Shown here piece after piece: positions 1 through 64,000 of a stretch of DNA of 64,000 nt. Under the pieces are notes generated by a model. It did not search any database. It was not told the DNA's origin and saw only the letters and a list, made by a program, of their open reading frames with translations. Made by a program: the position numbers and the translations under genes. Location of the stretch: the NCBI RefSeq assembly GCF_024637375.1, contig NZ_JAGXFK010000036.1:22945-86944 (forward strand), written 5' to 3'. The DNA comes from Sediminimonas sp. GTDB lineage: Bacteria > Pseudomonadota > Alphaproteobacteria > Rhodobacterales > Rhodobacteraceae. Within the stretch, counting starts at the first letter, position 1, and every line of letters begins with the position of its first letter.

Positions 1-595
1 GGGTGCGGTGCTCGATCCACTTGAACGGCTCCAGCGGAATGCCCTCGGCCGGATCCTGCTCGTCGATGAGCCGCAGCTCGCGCCCGGTGGCGCGATCGAA
101 CCGGAAATACCGTTGGTCGCGATGGATATAGGCGCGCGGTGTCCAGCGCTGCGCGCCGCGCTTCCAGTCAATCTCGATTGCGGAGAACCCCTTGCCGAGC
201 GCGTCGAGCATGTCCTCAATCAGGTCGGGGAAGGCATCGCTCATGGCGATGGTCTCGCGCACGTCCTCGGCGATCTCCTGGTCGCGCGGATCCTCGGAGG
301 CGGGCTCGACGACGGGCTCCACGCCGGAGACCGCGCGCTTGCGCACGCCCAGCACCGAGGCGTAGTGCGGGTCGCGCTCCTCCATTTCCTCGGCCAGCAC
401 CAGGTAGTCGTGGGTGTTGCCGTCGTCGCAGGCGCGCAGGATCGCGGCGAGCCGCTGGGGTGTCAGCCCCGGCGCCACGCTGGGGCCGAACGCCTGGCGC
501 ACGCCGGTCAGGCCGGGCTCGGCCTGCATCTTCGTCAGCTCGGCACGGCGCACCGGGCGGCCGTAAGGGTCGAGAAGTGTTGGGGTTCGGGCCAT
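1..595 (-). CDS. DUF935 / Mu gp29-like portal protein (N-terminal part; truncated by window edge)
   Basis: Manual translation from the ATG at 595: MARTPTLLDPYGRPVRRAELTKMQAEPGLTGVRQAFGPSVAPGLTPQRLAAILRACDDGNTHDYLVLAEEMEERDPHYASVLGVRKRAVSG...; open to position 1, so absent from the ORF track. Confidence 0.85.
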   Translation of the reverse strand, partial: MARTPTLLDPYGRPVRRAELTKMQAEPGLTGVRQAFGPSVAPGLTPQRLAAILRACDDGNTHDYLVLAEEMEERDPHYASVLGVRKRAVSGVEPVVEPASEDPRDQEIAEDVRETIAMSDAFPDLIEDMLDALGKGFSAIEIDWKRGAQRWTPRAYIHRDQRYFRFDRATGRELRLIDEQDPAEGIPLEPFKWIEHRT

Positions 596-603
596 GGTCT
601 CTC

Positions 604-1300
604 CTACCTATCGCCGGCCGGGTCGGGCGGCACGTCCAGCGCCGCGGCAATCCGGTCGCAGGCCGCCTTGAAATACGCCCGATCGCGCTCGATGCCGATG
701 AAGCGCCGCCCCTCCAGCGCGCAGGCCACGCCGGTCGAGCCGACGCCCATGAAGGGGTCGCAGATCACTTCCGCCTCGGGGAGTTGCTCCAGGCACCACC
801 GCATCAGGTCCACCGGCTTCTGGGTCGGGTGCTGGCGCGTGCCGTCGCGGTTCGAGTGCCGCCCGTGATAGCACAACGAGAAAGCGTCCAGGCGCGCGCC
901 CTTCAGGCTCGTGATCGCCAGCTCGCCCTTGGAATAGGACGGCATGCCCTGCCGCTTGTCCCAGTAGAGCCAGCGCCCACCCTGGGGCAGATGGTGTGCG
1001 AAGTACTGCCCGCCCCATATGATCCATGCCGGCGCGAGCTGCGCGCACATCTGCAAAACGATAGGGGGGGGGGGCAACGTCCCAGCTGCCCCGGGCATAG
1101 CGGCGCGCCGTGCGCGGCACCTTCTTGCCGTTCTTGCGTCGGGAATACCCGCCGCCGCGATGCCCGTAGCCCTGGCCGATGCCGTAGGGCGGGTCGGTCA
1201 CGACGGCGTCGACCCCTTCAAGGAAGGGCATGATCCGCGCGCAGTCGCCGCGATAGAGCGTGGCGGTGCCGATCTGCCGCTTTTCCACGTAGCGCTCCAT
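604..1300 (-). CDS. DNA methyltransferase (DPPY-type amino-methyltransferase), currently out of frame at a poly-C tract
   Basis: N-terminal part in one frame (MERYVEKRQIGTATLYRGDCARIMPFLEGVDAVVTDPPYGIGQGYGHRGGGYSRRKNGKKVPRTARRYARGSWDVAPPP), C-terminal part in another (...IVLQMCAQLAPAWIIWGGQYFAHHLPQ...HPTQKPVDLMRWCLEQ...DPFMGVGSTGVACALEGRRFIGIE); switch falls on the G11 run 1064..1074. Confidence 0.85.
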
Positions 1301-2682
1301 CACCAAACTCCTCTGCCTGCGCCGAACCCGGCCGTGGCGCGCACCGGCCGGTCGGTATCCCGCGCCCCGCGCGTGACGGGTCGATAGTCGAAGGGCTGAT
1401 AGTCGATCTGCGCCGAGGCCACCGCCAGCGCGCCGGCCCAGAAGCGGTCGGCGTGCCCGTCGGTCTCGCCATCGGCCACCAGGCGGCGGATACCCGTCGC
1501 GCCGACCTGGCTCTTGATCGCGTGCAGGTCCGCGCGCAGGCGCGGATCGCCGGCGGGAATGCGGATCCTGCGATCCTGCATCCGGTCCTTGAGCCCGGTG
1601 GCCATGTCGAGCTTCGCGGCCGAGGTGAACATCACACCGTCGACGCGGCTTTCGCCGTGGGTGCGCTTGGCGTCCTCGACGGGCTTTTCGCCCATGCCGG
1701 TCTGGTCCATGGCGCAGCGCACTACGCGGTAGCGCGCGAAGGCATCCGCCAGCAGGTGATCCTGCTCGGCGAAGGTGGCCCGCCGCCGAACGATGATCTC
1801 GCGCGTCCAGAGCACGTCGCCAACCTGCTCGAGCACCCAGATCACGAACAGGTCGTTGCGCGCGGCGATATCCACGCCCACGAAGCAGGGGCCGCCCTGG
1901 TAATGGCCGGGCTCGCCCGCGGCCTCGCTCTCGCAGCCCGAGATGAGCTCGTAATCCAGCCAGCTCGATGCTTCGTCCATCCACTTGAGCTCGAACTCCT
2001 GAGCCCAGGCGTCCTCGTCCGCGATGCCCGCACGCAGCTCGTCGATGTCCACGTCGAGCCCCTCGGCGACAGCCTGGTAGATGTCGACCATGTGCTTCGA
2101 CCAGGTGTCGTCCTCGGCCGTCATCAGCTCGTAGAACTTGTTGCCCTTGCCGTTGGGTGTGGAGATCACCCTGATCTTGTGCCCGCCGCGTGCAGCGACG
2201 GGAAAGGCCGAGGCCCAGATGCGGCGGCTGTCCTGGTGAAAGGCGAACTCGTCGAGCAGCAGGTTGCCGCCGAAGCCGCGCGCCGCGTCGGGGCTGGCCG
2301 AAAGCGCGGTGACACGGCTGCCGCCGGGGAAGCGCACCTCGTGCGTCTTGTAGCGGGCGTCGAGCTCCGGGGCGTAGAACTCGCCCTCGTCGAACTCCGG
2401 GGTGCCCTGCCGGGCGAGCTCGTTATAGACCGCGTAATACCCCCTTGTGATAGGCTTCAACGCATCTTCAAGGGCCTCTTTCGCGGTCGCCTCCGATCGC
2501 GACAGGATCGTCCAGCGCACCTTGCGCCGCTGCATCTCCGCCTGGATGCAATCGTCCACGATCTCGCCGCAGGAGCCGAAGGTCTTGCCGCCGCGCCGGG
2601 TGAACATGCCGATCTTGAAGCGCGCGGCATCCGATATCCACGCCTTCTGGTAGGGCAGGAAGGTGATGACGGGCTGGGCCAT
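1300..2682 (-). CDS. Phage terminase large subunit (Mu gp28-like)
   Basis: MAQPVITFLPYQKAWISDAARFKIGMFTRRGGKTFGS...; Walker-A-like RRGGKTF, LLLDEFAF, C-terminal nuclease-like region; stop overlaps the methyltransferase ATG (TGATG). Confidence 0.9.
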   Translation of the reverse strand: MAQPVITFLPYQKAWISDAARFKIGMFTRRGGKTFGSCGEIVDDCIQAEMQRRKVRWTILSRSEATAKEALEDALKPITRGYYAVYNELARQGTPEFDEGEFYAPELDARYKTHEVRFPGGSRVTALSASPDAARGFGGNLLLDEFAFHQDSRRIWASAFPVAARGGHKIRVISTPNGKGNKFYELMTAEDDTWSKHMVDIYQAVAEGLDVDIDELRAGIADEDAWAQEFELKWMDEASSWLDYELISGCESEAAGEPGHYQGGPCFVGVDIAARNDLFVIWVLEQVGDVLWTREIIVRRRATFAEQDHLLADAFARYRVVRCAMDQTGMGEKPVEDAKRTHGESRVDGVMFTSAAKLDMATGLKDRMQDRRIRIPAGDPRLRADLHAIKSQVGATGIRRLVADGETDGHADRFWAGALAVASAQIDYQPFDYRPVTRGARDTDRPVRATAGFGAGRGVW

Positions 2683-2981
2683 CAGGCTTCCTGCCAGTAG
2701 CCGTTGCGCAGCCAGCCGTGCCAACCGCAGTTCAGCTGACGCACCGAAGGCGCCAGCGTCGGCTCGGTAAGCGATCCGTTCCACGCCCAGGACGGCTCAT
2801 GCGCCGGCTTGGCCCCCTTCCGGATGGAAACGCGGCACGGCCCTTCGCAGCCACAGGGGCAGAAGAACCACATGCCGACCGACCCATCGGGCTCCACTCT
2901 TGTCAGGTCGATGTGGACGCTTCCCGGCAACGCCAAACGGCGATGTTCCGCGCGATCGGCGATATGAATGGCGCGGATCAT
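2682..2981 (-). CDS. DUF6527-like phage protein
   Basis: MIRAIHIADRAEHRRLALPGSVHIDLTRVEPDGSVGMWFFCPCGCEGPCRVSI...; Cys-rich CPCGCEGPC motif. Confidence 0.65.
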   Translation of the reverse strand: MIRAIHIADRAEHRRLALPGSVHIDLTRVEPDGSVGMWFFCPCGCEGPCRVSIRKGAKPAHEPSWAWNGSLTEPTLAPSVRQLNCGWHGWLRNGYWQEA

Positions 2982-3181
2982 TGGGCTGCCTCGCGCATGG
3001 AGATCAGATAGGGCTTTCCCTTGCGCCATGCGACCAGGCAGCGCATGCCCAGGTGCTCGAAGCGCTGGCGCCGCCCGAACAGGAAGGCGAGCGCGGCAGG
3101 CCTGAACGGCCCGCGCCGCCAGTTGTGATCGCCAACCAGGACGACTGCGCCACAGGCAAGATCGATTGCCGGCTCCATCAC
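2978..3181 (-). CDS. Hypothetical phage protein
   Basis: 67 aa ORF with start/stop overlaps with both neighbours on the same strand. Confidence 0.5.
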   Translation of the reverse strand: MMEPAIDLACGAVVLVGDHNWRRGPFRPAALAFLFGRRQRFEHLGMRCLVAWRKGKPYLISMREAAQ

Positions 3182-3366
3182 ACCACCCCGACCAGCAGAG
3201 CGGCCACCAGGAGCCAGACACCGGCGGCACCGACGATCAGCAGCGGCACGTGCCGCCAGAACGTGCCCGCCCGATCCGCCGCCCAGATGCCCGCGATCAA
3301 AAACCCCGCCGCCGGCAGCAAGGCCAGCACCCCCGCTGCGATGATATGCAAAACCCAGTCCAGCAT
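3178..3366 (-). CDS. Small membrane protein (phage)
   Basis: 62 aa, two hydrophobic segments, overlaps the next gene. Confidence 0.5.
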   Translation of the reverse strand: MLDWVLHIIAAGVLALLPAAGFLIAGIWAADRAGTFWRHVPLLIVGAAGVWLLVAALLVGVV

Positions 3367-3382
3367 GATATGCCTCCTCCTG

Positions 3383-3919
3383 TCAGCCGAAGCCCATGAT
3401 TTCCCGCGCCTTGGTCGCGGCCGCCTCGTCGATCGCCCCGTCGGCCACGGCCTCGTCGAGCCGCGCCGACTGCGCCTCGCGCTCCGCCCTCAGGATGCCA
3501 TCGCGCAGCGAGGTCGAGCGGATCAGGTTGTTGAGCGCCGTGGTCAGATCCTTCATGCCCCGCGGGTCGGGCATCGCGTCCGGATCGGCCATCATCATCT
3601 GCAACCGCCACTGGATCGTGGTGAGCTGCTGGAAGAGCGCCGAGGTCACGTCGACCTCCTCCTTGAGGCTCGCCTCCTCCAGGAAGGTGCGAATTTCCTC
3701 CTGCGCCTGATCCTGCATCCGCGCGTAGTCGCGGAACTCCTGGCCGTAGGCGTGCAGCGCGGACTTGCCGACGCGCAGCTCGAGCCCGGCCTCCTCGAGG
3801 CGGAAGTTCAGCGCCTCGGCCAACTCCTCGTAGCCGGCAAACCCGCGCGCGCGCAGCTCCTCCTGGAGCCACCCGCGCAGCTCCGGTGGCAGCAGGTCGA
3901 TCTTGCGGGGTTGCGGCAT
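3383..3919 (-). CDS. DUF3486 family protein (Mu gp27-like)
   Basis: MPQPRKIDLLPPELRGWLQEELRARGFAGYEELAEALN...; position beside gp28-like terminase. Confidence 0.85.
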   Translation of the reverse strand: MPQPRKIDLLPPELRGWLQEELRARGFAGYEELAEALNFRLEEAGLELRVGKSALHAYGQEFRDYARMQDQAQEEIRTFLEEASLKEEVDVTSALFQQLTTIQWRLQMMMADPDAMPDPRGMKDLTTALNNLIRSTSLRDGILRAEREAQSARLDEAVADGAIDEAAATKAREIMGFG

Positions 3920-3922
3920 GGA

Positions 3923-4222
3923 TCAGCTCCTCGGGCGAGGGCGCTGGATGTCGGGATGGCTCGACGCGCCGCGCGCGATCTCCACGCCGTCGCCGGTCGC
4001 GGTGACCACCACGAAATCGGCCCGATCGTCGTAATCGACGAAGCCGTTCTCGCGCAGCCAGGCGAGCTCGGTAATCACCTGGCTGCGCGTCGAGGTGACG
4101 CCGAGGCCGGCCAGGACATCCGTCAGGATCGCCGCGTTCGAGGTGTACTCGGCGCATTGCTCCAGGTGCCTCAGGATTGCGAGGCGGCGATGCCGCCGCA
4201 GGGTTTCGGAATAACTGCTCAT
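3923..4222 (-). CDS. Mu gp26-like / winged-helix-like phage protein
   Basis: LRRHRRLAILRHLEQCAEYTSNAAILTDVLAGLGVTSTRSQVITELAWLRENGFVDYD; syntenic with Mu gp26. Confidence 0.7.
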   Translation of the reverse strand: MSSYSETLRRHRRLAILRHLEQCAEYTSNAAILTDVLAGLGVTSTRSQVITELAWLRENGFVDYDDRADFVVVTATGDGVEIARGASSHPDIQRPRPRS

Positions 4223-4587
4223 CTGTTTCTACCCCCTTCGAGAAGGTGATCCTCGTGCCGCGTCACGACCCGCTCGAGCCGGGCGAGGATTTCATTCTGT
4301 CCGCTCATCGACGCCGACATGGCGCTCATCGACCCGGCCATCTCCGTGAGCCGCAGCTCCAGCCGGTGGGTCTCGTCGCGCCCCGGCATGTCGTGGACCG
4401 TCTGCTCGAGCCGGGCGATCCGCGCCTCCAGGCTGTCCATGCGCTTTGAGCCCTCGTGCAGCCGGCCGTCGACAGCCTTTCCGCGCGTACGCACCCAGGT
4501 GAAGACCACAGCCGCGATCGACAGAATGAAGCTCGCGGACTTCAGCCCGATATCGATCACGTCCGCCATCATGCAGGCGCCTCGCAC
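4219..4587 (-). CDS. DUF2730 family protein (Mu gp25-like)
   Basis: N-terminal TM followed by coiled coil; position between gp26-like and lysis genes. Confidence 0.7.
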   Translation of the reverse strand: MRGACMMADVIDIGLKSASFILSIAAVVFTWVRTRGKAVDGRLHEGSKRMDSLEARIARLEQTVHDMPGRDETHRLELRLTEMAGSMSAMSASMSGQNEILARLERVVTRHEDHLLEGGRNR

Positions 4588-4787
4588 CCGGCCGCAAAAC
4601 CGCGCAGAAGACGGGTCCCCGTCTCGATCGCCGCCGCGTCATCCGAGCTTGCCAGCGCCCGCGCATGGGCGCGGGCCAGCGACTCCAGCCCAGAGCAGAT
4701 GGCTTCACCGCTTGGGCGCACCGCCGTCTCCGTATTGCTGCAGCCAGCTGCGATCATCATCACCGCCATCAGTGCCGCTCGTCGCAT
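4569..4787 (-). CDS. Small lipoprotein, candidate o-spanin (Rz1-like)
   Basis: MRRAALMAVMMIAAGCSNTE lipobox; overlaps upstream TM/coiled-coil ORF out of frame. Confidence 0.6.
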   Translation of the reverse strand: MRRAALMAVMMIAAGCSNTETAVRPSGEAICSGLESLARAHARALASSDDAAAIETGTRLLRGFAAGCEAPA

Positions 4788-4947
4788 CGTCGATCCTTTC
4801 GCGTGTCTTCTGGTAGTCCTGCGCCGCCTGCGCCGCGACCTCCTGCTCGGTCTCGCGGCGCCCCTTGCGGCGCGAGCGGGCCATCAGCGCAAAGAGCGCC
4901 CCCACCGCGGCGGCGATGCCCAGCAGGATTTCGACAACGCCGCTCAT
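4705..4947 (-). CDS. Small TM + charged helix protein, candidate i-spanin (Rz-like)
   Basis: MSGVVEILLGIAAAVGALFALMARSRRKGRRETEQEVAAQAAQDYQKTRERID; precedes and overlaps the lipoprotein ORF. Confidence 0.6.
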   Translation of the reverse strand: MSGVVEILLGIAAAVGALFALMARSRRKGRRETEQEVAAQAAQDYQKTRERIDDATSGTDGGDDDRSWLQQYGDGGAPKR

Positions 4948-5198
4948 GTCAGCACCCGCCGGAACACCAGCCGGAAGCGCGGCGCCCGGCGCTCCAGCCA
5001 CGCCCAGAGCCCGAACAGCGCCGGCATGATCGCGACGACGAAGTCGAGCAGCTGGCGCTCGCCGGCAAAGCCGAGGCGCTCGATCCAGCCGGCAACGTCG
5101 ATGCCCGCCGCCTGGGCGAGCACGGTGACGATCAGCAGGATCTGGGCGTAGAAGCTCCGCGCGTGCCAGGCAGGGAGTTCGGGGGCGGTCTCGCTCAT
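4944..5198 (-). CDS. Candidate holin
   Basis: 84 aa, two hydrophobic segments, directly after the endolysin gene. Confidence 0.55.
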   Translation of the reverse strand: MSETAPELPAWHARSFYAQILLIVTVLAQAAGIDVAGWIERLGFAGERQLLDFVVAIMPALFGLWAWLERRAPRFRLVFRRVLT

Positions 5199-6052
5199 TC
5201 CGGCGGCTCCTTGAGATAGTTCTCCACGACCCAGCCCTCGGCGCCGCCGAAGGCCACTTTCACCCAGCGGCGCCCGGAGAAGCTGCCCGCCTTGACAACC
5301 GGCACCAATGTGCCGTCGGGGATGCGATCGATGACGTTGGGGTTGAAGCTCGGCCAGCGGCGCATGTTGAGCGGGTCGCCGCGGGTGTCGACCTGCATCA
5401 GCTCGTCGCCGTCGATGTCATCCGCTGCGGCATCGGCCTGCCACTCGGCCGGCTCCTCGCGGCCGACGATGCGCGCGCGGACATGGCTCAGGGGGAAAAG
5501 CGGGTTGGTGTCGACCTTGCGGCCGGGCGAGATGTACCAGTGGGTGACGATATCCTCGAGTGCGTCGCACCCGTCGAACAGCGCCTCCAGCAGCCGCAGG
5601 ACCGCCTCGATCTGCTCTTCGGGATAGGCCATCCAGAGACCGTGGCCATGCGCCTCGGTGCGCAGCTCCTGGATGCCGTAGGTGTTGATGTCGAACTCCT
5701 CGCCATACCAGGCCCGCGCAAAGCCGCCAGGCGCGGCCTCCATGCGGCCGGGATTGACAATCTCGATGCCGACCGAGAAGGCGTTGACGTGATCGCGGCC
5801 GTGGTAGTGCGATCTTCCCGCATGGTTCGCCCGCACGCCCACCGGGACCTGCTGGACAACCCGGCCGTCGCGCTCGATCACGAAATGCACCGACACCTTG
5901 CGCGCGTTGTCGGCCAGGTACCTGGCCGCGGCGCCCGGCGTCAGCCGGCTGGCGGTGTCGTGGAGCACCACGACGGTGGGGGTGATTTGTCCTCCGGTCC
6001 AGCGCGCCTCCGTAAAGGAAACACCCTCGACCCGGCCATCCTTGAGTTGCAT
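5195..6052 (-). CDS. N-acetylmuramoyl-L-alanine amidase endolysin with C-terminal SH3-like domain
   Basis: TPTVVVLHDTASRLTPGAAARYLADNARKVSVHFVIERDGRVVQQVPVGVRANHAGRS; C-terminal SGRRWVKVAFGGAEGWVVENYL. Confidence 0.88.
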   Translation of the reverse strand: MQLKDGRVEGVSFTEARWTGGQITPTVVVLHDTASRLTPGAAARYLADNARKVSVHFVIERDGRVVQQVPVGVRANHAGRSHYHGRDHVNAFSVGIEIVNPGRMEAAPGGFARAWYGEEFDINTYGIQELRTEAHGHGLWMAYPEEQIEAVLRLLEALFDGCDALEDIVTHWYISPGRKVDTNPLFPLSHVRARIVGREEPAEWQADAAADDIDGDELMQVDTRGDPLNMRRWPSFNPNVIDRIPDGTLVPVVKAGSFSGRRWVKVAFGGAEGWVVENYLKEPPE

Positions 6053-6177
6053 GCGTGCCTCCGGGTTCTACGACCCGACAGTCGCATGCACCGGCACGGC
6101 AATTCAGTCTTGAATGTATTCAGGGGGAACGGTGTTTTGCGCGGCGCAAGGTGCTTCGCAAGGTTGCAGGCGCCGGC

Positions 6178-6558
6178 TCAGCTGTCAAATGGCAGATCCA
6201 TCTGGCCGCTGTCGCGGTCGATCTGCGCACGATAGTTGGACACGGTGCGAATATGGAGGTCGCACGCCAGCGCGACCTCCTGAAGCGAGTGGCCCTTGCG
6301 CAGCATACGCATGGCGCGCGCCCGCCGCGCGCCGACGCCGCGGGCGCCGGCCGTCGGTAGCGTGAGCTTGCCGGGCCCGAAGGTGTCGATCATCGCCTGC
6401 GCTTCCGCCTCACCCACGAGGCGCGCCAGCATGGACCCTGTTGCGCGCACCGGGATCGATATCTGCGTACCGCCCCGCGCCCCCAGAAGGCGCAGGGCGG
6501 CGGCCTCGCCGATCACCTCGGCAATCTCGGCAGCGACCGCGGGAAGATAGTTACCCAT
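6178..6558 (-). CDS. Mor-like middle/late transcription activator
   Basis: MGNYLPAVAAEIAEVIGEAAALRLLGARGGTQISIPV...MRMLRKGHSLQEVALACDLHIRTVSNYRAQ. Confidence 0.8.
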   Translation of the reverse strand: MGNYLPAVAAEIAEVIGEAAALRLLGARGGTQISIPVRATGSMLARLVGEAEAQAMIDTFGPGKLTLPTAGARGVGARRARAMRMLRKGHSLQEVALACDLHIRTVSNYRAQIDRDSGQMDLPFDS

Positions 6559-6811
6559 CGCCCGCCCCCTTTGACCGGCGGCGCGGCCTCCGGTGGTTGG
6601 GCATGTGGCTGGGCACGACGGTGGTGACCACCTGGCCGCGCAGCTTGTAGGTGAAGCCGCCGACGCGCACGCCGCAGGCGCCCGGGTGCGCCATGGCGCG
6701 ATCGACCTTACGCCCGACCTCGCGCCGATGCGTCTCGACATCGATGCGAAGGACGCGCTCCAGGTAGCGCAGCAGCGCGTGATCGGAGACTTCAGCGACC
6801 GGCTTTTTCAT
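6551..6811 (-). CDS. Hypothetical Mu-like phage protein
   Basis: MKKPVAEVSDHALLRYLERVLRIDVETHRREVGRKVDRA...; between gp16 and Mor. Confidence 0.6.
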   Translation of the reverse strand: MKKPVAEVSDHALLRYLERVLRIDVETHRREVGRKVDRAMAHPGACGVRVGGFTYKLRGQVVTTVVPSHMPNHRRPRRRSKGAGDG

Positions 6812-7263
6812 CTGCCGCGCTCCTGCTCGTCCACCTCGATGCCGGCGCGTTCGCACCAGTCCAGCAGCGCCTGGATGACCGTGTCGATCTTCTCCCAGTC
6901 GCGCAGCATGTCGATATCGGCCGGCATCGAGCCCCAGGCATCGCCGAAGCGGCGGCGGATGAAGGCGTTAAGCCCGGCGCGTCCGGGCTGCTTGAGTTCG
7001 CCCGCGTCGCCCAGCAGGCGCCAGAGCACATGCACCAGGCGCAGGTCGGCGCGCGGCGCGCGCGGGTGGCGCACGCGCCCCGGCGTCGGATCGAAACCAG
7101 ATGCCTTGAGGCGATCCACCACCAGTCGCAGATCGGCCTCGGTCATGTCCCGCATGCTGGCCTTGCCCGTCGTGGCGTGCTGCAGGTCGCGGCGCGCATC
7201 GGCGTCGAGGCCCAGCTCGCGACACCCGACATGGATCATCTTCTGAAGGTCGCGCGCGCCCAT
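6808..7263 (-). CDS. Mu gp16-like (DUF1018) protein
   Basis: MGARDLQKMIHVGCRELGLDADARRDLQHATTGKASMRDMTEADLRLVVDRLKASGF. Confidence 0.85.
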   Translation of the reverse strand: MGARDLQKMIHVGCRELGLDADARRDLQHATTGKASMRDMTEADLRLVVDRLKASGFDPTPGRVRHPRAPRADLRLVHVLWRLLGDAGELKQPGRAGLNAFIRRRFGDAWGSMPADIDMLRDWEKIDTVIQALLDWCERAGIEVDEQERGR

Positions 7264-7264
7264 G

Positions 7265-7477
7265 TCACACCTCCTCCACCGTGCCCGCCTGCTCCAGCGC
7301 CATCCGCGCCAGCGCCGCGCGGATCATCGCGTGCTGCAGCTCGTCCATGCCGATGACAAAGACCCGGTCGTCGATGCGCAGCTCCAGCCTTGCGTCGTCC
7401 ACCAGCTTCACCTGCCCGGCCGCGCGGGGCCCCTTGTCGCGGACCGGCAGATCTATGATCGCGATCTGATCTGCCAT
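7265..7477 (-). CDS. Hypothetical phage protein
   Basis: 70 aa ORF in tightly packed early operon. Confidence 0.5.
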   Translation of the reverse strand: MADQIAIIDLPVRDKGPRAAGQVKLVDDARLELRIDDRVFVIGMDELQHAMIRAALARMALEQAGTVEEV

Positions 7478-7480
7478 GGA

Positions 7481-8131
7481 TCACACCCGTGCCAGGTCGA
7501 GCACGGCCGGCTCCCAGGCCGCCTCGGCGTGATCGCGCATGTAGCAGCGCACGTAGGTTTTCGAGCCGACCACCCGCATCGCGTCGCGGATCGCCCGCAT
7601 GGCACGCTGCCAGCGCGCATCCTCGATATCCAGCCGCAGGAGCATGAAGATTTCCGAGCGGTTGATCTGGCCTTCCTTGTCGGTATTGAAGGCGCGGGTA
7701 ACGATGGCGCGGATTTCCGGGCGGGCCTCAGCGGCCCACTCGTTGAGGCACTCGTCGATCAGCGTCTTGGCGATCTGCAACTCAGGCCCGAAATCCACCC
7801 GGTCGGCCACGGCAATCTGAACTCTGAAGCAGCCGTCATAGGACATCAGCGTCTTGTTGCCCTTGGCGCCGCCCAGCGTCAGCTCGTACTCCTGGGCAAG
7901 CAGGGCCTCCAGATCACCGACATCCTCGAAGACATGGGTCTTGAACCGCCGCATCTGCTCGCTCAGCGCCCTGGCATACCCCACGATCTTGCGCACCGTT
8001 TCGTCCTGCAGCTGATCCTGTGGCTTGACCACCTCAACGGGCACGAGCGCACCCTTGGCGTCGCGCATGTATGTCTTGCCGTCCATCTCGATCTGACCCG
8101 AGTGGATCGGGGCGGGCGTGTGTTCGGTCAT
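7481..8131 (-). CDS. DUF3164 family protein
   Basis: MDGKTYMRDAKGALVPVEVVKPQDQLQDETVRKIVGYARALSEQMRRFKTHVFEDVGDL... Confidence 0.85.
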   Translation of the reverse strand: MTEHTPAPIHSGQIEMDGKTYMRDAKGALVPVEVVKPQDQLQDETVRKIVGYARALSEQMRRFKTHVFEDVGDLEALLAQEYELTLGGAKGNKTLMSYDGCFRVQIAVADRVDFGPELQIAKTLIDECLNEWAAEARPEIRAIVTRAFNTDKEGQINRSEIFMLLRLDIEDARWQRAMRAIRDAMRVVGSKTYVRCYMRDHAEAAWEPAVLDLARV

Positions 8132-8352
8132 TGGTCATCTCCTGTTGAAGAGGGGGTTGAAGAGGCGGTTTGCACCTCATCGTTTTGGTGCTCGGGTGGC
8201 ACCAGCGCACCGGAGGCCACCAGCACGCCGGCCATCGCCTCAATCTCGTTCATAGTGCACAGCGTGGTGCCGCGCGGACCGAGAATGTCGATCTTGTGGA
8301 CCGCCTTTGCCGCCAGGCGCAGCATCTCGCTCTCCGCAAAGCGCTCAGTCAT
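8128..8352 (-). CDS. Hypothetical phage protein
   Basis: MTERFAESEMLRLAAKAVHKIDILGPRGTTLCTMNEIEAMAGVL; overlaps both neighbours. Confidence 0.5.
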   Translation of the reverse strand: MTERFAESEMLRLAAKAVHKIDILGPRGTTLCTMNEIEAMAGVLVASGALVPPEHQNDEVQTASSTPSSTGDDQ

Positions 8353-8698
8353 CTTCACCTCCATCGTCGAGGATCGCGTCGACCAGGTCGTCATGCGCCA
8401 CCGCCGTTTGCAAAAGCGCACCGGCAAGCTCCGAAACGGTGATCCCGCGCGCCTCGGCATGGGGGATGAGCGCATCGCGCAGCCCGTCGGGCGGATCGAG
8501 GATCACGAACCGCGTCCGACCGGCGGTGGGCCCTGTCTTGAAAAACGGGATGTCGGCGCCCTTGCGCCGCTCGCGGCTCAGTAAGTCCGAAACCGTTTTG
8601 CCACCCAATCCGAGCATTTCCGAGATTTCGCGCGGCGGATGCCCCTGCCGCGCAAGGTCGAGTATCCGGTCCCGGTGAGCTATCCGTGACTTACCCAT
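8345..8698 (-). CDS. HTH-containing small phage protein
   Basis: MGKSRIAHRDRILDLARQGHPPREISEMLGLGGKTVSDLLSRERRKG. Confidence 0.6.
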   Translation of the reverse strand: MGKSRIAHRDRILDLARQGHPPREISEMLGLGGKTVSDLLSRERRKGADIPFFKTGPTAGRTRFVILDPPDGLRDALIPHAEARGITVSELAGALLQTAVAHDDLVDAILDDGGEDD

Positions 8699-9068
8699 CA
8701 GAGCCTCCCTTGTTGATCGGGCAGCGGTTGCAGGCCCGGAACATGGTCACGTTGCGGGTGTTGGCGTTCGACAGCTTGCGCGACTTGGCACGCCAGTGCC
8801 GGCACTGGTCCAGCGGCATCACCCCCATCGCCGGGCAGTCGACGGTCTGCGCCTCGAAGGCGCCGCGATAGAGATCCTCGACCCGCGCCATGTCGCCCGG
8901 GTACTTGCCCGCGATCACGTTCGAGATCATGGCAGCAGACACACCCATACGCTTGGCGACGCGGTTCTGACTGGTCTCGGCGCAGGCCCGCGCCAGCCCC
9001 TCGACCCAGTCGGGGATGTCCGCGCCATAGGCCGCCCGCGCGCGCTCGATCGGTGTCACCTGGCTCAT
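8691..9068 (-). CDS. HTH-type phage regulator with Cys motif
   Basis: MSQVTPIERARAAYGADIPDWVEGLARACAETSQNRVAKRMGVSAAMISNVIAGKYPGD...FRACNRCPINKGG. Confidence 0.65.
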   Translation of the reverse strand: MSQVTPIERARAAYGADIPDWVEGLARACAETSQNRVAKRMGVSAAMISNVIAGKYPGDMARVEDLYRGAFEAQTVDCPAMGVMPLDQCRHWRAKSRKLSNANTRNVTMFRACNRCPINKGGSDG

Positions 9069-9394
9069 GCGACACCTCCGGCGATGTAGGCGTATTCGCC
9101 GCGGTTGTCGTCCCAGACCGCGCGCACCCGCTTCTCGCGCGGCGGGCGGGGGCCGGTGTCGCGCACCAGGCGGTAGACCGCCAGCCGCCCCTTGGGGCGC
9201 GCCTTGCGCTCGACACGCAGATACCCGGCATTGGCCAGCATCCGGCAGTAGTCGCGCGCAGCCCCCTCGGAGACCGGCACGCTGCTTGTGTTGGCGTGCA
9301 TCGCCACGTCGCGGTAGGTGAAGGCCCCCAGCCCGCGGATGGCGCGCCACATGTTGCCCTGCGGCGTGGCGACCCTGGCGCGGTTGCGCGTCAT
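9065..9394 (-). CDS. Phage protein with winged-helix-like region
   Basis: MTRNRARVATPQGNMWRAIRGLGAFTYRDVAMHANTSSVPVSEGAARDYCRMLANAGYLRVERKA. Confidence 0.6.
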   Translation of the reverse strand: MTRNRARVATPQGNMWRAIRGLGAFTYRDVAMHANTSSVPVSEGAARDYCRMLANAGYLRVERKARPKGRLAVYRLVRDTGPRPPREKRVRAVWDDNRGEYAYIAGGVA

Positions 9395-10158
9395 GCCGAG
9401 ATCCTCCGCGCGTCGGGCGTGATGCCGGTGAAAAAGTCGCGCCGCCCCCAGTCCTCGAGCGTCAGTCGATCGAGGTTGCGGGTGGCGGCGATCTCGCGGG
9501 CCAACTCGAGGTTCTCCACGATCCGCCGCGCCGAGCCGCCCGACGCCGTGCGCATCTTGGCCAGCAGCGCCGCGTCGATCTCGACCTCGGGGCAGCGGAT
9601 GCGCCGCAGGAGATCGAAGTCGTCGTCGTCCGCGGGCTCGGCTGCGACCCAGCTCAGGATGCGGCCGTGCACCCGCTCCCACTTGCGCAGCTTCTGCGGC
9701 AGGAGCTCCTCGCCGATCAGGATGACCGGCACGAAGGAGCTCTCGTAGATGTCGCGCACGATCTCGATCATGCCCTTCTTGACCAGGAAGTCGGCCTCGT
9801 CGATCAGCAGCGGCACGCCATCACGCGCCAGCACCTCCGCGATCTGGTCGACCATGTCGCCGATGACCTTCGCGGGATGCACACCCAACTCGGCGAGGAT
9901 CGCCTGGCAGAGCTTCTTCTGGGTCCAGACCGACTTGACCTGGACGACGCATGCCTGCTCCTCGTTGGCGACGTAGACGCTGGCGGTCGTCTTGCCCAGG
10001 CCCGAGGGGCCGTAGAAGCACCCCATCCCCGGCAGCCCGTGGCCGCGGTTCTCCAGTCGGCGCATAAGCGTCAGGAACGCAGTCACGTTCCGCATCGGCG
10101 CCAGTGTATTGTATAAGGCTCTTGTCTCTGCCATGTTTACCTCGCTTGTGTTAAGCAT
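9391..10158 (-). CDS. MuB-like AAA ATPase, transposition target protein
   Basis: GCFYGPSGLGKTTASVYVANEEQACVVQVKS; PLLIDEADFL; adjacent to MuA-type transposase. Confidence 0.92.
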   Translation of the reverse strand: MLNTSEVNMAETRALYNTLAPMRNVTAFLTLMRRLENRGHGLPGMGCFYGPSGLGKTTASVYVANEEQACVVQVKSVWTQKKLCQAILAELGVHPAKVIGDMVDQIAEVLARDGVPLLIDEADFLVKKGMIEIVRDIYESSFVPVILIGEELLPQKLRKWERVHGRILSWVAAEPADDDDFDLLRRIRCPEVEIDAALLAKMRTASGGSARRIVENLELAREIAATRNLDRLTLEDWGRRDFFTGITPDARRISA

Positions 10159-10195
10159 CGGCGCGGACGGGCTGGCGGGCCCGCCGCGCCACCTT

Positions 10196-12340
10196 TCACC
10201 CCAGCATGTCGGGATGTTTCCTCAGCACATCGCGTTGCGCGATGTACTCGGCCGTGGATTGGTAGCTCGCCAGCCACGCGGCCTGCTCGTCTCCGATCTC
10301 CTCTCCGCGCCCCAGGCGCGCCTCCAGCTCGATCGCCGCCCGGAAGCGTGACCGCTCGGTCTCGGCGCGCGGGCGGGTCGCCTCGGCCTGCCGCCGCTTC
10401 GCCTCGAAATCCGCCACCACTGCCTCGTGCGCGGCGTCCTCCTCGGGGCTGCGCTCGCGCGGCTTGAGGGCGTTCGCCGGCGCGGGCTTGCGCTCGAAGG
10501 TCGGGCGGACGACCTGCGCCTCGACGGCCGGCGCCTCGCCGGTCGGCCGGGTCGCGTCCAGGTAGCCGCCGATCTCCGCGGCGCGCATCCGTTGCAGCGC
10601 ATCGGCCGCGGCACGCTCCTTCTTGACGAAGTGGCGCTTGGCGGCGGCGTGGTTGCGCGCATCCTCCAGGTCGAAGAAGCCGCCCTTCTCGATGCACTCG
10701 GCATGGCCGAGATAGGCGCTGTCGAGACCGTAGAGATGCAGCCCGGCATGCAGGTCGGCCGGATCGAACCGCGCGACGACGCGGCGCCCGGCTACCTGGT
10801 GCATCCAGGGCGCCCAGTACTTGTTCTCCATGAACTTGATCTCGCCGTTGCGGCTATGCGCGTGCATGCCCTCTGCGCCCATCAGCCAGAGCCGGCGCTG
10901 CTCATCGGTCGCCTTGCGGATCGGCGCGGTCGCGTAGCTCTCGTCGAAGGTCTCCAGCAGGCTCCGGCCCTGCGTGGTCTGGCCGCGCCGCCCGGGGCGC
11001 GCGTTGTGCTCCTCGATCCCCTCGGCCAACACCGCGAGAAACTCCTCCAGCGGGATCGCGCGGTTGCCGTAATTCTCCGGTTTTGCATCCGGCCGATTGC
11101 CCGTATAGGCGCCGGCGAGACGTGGATCTTTGGCGATGTCGTCGCAGAAATCGCGGAAGGCGCGCTCGATCGGCTTCGACTGTCCGCTGTAAGGGGTGGC
11201 CCAATGGACCTCGCAGCCCAGCGTCTTGAGGATGCCGGGAATGTCGTCGTCCTTGACCTTGAAGCGGTAGCGCGTCGGCACCTGGCCGGTGAGGAACTTG
11301 TTGGCGAACTCGCGGCCGTTATCGAGAAGGATGTGCTCGGGGATGCCGAAGCGCTCGATCATGTCGCCCAGCGCGAGGCTCACGCCCACCTTGTTCGGCG
11401 TCCGGTCGACGCGCCAGCTCACGATGCGCCCCGAATAAATGTCCTGGAACGCGACCAGCTGGGGCCGGACGATCTCCTCGCCGCCCGCCAGCCCCTCCGA
11501 GGGCCAGCGCACGAAGACGTCGAAGCGATGATAGTCCGCGTTGACCGCCTCCATCGCGTGCAGCGCGGTGCGGTCCCTGATCTGCGACGGGTAGAGCCGC
11601 TTGAGCGCCTCGACGCCCTGGCGGCAGAGCACGATCGTGGTTTCGGGAACCTCCGCATCCAGCCGGCGGCGCATCGTGCGCTCGGGCAGTGTGGTCCAGC
11701 CCTCGGATTTCGCGATGCGCGCCGCGCGACGATAGCACGCCGAGAAGCTCGGCTGTTCAAGGCGCAGGTAATCGGCCTTGAGCACATCCCAGAACTCCGG
11801 GCTGCAACCGGCCGATGTTTCGCCGCGCACGGCGGCGCCATGGCGCGGCGCAAGGTGGGGCAGCCGGTCGTCGCTGCGCACGCCCTCGATCCGCCCCAGC
11901 CAGTTCCAGACCGTGCGCGCGCTGCATCCGAACTGGCGCGCCACCTGGTGGCAGGCCAGATCGCGGGTCATCCCGCCGCGCTCCAGCGCCTCGACGGTCT
12001 GTACTGCCTCCAGGGCGCGGTGCGCCTTGCGCTTCGTGCGCTCCGCCAGTCGGTCGAAGCGCGCCCAGAGGGCCTCGCGATCCACCGGCGCGGGCGCACC
12101 CGGGGGTGGCGCGGCTTGCGCCAGCAGCGCCTGCTGCGCCCGGCTCGGCAGCAGCGTCCAGTGATACTCCCATCCGCCGCCGCGGCTCTTGCGCCGCCGT
12201 GCCGCGCCCGGCGCCTGCCGCCAACCTAGCCGCTTGACGGTCAGCTCGACCCCCTGCCGGCTGGCCGGAAGGTCCGGCAGCGCGGCCTCGGCCAGCTCGG
12301 CGGCGGTCCACCATTCGCGATCCGGGCGGCGCTCACTCAT
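10196..12340 (-). CDS. MuA-type DDE transposase
   Basis: 714 aa; N-terminal Mu DNA-binding domain (EWWTAAELAEAALPDLPASRQGVELTVKRLGW), catalytic core motifs (VNADYHRFDVFV, ILLDNGREFANK, SKPIERAFRDF). Confidence 0.95.
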   Translation of the reverse strand: MSERRPDREWWTAAELAEAALPDLPASRQGVELTVKRLGWRQAPGAARRRKSRGGGWEYHWTLLPSRAQQALLAQAAPPPGAPAPVDREALWARFDRLAERTKRKAHRALEAVQTVEALERGGMTRDLACHQVARQFGCSARTVWNWLGRIEGVRSDDRLPHLAPRHGAAVRGETSAGCSPEFWDVLKADYLRLEQPSFSACYRRAARIAKSEGWTTLPERTMRRRLDAEVPETTIVLCRQGVEALKRLYPSQIRDRTALHAMEAVNADYHRFDVFVRWPSEGLAGGEEIVRPQLVAFQDIYSGRIVSWRVDRTPNKVGVSLALGDMIERFGIPEHILLDNGREFANKFLTGQVPTRYRFKVKDDDIPGILKTLGCEVHWATPYSGQSKPIERAFRDFCDDIAKDPRLAGAYTGNRPDAKPENYGNRAIPLEEFLAVLAEGIEEHNARPGRRGQTTQGRSLLETFDESYATAPIRKATDEQRRLWLMGAEGMHAHSRNGEIKFMENKYWAPWMHQVAGRRVVARFDPADLHAGLHLYGLDSAYLGHAECIEKGGFFDLEDARNHAAAKRHFVKKERAAADALQRMRAAEIGGYLDATRPTGEAPAVEAQVVRPTFERKPAPANALKPRERSPEEDAAHEAVVADFEAKRRQAEATRPRAETERSRFRAAIELEARLGRGEEIGDEQAAWLASYQSTAEYIAQRDVLRKHPDMLG

Positions 12341-13160
12341 CGCGATCCCACCCCATCTGCTCGATGTCCTCGGACATGTGATCGAGAAACCGGCGCCGCG
12401 CCGCCATCGGCGCGCGCGTCCATGCCTTCATCAGCGCTTGAAACCCGTCTTCAACGGGGTCTTTGGGCGCGGGCTCGACGTCGCCCTGGCGGTACGCCTT
12501 GCGGGCGGCATTGACGGTCCCGGCCTCACCGTTCGAGAGCGCAATGCAGACCTTTGCGCGCTCGGCGTCATCTGTGATCTTCGAGATAGCCTGAAGGTCA
12601 GACATGGTGGGCGGTTTGGGCGCTGCGCGAAGCCACCGCGCCTGATCGGAAGACAGGGCCGCCCCCGCCGCCACGATCCGCTGGATTTGTCGCGTCGACA
12701 AGCCGAGAAGATCGCCCACGAAATCTGCAAACGACAAATTTGTCAGTTGCAGACCGTGCCTGGCGAGCGCACCGGCCGTGCCGCGTGCTGTCTCCGGGTG
12801 CAGAGCCTCATACATGTCCTTGCGCGCTGCCAGGCTCAACGCGAGGTCGAGTGGCTGCATATGTGTGAATGACACGTTCGCGTCAGCCTCCATCAGCCGC
12901 GCCTGGTCGAGCGTGCACTCCCAGACCTTGGCTGAGATGGTCTCATGACCGAGCTGGCGCGCCGCCTCCAGGCGGTGCCGACCGTCGATCAACTGGTATC
13001 CATCCTTGGCCTTCCTGACATGGATCGGATCCCGGATCGCACCGACCTCCTCGACGGACGCCTTGATGATCTCCACTGCCTTGTCGTGCAGGGGCGTCAC
13101 GCGCACGCGGCTCGTGTCGATCTCATCTACAGGCAGGTCGATCAGCTTGGCGTCACGCAT
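12333..13160 (-). CDS. ParB/RepB-like nuclease-domain protein (phage)
   Basis: IHVRKAKDGYQLIDGRHRLEAARQLGHETISAKVWE; ParB-N-like fold motif. Confidence 0.8.
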   Translation of the reverse strand: MRDAKLIDLPVDEIDTSRVRVTPLHDKAVEIIKASVEEVGAIRDPIHVRKAKDGYQLIDGRHRLEAARQLGHETISAKVWECTLDQARLMEADANVSFTHMQPLDLALSLAARKDMYEALHPETARGTAGALARHGLQLTNLSFADFVGDLLGLSTRQIQRIVAAGAALSSDQARWLRAAPKPPTMSDLQAISKITDDAERAKVCIALSNGEAGTVNAARKAYRQGDVEPAPKDPVEDGFQALMKAWTRAPMAARRRFLDHMSEDIEQMGWDRDE

Positions 13161-13383
13161 CCCTCGGTCCTTTCGTCATCGTGTATCGACAGATCAGCCG
13201 GTCCTTGCGGCGCTCCCGCGTGCAGGCGATCTCGGCGCCGTTCTGGCGCAGCTCGGCGATGCAGCTGTTCACCGCGCACACCCCGGCCGCGCGAACGATC
13301 TGACGCGTCGTGTGCGGGCGCCCGTCCTTCAGGACGGCCAGCACGCGCTGCAGGCGCGGGGAGGTGAGCGGCGCGGCATGCAT
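13153..13383 (-). CDS. HTH domain phage protein
   Basis: MHAAPLTSPRLQRVLAVLKDGRPHTTRQIVRAAGVCAVNSCIAELRQNGAEIACTR. Confidence 0.6.
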   Translation of the reverse strand: MHAAPLTSPRLQRVLAVLKDGRPHTTRQIVRAAGVCAVNSCIAELRQNGAEIACTRERRKDRLICRYTMTKGPRDA

Positions 13384-13631
13384 CACGGCACCATCTGCGG
13401 ATCGACACCGCCCGCCACCGCGCGGCAGTGGTTGCACATGCGATGCCCCGGCCCGGTCGAGACAAATTCCGCCTCGCAGCGCAGGCAGTTGCGTGGCCGG
13501 CGCTGGCGCTCGATCGCGATCCGGTCGCGCCTATTCTCGGCCAGGTGTTTTTGGGACAACTCCGGTGTGACGGGCTTGCCGCCCTCGAACACCGCCCAGC
13601 CATACCCGTATTTGCGCACATCAAGGCTCAT
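13383..13631 (-). CDS. Zinc-ribbon-like small phage protein
   Basis: CLRCEAEFVSTGPGHRMCNHCRAVAGG. Confidence 0.55.
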   Translation of the reverse strand: MSLDVRKYGYGWAVFEGGKPVTPELSQKHLAENRRDRIAIERQRRPRNCLRCEAEFVSTGPGHRMCNHCRAVAGGVDPQMVP

Positions 13632-13835
13632 GGCAGCACCTCCGGCAGCCAGAGACCCGCGAACAGAAGGATGAAAAGCGCCGCCACCCCGAGCGCAGCG
13701 CCCAGCAGGCTGTTGTCGAGATACCAGGCCACGCGCCGGAATAAGCCGCCGCGGCCGCGGGGCTCCGTGAGTGGTGGCGTGCGGCCGGGGCGTTCCCTAC
13801 CATCGGAAGCGCCAACAACCAGATGGAGGAAACTC

Positions 13836-14045
13836 ATGGATAAAGAAAACGAAGACCTGAAGGCTCGCGTAAGGGCGTTGGAGATCATGATCCTATCCCT
13901 CGCCGCTCTGAGCGATGGCGACCTCGCATCGCGCCTCGCCGATATGATCAAAGGTCAGGCCGCTGCAGCCGAGCGGCAGGGTGACCTTCGTGCTCACTAC
14001 CGTCTGCATTCGCTCAAGGACGAGCTCGAGCAGATCCTCGGTTGA
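13836..14045 (+). CDS. Small coiled-coil protein on the opposite strand of the early operon
   Basis: ggagg upstream of atg; MDKENEDLKARVRALEIMILSLAALSDGDLASRLADMIKGQAAAAERQGDLRAHYRLHSLKDELEQILG. Confidence 0.5.
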   Translation: MDKENEDLKARVRALEIMILSLAALSDGDLASRLADMIKGQAAAAERQGDLRAHYRLHSLKDELEQILG

Positions 14046-14131
14046 AATCAGGCCAAGCTGCTGATCCAGCCGGGCCAGCCTGTGCCGCCGCACGTCCTGT
14101 CGCGCGACGCCGGCGTCGAAAAAACCAGTCA

Positions 14132-14353
14132 TCATCCGCACTCCTGTTCGAATTGGCAGCGCAGGATGCGGCTGCTGGCGGCCGTGGCTTCCTCGGCCAG
14201 CCGGCTCAGCGCGCCGATGCAGCGCCCATCCTCCACGTCGCGCACCAGCAGGATCGCCAGCTTGACGCGGTCGGCCTGCGGAATGCGCGCGATGTCCTGG
14301 GCCACGCCGGGCGCATCCAGCGCCCCGGGCAGTCCGCGTTTGGGGTGGGTCAT
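14132..14353 (-). CDS. Hypothetical phage protein
   Basis: 73 aa, ggagg upstream of ATG on minus strand, follows the DGR-like target gene. Confidence 0.45.
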   Translation of the reverse strand: MTHPKRGLPGALDAPGVAQDIARIPQADRVKLAILLVRDVEDGRCIGALSRLAEEATAASSRILRCQFEQECG

Positions 14354-14397
14354 TTGATGTCCTCCGGGTTGGCGATTCGTTGGTGGTGATCGACCCG

Positions 14398-14417
14398 CCT
14401 GCCGGCGGACCGGCAGG
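14398..14417. other. 8-bp stem / 4-nt loop GC-rich hairpin 17 nt downstream of the variable-region stop codon
   Basis: cctgccgg-cgga-ccggcagg perfect inverted repeat. Confidence 0.75.
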
Positions 14418-14434
14418 GCGCAGGGGTGCGGATT

Positions 14435-15628
14435 TCAGAATGCGAAAGCGGGCCGGAACCCGATGATCGAGAGCGCGACCGAACGCGGGTTGTTCAGGCT
14501 GAGGGCGAACACGCCGGCATTCACGCCGTGGAGCCAGTGGCCCCCACTCAGGGCGATGGTGACGCGCCCCGACCAGTGCCCCCAGGCCCGATCAGGGATG
14601 ACCGCGGCCTCCTTGTCCGCCACAACCTCCGAGGGCAGGAAGAGCGGCGACAGATCGAAGCCGGAGCCGCGCTCGTCGTGGAAGTCGACCGGATAGCCGT
14701 CCTTCTCGCCGGGGCCGTAATGCACGCCGGTCGCGACCCAGTCGTCGCCGCCCGGCACGTCGGCGCTCCACAACACGATCTCGCCATCCTCGGCCAGCTG
14801 CAGCCCGTCGACGAACTGCCAGACATTGCCCCACAGATCGTGGATGCCGCGCCAGACGGCCGAGGTCTCGCCGGTGGGCTTGACCCCGCCGCCGTCGACA
14901 TTGCCGCGCCCCAGCGCGCCCTGCATGTCCGTCCCGCCGATCTCGATCAGCATCAGAAGCTGGATTGCCGCCAGGTCGTAGATCGAATAGAGCCGCCAGC
15001 CCTGACCCAGCGCCGCGCAGTGCTCGCGCGCGTCACCGATCGTTACCCCGGTCCAGGGCTTGTTGCCCGCCTCGCCGACGATGCGACCCTCACGCTCCGA
15101 AGCCGGATACTTGCCGACGCGCAGCGCTGCGCAGGCAGTTCCATCGGGGCGCAGGAAGGCCGGGTGCAGGCGGTAGCCGGGGCGCGCGCAGGGCGAGACC
15201 AGCCAGAGCCGCTCGTCGCCGCGCCGCTCGCTGCGCACCCAGAAGCGCGGGATTTCCACGGTGACCACGTCCACATTTGTCGGCACGTCGCGGATGCCCG
15301 CCCAGACCGGGTGCGTGTCGAAATACGTCCGCTCATGGTGAAGCGTGCGGCCCGCCGCATCCACGCGCCGCCAGGCGCCGTTCTTGTGCAGGGCAATGCC
15401 GACGACATCACCCTCCGCGCCGATCGTGCCGCGGTATTCCACCGCCTCGATCGCGCCATCGGAGCCGTACGGCCCCTGCACGAAATCCCACAACGCGCGC
15501 GCCTGCCCCAGCGCCTCGGCTGGCTGCAGTCCGGCGTCGAGGGCGCGATTGACCAGGTATAGCCGGGTCTCCATTGCGTCATTCATCTGCATGAAGGTCT
15601 CCTTGCGGGTTGGGGTGAGGTGGATCAT
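14435..15628 (-). CDS. FGE-sulfatase / C-type-lectin-like protein with C-terminal DGR-type variable region
   Basis: WRGIHDLWGNVWQFVDGLQL (FGE-like) and C-terminal GGHWLHGVNAGVFALSLNNPRSVALSIIGFRPAFAF; ATGA overlap with upstream ORF stop. Confidence 0.82.
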   Translation of the reverse strand: MIHLTPTRKETFMQMNDAMETRLYLVNRALDAGLQPAEALGQARALWDFVQGPYGSDGAIEAVEYRGTIGAEGDVVGIALHKNGAWRRVDAAGRTLHHERTYFDTHPVWAGIRDVPTNVDVVTVEIPRFWVRSERRGDERLWLVSPCARPGYRLHPAFLRPDGTACAALRVGKYPASEREGRIVGEAGNKPWTGVTIGDAREHCAALGQGWRLYSIYDLAAIQLLMLIEIGGTDMQGALGRGNVDGGGVKPTGETSAVWRGIHDLWGNVWQFVDGLQLAEDGEIVLWSADVPGGDDWVATGVHYGPGEKDGYPVDFHDERGSGFDLSPLFLPSEVVADKEAAVIPDRAWGHWSGRVTIALSGGHWLHGVNAGVFALSLNNPRSVALSIIGFRPAFAF

Positions 15629-15870
15629 GCGGCGTCCTCCGATTTGCCGGAGGGGCGCGGTATGTCGGCGGGCCACTCAAGATCGCAGGGCCAATTGCTC
15701 GAGAACCAATGAAGCGCGCGCTGGTATGTTTTGACGGTGCACCCCTTGCCGGAGCGCAGCCGACTGAACAGCCGCGCGTGTCCAGCGATATGGTTGGAGA
15801 TCGTCGCCTCACTGCGCCGAACGTGTGAGCCGTAAGCCTCCGCCAAGGCTATGAGGTGTAGGTTGTCCAT
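15625..15870 (-). CDS. Small HTH-like early phage protein (ner/cro position)
   Basis: MDNLHLIALAEAYGSHVRRSEATISNHIAGHARLFSRLRSGKGCTVKTYQRALHWFSSNWPCDLEWPADIPRP; divergent from repressor. Confidence 0.65.
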   Translation of the reverse strand: MDNLHLIALAEAYGSHVRRSEATISNHIAGHARLFSRLRSGKGCTVKTYQRALHWFSSNWPCDLEWPADIPRPSGKSEDAA

Positions 15871-15884
15871 GCCATTGTGGTAGT

Positions 15885-15976
15885 AAATTTACACTGCATG
15901 AGCAAGGCAAAATTACACTCATTTGGAAACAGCGTGTTTTCTTGCATCTTGGGCGGGTCTAGTGCATTTTTACACC
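15885..15976. promoter_or_regulatory. Candidate operator/early promoter region with repeated TTTACAC motifs
   Basis: aaatttacact (15885-15895), aaaattacact (15909-15919), catttttacacc (15965-15976) between divergent regulator genes. Confidence 0.45.
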
Positions 15977-16675
15977 GTGAATGTCAGAGAGCAGATATAC
16001 ACGCTCTTCGAGGGGCGCCGGAAAGCGCTCGGTTTCTCGCAAGCCGAGCTTTGCCGTCGTGCGCTCGGCACGCCCAGCACCTCCGCGATATAAAACATTC
16101 GACGAGGCGCATCACCTTCGGTCGAGACAGTCAAGAAGCTGGCCGACGCACTCGATCTCGAGTTCTACGTTGGCCCGCCGCGCGAAGAGGGTCACATCTA
16201 CACCACCGAGATCGCCGGCGAGGAGTTTTCCCCGATCCCGCGCTACGACGCGCAGCTGGCCGCCGGCGGCGGCGCTTTCAATGGCGAGGGCGACCCGATA
16301 TCAACCCTCGCCTTCCGGCGCGAATGGCTGGCACGAAGCGGCATCTCGCCCGCCTCGGCCTGTATTCTGTCGGTTCGCGGCGACAGTATGCGGCCAACCC
16401 TGCACGACACCGACCTGGTGATGATCGACACGCGGCGAAAGCAGATCCGAAACCGGCGCATCTACGCCTTCGTCGATCGGGATGGCGAGGCCCGCGTCAA
16501 GCGCCTCGAGGCGATACCGGGGCGCATGATCCTTCTGCTTTCCGACAACCCTGACCACGAGACCGAGTTGCGCGAAGGCCCCGACATGGATAGCCTACAG
16601 ATGCTTGGCGAGGTCGTGTGGTCTGCCCATACCTGGCTGGACCAGGTCCACATAAAGGTGCCGGAGGCATTATGA
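15962..16675 (+). pseudogene. Prophage repressor (HTH + S24/LexA-like peptidase) with in-frame TAA
   Basis: VHFYTVNVREQIYTLFEGRRKALGFSQAELCRRALGTPSTSAI*NIRRGASPSVETVKKLADALDLEFYVGPP...ILSVRGDSMRPTLHDTDLVMID...; TAA at 16091-16093. Confidence 0.85.
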
Positions 16676-17148
16676 ACCGCAACGCTCTACTCGCCCTTGT
16701 CGCGGCATCCCTCCCCGCCGGAGCTGACGCGATGGAGAGCGATCTTCTTCACTGCCTTCAAGGGCACTTCGTGATCTCGGACGTCGAGGTTGATGTTGTG
16801 GAGGAAGCGGTCGATGTCACTTTTGGGGTGGCCAACAATCTGAGCTATCCCGTCGGCGGCGCACATGTGATGATCACTGTCACGCACGCCGATCGGCCCA
16901 CTCCGATCGCGAGCTGGGGGAGCCAGGCGCTGCTCACCATTCCGGGCGGCCTCCTGCCTGGCGAGAGTATGACCACCGAGACATACATGTACATCGAGCC
17001 CCGAGTGCAGGCCATGATCGAGGACCCCGGCCAGCTGTCCGTTCTTGTTGAGGTCGAGAGTATAGCGAATGGCGATCTCATAAGCGTGCGCAACGGGCTT
17101 TGGGTAAGCAGCTGGACCGAGGGGCCGTCGGGTGACGGCTGCCCGTAA
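16672..17148 (+). CDS. Secreted hypothetical protein, candidate prophage moron
   Basis: MNRNALLALVAASLPAGADA signal-peptide-like N-terminus, beta-rich body; immediately follows the repressor. Confidence 0.65.
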   Translation: MNRNALLALVAASLPAGADAMESDLLHCLQGHFVISDVEVDVVEEAVDVTFGVANNLSYPVGGAHVMITVTHADRPTPIASWGSQALLTIPGGLLPGESMTTETYMYIEPRVQAMIEDPGQLSVLVEVESIANGDLISVRNGLWVSSWTEGPSGDGCP

Positions 17149-17577
17149 GCTGGCCCGGTCATAGGCCGTGAGAGCAAAAATCGCTTGCAGGTTATGGTCT
17201 GCCCCGCGCTGCGCTTCATGAATATTAAGTCTTTGATGCCACGCCAAAATTCGCCAAGGTGCAAGCGCCACCGCAACCTGCAAGTCGAGTTGCATGTTTC
17301 GCGCCCAGCCCGCGGCCGGAAACACCCGCTTCAACGCCCCTTTTCAGTGCGATTTATGGCGCGTTAAACGGCACTTAGCTTGATCGTCCCGCGAGAAGCC
17401 CACGACGCCACCGAAGCGATCCACACCGGCCACACATGTCGATTTCCGTGCCTCTCTGCAATTTCACGCGAGCGCCGCCGCTTCCCGCAGCATCTTTATT
17501 AAGGTCCTGTTTTTGCGGCCTCATCCGCCTTCATCCGGCCTCACCCGGTCTCTTCCGGCTTTCTGAAAGAACAGGTG

Positions 17578-17982
17578 TCAACGCACAGCCAGCCCGACGA
17601 CCAGCGTCGTCGCCAGCGTCGGCAGCGTGACCACCGATGTCAGGTAGCCCACCCCGCCGCGCAGCACCGCCGCCGCCGAGACCGTGCCCGCGGCCACGAT
17701 GGCCAGCCCGACCAGCACCGCCAGCGCGCGCGAGTGCAGCCCCCGCTCCACGAACGCCGCCTCGCCGGCGGCCTCGGGCATGCGGGTGGACAGCTCGGCA
17801 TAGCTCAGCGCCGAGGGCACCGCGATCAGCCCGGCCAGCACGAACGACAGCGGCGCCCAGGTGCCGGCCTGCGCGGCCACGGCACCGACCAGCACGTAGA
17901 TGCCGGCACCCACCATGACGCCGACGCCGTAGGCGGTCAGCAGGCCAAGGCCGATGCGGCGTTCAAGCCCCGCTTGTGCCAT
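17578..17982 (-). pseudogene. APC-family amino acid permease, truncated by prophage insertion
   Basis: [81 protein letters not shown]...; only about 134 aa before stop at the junction. Confidence 0.85.
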
Positions 17983-19387
17983 TGTTTTCCGCCTTTCGCA
18001 GGCGTTCGGGTAATTCGTGCGCCCATGTGCTGATGGTGCCGGCGCCCAGGCACACCACCATGTCGCCGGGGCGCGCGACCTCGCGCACCAGCGCGGCGAG
18101 GTCGTCGCAATTGTCCAGCGCCCGCGCCTGCCGGTGGCCGTGGCGGATCAGCCCGACGACCAGGTCGTCGCGGCTGGCACCCTCGACGGGGTCTTCTCCG
18201 GCGGCATAGACCGGGGCGATGGCGACCACGTCGGCCTCGTTGAAGGCACCGCAGAAATCGTCGAACAGCGAGTGCAGCCGCGAATAGCGGTGCGGCTGGT
18301 GCACGGCGATCACTCGGCCCTCGGTCGCCTGCCGGGCGGCGCGCAGCACCGCGGCGATTTCCACCGGGTGGTGGCCGTAATCGTCGATGATGGTGACGCC
18401 ATTCACCTCGCCCACGCGGGTAAAGCGGCGGTTGACGCCACCAAAGCCCGCGAGTGCGGCGCGGATATCGGCGCGTTTCATGCCCAGTTGACGCGCCACC
18501 GCCACCGCGGCCAGCGCGTTCGACACGTTGTGATCGCCCGGCATCGGCAGGGTGCAGCCCTCGATGCCTGTGTCCTCGGCCTGCAGCACGATATCGAAAT
18601 GCGCCACGCCGCGGGCGTAGCTCAGGTTCACCGCCCGCACATCGGCCTGGGCGTTGAACCCGTAGGTGACCACGCGGCGGTCTGTGATCCGGCCCACCAG
18701 CGCCTGCACCTCGGCGTGGTCGGTGCAGCATACCGCCATGCCGTAGAAGGGGATGTTGCCGACGAAATCGTCGAAGCCGCGCCTGAGCGCGTCGAAGTCG
18801 CCCCAGTGGTCCATGTGCTCGGGGTCGATATTGGTGACAATGGCGATGGTCGCGGGCAGGCGGTTGAAGGTGCCGTCGCTCTCGTCGGCCTCGACCACCA
18901 TCCATTCGCCCTGGCCCATGCGCGCGTTGGAGCCATAGGCGTGGATGATGCCGCCGTTGACGACCGTCGGGTCGATACCGCCCTTGACCAGCAATTCGGC
19001 CACCATGGTGGTGGTGGTGGTCTTGCCGTGGGTCCCGGCCACGGCGATGTTGGACTTGAGCCGCATCAACTCGGCCAGCATCTCGGCGCGGCGCACCACC
19101 GGCAGGCCACGGGTGCGCGCGGCGTCAAGCTCGGGGTTGCCGGGCTTGATCGCCGACGAGATCACCACCACCGTGACCCCGTCGAGGTTGCCGGCATCCT
19201 GGCCCGTGAAGATGCGCGCGCCCAGGCTCTCCAGGCGCTCGGTCAGCGGCCCGGTTTTCAGGTCCGAGCCCTGCACGTCGTAGCCCAAGTTCAACAGCAC
19301 CTCGGCGATACCCGACATGCCGATACCGCCGATACCGACGAAATGGATCGGCCCCACATCGGTGGGCAGCTTGGTTGCGGCGTTCAT
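17963..19387 (-). CDS. murC: UDP-N-acetylmuramate--L-alanine ligase
   Basis: [45 protein letters not shown]; 474 aa. Confidence 0.97.
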
Positions 19388-20487
19388 GTCCTGCCTTTCG
19401 CGGCCAGCGTTTCGACCATCTCGACCAGCGCCTCGGTCGCGTGCGGCTTGCCGCAGCCCATCGCGGCGCGGGCCATTCGCTCGGCCCCTTCGGGGTTGGT
19501 CAGTACCGTCTCCAGTTGCGCGGTCAGCACCCCGGCGTCAAGCCGCGCCTGCGGAATCAGGATGGCGCCGCCCGCCTCGACCAGGCCACGGGCATTGGCG
19601 GTCTGGTGGTCGGCGGTGGCGGCGGCGTAGGGCACCAGAATCGCCGGGCGGCCGATCGCGGCGATATCGGCGATGGAGGACGCGCCGGCGCGGCTGACGA
19701 CAAGCTGTGCCTCGCTCATCCGCCGCGGCACGTCGCGGAAAAAGGGCTGCACCTCGGCATCGACGCCAGCGTCGCCATAGGCCGCAATCACGCGGTCCTG
19801 GTCTTCGGCACGGGCCTGGTGGCTGACCCGAAGGTTGCGCCTGAGCCCTTCGGACAGGCCGGCCACCGCCTCGGGCACCACGTCGCTGAGGATGCGCGCA
19901 CCCTGGCTGCCGCCCATCACCAGCAGGCTCATCGGGTAATCACCGGGCGGGATATAGGGCGCGCCGGCGCGGTCCCTGACCGCCGCGCGCACCGGGTTGC
20001 CGGTGGCGGTGCCCGCGACCCCCTTGGGCAACTCGGTGGGCCAGGTGCCGCAAGCCACGGCATCGACGCGGCACGCGAACAGGCGGTTGACGCGCCCCAA
20101 CACGCCGTTCTGTTCATGGATCATGCGCGGTCGGCGCAGCAGCATCGCCGCCGCCAGCGCCGGGATCGACGGGTAGCCGCCGAAGCCCACCACCACGTCG
20201 GGGCGCGCGCGCCACATGCGCCAGGTCGCCGCCAGCACGCCGCCCAACACCCGCGGCGCCACCAGCGCCCGCGCCAGCACACCGCCGCGCGCGAAGGTGG
20301 CGCTGGAGACCTGCTCGATCTCGACGGAATGGGGGAAGCCGCCCACGTAGCGCGCGCCGCGCGCATCGGTGCTCAGCCGCACACGCCATCCGCGGCGCAG
20401 CATCGCCTCGGCCAGCGCCTGGGCGGGAAACATGTGCCCGCCGGTGCCACCCGCCGCGATCACCAGCAATGGCGCCGTCCCGGTCAT
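19384..20487 (-). CDS. murG: UDP-N-acetylglucosamine--N-acetylmuramyl-(pentapeptide) pyrophosphoryl-undecaprenol N-acetylglucosamine transferase
   Basis: [38 protein letters not shown]. Confidence 0.97.
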
Positions 20488-21650
20488 CTGAACCGCCCCC
20501 GCAGGATATCGCCGATCTCGCCCTGCGGCCGCGCGCGGGTGAACGCCAGCAGCATTCCCATGGCGATACCGGCGGCGATCAGCGACGATCCTCCGTAGCT
20601 CACGAACGGCAGCGTCATGCCCTTGGCCGGCAACAGCCGCACCGCGACGCTCATGTTGATGAAGGCCTGCACCCCGAACACCGCCGCCAGGCCGGTGCCG
20701 GCCAGGCGGATGAACGGGTCACGCTCGCGCATCAGCCGCACCAGCGAGCGCAGCACGATGGTGCCATAAAGCGCGATGATCGCCAGCACCAGGATAACGC
20801 CATATTCCTCGGCCGCCACGGCGATGATAAAATCGGTATGGGCATCGGGAAGCGACCATTTCACCTCGCCCTCGCCGACGCCGACGCCCAGGAACCCGCC
20901 CTCGCGGATGGCGTTGGTGGCGTATCCAAGCTGCGTTGTCGGGTCCAGGTCGGGGCTGAGAAAGCCGTCGATGCGGCGGGCGAAATGTTCGGACTGGTTA
21001 TAGGCCACCGTGCCGGCCAGCACGGTCAGCCCCCCGATTCCGACCAGAAGCAAAACCGGGGCACCGGCGACGAAATACATCACGCCCCAGCCGAACAGGA
21101 CCAACAGCGCCTGCCCGAAATCGGGCTGCATCGCCAGAAGCCCCGCGATGACCGTGGCCAGCAGAAACGACAGGCCCCGCCCCGGCGGGCCGTTCAGGTC
21201 CTGCGCGGCGGCCATGAGCCACGCCACCACCACCACGAAGCCCGGCTTGAGAAACTCGGAAGGCTGGAAACTGCCGAATCCCAGCGAATACCAGCGCACG
21301 GCGCCCTTGCCGAAATCGGTGCCGAAAAACGGCAGCCCTATCATTGCCGCCAGCGCGCAGAAGAACCCGATCACCGCCAGCCGGCGTACCAGTACCGGCC
21401 GCATCATCGACACCGTCAGCATGGCGATCAGCGCCAGCGCGCCAAACAGGGCCTGCCGCTGGACATAGTGGAAAGGATCGAACCCGTTGCGCTCGGCCAG
21501 CGGGGGCGATGCGGCAAACCCCAAAAGCAGCCCGATCGCGAACAGAATAAGAACGCACGACACCGACCACTTGTCGATGGTGCGCCACCACTTGGGCAAT
21601 ACCGGCTCGCCTTCGCGCACCGGTGCCGTGCCATAGACCATTTCCGTCAT
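20484..21650 (-). CDS. ftsW: Peptidoglycan glycosyltransferase FtsW
   Basis: SEDS family, [23 protein letters not shown]. Confidence 0.96.
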
Positions 21651-21797
21651 GGAAAACCGCCGCTCGCTGCCTCATTCGCCGCCCCTTTGCGGGGTCTGGC
21701 AGCAATCGTATCACGGCTCTTCATGCTTGGGAAGGCATGGCCTCCCGCCGCGTGGGCGCGAGGCCGGGGCAACGCCGGCAGGCGCGCGCGCGCGATC

Positions 21798-22325
21798 TCA
21801 GGCGGCGTGGGTGCCGCGAATGGGGTAATCCTTGGCGCGGATGAAGGCCAGCCCGCCGGCCAGCCCCTCCAGCTCGGGGCGCGCGAAGGGCGCGTTGGAG
21901 ATATCCACAAGGTGCAGCGCACCCTCGCTATTGATGACAAACACGCCGGGCTCGGGGAACGGGCGGTCGGTTTCCTCGGCCGAGCGCGGGTCCGAGACAT
22001 AGAGCCCCAGTTCGTGCATCTGCGCGACGCTCAACCCGTAGCCCACCGGCACGGTCAGGCCCAGGTCCTGCGCGAAGTCGCGGGCCTTATCCTCGGGATC
22101 GCCCGAAACCGCCACCACATCGATACCGGCCTCGTGGAACTTGTCCTGAAGGCTCTCCAGCGTTGTCAAATACTTGCGGCAGATCGGGCAGTGCTTGCCG
22201 CGGTAGACGACGACCAGTTGCCAGTCGAAGCCCTCGCGCGGCGTGCCCAGTTTCATCTCGCCGCCCGCAAGGGACGCCACGGTCTGTTTGGGAAATTGCT
22301 GCCCCGATTGAAGTTTGCGGCTCAT
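21798..22325 (-). CDS. Peroxiredoxin-like AhpC/TSA family protein
   Basis: LVVVYRGKHCPICRKYLTTLESLQDKFHEAGIDVVAVSGDP. Confidence 0.85.
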   Translation of the reverse strand: MSRKLQSGQQFPKQTVASLAGGEMKLGTPREGFDWQLVVVYRGKHCPICRKYLTTLESLQDKFHEAGIDVVAVSGDPEDKARDFAQDLGLTVPVGYGLSVAQMHELGLYVSDPRSAEETDRPFPEPGVFVINSEGALHLVDISNAPFARPELEGLAGGLAFIRAKDYPIRGTHAA

Positions 22326-22489
22326 CGTGCGCTCCTTTCGTTTCATGTCGTCTCGTGTTGCGCGACACCTGCGCCCTTGGCCGGCATGCCGCAACAGCGC
22401 CCACGTCGGTGTCACCGGCTTGTGATCGCGCGTGCGCGCGGCCACGCCGCCCCCTTGCCAAGGCGCCCGGCCTGCGGCACAGGGCACCC

Positions 22490-23695
22490 ATGAGCGCAAC
22501 GCCGGACCATGACACGCTGATACTGGGCGCCGGTGCCGCGGGGCTGATGTGCGCGGCCCATGCCGGCGGTCGGACACTGGTAATCGAGCACGCCCGCGCC
22601 CCGGCTGAGAAGATCCGCATTTCCGGCGGCGGGCGATGCAATTTCACCAACCTGCATACCGGGCCGGAAAACTTTCTCGGCGCCAACCCGCATTTTCCCA
22701 AGTCGGCGCTCAGTCGCTACACGCAGTGGGATTTCATCGACCTGATCGACCGCCACGACATCGCCTGGCACGAGAAGACGCTGGGCCAGCTTTTCTGCGA
22801 CGGCTCGGCACGGCAGGTCGTGGCGATGCTGATGGACGAGGCCGCCCGCGCCGGGGCCGAGGTGGCGCTGCGCACCCGGCTGGTGGAACTGGACAAGGAC
22901 GCGCGCGGTTTCACCGCCACCCTGGAGACCGACGGCACCCGCCGCCACGTCACGGCGCGCAACCTGGTGGTGGCGACCGGGGGCAAGTCGATCCCCGCGA
23001 TGGGGGCCACCGCGATGGCCTACGACATCGCCCGCCGGTTCGGCCACGCGGTGACCGAGACCCGCCCTGCGCTGGTGCCGCTGACATTCCCAGATGGTCG
23101 CTTCAAGCCGCTGGCGGGGGTGTCGCTGCCGGTGCGCGCCAGCGCCGGTGGCGCGGCCTTCGACGAGGCGATGCTGTTCACCCATCGCGGGCTGTCGGGG
23201 CCGGCGATCCTGCAAGCCTCGTCCTACTGGCGCGAGGGCCAGCCGCTGACGCTGGACCTGGTGCCGGGCGTGGATGTCTTCGACTGGCTGCGCACGGAAC
23301 GACACCGCGCCGGGCGGCGCAAGCTGGCGACGGTGCTGGGGCAGATTCTGCCGGCACGGCTGGCGGCGTGGCTGGAGGCGGAGCTTTCCCTGCACGGCAA
23401 CCTCGCCGACCAGAACGACATGGCCCTGCGCGACCTGGCTACGCGGCTTTCCCGCTGGCACCTGACGCCCTCGGGCACCGAAGGCTACCGCACCGCCGAG
23501 GTCACGCTGGGCGGTGTCGACACCGGCGCCCTGTCGTCGAAGACGATGGAATCGCGCCTCGTGCCGGGGCTCTTTTTCATCGGCGAAGCGGTCGATGTCA
23601 CCGGGTGGCTGGGCGGTTACAACTTCCAGTGGGCGTGGTCCTCGGGCGCCGCCACCGGCCGCGCCGTCGCCGCTGCCCGTGCCGCGCAAATCTGA
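22490..23695 (+). CDS. NAD(P)/FAD-dependent oxidoreductase (HI0933-like flavoprotein)
   Basis: TLILGAGAAGLMCAAHAGGRTLVIEH; KIRISGGGRCNFTN; GEAVDVTGWLGGYNFQWAWSSG. Confidence 0.92.
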   Translation: MSATPDHDTLILGAGAAGLMCAAHAGGRTLVIEHARAPAEKIRISGGGRCNFTNLHTGPENFLGANPHFPKSALSRYTQWDFIDLIDRHDIAWHEKTLGQLFCDGSARQVVAMLMDEAARAGAEVALRTRLVELDKDARGFTATLETDGTRRHVTARNLVVATGGKSIPAMGATAMAYDIARRFGHAVTETRPALVPLTFPDGRFKPLAGVSLPVRASAGGAAFDEAMLFTHRGLSGPAILQASSYWREGQPLTLDLVPGVDVFDWLRTERHRAGRRKLATVLGQILPARLAAWLEAELSLHGNLADQNDMALRDLATRLSRWHLTPSGTEGYRTAEVTLGGVDTGALSSKTMESRLVPGLFFIGEAVDVTGWLGGYNFQWAWSSGAATGRAVAAARAAQI

Positions 23696-23708
23696 ACGCG
23701 CCGCCCAC

Positions 23709-25109
23709 TCAGACCAGCCCGGGCAGCCACAGCACGATCATCGGGAAAGAGACCAGCAACCCGATGGTGATGCCGTCGGCGATGAAAAAGGGCATCACGC
23801 CACGGAACACGTCCTGCACGCTCAGATCGGGCCGCACGCCCGCGACCACGAAACAGTTCAGCCCGATGGGTGGCGTGATCAGGCAGAACTCGGCCATCTT
23901 GACCACCAGAATGCCGAACCAGATCGCGCACATCGGCCCCGACATGCCGAAAGTGCTGTCGGCCGCGGAAACGAACTCGCCGCCGTTCAATGCCATCACG
24001 GCGGGGTAGACCACCGGCAGGGTCAGCAGCAACATCCCGATCGCGTCCATGAACATGCCCAGCACCGCGTAGGCCAGCAAAATGCACACCAGGATCAGCA
24101 TCGGCGACACGGAAAGTGACGTGATCCAGTCGGCAAAGGCCGAGGGCAGGTCGGCAAAGCCCAGGAACCGCACGTAGATCAGCACCCCCCAGATGATGGT
24201 GAAGATCATCACGCTCAGCTTGGCGGTTTCCAGCAACGCATCCTTCAACTCGGGCCAGCGCATGCCGCGGTAAAGCGCCATCACGAACACCACGAAAGCG
24301 CCGATGGCGCCGCCCTCGGTCGGCGTGCCCCAGGCATCGCCGCCGAACGGGTTGTAGACGAAAAAGATGATGGTCACGACGACGAACAGGATCGGCAGCG
24401 CCGGCGGTAGCGAAACCAGCCGCTCGCGCCAGGTAAACCCGCTCACCGGCGGGCCGAACCCCTTGATCGTCAGCGCCATGCCGATGATCAGCGCCGCATA
24501 GACCAGCGCCGAGAATGCGCCGGGGATGAACCCCGCCAGCAGCAGCTTGCCGACGTCCTGCTCGACGATGATGGCGTAGATCACCAGGATCGCCGAGGGC
24601 GGGATCAATGAGGCCAGCGTGCCCCCCGCCGCCACCACCCCGGCCGCGAACCGCTTGTCGTAGCCGATCTTGAGCATTTCCGGGATGGCGATGCGCGCGA
24701 ACACCGCCGCGGTGGCTACGCTTGCCCCCGACACGGCGGCAAAGCCGGCGGTGGCAAAGACGGTGGAAACCGCCAGCCCGCCGGGCACCCAGGCGATCCA
24801 GCGTTTGGCGGCCTCGAACAGCGCCTTGGTCAGCCCCGCGTAGTAGGCCAGGTATCCGATCAGGATAAAGGTGGGGATGAGGCTCAGCGCCTGGCTTGAA
24901 ACCTTGGAATGCGGCACCTGCCCGGCGGTCTTGGCCGCCACCGTCAGCGCCCAGCCGAATTCGCCGGCGTCGTAGCCCTTCTTCGACCAGAATATCCAGA
25001 TCAGCCCGACCATGCCGGCCAGCGCCGCGGCAAAGGCCACGCGCATGCCCAGTACCACCAGGACCAGCAGCCCGCCGGTGACGGCCAGGCCGATATCAAT
25101 GGGGTCCAT
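23709..25109 (-). CDS. TRAP transporter large permease (DctM-like)
   Basis: 466 aa polytopic; GGTLASLIPPSAILVIYAIIVEQDVGKLLLAGFIPG. Confidence 0.93.
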   Translation of the reverse strand: MDPIDIGLAVTGGLLVLVVLGMRVAFAAALAGMVGLIWIFWSKKGYDAGEFGWALTVAAKTAGQVPHSKVSSQALSLIPTFILIGYLAYYAGLTKALFEAAKRWIAWVPGGLAVSTVFATAGFAAVSGASVATAAVFARIAIPEMLKIGYDKRFAAGVVAAGGTLASLIPPSAILVIYAIIVEQDVGKLLLAGFIPGAFSALVYAALIIGMALTIKGFGPPVSGFTWRERLVSLPPALPILFVVVTIIFFVYNPFGGDAWGTPTEGGAIGAFVVFVMALYRGMRWPELKDALLETAKLSVMIFTIIWGVLIYVRFLGFADLPSAFADWITSLSVSPMLILVCILLAYAVLGMFMDAIGMLLLTLPVVYPAVMALNGGEFVSAADSTFGMSGPMCAIWFGILVVKMAEFCLITPPIGLNCFVVAGVRPDLSVQDVFRGVMPFFIADGITIGLLVSFPMIVLWLPGLV

Positions 25110-25123
25110 GCCGGCGCCCTCCG

Positions 25124-25756
25124 CTACTCGTCATGGCCGGACAGGTGCTCGGCCTCCATCTGCGCCTGCGTCGCCACATCTAGTACCAGCGGCACCGCGA
25201 CGGGTTGCGACGTGCCCGTGACCAGCGCCCGCCCGAACCCCCAGACCTGAAGGCACAGCCTGAGACACAACACGGAGAACGCCACCGGCACCAGCAGCTT
25301 GGCCGGCCAGATCGGCAGCGCGATGTCCATCGAGCTGTCGCGGCTCCATAGCGGCGCGTTCCAGTCGAAGCTGCGGTCGAAATGCGCCCAACTGCCCCAG
25401 ACCAGCAGCACCATCAGCGCCAGCACCAGCAGCGTGGTAAGCAGTTCCACCGCATACAGAACCCGCCCCCTGAGCGCGCCGACGACGATATCCATGCGAA
25501 TATGCCCGCCCTCGCGCTTGACATAGGACACGCCCATGAACGCGATCAGCGGCATCGCCTGTTCGATCCAGTCAACGTATCCCGGCAGCGGCCGGTCGAG
25601 GAAATTGCGCCCCCCAACCGACACCACCGCCAGCACCATCAGCCCGAACACCGCCAGCCCGCTGAGCAGGGCAAAGGCCCGTTCCAGCCGCAACAACGCG
25701 CGGTCGAGGCGGCTGAGCGCGCTGTCGTCGCTCAGAACCGAGGCGGCACCGGCCAT
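25124..25756 (-). CDS. TRAP transporter small permease (DctQ-like)
   Basis: 210 aa, four TM-like segments, between large permease and binding protein. Confidence 0.9.
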   Translation of the reverse strand: MAGAASVLSDDSALSRLDRALLRLERAFALLSGLAVFGLMVLAVVSVGGRNFLDRPLPGYVDWIEQAMPLIAFMGVSYVKREGGHIRMDIVVGALRGRVLYAVELLTTLLVLALMVLLVWGSWAHFDRSFDWNAPLWSRDSSMDIALPIWPAKLLVPVAFSVLCLRLCLQVWGFGRALVTGTSQPVAVPLVLDVATQAQMEAEHLSGHDE

Positions 25757-25790
25757 AGGGTGCTCCTTTCGCTGTGCCGGGCAGCCCCGG

Positions 25791-26819
25791 TCAGGACTCG
25801 CCTTTCAGCTCCGCCAGCTTGTCGGTCGCGAAGTCGTAAAGCTCCTGCGCCGGCAGGCCGCGCCCGGTATTCTCATCGATCCAGGTTTGCGCGGCGGGCG
25901 CGGCGACGGCGGCCTTGAACGCGGCCAGTTCGTCGTCGGAATAGGTGATCCGCTCGATCCCGCGCTCGTCCAGCGCCGGGCCCCACCGGAACATCGTGTT
26001 GTTTTCATAGTTCGCGATGTAATGGTCGAGCGCCTCGTCGATCGAGCCCAGAAGCGCCTCGCGCTGCGCATCGGGCAGGCTTTCCAGCGCATCCGTGTTG
26101 GCCACGACGGGGCAGTTCACGGTGCCGGGGTTGAGGTTCGTGGTCCACCATTCCGCGTTCTCGATGGTGCCGAAGGCCATGTGTGCATGCGGCGCGAAGG
26201 CCACCGCCTTGACGACGCCCGAATCCAGCGCCTGGCGTACCTCGGTGGCCGACATCGACGTGGGCACCGCGCCCAATGCCGCCATCGCCGCGCCGATACC
26301 GCCGGTGGCGCGCACCGCCAGGCCTTCGAAATCGGCCAGCGTCTCGGGTTTGTCGCCCAGCCCGGCGATGTTGTATTGCGGCAGCGGCGAAGGCATCAGC
26401 AGCGTCGCATTCCAGCGCGCCAGATCCTTCTGCACGGCCGGGTGGTCGTAAAGCGCCATCGACAGCTTGCGCTCCTGCTCCAGCGTCTCGACGCCGAGGA
26501 AGGGAAGTTCCAGCACCGTGATCGAGGGGTTCTTGTCGCGGTGGTAGCCGGCGCAGAACTGCGCCATCTCGAAGGCGCCGATGCTGATCCCGTCGAGGTT
26601 CTCGCGGTTCTTGCTCAGCCCGCCATAGCTGATGTTGAGGGTGAACTCACCGTTCGTCTTCTCTTCGACCAGTTCGGCCAGCTTCTCGACCTGCTCGGTG
26701 AAGGCGCGGCGCTTGCCCCACAGCGAGACGTTCCATTCTGTCGCCATCGCCTCGGCCGCGAAGCCCAGACTCACCCCCGCCAGTACGGCGGTCGATAGGA
26801 ATTTGTTCATCTTTTTCAT
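25791..26819 (-). CDS. TRAP transporter substrate-binding protein (DctP-like)
   Basis: Signal peptide; GFEGLAVRATGG-type core (ADFEGLAVRATGGIGAAMAALGAVPTSMSATEVRQALDSGVVKAV). Confidence 0.92.
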   Translation of the reverse strand: MKKMNKFLSTAVLAGVSLGFAAEAMATEWNVSLWGKRRAFTEQVEKLAELVEEKTNGEFTLNISYGGLSKNRENLDGISIGAFEMAQFCAGYHRDKNPSITVLELPFLGVETLEQERKLSMALYDHPAVQKDLARWNATLLMPSPLPQYNIAGLGDKPETLADFEGLAVRATGGIGAAMAALGAVPTSMSATEVRQALDSGVVKAVAFAPHAHMAFGTIENAEWWTTNLNPGTVNCPVVANTDALESLPDAQREALLGSIDEALDHYIANYENNTMFRWGPALDERGIERITYSDDELAAFKAAVAAPAAQTWIDENTGRGLPAQELYDFATDKLAELKGES

Positions 26820-26981
26820 AATGTCCTCCCGTTATGCGGTCATTTTTCCTGACCTGACACACAACAGGCTAGCGCAGCCGCATGCGTCTGCCAACCCGCC
26901 AGGGCGGCAAAGTGGCCCCGCAAACAGGGCGCGCGGCTCGGTACGCACGGCCGGGACAAACCGTACCGGTGGCGCCGCCGC

Positions 26982-29900
26982 TCAGGCGCCGGTGGCTTTT
27001 GCGTGGGCCTCGGATTCGGCGGCCAGCAGCGCGGCATTGCCGCCCGCGGCGGTGGTGTCGATGCAGATGTGCCGTTCCAGCCGGCAGCGCGCCGCCAAAT
27101 CGCCCGGCCCGCAGGCCAGCCCGATCAGCGCGCCGTCGCGTCCCGCCAACGCCCGGCGCGCGGCGCGCATGTCGTCCGTGTCCGACCACAGCGCCACCAC
27201 GTCCACGCCGCGCAGCGCCGACAAGTCGTCGCGCGCGAGGCAGCCATCAATCCCGGAATTGGCATCCACCCCCGGTGCCACGGCCAACGCGCGGCAGCCG
27301 TTGTCGCGCGCAATGCGCGCCTGTTCGACGGCGTCCTCGGCCGTGGGGCCAAGGCACAGAACCGTGCCGCGCCCGATCACCGACAGCCGGTTCGATTCAC
27401 CCGTGGGGCTGGGCAGGTCTTGCGCGCCGAGCGCGCGCACCGGCATGCCGGCCAGCCGGTCGAGCCGCGCCTGCACCTGCGCCACCGGCACCGCCGCGCC
27501 GGGGGCGGGAGCATGCGCGACACGCTCTTGCGCGGCAAAGCGCGGCACGTAGGCCGGCCCGCCCGCCTTGGGCCCGGTGCCCGAAAGCCCTTCCCCACCG
27601 AAGGGCTGGCTGCCGACGATGGCACCGATCTGGTTGCGGTTGACATAGGCGTTGCCGACCCGCAGGCGCGACGTCACCTGTTCGACCCGCCCGTCGATGC
27701 GGGTATGCAGACCGAAGGTCAGGCCGTAGCCGCTGGCGTTGACGGCATCGACCACCGCGTCGAGCCGGTCGGCGCGAAAGGTCGCCACGTGCAGCACCGG
27801 ACCGAATATCTCGCGCTCGAGATCGGCGATGCCGTCAACGCGGATCACCGCGGGGCCGAAGAAATGCCCGCCGCCCGGCGCGTCGAGCCGTTTCATGAGC
27901 CGCCCCTCCTTCGCCGCCTGGTCCACGTAATCGGTGAAATCTGCCTTTGCGTCCTCGTCGATCAGCGGGCCGACATCGGTGGCAAACGACCACGGATCGC
28001 CCAGGCGCAGCTCGTCCATGGCACCGAAAAGCATCTTGAGAAAGCCGTCGGCAATGTCCTCTTGCAGATAGAGGCACCTGAGCGCCGAGCACCGCTGGCC
28101 GGCGGATTGGAAGCTCGACGCGATGATGTCGCGCACCGCCTGTTCGGGCAGCGCGGTGCTGTCCACTATCATCGCGTTCAGGCCGCCGGTTTCGGCGATC
28201 AGCAGCGCCTCGGGCGCCACGCCATCGGCCATGGTGCGGTTGATGCGCTGCGCCGTGGCGGTCGAGCCGGTAAAGCACACCCCGGCGACGCGCGCGTCGC
28301 CGGTCAGCGCCGCGCCCACATCGCGGCCATGGCCCGGTACCAGTTGCAGCGCCGTGCGCGGCACGCCGGCGTCAAGCATCAGTTGCACCGCACGGTGCGC
28401 CAGCAGCCCGGTGGGTTCGGCCGGTTTGGCCAGCACCGCGTTGCCGGCGGCCAGCGCCGCGGCAATCTGTCCGGTGAAGATGGCCAGCGGAAAGTTCCAC
28501 GGCGATATGCAGCTTATCGTGCCGCGCGGGCCGGACGACAATTCCTGCCCGCGCGCGGCGTAGTAGCGCAGGAAATCCACCGCCTCGCGCAGCTCGGCCA
28601 CCGCGTCCAGCGGCGTCTTGCCGGCCTCGCGCCCGAGGATCGCGAAAAGCTCGCCGAAGTTTTCCTCGTATAGGTCGGCCGCGCGGCCCAGCACCCGCGC
28701 GCGCTCCTCGGGTGGGGCCTGCCAGGGGCGGGCACCGGCCAGCGCCGCCTCGATGTCGTCGGGGGTGGCCAGCACCATATCGCCCACCGTGTCGGCGGTG
28801 TCAGAAGGGTTGGTGACCGCCAGCACCTCGCCGCCCGTAGCGTCGGTGGCCAGCAGCGGCCCGCCCGTCCAGCGGTAGGGGGCGGCGAACGGGGCGCGCG
28901 CGGCCTCGATGCGGGCGATGTCGCGCGGCTCGTGCAGATCGAACCCCTTCGAATTCGGCCGTTCCGGCGCGAACAGCTCGCACGGATCGACCACCGCGTC
29001 AGAGCGTCGCCCGCCCGGCCCGTCGAGCGCCTCGAACGGGTCGGCGGCGACGACCTCGGGCGGCACGTCCTCGTCGACGATCTGGTTGACGAAACTGCTG
29101 TTGGCGCCGTTTTCCAGCAGCCGTCGCACCAGGTAGGCCAGCAGATCGCGATGCGCGCCCACCGGCGCGTAGATGCGGCAGCGGGTGCCGGGTTCGCCCT
29201 TCATCACCACGTCATAGAGCGTCTCGCCCATGCCGTGGAGGCGCTGGAACTCGAACACCGACCGGTCCGGCGCCATTTCCAGCACCGCCGCAACGGTATG
29301 GGCGTTGTGGGTCGCGAACTGCGGGTAAATGCGGTCGGTCATGTCGAGCAGCTTGCGCGCACAGGCCAGGTAGGACACATCCGTCGCCGGCTTGCGGGTG
29401 AAGACCGGGAATACCTCCAGCCCCTCGACCTGGGCGCGCTTGATCTCGGTATCCCAGTAGGCGCCCTTGACCAGCCGCACCATGATGCGCCGATCCAGAT
29501 CGGAGGCCAGCGCGTGCAGCCAGTCCAGCACCGGCGCGGCGCGGGTGCCGTAGGCCTGCACCACAACGCCGAAGCCGTCCCAGCCGGCGAGGCTGTCGTC
29601 GCGCAGAACCGCCTCGATCACGTCGAGCGACAGTTCCAGCCGGTCGGCCTCTTCGGCGTCGATGTTGAGCCCCATACCCGCATCGCGCGCCATCCTTGCC
29701 AGGTCCAGCGTGCGCGGCACCAGCTCGGCCATCACGCGATCGCGCTGGCCCTCCTCGTAGCGCGGGTGCAGGGCGCTGAGCTTGATCGAAATACCGGGGT
29801 TGTCACGGATATCGTCGGCGGTGCATTGCCCGGCCAGCCGGCGGATCGCGTCGGCATAGGCGCGGTGATAGGTGGCCGCGTCCTCGGCGGTCAGCGCCGC

Positions 29901-30503
29901 CTCGCCCAGCATGTCATAGGAATAGCTGTAGCCCTGCGCGACGCGCCCCTTGCCGCGCTTGATCGCTTCGTCGATGTCGCGGCCCAGCACGAACTGGTGA
30001 CCCATCTCGCGCATGGCGCGGCCGACGGCGGTGCGGATCACCGGCTCGCCCAACCGCTTGACCGCGCCGTGCAGCGTGGCGGCGATGCCGGGCGCTTCGT
30101 CCTCTTTCAGAACCTTGCCGGTCAGCATCAGCCCCCAGGTCGAGGCGTTAACCAGGCTCGACGACGACTTGCCCAAATGCGCCCCCCATTGCGAGGGGGC
30201 GATCTTGTCCTCGATCAGGTCGTCGATGGTTTCGCGGTCGGGCACGCGCAACAGCGCCTCGGCCAGGCACATCAGCGCGATGCCTTCCGACGTGGACAAG
30301 CCGTACTCAGCCAGGAACACCTCCATCAAGCCGAGCCTGCCCGAGCCGCGGATCGACCGGACCAGCCCGATCGCGCGGCGATGCGCAGCGGCACGGCACG
30401 CGGCGTCGATTTCGGAATCGGCGCGCAAGTCGGCCAGGATCGCATCCTCGTCGCGGTGATGGGTGGCGCGGATCACATCGCGCAGGTCGGACAGTCGGGA
30501 CAT
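26982..30503 (-). CDS. putA: Bifunctional proline dehydrogenase / L-glutamate gamma-semialdehyde dehydrogenase
   Basis: Proline dehydrogenase and aldehyde dehydrogenase (SAGQRCSALRCLYLQ, FTGSTATAQRINR) domains in one about 1173-aa ORF; divergent Lrp regulator. Confidence 0.96.
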   Translation of the reverse strand: MSRLSDLRDVIRATHHRDEDAILADLRADSEIDAACRAAAHRRAIGLVRSIRGSGRLGLMEVFLAEYGLSTSEGIALMCLAEALLRVPDRETIDDLIEDKIAPSQWGAHLGKSSSSLVNASTWGLMLTGKVLKEDEAPGIAATLHGAVKRLGEPVIRTAVGRAMREMGHQFVLGRDIDEAIKRGKGRVAQGYSYSYDMLGEAALTAEDAATYHRAYADAIRRLAGQCTADDIRDNPGISIKLSALHPRYEEGQRDRVMAELVPRTLDLARMARDAGMGLNIDAEEADRLELSLDVIEAVLRDDSLAGWDGFGVVVQAYGTRAAPVLDWLHALASDLDRRIMVRLVKGAYWDTEIKRAQVEGLEVFPVFTRKPATDVSYLACARKLLDMTDRIYPQFATHNAHTVAAVLEMAPDRSVFEFQRLHGMGETLYDVVMKGEPGTRCRIYAPVGAHRDLLAYLVRRLLENGANSSFVNQIVDEDVPPEVVAADPFEALDGPGGRRSDAVVDPCELFAPERPNSKGFDLHEPRDIARIEAARAPFAAPYRWTGGPLLATDATGGEVLAVTNPSDTADTVGDMVLATPDDIEAALAGARPWQAPPEERARVLGRAADLYEENFGELFAILGREAGKTPLDAVAELREAVDFLRYYAARGQELSSGPRGTISCISPWNFPLAIFTGQIAAALAAGNAVLAKPAEPTGLLAHRAVQLMLDAGVPRTALQLVPGHGRDVGAALTGDARVAGVCFTGSTATAQRINRTMADGVAPEALLIAETGGLNAMIVDSTALPEQAVRDIIASSFQSAGQRCSALRCLYLQEDIADGFLKMLFGAMDELRLGDPWSFATDVGPLIDEDAKADFTDYVDQAAKEGRLMKRLDAPGGGHFFGPAVIRVDGIADLEREIFGPVLHVATFRADRLDAVVDAVNASGYGLTFGLHTRIDGRVEQVTSRLRVGNAYVNRNQIGAIVGSQPFGGEGLSGTGPKAGGPAYVPRFAAQERVAHAPAPGAAVPVAQVQARLDRLAGMPVRALGAQDLPSPTGESNRLSVIGRGTVLCLGPTAEDAVEQARIARDNGCRALAVAPGVDANSGIDGCLARDDLSALRGVDVVALWSDTDDMRAARRALAGRDGALIGLACGPGDLAARCRLERHICIDTTAAGGNAALLAAESEAHAKATGA

Positions 30504-30625
30504 CGGGCGCTCCTTGCAATGGCAGGTTTGGCCGGAGGATATCACACACATAACGGGCATTTTTCCTGTAGAATTGCCCAATGCAGTCACATATATGGTA
30601 TTGATCGCATATCACGAGGAATCGG

Positions 30626-31096
30626 ATGTCAGATCGCGACGAAAAAGACCCAATCGACCGTATCGACCGCAAGATCCTGCGCGCGCTCAGCACCGACGGG
30701 CGCATCGCGGTCACCGACCTGGCCAGGCGGGTGGGCCTGTCGAAAAGTCCCTGCCAGGTGCGAATGAAGCGATTGCAGGAACGCGGCTATATTCAGGGCT
30801 TTCGCGCGGTCCTCAACCCCGAGAAGCTGGGCCTTGATCACGTCACCTTCGTCGAGGTGCGACTGACCGACACCACCGAAACCGCCCTGGCCGATTTCAA
30901 CCGCGCGGTGATGGAGGTGCCCGAGATCGAGCAATGCCACATGATCGCCGGTTCGTTCGACTACCTGCTGAAAATTCGCACCCCCGACATCCATGCCTAC
31001 CGCCAGACGCTGGGCGAGGCGATTTCGAACCTGCCGCATGTGGGCTCGACCTCGACCCATGTGTCGATGCAGGCGGTCAAGGACAGCGCCTTCTGA
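30626..31096 (+). CDS. Lrp/AsnC family transcriptional regulator (likely proline-utilisation regulator)
   Basis: IDRKILRALSTDGRIAVTDLARRVGLSKSPCQVRMKRLQERGYIQGFRAVLN; divergent from putA. Confidence 0.92.
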   Translation: MSDRDEKDPIDRIDRKILRALSTDGRIAVTDLARRVGLSKSPCQVRMKRLQERGYIQGFRAVLNPEKLGLDHVTFVEVRLTDTTETALADFNRAVMEVPEIEQCHMIAGSFDYLLKIRTPDIHAYRQTLGEAISNLPHVGSTSTHVSMQAVKDSAF

Positions 31097-31101
31097 GCCA
31101 A

Positions 31102-32229
31102 TCAGCGTAGGACGCCGTGGGCGCGCAGCGCGTCGATGGCATCGGCCTCAAGACCCATCTCATGCAGGATCGCCGCGCCGTCGGCACCGGGCGCGGATGG
31201 CGGGCGCGGCGCCTCGGGCGGCGTGCGATCAAAGCGCGGCGCGGGCGCGGCCTGCATCACGCCATCCACACGGGTAAAGGTGCCGCGCGCGGCGTTGTGG
31301 GGGTGGTGTTCGACCTCGTCCCAACCCAGCACCGGCGCCACGCAGGCATCCGAGCCTTCGAATATCTCCATCCATTGGTCGCGGGTCTTGCGGGCGAAAA
31401 CCTGCGCGTAAAGCGCGCGGCGCTCGGGCCAGGTGGCGCGCTCGTACTGGTCGGCCATGTGCGCGGGCGGCAACCCGGCCAGGCGCACCAGTTCGGCGAA
31501 GAACTGCGGCTCCAGCGGGCCGACGGAAATCGCGCGCCCGTCGCTGGTCTCGTAGCAGCGGTAGAATGGCGCGCCCCCGTCCAGCAGGTTGGATTCGCGC
31601 GACTGGCCCCAGTCGCCGCGTGCCAGCCATTGGTGTAGCAGCCCCATCATCGCCGGCACGCCGTCCACCATCGCCGCATCGACGACCTGCCCCTGCCCCG
31701 AGCGGCCCCGCTCGAACAGCGCCGACAGCACGCCAAGCAGCAAAAACATTGCTCCGCCGCCATAATCCGCCACCAAGTTGAGCGGCGGCGTCGGCACATC
31801 GTCGGCCCGCCCCATGGCCCCCAGTGCCCCCGACAGCGACAGGTAGTTCAGGTCGTGCCCGGCGGTCATCGCCAGCGGACCGTCCTGCCCCCAACCCGTC
31901 ATACGACCGAGCACCAGGCCGGGGTTGTCGGCGTGGCATTCATCGGGGCCCAGCCCCAGCTTTTCCATCACGCCGGGGCGAAAGCCCTCGATCAGCACAT
32001 CGGCGCGCGCGATCAGCCGCCGCGCGATGGCCAACCCCTCATCGTCCTTGAGGTCGAGCGCCACCGACCGCTTGCCGCGCCGGTTGATGTCGGTGGGGTC
32101 GGCGTCAGCAGAGGCGCGGTCGATCACCACCACCTCGGCGCCCAGGTCGGCCAGCAACTGTCCGGCCAGCGGGCATGGCCCCAGACCTGCCATTTCGACA
32201 ACCTTCAAGCCCTGCAACGGCCCTGCCAT
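31102..32229 (-). CDS. CaiB/BaiF family CoA transferase (alpha-methylacyl-CoA racemase-like)
   Basis: GLKVVEMAGLGPCPLAGQLLADLGAEVVVIDR; DLKDDEGLAIARRLIARADVLIEGFRPGVMEKLGLGPDE. Confidence 0.93.
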   Translation of the reverse strand: MAGPLQGLKVVEMAGLGPCPLAGQLLADLGAEVVVIDRASADADPTDINRRGKRSVALDLKDDEGLAIARRLIARADVLIEGFRPGVMEKLGLGPDECHADNPGLVLGRMTGWGQDGPLAMTAGHDLNYLSLSGALGAMGRADDVPTPPLNLVADYGGGAMFLLLGVLSALFERGRSGQGQVVDAAMVDGVPAMMGLLHQWLARGDWGQSRESNLLDGGAPFYRCYETSDGRAISVGPLEPQFFAELVRLAGLPPAHMADQYERATWPERRALYAQVFARKTRDQWMEIFEGSDACVAPVLGWDEVEHHPHNAARGTFTRVDGVMQAAPAPRFDRTPPEAPRPPSAPGADGAAILHEMGLEADAIDALRAHGVLR

Positions 32230-32381
32230 AAGTTGCGCCCCCTCCTTTGTCTCCGATTCCGTAAGAGTTACAGCCCTTTGCGGCGATGCCAAGCCGAAAA
32301 GCCGCTGCGCGGGGCGCGATATCGCGCCGGCCGTGGTTGGCGCCCGGCGGCACTATGCGCTAAGCCGATGCGAACGACGCC

Positions 32382-34583
32382 ATGCAAGGGACTTCGATGC
32401 AACCGCAAACGCCACTGACCCGCGACCTCGTCCTGATCGGCGGCGGCCACACCCATGCGCTGGTACTGCGCCGCTGGGGCATGGCGCCGTTGCCCGGGGC
32501 GCGGCTGACGCTGATCAACCCCGGCCCGACGGCGCCCTATTCGGGGATGCTGCCGGGCCATATCGCCGGGCATTACACGCGGCAGGAGTTGGAAATCGAC
32601 CTGGTGCGCCTGGCCCGCTTTGCCGGCGCGCGGCTGATCACGGCGCACGCCAACGGGATCGACCCGCAGGCAGGCCGCATCACCACCGACGACGGGCGCG
32701 AGATCGGCTATGATCTGGCCTCGATCGATATCGGCATCACCGCGCGGATGTCGCAACTGCCGGGCTTTGCCGACCACGCGATCCCGGCCAAGCCGCTCGA
32801 CACGTACGCAGTTGCGTGGCGTGATTTCCTGGACCGGCTCGATGCGGGCAAGGTATCGGCACAGGTGGCGGTGATCGGCGCCGGCGTGGCGGGGGTCGAA
32901 TTGTCGATGGCGATGGCGCACGCCATGCGCACACGCGGCGCCGATCCGCGCGTCACGCTGATCGAACGCGGGCCGGGCCTGAGCGGTGTGCCGCCCCGCG
33001 CCGAGGCCCGGCTGCGCCGCGCCCTCGACGCCAACGGCGTGACCCTGATGACCGGCGCGCAGGTGCGACGTGTCACGGAAAGCAGCGTCGAGCTGGCCGA
33101 GGGCGCGCCGGTGCCCGCCGCATTCACCGTGGGCGCCGCCGGGGCCTTCGCGCATGACTGGCTGGCGCAGACCCCGCTGCCGCTCGAGGACGGCTTTATC
33201 CGCGTCGACCGTTGCCTGCGCGTCGAGGGCCATGACACCCTGTTCGCGGTGGGTGATTGCGCCCACATGACCCACACGCCACGGCCCAAGGCCGGTGTAT
33301 TCGCGGTGCGCGCCGCGCCCGTGCTGTATCAAAACCTGCGCGGCACGCTGACGGGGCGGCGCCTGCGCCCGTTCCGCCCGCAAGGCGATTACCTCAAGCT
33401 GATCTCGCTGGGCGGCAAGTCGGCGATGGCCGAGAAATGGGGCAGGCCGGTGGCGGGCCCGCTTCTATGGCACTGGAAGGACCGGATCGACCGGGGCTTC
33501 ATGGAAAAGTTCCGCCAGTTGCCACGCATGACCGCCCCCGCGCAGCCCGCGCCGCTGGCCGTGCCGGGGGCAGAGGATGACGCGGACGCGGGCAAGCCGC
33601 TCTGCGCCGGCTGCGGTGCCAAGGTGGGGGCCGAGCGGCTTGCCGGGGTGCTGTCGGCGCTGCCGGCGCCGGGGCGCGCCGACGTTCTGTCGCGGCCCGG
33701 CGACGACGCGGCGGTGCTGGACATGGGCGGCGGGCGGCGTCAGGTCATCACCACCGACCACCTGCGCGCCTTCACCGAAGACCCGTGGCTGATGGCCCGC
33801 ATCGCCGCCGTCCACGCGCTTGGCGATATCTGGGCCATGGGCGCGGCGCCGCAGGCGGCGCTGGCCAGCGTGACGCTGCCGCGCATGTCCGGGCCGCTGC
33901 AATCGCGCACCATGGCCGAGATCATGACCGCCGCGGCCGACGTCTTCACCGCCGAAGGGGCCGAGATCGTCGGCGGCCATTCGACCATGGGCGCCGAGAT
34001 GGTACTGGGCTTCACCGTCACCGGCCTGTGCGACGGCGCGCCGATCACGATTGCCGGCGCGCGGCCCGGCGATGCGCTGATCCTGACGCGCCCCATCGGC
34101 AGCGGCACGTTGTTGGCCGCCGACATGGCCGGCGCCGCCGACGGGCGCCACATTGCCGCGCTGCTGGTGCAGATGGCGCAGCCGCAGGGCACCGCGGCGC
34201 GGCAGTTGACGGGTGCGCACGCGATGACCGATGTCACCGGATTCGGCCTGGCCGGGCACCTGTGGGCGATCGCGCGCGCCTCGGGCGTGGGCGCCGAGAT
34301 CGACCTCGACGCGGTGCCGTTTTACGATGGCGCGCTGGAGATGGCCGCGGCCGGGCACCGCTCGACGCTTTATCCCGATAACGCGGCAGCGGCGCCGGTG
34401 GCGGGCGCGACAGGCCCGCGCGCGGCGCTCTTGCACGACCCGCAGACCGCCGGCGGCTTGCTGGCCGCGGTCGCCGCCGAAGATGCGCCGGGCGTGCTGG
34501 CGGCGCTGCACACGGGCGGCGTGCCGGCGGTACGCATCGGCACCGTCACCGAGGGGCCACCGCACCTGCGCTGCGCTGGCTGA
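32382..34583 (+). CDS. selD: Selenide, water dikinase fused to N-terminal NADH-dehydrogenase-like flavoprotein domain
   Basis: N-terminal VLIGGGHTHALVLRRWG...FAVGDCAHM; C-terminal CAGCGAKVGAERLAGVLSALP...DDAAVLDMGGGRRQVITTDHLRAFTEDPWLMARIAAVHALGDIWAMGA. Confidence 0.93.
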   Translation: MQGTSMQPQTPLTRDLVLIGGGHTHALVLRRWGMAPLPGARLTLINPGPTAPYSGMLPGHIAGHYTRQELEIDLVRLARFAGARLITAHANGIDPQAGRITTDDGREIGYDLASIDIGITARMSQLPGFADHAIPAKPLDTYAVAWRDFLDRLDAGKVSAQVAVIGAGVAGVELSMAMAHAMRTRGADPRVTLIERGPGLSGVPPRAEARLRRALDANGVTLMTGAQVRRVTESSVELAEGAPVPAAFTVGAAGAFAHDWLAQTPLPLEDGFIRVDRCLRVEGHDTLFAVGDCAHMTHTPRPKAGVFAVRAAPVLYQNLRGTLTGRRLRPFRPQGDYLKLISLGGKSAMAEKWGRPVAGPLLWHWKDRIDRGFMEKFRQLPRMTAPAQPAPLAVPGAEDDADAGKPLCAGCGAKVGAERLAGVLSALPAPGRADVLSRPGDDAAVLDMGGGRRQVITTDHLRAFTEDPWLMARIAAVHALGDIWAMGAAPQAALASVTLPRMSGPLQSRTMAEIMTAAADVFTAEGAEIVGGHSTMGAEMVLGFTVTGLCDGAPITIAGARPGDALILTRPIGSGTLLAADMAGAADGRHIAALLVQMAQPQGTAARQLTGAHAMTDVTGFGLAGHLWAIARASGVGAEIDLDAVPFYDGALEMAAAGHRSTLYPDNAAAAPVAGATGPRAALLHDPQTAGGLLAAVAAEDAPGVLAALHTGGVPAVRIGTVTEGPPHLRCAG

Positions 34584-34588
34584 GCGGT

Positions 34589-35641
34589 TCAGGCCACCCT
34601 GTCGGCCAGCGCCACCAGCCGCGGCACGGCGGCGCGCAGCGACGGCTCGGACAGATCATCCAGCGACAGTACCGCCGCAGGCGCGCTGGCGCGGGCGGCA
34701 GCCTTGGCATAGCGTGGGTCGTAGTGATGGCTGACCAGTTCGGCGGCCAGCGCGGCAAATTCGCCCTCGTGCGCCATCTGCTGCCACTGCGCGACCCGCT
34801 CGCGCCCGTGAAAGGGGGTCAGCCCCGATAGCCGGTCGCTCAGCGCCACCGGGTCGGCCAGCAGATCGGCATAGGCGGTGGTCAGGAACCGCGCCCGCGC
34901 CGTCAGGGGCGCCTCTACACGGATGCGCGGGGCGCGCCGCATTGCCGCCCACAGCGACGGCGGGATCAGCAGGTCGCCGATCTTGTTGCTTTCCGCCTCA
35001 AGCCATAGCGGGCGGTCGGGATCGACCCGCGCCAGCGCCGTGGCCAACCGCGATTCGAACGCCTTCTGTGCCGGTTGCCCGCCGGCGACGCCGCCCAGCA
35101 GCGAGCCGCGGTGCGCCGCCAGCCCCTCGAGGTCGATCACCTGTTCGCCGGCCGCCGCCAGGTGCTGCAAGAGCGCCGTCTTGGCGGTGCCGGTGCCGCC
35201 GTCGATCAGTAGCGGCGCGGCCTCCGGCGGGCGCGAATACAGCGCGTCGACCACCAGCTTTCGATACGCCTTGTAGCCGCCCGAAATCACGTCCACGCGC
35301 CAGCCGATCTGGCCCAGGATGGCGGCGAACGATCCCGACCGCTGGCCGCCGCGCCAGCAATAGACCAGCGGCCGCCAGCCCCCCTGGCGGTCGGCAAGCG
35401 CCCCTTCGAGGTGGCGTGCGGCGTTGCGCGCCACCAGCGCGGCGCCGACCTTGCGCGCCAGAAAACGGTCCTGCTGCACGTAGATGGTGCCGACGCGGGC
35501 GCGCTCGGCATCCGACAACACCGGCAGATTGATCGCGCCGGGGATGTGATCCTCGGCATATTCTGCGGGGCTGCGCACGTCGATGATGTCGTCGAAGGGT
35601 AGCGCATCAAGCGCCGCGAGCGAAGTCAGCGTCTGCGCCAT
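34589..35641 (-). CDS. mnmH: tRNA 2-selenouridine synthase
   Basis: Rhodanese-like domain (DVRSPAEYAEDHIPGAINLPVL...VYCWRGGQRSGS) plus P-loop domain. Confidence 0.94.
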   Translation of the reverse strand: MAQTLTSLAALDALPFDDIIDVRSPAEYAEDHIPGAINLPVLSDAERARVGTIYVQQDRFLARKVGAALVARNAARHLEGALADRQGGWRPLVYCWRGGQRSGSFAAILGQIGWRVDVISGGYKAYRKLVVDALYSRPPEAAPLLIDGGTGTAKTALLQHLAAAGEQVIDLEGLAAHRGSLLGGVAGGQPAQKAFESRLATALARVDPDRPLWLEAESNKIGDLLIPPSLWAAMRRAPRIRVEAPLTARARFLTTAYADLLADPVALSDRLSGLTPFHGRERVAQWQQMAHEGEFAALAAELVSHHYDPRYAKAAARASAPAAVLSLDDLSEPSLRAAVPRLVALADRVA

Positions 35642-35650
35642 CGCCCGCCC

Positions 35651-37057
35651 CTACCCGCGCGCCAGCGCGGTGCCGACGCGGGCGGCGAAATCCTCGCCGC
35701 GGCGCTCGAAATTGTCATACTGGTCGAAACTGGCCGCGGCCGGGGCCAACAGCACCGTTTCGCCCGGCTGCGCCTCGGCCACGGCGCGGGCGACGGCGCG
35801 TTCCATCGTGGTGCAGATCTCGGCCTCGACGCCATCCAGTTGCAGGGCGAATCCCTGCGCCTCGCGGCCGATGACATAAGCCTTGACCACGTTACCCAAC
35901 GCCCCGGACAGCCCGCCAAGCCCGCCTTCCTTTTCCAGCCCGCCGCAGATCCAGCGGATGCGCGGGAAGGCGGCCAGCGCGCGCGCGGCGGCGTCCACGT
36001 TGGTGGCCTTGGAATCGTTCACATAAGACACGCCGCCTGCCTCGGCCACGATCTGGCTGCGGTGCGGCAGGCCGGCAAAGCTGGCGAACCCCGCCTCGAT
36101 CACCCGCGGCGCAAGGCCCAGCGTGCGCAACGCGGCATACGCGGCGCAGGCGTTCTGGTGGTTGTGCTGGCCGGGCAGGCCCTTGAGCGCGCGCAAGTCG
36201 ATAGACCCGGCCTGCCGCCCCTTGCGGTATTCCGACAAGAACCCCTTGCGCGCGAAGACATGCCAGCCCGGCGCCGTCAGCTTGCGCGTCACCGAGATGT
36301 CGATCACCCGGTCGTCGCCCGGCGCCTCGCGCATCTGCCCGGCGAGGAAGGCGCCCTCGGGCTCGTCCACACCGATAATCGCGCGCTCGGGGCCGCCTTC
36401 GGCAAACAGGCGCCGCTTGGCCGCGAAATAGCCGCCCAGCCCGGCGTGCCGGTCGAGGTGATCGGGCGAGAGGTTGGTGAACACCGCCACATCGGGGGTC
36501 AGCGCGCGCGCCAGTTCGGTTTGGTAACTCGACAGCTCCAGCACGATCACCTCGCCGTCGATGGCCGGGTCGAGGTCCAGCACCCCGCGGCCGATATTGC
36601 CGCCCAGTTGGGTGGGCCGGCCGACATGGCTCAGAACGTGATGGATCAGCGCGCAGGTGGTGGATTTGCCGTTCGATCCGGTCACCGCCGCCACCCGCGG
36701 CGCGATATCGAAACCGTCCCATTCGGGCGTGGCGAGCGAGCGAAAGAACAACCCGATGTCATTGTCCACGGCCACACCGGCGGCCTGTGCGGCTGCCACC
36801 ACGGGGTGCGGCGCAGGGTAGAGGTGCGCGATACCGGGGCTGACGATCAGCGTGGCGACGCCGTCGAAGGCGCCGTCGCGGGTCAGGTCGCAGGCGGTGA
36901 AGCCCTCGGCCTGGGCAGCCGCGCGCGCGTCCGGCATGTCGTCCCAGCACAGCACCTCGGCGCCGCCTTCACGCAGCGCACGCGCCGCCGACAGGCCCGA
37001 GCGCCCCAGCCCCAGCACCGCCACCATCCTGCCTTCGACACCGCGCACCGGGATCAT
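35651..37057 (-). CDS. murD: UDP-N-acetylmuramoyl-L-alanine--D-glutamate ligase
   Basis: [34 protein letters not shown]. Confidence 0.96.
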
Positions 37058-37209
37058 GGTGCCTCCTTGCATTGCAATCCGCGCACAGCGCTACCCGATC
37101 GCCCGGCGCTTGGCCAGAGGGGCCGAAACGGGCGTCGATTCCCGTGTCTGTATCATGTCGGTATCGCGTCGGTGTGCCGACGGTGCCCGAACCGGCCCCG
37201 GCCCGGGGC

Positions 37210-38013
37210 TCAGATACCGTCGAAACGCCCCCCGCGCCCGGCCCCGCCGGAAAAGCGCGCGGCACCGGACAGGCCCTCGCGCTCGAACGTCTGCAACGAG
37301 GCCCATTCGCGCCGCAGCGCCGCCGCCAGATCGCGCGGCGACAGCCGTGCCGACAGATGGTCGGCGCGCATGCAGCCCTGTGGAAAGCGCGACAGGTCGT
37401 GCGCCAGTTCCAGCGCCGCATCGAGCGCCGCGCCCGGCGCCGCCAGCCGGTCGGCCAGCCCCATGGCCTGCGCCTCGCCCGCCGCAACCGGACGGCCGGT
37501 CAGGATCATGTCGTTGCCGCGCCCCTGCCCCACCAGGCGCGGCAGGCGCACGGTGCCGCCGTCGATCAGCGGCACGCCCCAGCGGCGGCAGAACACGCCG
37601 AACACCGCGTCGTTTGCCGCCACGCGCATGTCGCACCATGCCGCCAGTTCCAGCCCGCCGGCCACCGCGTGGCCCTCGACCGCGGCGATCACCGGCTTGG
37701 ACAGCATCAGCCGTGATGGCCCCATGGGCCCCGGCAGCGGGCGCGCCATGGCATCGTCCCAATCGTCGGGGATGTCCACGCGGGCGATCCAGTCGCGCGC
37801 GGCGCCGTCGGCGGCGGCCTTGAGGTCGAACCCGGCGCAGAACGCACCCCCGGCCCCGGCCAGGATCGCGACATCGACGCTGTCGTCGCCGTCAAAGGCC
37901 ATGAACGCCTCGAACAGGCGTTCGGCGGTGGCCGGATCGACCGCGTTGCGCTGCGCGGGCCGGTCGATGGTGATGACGCGCGCGCGGGCTTCGTCGCGGA
38001 TGTCTACCGTCAT
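37210..38013 (-). CDS. Enoyl-CoA hydratase/isomerase (crotonase) family protein
   Basis: ARVITIDRPAQRNAVDPATAERLFEAFMAFD; SKPVIAAVEGHAVAGGLELAAWCDMRVA. Confidence 0.92.
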   Translation of the reverse strand: MTVDIRDEARARVITIDRPAQRNAVDPATAERLFEAFMAFDGDDSVDVAILAGAGGAFCAGFDLKAAADGAARDWIARVDIPDDWDDAMARPLPGPMGPSRLMLSKPVIAAVEGHAVAGGLELAAWCDMRVAANDAVFGVFCRRWGVPLIDGGTVRLPRLVGQGRGNDMILTGRPVAAGEAQAMGLADRLAAPGAALDAALELAHDLSRFPQGCMRADHLSARLSPRDLAAALRREWASLQTFEREGLSGAARFSGGAGRGGRFDGI

Positions 38014-38375
38014 GAATTGTGCCTTTCGAGTCGCGAAACCGATGCCACCAGCCTGCCCCGACCCCGCACCCGAGAGCAAGGCAGACATGGTTTCGCCTGC
38101 GTCGCGTGCGTGCCGGTGTTCACCACCTGACAAAAAGTTCCCAGCCTGCCCCTGGTGCGTCCTTGGTTGCTCGGGGCGAGGTTCGAAAGGTCGCAATGCG
38201 GGACGAAGCGGGCGCTTGGGTCGGTTTGGGAAGTGCTCAGGATGGCCTTGAGCGGTCGTTGAGGCAACCGGCTGAGGTGCCGCGCGGTGCCCGACCGCCT
38301 GGTGGGCGCAGCAACGAATGTGGATCGCGCTTTATGCCCGCCAAATACCTCTTCGGTATCATCAGCTTGATACGC

Positions 38376-38420
38376 CCGCAAAAGCGCCCGCCCGAGGGGG
38401 CGGTCGGGCGCTGCGCGGCG
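38376..38420 (-). terminator. Rho-independent terminator-like hairpin
   Basis: minus strand ...AGCGCCCGACCGCCCCCTCGGGCGGGCGCTTTTGCGG: GC stem followed by TTTT. Confidence 0.55.
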
Positions 38421-38675
38421 GCGCGTTCCGCGCCTTTATTCCGCGCATTGGCGCCACGCCTCAACGTCCGCTCCAGACCACGCGCTGCCAATACCGCGCC
38501 GGCCTGATCCGGCGCAAAGGGCTCGACCCCGTCATCTGACCGTCTCGCCCAAGGATGCTGGACAAGTGTCCGATACCCTGCTTCCATGGGGTATCTTGTG
38601 TCAGGTGGCGAATATCAGGCGATCCGCGTCGGCGCCCCCGCGTACCGGCGCCTGCCGCGAAGGGATCAAGCAGAA

Positions 38676-38869
38676 TGCAGCATCTGGAAGAGCGTATCGC
38701 GCACCTGACGCGCACCGTTGACGAGTTGTCGGACATCGTGCGCGCGCAACACGACCGGATCGACCAGTTGACCCAGCGCGTGGAGTTGCTGATACAGCGC
38801 GAAGCCAGCCGCGAGGCCGACAGCGGCAGCCACACCTATACGGCCGACCAGCGCCCGCCGCACTGGTAG
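38676..38869 (+). CDS. slyX: SlyX family protein
   Basis: MQHLEERIAHLTRTVDELSDIVRAQHDRIDQLTQRVELLIQRE...RPPHW. Confidence 0.85.
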
Positions 38870-38872
38870 GGC

Positions 38873-41800
38873 TCAGACCTCCTCGACCGCCATCACGCCG
38901 GCCAGCGACTTGATCGCGCTGCGCACCTGCGGGGTCAGCGGGTATTCGCGCCCGGTGTCGATCTCGACCTCGCCGGGCAGCGCCGAGTCCATCAGGCACA
39001 GGTGCACCGGCCCGCGACCGGCGGCGCGCACGCTTTGCGCGGCACCGTCGAGAACCGAAGCCACCGCCGCGATGGCTTGCGCGTCCTCGATCAGGATGCG
39101 CAATCCCGCGCTGCCGGCATCGGCGACCACCGTATCCATCGGCGCGACCGAACGCCCTACGGGATCGAACTGCCCCTCGTTGAAACGTGCCTCAAGCGTC
39201 ATCACCACCTGGTTGGTCTGTTCCAGCACCCGGCGGGTGGCCTCGAAATCCTCGGCGAACATCACCATTCCGCTGACCTGCCCGGTGGGGTCGGAAATCG
39301 ACATGCGGAAAAACCGCGTGCCGCGGCCCGACTTGCGTTCCTGCAGGCCCGACACGATGACGCCGACCCTGGCGATGGCGGCGCCGTCGCGTTCCGCCTG
39401 GTTCCGGATCTGTTCCAGCGTCAGCACGTTCTTGCGCCTGAGCGCCGGCAGGTAGTCATCCAGCGGATGGCCCGACAGGTAGAACCCGATGGCCTTGTGT
39501 TCCTCGGCCAGCCGTTCCACCGGCAGCCAGTCGTCGACGGGAGCGAGCCGCGGCTCGGGCAGGTCGTCGCCGGCCTCGCCGAACAGCGACACCTGGTTCG
39601 AGGATTTCTGTTCATGCACCGCGGCCGCGTAGCCCACCAGTGCATCGAGGCTTTCCAGCACCCGCCGCCGGTTGGCATCGAGCTGATCGAACGCCCCGGC
39701 GCGGGCCAGCATTTCCAGCGACCGTTTGCCGACCCGTTTCAGATCGACACGGCGGGCAAGATCGAACAGCGTCACGAAGGGCGCATCGCCACGGGCGCGC
39801 GTGATCAGGCCCATCGCCTCCAGCCCGACATTCTTGAGCGCGCCCAGCCCGTAGACCAGCCGCCCCTCGCTGACCGAGAACGCGGCGTCGGAGCGGTTCA
39901 CGCAGGGCGGCACGATCTCGATGTCGAGGCCGCGGCGCACCTCCTCGGCGTAGATGGCAAGCTTCTCGGTCAGGTGGATGTCGCAGTTCATCACCCCGGC
40001 CATGAACTCGACCGGGTGATTGGCCTTGAGCCACGCGGTCTGGTAGCTGACCACCGCGTAGGCCGCCGCGTGGGACTTGTTGAAGCCGTAATTGGCGAAC
40101 TTTTCCAGCAGGTTCCACACGTCCAGCGCCTTGGCGTCGTCGACGCCGTTGGCGCGCGCGCCCTCGATGAACTTGGGTCGCTCGGCGTCCATCGCCTCCT
40201 TGATCTTCTTGCCCATGGCGCGGCGCAGCAGGTCGGCGCCGCCAAGGGTATAGCCGGCCATTTCCTGGGCGATCTGCATCACCTGTTCCTGGTAGACGAT
40301 GATGCCCTGCGTCTCGTCGAGGATGTGATCGACGGACGGGTGCAGGTAATCGCGGTCGCTTTGGGCGTTCTTGACCTCGCAATACTTGGGAATGTTTTCC
40401 ATCGGGCCGGGACGGTAGAGCGCCACCAGCGCCACGATGTCCTCGATGCAGGTGGGTTTCATACGCCGCAGCGCATCCATCATGCCCGAGCTTTCGACCT
40501 GGAACACCGCCACCGTGCGGGCGCTGGCATACAGCCGGTAGGTCGCGTCGTCGTCCAGAGGGATGGCGCCGATGTCGTCCACCGCCGACGCCTCGGGCGG
40601 CTCGTATAGTTGCTGGCCATCGGGCGCGATATGCAGGTGCCGGCCGCCCGCCTTGATCAGGTCGACCGCGTTCTGGATCACCGTCAGCGTCTTGAGGCCG
40701 AGAAAGTCGAACTTCACCAGCCCGGCCTGTTCGACCCATTTCATGTTGAACTGGGTCGCCGGCATGTCCGAGCGCGGATCCTGGTAGAGCGGTACCAGCT
40801 TGTCCAGCGGCCGGTCGCCGATCACCACGCCGGCGGCGTGGGTCGAGGCGTTCCTGAGCAGCCCCTCGACCTGCTGGCCGTATTTCAGCAGCCGGGCGAC
40901 GACCTCTTCGTTGCGGGCCTCCTCGCGCAGGCGCGGCTCTTCCTCAAGCGCCTTGTCGATCGAGACGGGCTTCACGCCCTCGACCGGGATGAGCTTGCTC
41001 AGCCGGTCCACCTGCCCGTAGGGCATCTGCAACACCCGGCCGATATCGCGCACCGCCGCTTTCGACAGAAGCGCGCCGAAGGTGATGATCTGCGCCACCT
41101 TCTCGCGGCCGTATTTCTGCTGGACGTAGGCAATCACCTCTTCGCGGCGATCCATGCAGAAGTCGATGTCGAAATCCGGCATGCTGACCCGCTCGGGGTT
41201 GAGGAAGCGTTCGAACAGCAGCTTGTAGCGCAGCGGGTCCAGATCGGTGATGGTCAGCGCATAGGCCACCAGGCTGCCGGCGCCCGAGCCGCGCCCCGGC
41301 CCCACCGGGATGTCGTGATCCTTGGCCCATTTGATGAAGTCGGCCACGATAAGGAAATAGCCGGGGAAGCCCATCTGCTCGATGATGCCGAGTTCGTAGT
41401 CGAGCCGTGCCTCGTAGTCCGCCACCGGAGCGGCATGCGGGATGACGCGCAGCCGCTCGGCCAGCCCCTCGCCCGCCTGGCGGCGCAGCTCCTGCACCTC
41501 GTCATCGGCGAAGCGCGGCAGGATCGGTTTGTGCAGGCTGGCCTTGAAAGCGCAACGACGGGCGATCTCGACGGTGTTTTCCAGCGCCTCGGGCAGATCG
41601 GCGAACAGCGTCGCCATTTCCTGTTGCGACTTGAAATAATGCTGCGAGGTCAGGCGCCGGCGCGGTTCCTGCTGATCGACATAGGCGCCCTCGGCAATGC
41701 AGATAAGGGCATCGTGCGCCTCGTACATCGCGGCGTCGGGAAAATAGACATCGTTGGTGGCCACCAGCGGCAGATCCATCGCGTAGGCCATCTCGACAAA

Positions 41801-42382
41801 CCCACGTTCGGTCAGCCGTTCGGCCTCGGGCTGGCCGTCCTCGGTGGGGTGGCGCTGCAGCTCGACATAAAGCCGGTCGGGGTAGATACCTGTCAGCCGC
41901 CCGATCAGCGCCTCGGCCGCGTCGTGCCGGCCCTGGCGCAGCAGCCGCCCGACCGGCCCGTCGGGGCCGCCGGTCATGCAGATCAGCCCCTCGGAATTGG
42001 CCTGCAACTCCTCGATGCCGACCTGCGGCGCCTGCCCGCCACGCGCCACGTACAGGCAGGTGTTAAGCCGCATCAGGTTCTCGTACCCGGCCTCGTTCTG
42101 GGCCAGAAGAACCACCGGCGCCGGCGGCGGGGGCTGCTCGCCGGGGGGCGATTGCGCGTAAGCCAGATCGACCTGGCAGCCGATGATGGGCTGCACGCCG
42201 GCCTCGGACGCGCCCACCGAAAACTCCAGCGCCGCGAACATGTTGTTGGTGTCGGTCACGGCTACGGCCGGCATCTGCGCCGCCGCGCAAAGGCCCGGCA
42301 GCTTCTTGAGGCGCACCGCCCCTTCCAGGAGCGAATACTCGGTGTGCACGCGAAGGTGGATGAATCGGGGGGGGCTGCTCAT
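38873..42382 (-). CDS. dnaE: DNA polymerase III subunit alpha
   Basis: FIHLRVHTEYSLLEGAVRLKKL PHP start; FDIDFCMDRREEVIAYVQQKYGREKVAQIITFG; about 1170 aa. Confidence 0.97.
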   Translation of the reverse strand: MSSPPRFIHLRVHTEYSLLEGAVRLKKLPGLCAAAQMPAVAVTDTNNMFAALEFSVGASEAGVQPIIGCQVDLAYAQSPPGEQPPPPAPVVLLAQNEAGYENLMRLNTCLYVARGGQAPQVGIEELQANSEGLICMTGGPDGPVGRLLRQGRHDAAEALIGRLTGIYPDRLYVELQRHPTEDGQPEAERLTERGFVEMAYAMDLPLVATNDVYFPDAAMYEAHDALICIAEGAYVDQQEPRRRLTSQHYFKSQQEMATLFADLPEALENTVEIARRCAFKASLHKPILPRFADDEVQELRRQAGEGLAERLRVIPHAAPVADYEARLDYELGIIEQMGFPGYFLIVADFIKWAKDHDIPVGPGRGSGAGSLVAYALTITDLDPLRYKLLFERFLNPERVSMPDFDIDFCMDRREEVIAYVQQKYGREKVAQIITFGALLSKAAVRDIGRVLQMPYGQVDRLSKLIPVEGVKPVSIDKALEEEPRLREEARNEEVVARLLKYGQQVEGLLRNASTHAAGVVIGDRPLDKLVPLYQDPRSDMPATQFNMKWVEQAGLVKFDFLGLKTLTVIQNAVDLIKAGGRHLHIAPDGQQLYEPPEASAVDDIGAIPLDDDATYRLYASARTVAVFQVESSGMMDALRRMKPTCIEDIVALVALYRPGPMENIPKYCEVKNAQSDRDYLHPSVDHILDETQGIIVYQEQVMQIAQEMAGYTLGGADLLRRAMGKKIKEAMDAERPKFIEGARANGVDDAKALDVWNLLEKFANYGFNKSHAAAYAVVSYQTAWLKANHPVEFMAGVMNCDIHLTEKLAIYAEEVRRGLDIEIVPPCVNRSDAAFSVSEGRLVYGLGALKNVGLEAMGLITRARGDAPFVTLFDLARRVDLKRVGKRSLEMLARAGAFDQLDANRRRVLESLDALVGYAAAVHEQKSSNQVSLFGEAGDDLPEPRLAPVDDWLPVERLAEEHKAIGFYLSGHPLDDYLPALRRKNVLTLEQIRNQAERDGAAIARVGVIVSGLQERKSGRGTRFFRMSISDPTGQVSGMVMFAEDFEATRRVLEQTNQVVMTLEARFNEGQFDPVGRSVAPMDTVVADAGSAGLRILIEDAQAIAAVASVLDGAAQSVRAAGRGPVHLCLMDSALPGEVEIDTGREYPLTPQVRSAIKSLAGVMAVEEV

Positions 42383-42663
42383 GAACGCCAGCCTAGCGGT
42401 ACCGTGCGCCCAACGGAAGATGCGTCCTCGCTGCAATGGCGCCGATATGGCGACCCGCGAGCGGGGTCGTTCGCCCGCGCCCCCCGGTGCGCATTCCGCG
42501 CAGATGAAGGCCGGGCCGACGGCCCAAGTGCCGCGGATTTCATCCTGAATCTACCGGGTCGGGCGCCATGGCGCGGCAATCGTGCGCAGGCCATTGCCGC
42601 GGGTGTCGCAGTCGCGCTACTAGGGGCGGGCGCACAACGGACCGCGAGGCAGGGAAAGACCGC

Positions 42664-44181
42664 GTGACAGAGGTTCTGCTATCCATCGAAGGGCTGACCA
42701 AGGCCTATCCGGGTGTCGTCGCCAACGACGATGTCACCTTCGATATCCGCGAGGGCGAGGTGCACGCCCTTCTCGGCGAGAACGGCGCTGGCAAGTCCAC
42801 GCTGGTCAAGATGATCTACGGGCTGATCAAGCCCGATGCCGGGCGGATGCGCTTGCGCGGGGCGCCCTATGCGCCGACGGCGCCGCACGTTGCGCGGGCG
42901 TCGGGCGTGGCGATGGTGTTCCAGCACTTTTCGCTGTTCGAGGCCCTCGACGTGGCCGAGAACATCGCCCTGGGCATGCAGGACCCGCCGCCGATGCGCA
43001 CGCTTCAACAGCGTATTCGCGAAGTCTCGGATCTTTACGGTCTGCCGCTCGACCCCACGCGCACGGTGGGCGAGTTGTCCGCCGGCGAGCGTCAGCGCGT
43101 CGAGATCGTGCGCTGCCTGTTGCAGGCACCGCGGCTGCTGATCATGGACGAGCCGACCAGCGTGCTCACCCCGCAAGAGGTCGACATCCTCTTCGAAACC
43201 CTGCGCCGACTGCGCGGCGAGGGCGTCGCGATCCTCTATATCAGCCACAAGCTGGAAGAGATACGCGCGCTGTGCGACCATGCCACGATCCTGCGGCTGG
43301 GGCGCAAGGTCGCCACCTGCACGCCCTCGGAGACCACTGCACGCGAGTTGGCCGAGATGATGGTGGGCAGCACCCTGAAAAGCCCCGAAAGCGCCCCGCG
43401 CGAGACCGGCGAAGTGATGCTCAGGCTCGACCGGCTGTCGGTGGCGTCACCGTCGAAATTCGGCACCGCGCTGCGCGAGTTGTCGCTGGAGCTACGCCGC
43501 GGCGAGGTGCTGGGAGTCGGCGGCGTCGCCGGCAACGGGCAGGACGAGCTGCTGGCCGTGCTGTCGGGCGAATTGCGCTGCGCGCCTGGCATGTTGGCCT
43601 TGAAGGGGCGCGATATCGGCCCGCGCGGCCCGGTGACGCGGCGCCGCATGGGCCTGTCATCGGCCCCCGAGGAGCGCCTGGGCCACGCCGCGGCCCCGGA
43701 CATGAGCCTGACAGAGAACGCGCTGCTGACCGGGGCGCAGCGCCGCAACTTGCTGCGCCACGGCTTCGTGCGATGGGCCCGCGCGCGCGACTTTGCCGCG
43801 GCGATCATCGCGCGCTTCGACGTGCGCACGCCGGGCCCGGACACGGCGGCGCGGGCCTTGTCCGGTGGAAATCTGCAAAAATTCGTCATCGGCCGCGAGG
43901 TGCTGCAGGGGCCCGAGGTGCTGGTCGTCAACCAGCCGACATGGGGTGTCGATGCCGCCGCCGCGGCCGCAATCCGCCAGGCGCTGCTGGATCTCGCCGC
44001 CGCCGGCACCGCGGTTCTGGTGATCAGCCAGGACCTGGACGAGCTGATGGAAATCAGCGACCGCTTCGGCGCGCTCAACGAGGGGCGGCTGTCGGCGATC
44101 CGCCCCGCCCACGGGCTGAGCGTCGAGGACGTGGGCCTGATGATGGGCGGCGCTCACGGCATGGAGGTGGCACATGTCTGA
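42664..44181 (+). CDS. ABC transporter ATP-binding protein (BMP/nucleoside-type, dual NBD)
   Basis: GEVHALLGENGAGKSTLVKMIYGL; second NBD LSGGNLQKFVIGREVLQGPEVLVVNQPTWGVD. Confidence 0.93.
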   Translation: MTEVLLSIEGLTKAYPGVVANDDVTFDIREGEVHALLGENGAGKSTLVKMIYGLIKPDAGRMRLRGAPYAPTAPHVARASGVAMVFQHFSLFEALDVAENIALGMQDPPPMRTLQQRIREVSDLYGLPLDPTRTVGELSAGERQRVEIVRCLLQAPRLLIMDEPTSVLTPQEVDILFETLRRLRGEGVAILYISHKLEEIRALCDHATILRLGRKVATCTPSETTARELAEMMVGSTLKSPESAPRETGEVMLRLDRLSVASPSKFGTALRELSLELRRGEVLGVGGVAGNGQDELLAVLSGELRCAPGMLALKGRDIGPRGPVTRRRMGLSSAPEERLGHAAAPDMSLTENALLTGAQRRNLLRHGFVRWARARDFAAAIIARFDVRTPGPDTAARALSGGNLQKFVIGREVLQGPEVLVVNQPTWGVDAAAAAAIRQALLDLAAAGTAVLVISQDLDELMEISDRFGALNEGRLSAIRPAHGLSVEDVGLMMGGAHGMEVAHV

Positions 44182-44252
44182 TCCCTCACACCAGAAGATT
44201 CATGCCTTCGGCGAGGATATTTTCAGCCAGAAGAAACCACCGGCCAACCATG

Positions 44253-44317
44253 TTTCTTCTGGCTTCAAATATCCCGGGGGAGTCGCGCGCACGTCGCGCG
44301 GCGGGGGCAGCGCCCCC
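44253..44317. repeat. Intergenic palindromic repeat, copy 1 (with adjacent 13-bp inverted repeat 44225-44237/44252-44264)
   Basis: tttcttctggcttcaaatatcccgggggagtcgcgcgcacgtcgcgcggcgggggcagcgccccc; agccagaagaaac / gtttcttctggct perfect inverted repeat. Confidence 0.65.
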
Positions 44318-44343
44318 ATGACACGGGCGCGGGGCGCGCGGCG

Positions 44344-45426
44344 ATGCTGAAGCTCGAAAAGCGCCCCGAACCCTCGACGCTGTGGACCTACCTGACGCCG
44401 CTGGTCGCGGTGCTGGCCACGATGCTGGCGGGCGGGGCGCTGTTCGCTTTCCTCGGAAAAGACCCGGTTCTGGCGATTCGCACCATCTTCTGGGATCCGC
44501 TTTTTTCCGAGTTCGCCTATTACTACCGCCCGCAATTGCTGGTGAAGGGGGCGCCGCTGGTGCTGATCGCGATCGGGCTGAGCCTGGGCTTTCGCGCCGG
44601 CATCTGGAACATCGGCGCCGAGGGGCAGTACATCATCGGCGCGCTGGCGGGCGCGGGCGTGGGGTTGGCCTTCTACCCGCACGAGGCGTGGTACATCTTT
44701 CCGCTGATGGTGCTGGCCGGCGCCCTGGGCGGGTGCGCCTGGGCGATGATTCCGGCGATCCTCAAGGTGCGCTTCGGCACCAACGAGATCCTGGTGTCGC
44801 TGATGCTGGTCTACGTCGCCGAGCGGTTGCTGGCCTCGATGTCGCTGGGCCTGCTGAAGAACCCCGAGGGCATGGGCTTTCCGGGTTCGCGCAACCTTCA
44901 GAACTATCCCAGCGCCCACAACGCCGAGCTGATCGCGGGCAGCGGCATGCATTGGGGCGTCGTGGCGGCCTTCATCGCCGTGATCGCGGCGCATGTGCTG
45001 CTCAACCGGCATATACTGGGTTATCACATCCGCCTGGCCGGGCAGGCACCGCGCGCGGCGCGTTTCGCGGGCGTGACACCGGCGCGCCTGATCCTCGTCT
45101 GCCTTGGCACCGCCGGGGCGCTGGCGGGCATGGCAGGGCTGTTCGAGGTATCGGGCCCCGCGGGCCAGGTCAGCATCGATTTCAACGTGGGCTACGGGTT
45201 CACCGCGATCATCGTGGCGTTCCTGGGCCGGCTGCACCCGGTGGGCATCCTGCTGGCCGGGGCGCTGATGGCGCTTACCTACATCGGCGGCGAGATCGCG
45301 CAGTCGCAACTGGGCCTGCCGTCGGCGGCGATCCAGCTGTTCCAGGGCATGCTGCTGTTTTTCCTGCTGGCCATCGACGTGCTGACCAATTACCGGCTGG
45401 TTCGCACCGCCAGGGAGGTGGCCTGA
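44344..45426 (+). CDS. ABC transporter permease (BMP/nucleoside-type)
   Basis: Polytopic; NIGAEGQYIIGALAGAG; FGTNEILVSLMLVYVAERLL. Confidence 0.93.
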   Translation: MLKLEKRPEPSTLWTYLTPLVAVLATMLAGGALFAFLGKDPVLAIRTIFWDPLFSEFAYYYRPQLLVKGAPLVLIAIGLSLGFRAGIWNIGAEGQYIIGALAGAGVGLAFYPHEAWYIFPLMVLAGALGGCAWAMIPAILKVRFGTNEILVSLMLVYVAERLLASMSLGLLKNPEGMGFPGSRNLQNYPSAHNAELIAGSGMHWGVVAAFIAVIAAHVLLNRHILGYHIRLAGQAPRAARFAGVTPARLILVCLGTAGALAGMAGLFEVSGPAGQVSIDFNVGYGFTAIIVAFLGRLHPVGILLAGALMALTYIGGEIAQSQLGLPSAAIQLFQGMLLFFLLAIDVLTNYRLVRTAREVA

Positions 45427-45427
45427 C

Positions 45428-46348
45428 ATGGATCTCGGAGCGATCGACCCGGCCCTGCTACTGGCCAGCCTGATGGTGGCGGCCACGCCCTTGCTGCTGG
45501 CCGCCGTGGGCGAGTTGGTGGTGGAACGCGCCGGCGTGCTCAACCTCGGGGTCGAGGGGATGATGATCACCGGCGCGATCTGCGGGTTCATCGTGGCGGT
45601 GCAAAGCGGCTCGCCGCTTCTGGGCATGGCGGCGGCGGCGGCGGGGGGTGCGGGGCTGTCGATGCTGTTTGCCCTGCTGACGCAATTCGCGCTGGCCAAC
45701 CAGGTGGCGTCGGGGCTGTCGCTGACGCTGTTCGGGCTGGGACTGAGCGCGCTGATGGGCCAGGGCTACCAGGGCGTCAAGCCGCCGCCGTTTCCGCGGC
45801 TCGACGTGGCGCTGCTGAGCGATTTGCCCCTTGTCGGCCCGGTGCTGTTGTCACACGACCTGATGGTCTACTTCGGGCTGATCATATGCGCGGTGGTCTG
45901 GGCGATGCTGAAATACACCCGCGCGGGGCTGATCCTGCGCGCGGTGGGCGAGAATCACGACGCCGCGCACGCGCTTGGCTACAACGTGGTCGGGATCCGC
46001 ATTTTGGCGATCATGTTCGGCGGTGCCTGCGCGGGGCTGGGCGGCGCCTATATCAGCCTCATCCGGGTGCCGCAGTGGACCGAGGGCATGACCGCCGGAA
46101 TCGGCTGGATCGCGCTGGCGCTGGTGGTCTTCGCAAGCTGGAAACCCGGGCGGGTGCTGCTGGGTGCCTATCTTTTCGGCGGGGTGTCGGTTATTCAGCT
46201 CAATCTGCAGGCCGCGGGCGTTGCCATCCCGGTCGAATACTTGGCAATGTCGCCTTATCTGATCACCATCCTGGTGCTGGTGATCATGTCCGCCGACCGC
46301 TCGCGCGCCCCGGGCTCGCTGGGGCGGCCGTTTCATGCCCCGAGCTGA
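45428..46348 (+). CDS. ABC transporter permease (BMP/nucleoside-type)
   Basis: LAAVGELVVERAGVLNLGVEGMMITGAICGFIVAV. Confidence 0.94.
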   Translation: MDLGAIDPALLLASLMVAATPLLLAAVGELVVERAGVLNLGVEGMMITGAICGFIVAVQSGSPLLGMAAAAAGGAGLSMLFALLTQFALANQVASGLSLTLFGLGLSALMGQGYQGVKPPPFPRLDVALLSDLPLVGPVLLSHDLMVYFGLIICAVVWAMLKYTRAGLILRAVGENHDAAHALGYNVVGIRILAIMFGGACAGLGGAYISLIRVPQWTEGMTAGIGWIALALVVFASWKPGRVLLGAYLFGGVSVIQLNLQAAGVAIPVEYLAMSPYLITILVLVIMSADRSRAPGSLGRPFHAPS

Positions 46349-46396
46349 GCGACGGGCGCGCGCAACCAACCGGAGCAACCACAGGGGGATACCCGA

Positions 46397-47470
46397 ATGA
46401 AACTGCACAATATCCTGACAACCGCCGTCGCGGCGCTGGGGCTGGCCACCGCGGCCATGGCCCAGGACAAGACCAAGGTCGGCTTCATCTATGTCGGCCC
46501 GATCGGCGACGGCGGCTGGACCTACGAGCACGACAAGGCCCGGCTGGCCGTGGAAGAGCATTTCGGCGACAAGGTGGAAACCATCTACCAGGAAAGCGTC
46601 CCCGAGGGCACCGACGCCGAGCGCGCGATCACCCAGATGGCGCTTCAGGGCGCCGACCTGATCTTCACGACCTCCTTCGGGTTCATGGACCCGACCGTCG
46701 CGGCGGCCAAGAAGTTTCCGAACGTGAAGTTCGAGCACGCCACCGGCTACAAGACCGCGCCCAATCTGAGCACCTACTCCGCGCGTTTCTACGAGGGCCG
46801 CGCCATCCAGGGCCATATCGCCGGCAGGATGACCGAAAGCAACACGATCGGCTACATCGCCTCCTACCCCATTCCAGAGGTCATTCGCGGCATCAACTCG
46901 GCCTTCATTCACGCGCGCAAGGCCAACCCCGACGTGCAGTTCAAGATCATCTGGGCCTACACCTGGTTCGACCCGGCGAAAGAAGCCGACGCCGCCCAGG
47001 CCCTGATCGAACAGGGCGCCGACGTGATCCTGCAACACACCGATTCGACCGCGCCGCAGGCGGCGGCCGAAAAGGCCGGCGATGTCATCACCTTCGGGCA
47101 GGCCTCGGACATGGCCGAGTACAAGCCGATGCCGCGGGTGAGTTCCATCATCGACAACTGGGCGCCCTATTACATCGCCCGTACCCAGGCGGTGATCGAC
47201 GGCACCTGGGAAAGCCAGCAGGTCTGGCACGGCATCGGCGAAGGCATGGTCGGGATCGGCGAGATCACCGACGCCGTCCCCGATGACGTCAAGGCCGAGG
47301 CGCTGGCGCTGAAAGACGCCATCGCCAGCGGCGACTACCACCCCTTCACCGGCCCGCTGAAAAAGCAGGACGGGTCCGACTGGCTGTCCGAGAGCGAAGT
47401 CGCCGACGACGGCACCCTGCTGGGCATGGATTTCTACGTCGAGGGGCTGACCGGCGAAATCCCGCAGTAA
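46397..47470 (+). CDS. BMP family ABC transporter substrate-binding protein
   Basis: Signal peptide; KVGFIYVGPIGDGGWTYEHDKARLAVEEHFGDKVETIYQESVPEGTDAERAITQMA. Confidence 0.95.
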   Translation: MKLHNILTTAVAALGLATAAMAQDKTKVGFIYVGPIGDGGWTYEHDKARLAVEEHFGDKVETIYQESVPEGTDAERAITQMALQGADLIFTTSFGFMDPTVAAAKKFPNVKFEHATGYKTAPNLSTYSARFYEGRAIQGHIAGRMTESNTIGYIASYPIPEVIRGINSAFIHARKANPDVQFKIIWAYTWFDPAKEADAAQALIEQGADVILQHTDSTAPQAAAEKAGDVITFGQASDMAEYKPMPRVSSIIDNWAPYYIARTQAVIDGTWESQQVWHGIGEGMVGIGEITDAVPDDVKAEALALKDAIASGDYHPFTGPLKKQDGSDWLSESEVADDGTLLGMDFYVEGLTGEIPQ

Positions 47471-47493
47471 CCTGCACAGACAGGCACTTGAAA

Positions 47494-47525
47494 GGCCCTG
47501 TCCAGTCCCCTGGGCAGGGCCTTTT
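47494..47525 (+). terminator. Rho-independent terminator after the BMP operon
   Basis: ggccctgtccagtcccctgggcagggcctttt. Confidence 0.8.
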
Positions 47526-47653
47526 GCACTCTTCGCATCACCGCCCCCATTCCGCGGAATGGCGAATAACAGCCTGCGCGTACCCATGAAAATTGACAAA
47601 CCCGGCGCCGGACAATAGCGAATTTCAATCGACAATAATCAAGCAACCAGTCC

Positions 47654-49309
47654 ATGAAACTCAATTTTTTGCCATTTCGCCGTCCAAACCGCCCGACCCT
47701 GACGCCGCTCGCACTGAACGTCGTTGCTGCCACGTTCATCATGGCGGTTTACAACCACACCTTCTGGACCGTTGCCGCCGATGCGTATGACCATGCGCTG
47801 ATACCGCAGCTTACCATCGGTCTGTCGGTATGGGCGCTTACCCTGCTTGTATTGACTGTGCTGGGTTTCCGGTGGCTGCAAAAGCCCGTCCTGGCATTTC
47901 TTCTGATCCTGTCTGCGGTCACCTCGTGGTACATGGATACGCTGGGCGTCTTCATCGACCGCAACATGATCCAGAATGCCGCGACAACAACGGTGAACGA
48001 GGCCAAGCACCTGATCACCCCCGCGTTCATTCGGCATGTCGCGCTTTTCGGCGTGCTTCCTGCGATTGGCGTCTACTGGGTGCGGCTGCGACAGCCGGGA
48101 TTGTGGCGCAACGCCTGGACCACGGTTGCCACCGCCGTGGCCTGCGTCATGCTTTTTGCCGGGTTTTTTCTGGTCGATCTGAAGAGCAAGGCAACCGTGC
48201 TGCGCGAGCGTAAGGATCTGGCGGCCTCCATCCAGCCGCTTGCGCCAATGTCAGGGGCGCTGCGCTACGCAAAATTGATGCTTGTCACACGCCGTGTCAC
48301 CGTGGCGGAAGTTGGCCGGGATGCCCGCAAGGGGCCGCTTCTGGCATCCGCGCAAAAACCGGTCGTGACCATTATCGTCGCCGGCGAAACCGCCCGCGCG
48401 CAGAACTTTGGCATCGATGGCTATAGCCGTGACACAACCCCGGAACTTGCGAAGCACGACATCATAAATTTTTCTGATACCGAAAGCTGCGGCACGGCCA
48501 CCGCGACTTCCTTGCCGTGCATGTTCTCCCGCTTTGACCGGCGTGGATACTCCTTTCGAAACGGCATCAGCAACGAGAACCTGCTGGATGTGCTTTCACA
48601 TGCCGGCTTCGATGTGGAATGGTGGGAAAACAACACCGGGGACAAGTCAATCGCGGATCGCGTCAAGACACGGCGCTTTACCGATCTGAAGGATCCGGAA
48701 CATTGTCAGCAGGGCGAATGTATCGACTCGATCTTTCTCGATGCGCTTCGCGAAAGGGTGGCCACGATCGAGACCGATACCGTCCTCGTCCTGCACCAGA
48801 TCGGCAGCCACGGTCCGGCATATTTCCTGCGTTACCCGCCCGAGATGGAACGCTTTGCGCCTGCTTGCAACACCGCGGAATTCGATGATTGCAAGGTTGA
48901 GCAGATAGTCAATGCCTACGACAACACCATCGCCTATACCGATTACATCCTCGCACGGGTGATGGATACTCTCGATGCGCAGGACAGCATCATTCCGGCA
49001 CTGATCTATGTGTCGGATCATGGCGAATCTCTTGGTGAAAGCGGCCTCTTCCTGCACGGCGCACCATATTTCATGGCCCCCGAGGAGCAGACACATGTGC
49101 CCATGCTCATGTGGTTTTCCGAACGTTTCAAATCCACGCTGAGGGTAGATGACGGGTGTCTTCGAAACAGGGCGCAAGCGCCCGTGAGCCACGACAACCT
49201 GTTTCACACGGTGCTGGGCCTGCTCGACGTTCAAACCCGGGCGCGTCAGGTCGACCATGACCTGACCGCGGGGTGCCACAAGACAGCCGCACTGGGGCCG
49301 GGCGAATGA
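47654..49309 (+). CDS. eptA: Phosphoethanolamine--lipid A transferase (EptA-like)
   Basis: TIIVAGETARAQNFGIDGYSRDTTPELAKHDIINFSDTESCGTATATSLPCMFS; ALIYVSDHGESLGESGLFLHGAPYFMAPEEQTHVPMLMW. Confidence 0.94.
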   Translation: MKLNFLPFRRPNRPTLTPLALNVVAATFIMAVYNHTFWTVAADAYDHALIPQLTIGLSVWALTLLVLTVLGFRWLQKPVLAFLLILSAVTSWYMDTLGVFIDRNMIQNAATTTVNEAKHLITPAFIRHVALFGVLPAIGVYWVRLRQPGLWRNAWTTVATAVACVMLFAGFFLVDLKSKATVLRERKDLAASIQPLAPMSGALRYAKLMLVTRRVTVAEVGRDARKGPLLASAQKPVVTIIVAGETARAQNFGIDGYSRDTTPELAKHDIINFSDTESCGTATATSLPCMFSRFDRRGYSFRNGISNENLLDVLSHAGFDVEWWENNTGDKSIADRVKTRRFTDLKDPEHCQQGECIDSIFLDALRERVATIETDTVLVLHQIGSHGPAYFLRYPPEMERFAPACNTAEFDDCKVEQIVNAYDNTIAYTDYILARVMDTLDAQDSIIPALIYVSDHGESLGESGLFLHGAPYFMAPEEQTHVPMLMWFSERFKSTLRVDDGCLRNRAQAPVSHDNLFHTVLGLLDVQTRARQVDHDLTAGCHKTAALGPGE

Positions 49310-49686
49310 CGCCGCGACCCAGACCGCCGCGCGTGCGCGGCGTGCGCCATTTCTTCGCCGCACTGGGCTATTCGCTGGCCGGCGCGCGGCGGCTTTGGCG
49401 CGAGACCGCGGTCCGCCACGAGGCCGCCGGCGGGGCCGCGATGCTGTTGGCGCTGCTGCTGCTGGGCGCGTCGGCGGCGCAACTGGTGGCCTTCGGCGCG
49501 CTATTCGCCGTTCTGGTCGCGGTCGAGGCGATCAACACCGCGATCGAGATCATCGCCGACCGGCTGTCGCCGGAGTGGTCGGAATTCGCCCGCGACGCCA
49601 AGGACCTGGGTTCTTTCGCGGCCGCGTGCATCATGGTCGCGCACGGGCTGCTGCTGGCGCTGGTGGCCTGGAAGGCGTTTTCCTGA
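49306..49686 (+). CDS. dgkA: Diacylglycerol kinase
   Basis: AGARRLWRETAVRHEAAGG; LVAVEAINTAIEIIADRLSPEWSEFARDAKDLGSFAA. Confidence 0.93.
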   Translation: MTPRPRPPRVRGVRHFFAALGYSLAGARRLWRETAVRHEAAGGAAMLLALLLLGASAAQLVAFGALFAVLVAVEAINTAIEIIADRLSPEWSEFARDAKDLGSFAAACIMVAHGLLLALVAWKAFS

Positions 49687-49793
49687 GCGCGCCCCGCGGG
49701 CGGGCCGGGTATTGATCCGCGCGCGCAAAGGGCCTAACTGCCTGCCGCGCGGGGCCGCGCCACCCTGCCCGCGCGAATCGAAAGGCCGCCGCG

Positions 49794-50891
49794 ATGATCC
49801 AGACACCCTGCTACCTGATCGACAAGGCGCGGATGCTGCCCAACATGGAGCGCATCGCCTGGCTGCGCGCGGCGTCGGGTGCGAAATCGCTGCTGGCGCT
49901 CAAGTGTTTCGCCACCTGGTCGGTGTTCGATTTCATGGCGCAGTACATGGACGGCACGACCTCGTCCTCGCTTTACGAGGCGCGGCTGGGGGCCGAGAAA
50001 TTCGGCGGCGAGACGCACGCCTATTCGGTGGTCTGGGCCGATGACGAGATGGCGCCGGTCCTGGCGCTGTCCGACAAGGTGATCTTCAACACAAGCGGGC
50101 AACTGCAACGCTTCGCCGACATCTCGTCCGGGCACGCGCGCGGGCTGCGCGTCAATCCCGGCGTCAGCACCTCGGAGTTCGACCTGGCCGATCCGTCGCG
50201 CCCCTTCTCAAGGCTGGGCGAACACGACCCGGCGCAAATCGACCCGGTCACCGGCATGATCAGCGGGTTGATGTTCCACAACAACTGCGAGAATGCCGAT
50301 TTCGACCGCTTCGACGCGATGCTGACCCATATCGAGGACCGTTTCGGGCACCTGATCGACCGCATGGAATGGATCAGCCTCGGCGGCGGCATCCACTTCA
50401 CCGGCGAGGGCTATCCGCTGGAGCGGCTCGCCGAGCGGCTCAAGCGGTTCGCCGGCGAGCACGGCGTGCAGGTCTACCTCGAACCCGGCGAGGCGGCGAT
50501 CACCAACTCCACCACGCTGGAGGTCACGGTGCTCGACACCATGTTCAACGGCCGCAACCTGGCCATCGTGGATGCGTCGATCGAGGCGCACATGCTCGAT
50601 CTTCTGGTCTACCGCGAAACCGCGCGCGTGGGCGACGACAGCGGCGAACAGGAGTGGATGATCTGCGGCAAGTCCTGCCTGGCCGGCGACATCTTCGGCA
50701 CCGCGCGCCTTGCCGCGCCGCTGCGCCCGGGCGACCGGCTATCGGTGCACGACGCGGGCGGTTACACCATGGTCAAGAAAAACTGGTTCAACGGCGTGAA
50801 AATGCCCGCGATCGCCGTGCGTGAACTGGACGGTACCACGCGCGTGGTGCGCGATTTCGGATACGACGATTTCGTCGCCGCGCTGTCGTGA
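49794..50891 (+). CDS. nspC: Carboxynorspermidine decarboxylase
   Basis: IQTPCYLIDKARMLPNMERIAWLRAASGAKSLLALKCFATWSVFDFM; LRVNPGVSTSEFDLADP. Confidence 0.93.
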   Translation: MIQTPCYLIDKARMLPNMERIAWLRAASGAKSLLALKCFATWSVFDFMAQYMDGTTSSSLYEARLGAEKFGGETHAYSVVWADDEMAPVLALSDKVIFNTSGQLQRFADISSGHARGLRVNPGVSTSEFDLADPSRPFSRLGEHDPAQIDPVTGMISGLMFHNNCENADFDRFDAMLTHIEDRFGHLIDRMEWISLGGGIHFTGEGYPLERLAERLKRFAGEHGVQVYLEPGEAAITNSTTLEVTVLDTMFNGRNLAIVDASIEAHMLDLLVYRETARVGDDSGEQEWMICGKSCLAGDIFGTARLAAPLRPGDRLSVHDAGGYTMVKKNWFNGVKMPAIAVRELDGTTRVVRDFGYDDFVAALS

Positions 50892-50940
50892 CCGGCGGCG
50901 CCGGGGTGCGCATCCATGACCCCACACAACGGAGGCTGAC

Positions 50941-52185
50941 ATGAAACGAAACGTGCTCATCATCGGCGCAGGCGGCGTGGCGCAGGTGAGCGCCCACAAA
51001 TGCGCACAACACAACGACGAGCTGGGCGACATCCACATCGCCAGCCGCACGGTGGCGAAATGCGACGCCATCATCGACAGCATCCGCGACAAGGGCAGCA
51101 TGAAGGTGGATGGCGTGCTGCGCGCCCACGCCATCGACGCCACCGACAGCGCCGCGGTCGCCGCGCTGATCCGGCAGACCGGGGCGCAGATCGTCATCAA
51201 CGTGGGATCGGCCTTCGTCAACATGCATGTGCTCGACGCCTGCCTGGAAACCGGCGCGGCCTACATGGACACCGCCATTCACGAAGAGCCCGACAAGATC
51301 TGCGAAACCCCGCCGTGGTATGCCAACTACGAATGGAAACGCCGCGACGCTTGCGCCGAAAAGGGCGTCAGCGCGATCCTTGGCGTGGGCTTCGACCCCG
51401 GGGTGGTCAACGCCTATGCGCGGCTGGCGATCGACGAGCATCTCGACGACGTGCACAGCATCGACATCGTCGATATCAACGCCGGTTCGCACGGCAAGTA
51501 TTTCGCTACCAATTTCGACCCCGAGATCAACTTCCGCGAATTCACCGGCACCGTCTACAGTTGGCAGAACGGCGCCTGGCAATCCAACAGCATGTTCGAG
51601 GTCGGCAAGACCTGGGATCTGCCCGTGGTCGGGCAGCAGCAGGCCTACATGACCGGACATGACGAGGTACATTCGCTGGCCACCAATTACCCGCAGGCCG
51701 ACGTGCGGTTCTGGATGGGCTTCGGCGAGCGCTATATCACGGTGTTCAACGTGCTCAACAACCTCGGGCTCTTGTCCGAGCATCCCGTCACCACCGCCGA
51801 AGGGGTCGAGGTGGTGCCGCTCAAGGTGGTCAAGGCGGTGCTGCCGGACCCGTCGAGCCTGGCGCCCGACTACACCGGCAAGACCTGCATCGGCGACCTG
51901 GTGCGCGGGCTCAAGGACGGCGCCGAAACAGAGGTCTTCGTCTACAACGTGGCCGACCACGCCGACGCCTATGCCGAGGTCGGCAGCCAGGGCATTTCCT
52001 ATACCGCCGGCGTGCCGCCGGTGGCCGCGGCGCGGCTGATCGCGCGCGGGGACTGGGACACCGGCGCGATGGTCAATGTCGAGGAACTGGACCCGAAACC
52101 GTTTCTGACCCTGCTCGACGACATGGGCCTGCCAACCCGGGTGCGCGATGCACGCGGCGACCGCCCCTGGAACGCCGACGCCTGA
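50941..52185 (+). CDS. Carboxynorspermidine synthase / saccharopine dehydrogenase-like
   Basis: MKRNVLIIGAGGVAQVSAHKCAQHNDELGDIHIASRTVAKCDAI; paired with NspC. Confidence 0.93.
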   Translation: MKRNVLIIGAGGVAQVSAHKCAQHNDELGDIHIASRTVAKCDAIIDSIRDKGSMKVDGVLRAHAIDATDSAAVAALIRQTGAQIVINVGSAFVNMHVLDACLETGAAYMDTAIHEEPDKICETPPWYANYEWKRRDACAEKGVSAILGVGFDPGVVNAYARLAIDEHLDDVHSIDIVDINAGSHGKYFATNFDPEINFREFTGTVYSWQNGAWQSNSMFEVGKTWDLPVVGQQQAYMTGHDEVHSLATNYPQADVRFWMGFGERYITVFNVLNNLGLLSEHPVTTAEGVEVVPLKVVKAVLPDPSSLAPDYTGKTCIGDLVRGLKDGAETEVFVYNVADHADAYAEVGSQGISYTAGVPPVAAARLIARGDWDTGAMVNVEELDPKPFLTLLDDMGLPTRVRDARGDRPWNADA

Positions 52186-52208
52186 GCGTGCCGCACCGCC
52201 CCGGCATG

Positions 52209-52242
52209 AAAAGGCCCCGCCGGCGCATTGGCCGGCGGGGCC
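52209..52242 (-). terminator. Strong terminator hairpin between convergent genes
   Basis: 12-bp perfect stem ggccccgccggc-gcattg-gccggcggggcc followed by TTTT on the minus strand. Confidence 0.8.
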
Positions 52243-52264
52243 CTGCCCTCGCTGCGTGCCCGGC

Positions 52265-53428
52265 TCAGGCGACGGGCATGCGCCGCTCGGCCACCTCGGC
52301 CAGCCAACTGCACCCGGCCGGGATCGCCTGGTCGTTGAAGTTGTATTCGGGGTGGTGGACCATCGCCGTGTCGCCGTTGCCGATCAGGATATAGGCGCCG
52401 GGGCGTTCTTCCAGCATGAAGGCGAAATCCTCGCCGCCCATGACCAGCGGCGCGTCGGTGCAGGTGCCGCTGACGGTGCGGGCCACATCGGCGGCGAATT
52501 CGGTCTGTTCCTCGCTGTTGACCATCACCGGGTAACCGCGGTGGTAATCGACAGTGGCGCGCGCGCCGAAGGTGGCGGCGGTGCCCTCGCAGATGGCGCG
52601 CAGGCGCGTCTCGGCCAGGTCGCGCATCGCGGGGCTGAGCGTGCGCACGGTGCCGCGCAGGTGCACCCGCTGCGGGATCACGTTGAAGGCGGTCGAGGAC
52701 GTCTCGAACGCGGTGACCGAGACGACGACCTGTTCCACCGGGTCGGCGTTGCGGCTGGCGATGGTTTGCAGCGCCAGAACCGTGTGGCTGGCCACCACGG
52801 TGCTGTCGATGGTCTCGTGCGGCTTGGCGGCGTGGCCGCCCTTGCCCTCGATCACGATGTCGAACTGGTCGGTCGCGGCAAAGAAGGCGCCGGCGCGGAT
52901 GGCGAACTCGCCCACCGGCTTGCCGGGCCAGTTGTGCATGCCATAGACCTCCTGGATGCCCCAGCGTTTCATCAGGTCGTCGTCGCACATCGCCCGGGCC
53001 CCGGCGCCGCCTTCTTCGGCGGGCTGGAAGATCAACACCACGGTGCCGTCGAAATTGCGCGTCTCGGCAAGGTAGTGTGCCGCGCCCAGCAACATCGCGG
53101 TGTGCCCGTCATGGCCGCAGGCATGCATGGCGCCCGCGGTCTTGCTGGCATAGTCCAGCCCGGTCTGTTCGTGAATCGGCAGCGCATCCATGTCGGCGCG
53201 CAGCCCGATCACCTTGCCCGAGCCGCTCTCGCGGCCCCGGATCACGCCGACGACGCCGGTCTGGCCGATACCGGTCTCCACCTCGTCGCAGCCGAATTCG
53301 CGCAGCTTGTCGGCCACCACGCCGGCAGTACGGTGAACCTCGTAGAGGATCTCGGGATTCTCGTGGAAATCCCGCCGCCAGGCGGTGATCTCGTCATGCA
53401 GTTCGGCAAATCGGTTCTTGACCGGCAT
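52265..53428 (-). CDS. M20 family amidohydrolase (hippurate hydrolase-like)
   Basis: WRRDFHENPEILYEVHRTAGVVADKLREFGCDEVETGIGQTGVVGVIRG; MHACGHDGHTAMLLGAA; MGGEDFAFML. Confidence 0.94.
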   Translation of the reverse strand: MPVKNRFAELHDEITAWRRDFHENPEILYEVHRTAGVVADKLREFGCDEVETGIGQTGVVGVIRGRESGSGKVIGLRADMDALPIHEQTGLDYASKTAGAMHACGHDGHTAMLLGAAHYLAETRNFDGTVVLIFQPAEEGGAGARAMCDDDLMKRWGIQEVYGMHNWPGKPVGEFAIRAGAFFAATDQFDIVIEGKGGHAAKPHETIDSTVVASHTVLALQTIASRNADPVEQVVVSVTAFETSSTAFNVIPQRVHLRGTVRTLSPAMRDLAETRLRAICEGTAATFGARATVDYHRGYPVMVNSEEQTEFAADVARTVSGTCTDAPLVMGGEDFAFMLEERPGAYILIGNGDTAMVHHPEYNFNDQAIPAGCSWLAEVAERRMPVA

Positions 53429-53532
53429 CGGCGTGCTCTCCTGTTTGTTCACACATTCGTCCTGCCGCAAGGTGGCGCAAAGCGCAGGGCGCGGCAAGAG
53501 GGCAACGCCATCCCCCGATCGCCGCCGCCGTG

Positions 53533-53596
53533 CTTCATCTTTCCCGAAATACTCCGGGGGAGTCGCCCGGAACGGGCGACGGGGGCAGCGCCCCCG
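53533..53596. repeat. Intergenic palindromic repeat, copy 2
   Basis: cttcatctttcccgaaatactccgggggagtcgcccggaacgggcgacgggggcagcgccccc; shares cccgggggagtcg...cgggggcagcgccccc architecture with 44253-44317. Confidence 0.6.
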
Positions 53597-53628
53597 CCCG
53601 GGCCGACAGCGATGGCGTCGCGCGGCGC

Positions 53629-54795
53629 CTAACCCGCGCGCAGCTTTTTCAGCAGCCCGCGCATGAAGTCGTGCCCGGCCTCGAACTGCGCGCGGGTGAT
53701 GTACTCGTCGGGCTGATGCGCCTGCCCGATGTCACCGGGGCCGCAGACCACGGCGGAATATCCCGCGCGCTGGAACTGCCCCGCCTCGGTGCCGTAGCTG
53801 ACGACATGGGCGGCGTTGTCGCCGGTTACACTGCGCACCAGCCGTTCGGCCGCGCCGTCGGGCTCGGGCTTCAGGCCGGGGACGTTGAACGTCTCGGTGA
53901 TCTCGATATGCGCCTCGGGGCGGACGGTCTGCATGTCCGCCTCGATGCGGCGCACCTCGTCGAGGTAGCGATCGCGCCAGTCTTCGGGCTCCTCGCCCGG
54001 GACGACGCGAAAATCCATGCCGAAGCGGCACTCCTTGGCGGTGATGTTGTGGGCGGTGCCGCCGGTGATCGTGCCCACATGCAGCGTGGTCCAGGGCGGG
54101 TGGAACATCGCCGCCAGATCGCCCGGCGTGGCGGCCATGTTGCGGGCGTTCATGCGGTTGGCCCAGTCGATGAGCCGGGCGCCCTGCATGATCGCGTTGA
54201 CGCCTTCGTGCATGATCGACGAATGCACCTCGAAGCCGACGACCCGGGTGTCGAACCCCCGCCCGCCCTTGTGGCCGGTCACCGCCTGCATCATCGACGG
54301 CTCGCCCACGATCACGGCGTCGGCGCGCGGCAGGCGTTCGTGCATTGCGGCGATCATAGGCGGCGCGCCGACGCAGCCGACCTCTTCGTCATAGCTCAGC
54401 GCCAGTTGCAGCGGGCGGTTGACGCCGGCGTGGTTGGCCTCGACCAGCGCCCAGATCGCCAGCGCGTCAAAGCCTTTCATGTCGACGCAGCCGCGGCCGA
54501 AATACTTGTCGTCGCGCTCGGTCACCGTGAACGGGTCCGACGCCCAGGGCTGCCCGTCCACCGGCACCACGTCGGTATGCCCCGACAGCACCACGCCGCC
54601 ATCGGCCTCGGGCCCGACATGGGCAAACAGCGCCGCCTTCTGGTTGTCGGGGCTGTAGCGGCGGTGCGCAATGATGCCGTGCCCGGAAAGGTAATCGTCG
54701 ACCCAGTCGACCAGGGGAAGGTTGCTGTCGCGGCTGACGGTGGGAAAGCTCACCAGCTTTTCCATCAGCTCGAACGGCGTCAGGCGCACGGGCAT
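53629..54795 (-). CDS. argE: Acetylornithine deacetylase (ArgE-like M20 peptidase)
   Basis: ELMEKLVSFPTVSRDSNLPLVDWVDDYL; VVLSGHTDVVPVDGQPWASDPFTVTERDDKYFGRGCVDMKGF. Confidence 0.92.
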   Translation of the reverse strand: MPVRLTPFELMEKLVSFPTVSRDSNLPLVDWVDDYLSGHGIIAHRRYSPDNQKAALFAHVGPEADGGVVLSGHTDVVPVDGQPWASDPFTVTERDDKYFGRGCVDMKGFDALAIWALVEANHAGVNRPLQLALSYDEEVGCVGAPPMIAAMHERLPRADAVIVGEPSMMQAVTGHKGGRGFDTRVVGFEVHSSIMHEGVNAIMQGARLIDWANRMNARNMAATPGDLAAMFHPPWTTLHVGTITGGTAHNITAKECRFGMDFRVVPGEEPEDWRDRYLDEVRRIEADMQTVRPEAHIEITETFNVPGLKPEPDGAAERLVRSVTGDNAAHVVSYGTEAGQFQRAGYSAVVCGPGDIGQAHQPDEYITRAQFEAGHDFMRGLLKKLRAG

Positions 54796-54808
54796 GTCGG
54801 GGCCTTTC

Positions 54809-56629
54809 TCAATATCCGCTGTCGGTGGTCAGCACATGATGCCCCGGCCCGACCTCTTCGTAGCGCGACGGCTCGGGCTCGTAATCCAGCGGGTGGATCG
54901 GCGACGGGATCGGCTTGAAATTCAGGTCTTTTTCGGTCTTGCGACGCGCCGGGTCGGCCACCGGGACCGCCTTCATCAACGCCTGCGTATAGGGGTGGCG
55001 GGGGTCTTCGAACACCGCGCGGCGGGGGCCCATCTCGACGATGCGGCCCAGGTACATCACCCCCACGTCGTGGCTGACACGTTCCACCACCGCCATGTCG
55101 TGGCTGATGAACAGGTAGGACAGCCCCAGGTCGGCCTGCAATTCCATCATCAGGTTGAGCACCTGCGCCTGCACGCTGACATCCAGCGCGCTGACCGATT
55201 CGTCGGCGACGATCAGCTTGGGATTGAGTGCCAGCGCCCGCGCGATCGCCACGCGCTGGCGCTGCCCGCCCGACAACTCGTGCGGGAACCGCCGCATGAA
55301 GGTGCGCGGCAGTTCCACCCGGTCGAACAGCATCTCGACACGCTTGGTCAGGTCCGCGCCCTTGTGCGAGGCGAAGTTCCACATCGGTTCGGCCACCTGG
55401 TCGGACAGTTGCATCTGCGGGTTGAGCGAGGCGAACGGGTCCTGGAACACCATCTGCATGTCGACCCGGGCGCGGCGCAGGTCGCTGGGCGCCAACGCCA
55501 TCATGTCGCGCCCGCCAAGCTCGATCGCGCCGGACTGCGGTTCGACCAGCCGCAGGATCGAGCGCCCCGCGGTGGACTTGCCACAACCGGATTCACCCAC
55601 CAGACTCAGCGTGCGGCCACGGTTTATTGTAAACGACACATCCTCGACCGCGTGTACCTTGGCCACCGTGCGCCGGAAAAAGCCGCCCTTGACCGCGAAT
55701 CGGGTGGTCAGGTTGCGCACCTTCAGCAGCGGCTCGGTGGTGCCGGGGATGGGGCGCACGTCCTGGTCGGAGACGCCGAGCAGGCGCATCGGCTCGGGCA
55801 GGTCCTTGCCGTTCATCTCGCCCAGCTTGGGCACCGCCGCCAGCAGCGCCTTGGTATAGTCATGCTGCGGGTCCGCGAATATCTGCTCGACCGAACCTTC
55901 CTCGACCTTGTTGCCGCGGAACATCACCACCACGCGGTCGGCCATCTGCGCCACCACCGCCATGTCGTGGGTGATGAACATCACCGCGGTGCCGGTTTCG
56001 CGCTTGAGCCGGTCCATCAGCGCCAGGATCTCGGCCTGGATGGTCACGTCGAGCGCCGTCGTGGGTTCGTCGGCGATCAGCAGCCGCGGCCGGCATGCCA
56101 TGGCCATGGCGATCACCACGCGCTGGCGCATGCCGCCCGACAGCTCGTGCGGGTATTGCTTGAGCCGCGCCTCGGGTTCGGGGATGCGTACCTCGCGCAT
56201 CAATTCAAGCGCCCGCGCCCGGGCCTGCCGGCGGTCCATCCCGCGGTGCACGCGCAACCCTTCGGTCAACTGCCGGCCGATGGTGAACACCGGGTTGAGC
56301 GCCGTCATCGGCTCCTGGAAGATCATGCCGATCTCGTTGCCGCGGATGGTGCGCATCAGGCTCTGCGGGGTCTTGACCAGGTCGGTCTCGCCGCGGTCCT
56401 TGCGGTCGAACAGGATGCGCCCGCCGGCGATCTTTCCGCCGCCGAATTCGACCAGGCGCATCAGAGACAGGCTCGACACCGACTAGCCCGACCCGGATTC
56501 GCCCACGATGCAGACGGTCTCGCCCGGCTGAACGGAAAACGAGATGTCCTCGACCCCGACGACCTCGCCGTCCTTGGTCTGGAACTCGACCCGCAGGTTG
56601 CGGATGTCGACGATCGGCTGATCCAGCAT
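54809..56629 (-). pseudogene. Oligopeptide ABC transporter ATP-binding protein (tandem NBDs, DppDF-like) with in-frame TAG in the first Walker A
   Basis: MLDQPIVDIRNLRVEFQTKDGEVVGVEDISFSVQPGETVCIVGESGSG*SVSSLSLMRLVEFGGGK... (TAG at 56483-56485, minus strand); second NBD intact GESGCGKSTAGRSILRL. Confidence 0.88.
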
Positions 56630-56911
56630 CGAGACCACCTTGTTGAGGGAACCTGTTCGATATTCAAGCTACAGACAGCGCAGCGACACTGTCAAACCGG
56701 TTTAGCGGCACGGTCGGTTCCGAAACGCCCTTGCTTTTTCACCTCAGTTTGATTGTGATGAACCGGACCGCGGGGGATGGTCAGGGCCGGAACACCCGAA
56801 TAACAGGGGCGGCCCTTTTCGTTTTCGTTTCTCGCGGGCCCCCTGATGCCGGGCGCCGCCCGGCATCGTGCAACAAGAGACACGCAAGATGTGTCCAACA
56901 CGGAGGATGAA

Positions 56912-58612
56912 ATGAAATTCAGATCCATACTTTTGGGTGCGGCGGCATCGCTGGCCCTGGCGCCCGCGGCAATGGCCGAACGCGCCAGCGACGGCGAAGT
57001 CAGAATCATCTACTGGCAGGCGCCGTCGATCCTGAACCCGTTCCTGTCGGGTGGCACCAAGGACGTGCAGGCATCAAGCCTGGTGATCGAGCCGCTGGCG
57101 CGCTTCGACGAGAAAGGCAAGATGGTGCCCTGGCTGGTCGAGGACATCCCCACCGTCGACAATGGCGGCGTCAGCGAGGATCTGACCTCGGTCACCTGGA
57201 AGATCCGCGATGACATCAAGTGGTCGGACGGTACGAAGTTCACCTCGGCCGACGTGAAATTCACCGCCGAATACTGCATGAACCCCGACATGGGCTGTGC
57301 GCAGGTGACCAAGTTCGAAGGCGTCGAAAAGGTCGAGGCCCCCGATCCGCAGACGGTGGTGGTGCATTTCGAAAAACCCACCCCGGTGCCCTACCTGCCC
57401 TTCGTGGGGGCGGAAAGCCCGATCATCCAGAAGGCCCAGTTCGAGGACTGCACCGGCGCAAGCGCGCCCGAATGCACGGACGAGAACTTCTACCCCGTCG
57501 GCACCGGCCCCTTCGCGGTGACCGATTTCCGGCCCAACGACGTGATCCAGTTGAAGGCCAACGAAAACTACCGTGACCCCGACAAGCCGGCCTTCGCCAC
57601 GGTCACCTTCAAGGGCGGTGGTGACGCGGCCTCGGCCGGGCGCGCGGTGCTGGAGACAGGCGAATACGACTACGCCTGGAACCTTCAGTTGGCGCCCGAC
57701 GTCATCCAGCAGATGGCCGAAGGCGGCAAAGGGGAGGCGATCAGCGGCTTCGGCACGCTGGTCGAGCGGATCATGGTGAACAACACCAACCCCGACCCCG
57801 CCCTGCCAGAAGGCGAGCGCGCGGTCGTCAAGCCGCACCCGATCTTCAAGGACACGGCGGTGCGCAAGGCACTGAGCCTGGCCATCGACCGGCCGCTTCT
57901 GGTCGAGATCGGCTACGGCCGGGCCGGCCGCGTGACCTGCAACCTGGTGCCCGCACCGGAGGCGTTCAACTCCGACACCTTCGACTGCTCCGAGCAGGAC
58001 ATGGAAGGCGCCAAGGCGCTGCTGGAAGAGGCCGGCTGGGTCGATAGCGACGGCGACGGTGTCCGCGAGAAGGACGGGCTGGAGCTGAGCCTGACCTACC
58101 AGACCTCGACCAACGCCGTGCGCCAGGACTTCCAGGCGCTGATCAAGCAGTGGTGGAGCGAGATCGGCGTCGAGACCGAGCTGCGCAACATCGACGCCAG
58201 CGTGTTCTTCGGTGGCGACCCGGGTAGCCCGGACACCTTCCAGCGGTTCTATGCCGACGTGGAGATGTACGCCAACCTGTTCCCCGGCACCGACCCGCAG
58301 GCGTATCTGGCCAACTACCTGTGCGACAAGGCCCCGCGCCCGGAAACGCAGTGGCAGGGCGAGAACGTCACCCGGTTCTGCGACCCGGAGTATGACGCGC
58401 TGCACGCCGAGCTGGCCAGCACCGCAGGTCTGGAGGCGCGCGCCGAGATCGCCAAGCAGCTCAACGACATGCTGGTCGAGGCCGGCACGATCATCCCGCT
58501 GGTGCACCGCGGGCGGCTGTCGGCCAAGTCCAACACGCTGGGCGGCGTTGTCCTCAACACCTGGGACAGCGAGCTGTGGAACGCGGCCGACTGGTACCGC
58601 AAGGACAGCTGA
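56912..58612 (+). CDS. Peptide ABC transporter substrate-binding protein
   Basis: Signal peptide; IIYWQAPSILNPFLSGGTKDVQASSLVIEPLARFDEKGKMVPWLVEDIPTVDNGGVSEDLTSVTWKIRDDIKWSDGTKFTSADVKFT. Confidence 0.95.
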   Translation: MKFRSILLGAAASLALAPAAMAERASDGEVRIIYWQAPSILNPFLSGGTKDVQASSLVIEPLARFDEKGKMVPWLVEDIPTVDNGGVSEDLTSVTWKIRDDIKWSDGTKFTSADVKFTAEYCMNPDMGCAQVTKFEGVEKVEAPDPQTVVVHFEKPTPVPYLPFVGAESPIIQKAQFEDCTGASAPECTDENFYPVGTGPFAVTDFRPNDVIQLKANENYRDPDKPAFATVTFKGGGDAASAGRAVLETGEYDYAWNLQLAPDVIQQMAEGGKGEAISGFGTLVERIMVNNTNPDPALPEGERAVVKPHPIFKDTAVRKALSLAIDRPLLVEIGYGRAGRVTCNLVPAPEAFNSDTFDCSEQDMEGAKALLEEAGWVDSDGDGVREKDGLELSLTYQTSTNAVRQDFQALIKQWWSEIGVETELRNIDASVFFGGDPGSPDTFQRFYADVEMYANLFPGTDPQAYLANYLCDKAPRPETQWQGENVTRFCDPEYDALHAELASTAGLEARAEIAKQLNDMLVEAGTIIPLVHRGRLSAKSNTLGGVVLNTWDSELWNAADWYRKDS

Positions 58613-58725
58613 TCGAGACCTGCCGCGCCCCGGCCACCTGTGACGGCCGGGGCGCGGCCCTTGCGTGCAGCGGGGCGCGACACACCCGCCCCGCCGTGCG
58701 CGGGCAATAAGCAAAAGGCCTGTCG

Positions 58726-59733
58726 ATGCTCACCTACACGATCCGCCGGCTGATCCTGGCCATTCCCACGCTGCTGTTCATCAGCCTGATCATCTTCCTG
58801 CTGCTGGAACTGGCGCCGGGCGACCCGATGGCGCAGGTGCCGCTGACGGTGCCGCCGGAAGTCAAGCAGCAGATGCGCGAGGCACTGGGGCTGGGCGAGC
58901 CGACGCATATCCGCTTCGGCAAGTGGATGTGGCAGTTCCTGGTCGTCGAGCCGATGCATTTCGTCGATGGCATGTTGGGCACCGGGTTCGTCGAGGGCGA
59001 AAGCCGCGTGATCTCGTGGCAGACGCGCTCGCCGGTGATGGACATCGTCGCGCAGCGTATGCCGCAAACGCTGTGGGTGGTGGCGATGTCCTATGTCGTG
59101 GGCATCCTCATCGCCATGCCGATCGGCATCTATTCCGCCTACCGGCAGTATTCGGTGTTCGACCAGGTCGGCACCTTCGTGACCATGGTCGGCTACTCGG
59201 TGCCACCGTTCTTTTCCGGCGTGCTGGTGATTGTCATCTTCGCGGTGCAACTGGGCTGGCTGCCGTCGATCTACGACACCACGCTGGTGGTGGTCGACTG
59301 GGCCACCTTCAAGAAGCAGTTCATGCAGATGGTTCTGCCGGTGATGGTGCTGGCGCTGCAGACCACCGCGCAGATCAGCCGTTTCATGCGGGCCTCGATG
59401 CTGGACAACCTGCACCAGGACTATGTACGCACCGCCCGCGCCAAGGGGTTGAGCGAATGGTCGGTGGTGATGGTCCATGTCCTGCGCAACTCGATGATCC
59501 CGGTGGTCACCGTGATCGCGTTGGGGGTGCCCTACATTTTCGGCGGCGCCATCATTACCGAGCAGATATTCAAGGTGAACGGGCTGGGCCAGTTGCTGAT
59601 CACATCGATCCAGGCCAACGACCTGCCGATGGTGCAGACGGTCACCTTCATGCTGGCGGTGCTGATCGTGCTGTTCAATATCATCGCCGACATTCTTTAC
59701 GGCGTGCTCGACCCGAGGATCCGCTATGACTGA
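58726..59733 (+). CDS. Peptide ABC transporter permease (DppB-like)
   Basis: IRRLILAIPTLLFISLIIFLLLELAPGDPM; ARAKGLSEWSVVMVHVLRNSMIPVVTVIAL. Confidence 0.95.
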   Translation: MLTYTIRRLILAIPTLLFISLIIFLLLELAPGDPMAQVPLTVPPEVKQQMREALGLGEPTHIRFGKWMWQFLVVEPMHFVDGMLGTGFVEGESRVISWQTRSPVMDIVAQRMPQTLWVVAMSYVVGILIAMPIGIYSAYRQYSVFDQVGTFVTMVGYSVPPFFSGVLVIVIFAVQLGWLPSIYDTTLVVVDWATFKKQFMQMVLPVMVLALQTTAQISRFMRASMLDNLHQDYVRTARAKGLSEWSVVMVHVLRNSMIPVVTVIALGVPYIFGGAIITEQIFKVNGLGQLLITSIQANDLPMVQTVTFMLAVLIVLFNIIADILYGVLDPRIRYD

Positions 59734-60640
59734 ACTGATGATCGACCCCGAACCCGACACGCCGCCGCGCGGAAAGTGGAGCGATGTCTGGGACCAGTTC
59801 AAAAGCCACCGCGGCGCCCTGCTGGGCATGTTCATCTTTTCGGTGATCGTCCTGGGGGTGATCCTGGGCCCGTTCCTGTGGCCCTATGACGCCACCTTCA
59901 TCGACATCCGCGCGCGCAACCAGGGGCCCAGCCTGGCCCATCCGATGGGAACCGACCAGTTGGGCCGCGATACGATGGCGCGGATGATGGCGGGGGGGCG
60001 AACCTCGATCGCGGTGGGGATGACGGCGATGCTGCTGGCGCTGGTGCTGGGCAGTTTCATCGGCCTCGTGGCGGGGTTCTTCAGGCGCATCGACGGGCCG
60101 CTGATGCGGCTGACCGACCTGTTCCTGGCACTGCCGCTGTTGCCGCTGCTGCTGGTCCTGGTGCTGCTGTTTCGCGAGCCGCTCAACGCCTCGTTCGGGC
60201 CCGAACTGGGGATTTTCATCCTCATCGTCGTCGCCATCGGCATCACCAGCTGGATGCCCACGGCGCGGATCGTGCGCGGCGATGTGCTGGCGCTGAAGGA
60301 ACGCGAATTCGTGCTGGCGGCGCGGTCGATCGGGACGACGAATTTCCGCCTCATCACCCGCCATGTCCTGCCCAACGTAATGTCGCCGATCATGGTGTCG
60401 GCGACGCTGGGCATCGCCAACGCCATCATCACCGAAAGCGCGCTGTCGTTCCTGGGGCTGGGTTTCCCGCCCGACTTTCCCACCTGGGGGCGGTTGCTGT
60501 ATGATGCCACCAACTACCTGCAGCAATACCCGGAACGGGTGATCTGGCCCGGTGCGGCGATATCGCTGACGGTGCTGTCGGTGAACTACCTCGGCGACGG
60601 GCTGCGCGACGCGCTGGACCCGCGCATTCGCGGGCGCTGA
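59726..60640 (+). CDS. Peptide ABC transporter permease (DppC-like)
   Basis: HPMGTDQLGRDTMARMMAGGRTSIAVGMTAMLLALVLGSFIGLVAGFF. Confidence 0.95.
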   Translation: MTELMIDPEPDTPPRGKWSDVWDQFKSHRGALLGMFIFSVIVLGVILGPFLWPYDATFIDIRARNQGPSLAHPMGTDQLGRDTMARMMAGGRTSIAVGMTAMLLALVLGSFIGLVAGFFRRIDGPLMRLTDLFLALPLLPLLLVLVLLFREPLNASFGPELGIFILIVVAIGITSWMPTARIVRGDVLALKEREFVLAARSIGTTNFRLITRHVLPNVMSPIMVSATLGIANAIITESALSFLGLGFPPDFPTWGRLLYDATNYLQQYPERVIWPGAAISLTVLSVNYLGDGLRDALDPRIRGR

Positions 60641-60849
60641 GCACAAAAAGAACGACCGATCCGGGGATTTCCCGCGCCCCGGAATACCGGGGCGCGCGGG
60701 GGCTGGCCGGGCCGAATACCTGGCCAACACCCACCCAGGAATCCAGAACATTTTCCCGCTTTGTGCTGCGCGAGACGCGGGGCGGCGGCTTGCTACGCCA
60801 GACGCCCTGCGCCACATGGAACAAAATTCCAACGCGACAGGAGCCAACG

Positions 60850-61914
60850 ATGTTCGAAACTCTCGGCCTTCAATCCCTGACCGCCCCGCAGGCGGCCGTC
60901 TGGTTCGCGCTGGCCCTGGGGCTGGCTTTTGGCGTCATGGCGCAAATCACCCGGTTCTGCCTGCGCCGCGCGCTGGTGGGCGAAGATCGCCGCGCCGCGG
61001 GCGCGGTGTGGCTGACAGCACTGGCCGCGGCGCTGATCGGCACCCAGGTCGCCGTCGCCATGGGCTGGGTCGGGTTTTCCGGACACCGCTTCATGGCGGG
61101 CGAGTTGCCGGTGCTGGCCGTCGCGGTCGGCGGGCTGCTGTTCGGCGCCGGCATGGTGCTGACGCGGGGCTGCATATCGCGGCTGACGGTGCTGGGCGGC
61201 ACGGGCAACCTGCGCGCGCTGATGGTGCTGCTGGTGTTCGCGGTGGCGGCGCACGCCGCGCTCAAGGGCGTTCTGGCGCCGTTGCGCACTAGCCTGGGCG
61301 CGGTGACGCTGCCGCTTGGCGATGCCGCCGCCCTGCCCGGCAATCCATGGCTGTGGGTGGCGCTGGTCGCGGTGGCCGCGGTGAGCGTGGCCTACCGGGC
61401 CGGGGCGGGCCGGGGCAAGCTGATACTGGCGGCGCTGATCGGCGCGCTGGTGCCGCTGGGGTGGGTCGGCACGGGCCTCGTTCTGTATGACGATTTCGAC
61501 CCGATCGCGATGGAAAGCCTGTCTTTCACATCGCCGTCGGCTGACACGGTATTCTGGCTGCTTGCCTCGACATCGATCCCCGCCGGGTTCGGCACCGGGC
61601 TGATCGGCGGTGTTCTGGCCGGGGCGTTCCTGGCGGGGGCATTGCGCGGCGAATTCAAATGGCAGAGCTTTGACAGCCCGCGCCAGACGGGCCGCTACAT
61701 GGCCGGCGCCATGCTGATGGGCGTGGGTGGCGTGCTGGCCGGGGGCTGCACCGTGGGCGCGGGCCTGTCCGGGGTGGCGACGCTGTCGGTCGCGGCGGTG
61801 CTGGCGCTGGCGGCGATGGCGGCGGGGGCGCTGGCGATGCGCGCGGCGCTCAGTGTATCCGGGCGCGGATCCGCCGGATCATCCACCACACCAGCAGCAC
61901 AACCGGCAGAGTGA
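60850..61914 (+). CDS. YeeE/YedE family protein (sulfur-compound transporter-like)
   Basis: GVMAQITRFCLRRALVGEDRRAAGAVWLTALAAALIGTQ; LFGAGMVLTRGCISRLTVLGGTGNLRAL; GGVLAGGCTVGAGLSGVATLS. Confidence 0.9.
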   Translation: MFETLGLQSLTAPQAAVWFALALGLAFGVMAQITRFCLRRALVGEDRRAAGAVWLTALAAALIGTQVAVAMGWVGFSGHRFMAGELPVLAVAVGGLLFGAGMVLTRGCISRLTVLGGTGNLRALMVLLVFAVAAHAALKGVLAPLRTSLGAVTLPLGDAAALPGNPWLWVALVAVAAVSVAYRAGAGRGKLILAALIGALVPLGWVGTGLVLYDDFDPIAMESLSFTSPSADTVFWLLASTSIPAGFGTGLIGGVLAGAFLAGALRGEFKWQSFDSPRQTGRYMAGAMLMGVGGVLAGGCTVGAGLSGVATLSVAAVLALAAMAAGALAMRAALSVSGRGSAGSSTTPAAQPAE

Positions 61915-63130
61915 GCAGCGCCGTCAGTTCCCCCTTGGCCAGGCCGGCGAGCTTGGCCAAGGGACTGGCGGCGTAGACCGCCAGCGACACCCCGTAATAG
62001 CTGATCGCCACCACGCTGAGCCCCTCGACGGTGCGTTGCAGGCGCAGTTGCGCGTCGGCGCGGCGGTTCATGCTTTCCAGCAGTTTCTGGTTCTGAGCCG
62101 AGCGGGTGACATCGACCGAGGTGCGCAGCAGCTCGCCGGCGCGCATCGCCCGGTCGGCCATGGAATCAAGCCGCCGCTGCGTGGCCTTGACAGTGCGCAT
62201 CGCCGGGTCATAGCGGCGCATCATGAATTCGTTGAAGGTCTGCCGGCCGCCGAAACGCTGCTCGCGCAGCACCGCGATGCGCTGGTGGACGATCGCCTCG
62301 TAGGCCGCGGTGGCCCCGAACCGGAAGGACGTGCGCGCGACCGTGTGTTCCAGCTCGGCCGAGATCTCCAGAAGCCCGTCCAACGTCTCGTCGGCCGGGT
62401 GGTCGCCATGGGTCATGCGATCCATCAGGTCGGCAAGGCGCGTGTCCAACTCGCCCATGCGCGGCGACATCTGCTTGACCTTGGCAAAGCCCAGCATCGA
62501 CATGGTCTTGTAGGTCTCGACCTCGCATAGGCGCTGGACCACGCGGCCGACACGGCGCGCGCCGGTGCCCGGCGCCACGAACACCGCCACGCGCTGATGC
62601 CCGGCAGGGTCGATGCGAAAATCGGCCGCCACGACGGCGGCGTCATCCAGAACCCGGCTCATCGCCAGGCTTTCGGGCACCAGCCAGTCGCCGACCCGCG
62701 CCATCACCGTTTCCTCGTCCGCCATCGGCTCGACCCGCATCAGCACCGAGGTCATGCGTACCCCCGGCATCGCGGCCAGCCAATCCTCGGGGAAGACCTC
62801 GAACTCGGCCGGGTCGAAGGCACGTTCGCTCAACGTGTCGGAAAACACCGTGTAGGTGACGAACTCGGTATGGCTTTCCCATTTCAGCCGGTAGCGGCCG
62901 ATGCGCCCGAAATAATGCGTGGCGCCGGGCTGCGGGTGCGGGGCGCCGTGCCGGTCCAGCAGCGCGCGCAGGTGGTCCATGTCGGCGCTGCGATCGCGGG
63001 CGGCGGCCTCTTCGGTGCGTTTGACGGCCAAGAACACGGCGCTGCAAGGCACCGTGAGCGACGGGAACGGCCGCGCATGCAGTTCGTTGGCCAGGTCATA
63101 GCGCAGCGGGTGGTCTTCGATGGGCGGCAT
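61850..63130 (-). CDS. DUF3422 family membrane protein
   Basis: HPLRYDLANELHARPFPSLTVPCSAVFLAVKR; C-terminal TM pair. Confidence 0.9.
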   Translation of the reverse strand: MPPIEDHPLRYDLANELHARPFPSLTVPCSAVFLAVKRTEEAAARDRSADMDHLRALLDRHGAPHPQPGATHYFGRIGRYRLKWESHTEFVTYTVFSDTLSERAFDPAEFEVFPEDWLAAMPGVRMTSVLMRVEPMADEETVMARVGDWLVPESLAMSRVLDDAAVVAADFRIDPAGHQRVAVFVAPGTGARRVGRVVQRLCEVETYKTMSMLGFAKVKQMSPRMGELDTRLADLMDRMTHGDHPADETLDGLLEISAELEHTVARTSFRFGATAAYEAIVHQRIAVLREQRFGGRQTFNEFMMRRYDPAMRTVKATQRRLDSMADRAMRAGELLRTSVDVTRSAQNQKLLESMNRRADAQLRLQRTVEGLSVVAISYYGVSLAVYAASPLAKLAGLAKGELTALLTLPVVLLVWWMIRRIRARIH

Positions 63131-63265
63131 GCAGAATTCCGATCCGGGCGGCGACAACAGTCCAACTGCTATAGCGCGACCGCACCGGGAAGGAAAGTAA
63201 AGTGTTTCGTTTCAGGGAGTTGCGGAACACCGTCGCATACCGAAAGTGCCCCGCGGCCAACGAAA

Positions 63266-63290
63266 GGGGGCGCCCCGGCGGGACGCCCCC
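63266..63290 (-). terminator. Terminator-like hairpin downstream of pntB
   Basis: gggggcgccccggcgggacgccccc, followed by TTTC on minus strand. Confidence 0.6.
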
Positions 63291-63311
63291 AATGCGCAAG
63301 CGGCATGCGCC

Positions 63312-64000
63312 TCAGTCGATCTTGGTGAGCAACTCGTCGAGGCTCTTCTTGGCATCGCCATAGAACATCTGCGTATTGTCCTTGAAGAACAGCGGGTTCT
63401 CGATGCCGGAATACCCCGTGCCCTGGCCACGCTTGCACACGAAGACATGCTTGGCCTTCCACACCTCCAGCACCGGCATGCCGGCGATGGGGCTGTTGGG
63501 GTCGTCCTGGGCGGCCGGGTTGACGATGTCGTTCGAGCCGATGACGATCGCGACGTCGGTGTCGGGGAAATCGTCGTTGATCTCGTCCATTTCCATGACG
63601 ATGTCGTAGGGCACCTTGGCCTCGGCCAGCAGCACGTTCATGTGCCCCGGCAGGCGCCCGGCCACGGGGTGGATGGCGAAACGCACCTTCTTGCCCTGCG
63701 CCCGCAGCCGCTTGGTCAGTTCAGAGACCGACTGCTGCGCCTGCGCCACGGCCATGCCGTAGCCGGGCACGATGACGACGCTGTCGGCCTCGTTGAGCGC
63801 GGTTGCGACGCCATCGGCGTCGATGGCGGTCATCTCGCCCTCGACCTCCATCTGCGGGCCCGTGGTGCCGCCGAAGCCGCCCAGGATCACGCTGATGAAC
63901 GAGCGGTTCATCGCCTTGCACATGATGTAGCTCGGGATCGCGCCCGACGAGCCGACAAGCGCGCCGACCACGATCAGCAGGTCATTGCCGAGGCTGAAGC
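63312..64000 (-). CDS. pntB: NAD(P) transhydrogenase subunit beta (C-terminal part; truncated by window edge)
   Basis: [91 protein letters not shown]. Confidence 0.96.

Follow-up and report, generated by a model that had tools for sequence, protein, structure and literature searches.

Diversity-generating retroelements (DGRs) are known from both phages and bacterial genomes. In phage BPP-1 (mtd-avd-TR-brt; PMC3240598), the single target is an adjacent tail-fibre gene. Hankyphage, a Mu-like Bacteroides phage, is also described with one adjacent tail-fibre target in the portions of the published accounts considered here (PMC6199706, PMC12135933). Phage variable repeats (VRs) are followed, 4-34 bp further on, by GC-rich stems of 7-10 bp carrying 4-nt GRNA loops (Guo et al., PMC3240598). 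According to a figure quoted in PMC10743442, about 13% of DGR cassettes have two targets. Gut phages provide examples (tentaclins, PMC10743442; Faecalibacterium phages, PMC11792537), in which one template repeat (TR) serves two C-type-lectin targets of the same phage. Remote variable proteins, with one TR and targets far from the reverse transcriptase (RT), have been reported in cyanobacteria and Treponema denticola (PMC7517822, PMC4891356).

We analysed a stretch of 64 kb, hereafter the window, corresponding to positions 22945-86944 of contig C79 in a 98-contig assembly. Its minus strand carries a gene for a protein of 385 aa (window 14435-15592, ATG at 15592, AAGGAG just upstream), ending with GGHWLHGVNAGVFALSLNNPRSVALSIIGFRPAFAF and a stop codon at 14435-14437, as a previous sequence-only reading had stated. 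That reading proposed a DGR variable region at 14435-14545, which agrees with the stretch of 105 nt (window 14443-14547, minus strand; hereafter VR2) that we found to match a template repeat. Searching the genome with the VR gave three places: VR2 itself, C79:10556-10660 on the minus strand (the TR) and C79:11100-11217. The TR is located on the same contig, outside the window and 26.7 kb from VR2; since it sits to the left of the window, a repeat search inside the 64 kb found no template. Over 96 nt, VR2 and TR display 10 mismatches, all at template adenines (21 adenines out of 96), a confinement far beyond chance (hypergeometric p=3e-8). The sole further difference in the 105-nt match is a T for a C in the last bases, which is the distinction between IMH and IMH*. 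Positions 14443-14547 are almost certainly a remote variable repeat of a DGR carried by a Mu-like prophage, and membership of a DGR is as firm as sequence allows.

The variable-region reading of the C-terminus was thus borne out, with the refinement that VR2 is a second, remote target. The template that had been predicted, "CCGCGTTCG AAC GCG AAC TCG AAC ATCGGGTTCCGG", was found letter for letter at C79:10556-10660. The same reading had called for a near-identical template differing at A positions and for a DGR-type RT, especially left of position 1 in the same prophage. Both are there, the TR differing at A positions plus one IMH/IMH* base, and the RT lying with Avd beside it. It had also suggested comparing homologues, and their C-terminal codons do vary at template A positions. 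Its list of eight variable NNC codons holds except for GCC (Ala), which is the same in the template and so is not variable. Three Asn codons of the template, one AAT and two AAC, are missing from this list; they can vary but are unmutated in this copy.

The core of the cassette lies on the minus strand of C79, outside the window, and comprises the RT (C79:9301-10395), the TR, Avd (C79:10675-11031) and a first, tail-located target, the VR1 gene (C79:11105-12184). Read on the minus strand, the order is tail genes, VR1 gene, Avd, TR, RT, then sheath and tube genes. The RT belongs to PF00078, and its best PDB match is 8ub7 (E=1.3e-70, compared with about 3e-23 for RTs of group II introns), which we take to be the BPP-1 RT. 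It carries the motifs IGSLTSQ and YMDD; group II RTs have QGxxxSP at the place of IGSLTSQ. The ranking of PDB matches and these motifs assign the RT to the DGR clade. Avd scores above the cut-off of the NCBI model NF033474 (DivGenRetAVD) and also matches bAvd (PF22296), although no PDB sequence match was obtained despite these strong family-model matches. VR1 differs from the TR at 13 positions, all 13 being template adenines, and the VR1 and VR2 segments are 85% identical. An independent second DGR, with RT, Avd, TR and VR, was observed in a different prophage of the same assembly (L005, C98:22000-38000). This other prophage has a tyrosine-integrase-like gene, and its TR (about 8491-8593) and VR1 (9020-9135) show 10 mismatches, all 10 at adenines.

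We then looked at the signals surrounding the repeats. VR2 finishes with an IMH end, CGGCCCGCTTTCG (window 14443-14455, minus strand), while the template carries the IMH* CGGCCCGCTCTCG. In all eight phages of our comparison set, which have both targets, the IMH form CGCTTTCG is found in VR1 and VR2 and the IMH* form CGCTCTCG in the TR. Following the rule of PMC3240598, a hairpin was identified downstream of VR2 (CGGTCCGCC-GGCA-GGCGGGTCG; window 14391-14412, minus strand). It has a 9-bp stem including 2 G.T pairs and a GRNA loop, and its spacing is the same as after VR1. The stems after VR1 and VR2 have different sequences. For every VR1 and VR2 of the phage group, the hairpin loop lies 52-54 nt past the first base of CGGCCCGCTTTCG, with the loop sequences GGCA, GAAA, GAGA, GATA, GACA and GGAA, all of the GRNA form. 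No GRNA-loop hairpin was found after the TR in any template of the group.

The retroelement belongs to a transposable prophage of 39,129 bp (C79:1403-40531), of which positions 1-17587 fall in the window. MuA, MuB, TG..CA ends and a 5-bp target duplication identify it as Mu-like. The duplication, GCCAG, has its left copy at C79:1398-1402 and its right copy at window 17588-17592. When the prophage was excised in silico, leaving one GCCAG copy, a permease frame was open again, with 396 residues in the stretch read. Moreover, the alignment with a related contig (L010) breaks off precisely at C79:40531, in support of the left end of the prophage. In the window, the divergent S24-type repressor-like gene (15977-16675, plus strand) is followed by a small ORF of phrog_7669 (15625-15870, minus strand) in the position of ner in Mu, the VR2 gene, small ORFs, a gene for a ParB-like protein (12333-13160, minus strand), the MuA-type transposase (10196-12340, minus strand; DDE_2, HTH_Tnp_Mu, Mu-transpos_C) and the MuB-type transposition ATPase (9391-10158, minus strand; phrog_296). 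The repressor-like gene contains an in-frame TAA at 16091-16093, which falls in the HTH region and is also present in contig L009; in L010, the N-terminal part of this gene is different.

In the other phage family (L050, L011, L025, L141, L142), the VR2 gene lies between MuA and genes labelled gemA and Mor-like from their position and sequence. The gene is thus in the early region of both families, at two different places, and never in the late module of any relative. By analogy with gene order in Mu, it would be expressed early; a scan around VR2 turned up no sigma-70-like promoter. VR1 and VR2 share a strand, and both point away from the repressor end. Targets that run in the direction of replication are the most efficient for retrohoming (PMC12875486), and this orientation would be the favoured one if the phage replicates from the repressor end as Mu does.

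To see how VR2 evolves, we compared the eight phages with both targets. For three of them, the pairing of VR2 with TR assumes that contigs of one sample or genome belong together (L010/L067, L025/L048 and L011/L080). The mismatches between VR2 and TR located at adenines are 10/10, 11/11, 14/14, 11/11, 14/14, 9/10 and 10/10 in seven phages, and 7/15 in the eighth (G411). At the 24 non-A sites that vary among templates, VR2 has 0, 0, 0, 0, 0, 1, 0 and 6 mismatches to the template of its own phage, against 5-17 mismatches to the other distinct templates for the first seven. By permutation, only 4 of 40,320 pairings match equally well, all of them exchanges between identical templates; with unique templates, the figure is 1 of 720. 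Judged from these sequences, VR2 tracks the template of its own phage in seven of the eight, i.e. it evolves in concert with it. For the window's prophage, the two are 26.7 kb apart on one contig and the best match of VR2 is its own template. L011 had been considered as an exception (9/15 against the Actibacterium template), but this was dropped, as the template of the same-sample contig L080 gives 9/10. In G411 (L142/L143), VR2 has 8 non-A mismatches to the template, 7 of which are in the first 24 nt, and its 3' end is intact; homing may be reduced or partial there, perhaps with just the 3' part still converted.

Across 10,545 aligned positions, the prophages of Antarctobacter and L010 show 33 differences. 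Twelve of these 33 differences are concentrated in the 99-nt VR of VR2, all 12 at template adenines, and the VR1 copies of the two differ at 11 positions, again all adenines. This adenine-only divergence between otherwise near-identical phages is evidence of recent activity, as read from the sequences. VR2 is identical in the window and in L009, the contig closest to it. Only six of 27 viral records with VR1-type or VR2-type matches held a full VR2 gene; VR2 is present in only part of the DGR group, and fragments may hide others. The Antarctobacter heliothermus DSM 11445 prophage (L046/L047) lacks about 12 kb relative to C79 16.7-28.7 kb and may be unable to form particles; the missing region has head and packaging genes, while RT, TR and both VRs are kept. 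Another related DGR phage (L132, G421:C1:4202-4923) has three template-like repeats 304 bp apart, two of them nearly identical, possibly a template duplication.

The VR2 protein consists of a two-helix N-terminal module, a C-type-lectin-like body of the FGE type and the variable C-terminus. Its AlphaFold2 model has a pLDDT of 70.8 and a pTM of 0.74, the VR itself being of low confidence. In the PDB, sequence profile and fold (Foldseek, E=8e-10) both give a single significant match, TaqVP (PDB 5vf4), a variable protein from the DGR of a Thermus aquaticus prophage (PMC6328139); against viral models, Foldseek matched tail-collar proteins. The match with the formylglycine-generating enzyme family PF03781 (E=0.077) is below the cut-off. 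Sequence comparison identifies a DGR variable protein with an FGE-type fold, and PF03781 gives no support to an enzyme. The sequence-only reading, which saw a prophage FGE/lectin-like protein, was right about the FGE-type lectin fold. As the gene lies in the early region, the protein may not be an ordinary tail fibre. The two-helix module is conserved among VR2 proteins and stands where a shaft or collar would be. We found no credible relative of it in phages, nor in 199 family genomes with a search so insensitive that the window's own copy was also missed. Purifying selection acts on the body, with dN/dS of about 0.14-0.3 between close pairs.

A tree of 38 proteins with the VR removed, the root of which is not firmly resolved, separates VR1 bodies from a group made of VR2 bodies and targets ending in LGxRLAK (support 100/100). 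The VR1 and VR2 proteins share only 26% identity. Most LGxRLAK relatives have an RT on the same contig, and from their sequences they look like targets of another DGR type. The C-terminal end of VR2, IGFRPA, matches VR1 and the resident template, not LGxRLAK. On these sequences, capture of a lectin gene from another DGR lineage, with its variable end apparently re-addressed to the resident template, is the simplest explanation. The nearest LGxRLAK relative is L027, with 47% identity, although its exact placement is not firm (82/97). This relative of the VR2 body (Devosia MAG, 5417-6361) lies beside a helicase/methyltransferase-like gene and has a perfect 9-bp GGCA hairpin after its VR. No template was found for L027; the RT stretch of the Devosia genome (L051) was rejected as the source, as it contains no template and its RT has QGAPTSP, without the DGR motif. 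L157 and L159 are LGxRLAK-type targets with the same lectin body and quite different N-terminal modules, that of L157 matching only phrog families without assigned function.

We propose that the RT, with Avd, would copy the TR RNA, erring at adenines, and that the mutated cDNA would replace the 3' end of two phage genes, the adjacent tail gene (VR1) and the early-region VR2 gene. An IMH end and a GRNA-loop hairpin of its own would mark VR2 as a target, whereas the template lacks the hairpin and carries IMH*. If the analogy with phage BPP-1 holds, retrohoming to VR2 would be mutagenic and RT-dependent. It is hardly conceivable that the resemblance of TR and VR2 results from ordinary recombination between repeated lectin domains and point mutation, with no DGR: the two are indeed repeats within one prophage, but in six phages every mismatch falls on a template adenine, and DGR RT, Avd, IMH/IMH* and hairpin are all present. 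A former target, now a dead cassette, is unlikely in the window's prophage. The in-frame TAA of the repressor-like gene and the identical VR2 of L009 point in this direction; however, this identity says little, as L009 probably derives from the same population or one almost identical to it. Moreover, RT, Avd, TR, IMH and hairpin are all intact, and close relatives show recent activity. An origin of VR2 as a simple duplicate of VR1, moved to the early region and now drifting, is very improbable and was rejected. The fold is the same and the VR segments are alike, but the VR-less bodies are split with full support in the tree, identity is only 26%, and purifying selection and own-template tracking argue against drift.

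The function of the VR2 protein is less settled. From gene order, we propose, at roughly even chances, that the gene encodes a recognition protein that acts early and stays outside the virion, for instance one directed against a variable factor of the host or of a competing phage. More broadly, the phage DGR would diversify in trans an early or lysogen-made non-virion protein, whose gene was captured from another DGR type and re-addressed, a reading that we put at somewhat less than even chances; the protein could then bind, for example, host defence, host surface or competing-phage factors. The main rival, which is quite possible while falling short of an even chance, is a second virion adhesin, placed next to the VR1 protein in the tail or baseplate so that the particle has two independently varied binding tips. 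Relatives of the FGE body are mostly annotated as tail or tail-collar proteins, phage DGR targets are mostly tail proteins (PMC8144416) and two-target phage DGRs exist (PMC10743442). However, the gene keeps to the early region in both phage families, and the protein has a short two-helix N-terminus, with no shaft or collar.

The DGR itself is of a known kind. What is new here is a remote target in the early region, its separate body ancestry and evidence of ongoing variation. In at least seven related phage records, a single template is shared by a tail protein and an early-region protein. Such a far-off early-region target looks unusual, and our literature search, in which subscription journals were little covered, found no early-region phage DGR target described. 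The largest DGR survey, as stated there, could not detect remote targets (PMC8144416); phage DGRs may thus vary more than tails. A route to a new DGR target is also suggested, in which IMH, hairpin and VR come onto a lectin gene of another lineage. As two carriers, Antarctobacter heliothermus DSM 11445 and Pseudoruegeria aquimaris CECT 7680, are named strains in culture collections, the benefit of targeted hypermutation to an early phage gene becomes open to experiment.

Compared with BPP-1, the window's phage has the same cassette order (VR1-avd-TR-RT), A-specific VR/TR differences, IMH/IMH*, a GRNA-loop hairpin 3' of the VR, the same Avd family and a related RT, and adds a second target. The DGR of Vibrio phage VHML (tail fibre, FGE target, RT, sheath) is alike in that the VR1 proteins match and the VR1 gene, within a P2-like tail module, is flanked by tail-fibre and sheath genes. 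It differs in that a search with VR2 matched only the VR1-like ORF35, with no second place, and in that the window's phage is Mu-like and transposable. Hankyphage, too, is transposable, carries a DGR and makes 5-bp target duplications. TaqVP shares the FGE-type C-type-lectin fold and the C-terminal VR, with 20-21% identity to the VR2 protein over the structural alignment, but the two-helix module of the latter is without known relative. The remote targets of cyanobacteria and Treponema are in bacterial genomes, whereas VR2 is in a phage. A remote gene of T. denticola SP32 has retained a VR belonging to another DGR type, while here a body of foreign type has a VR matching the resident template. 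Finally, both tentaclin targets are inside the DGR cassette (PMC10743442), whereas in the window's phage one of the two is remote, in the early region.
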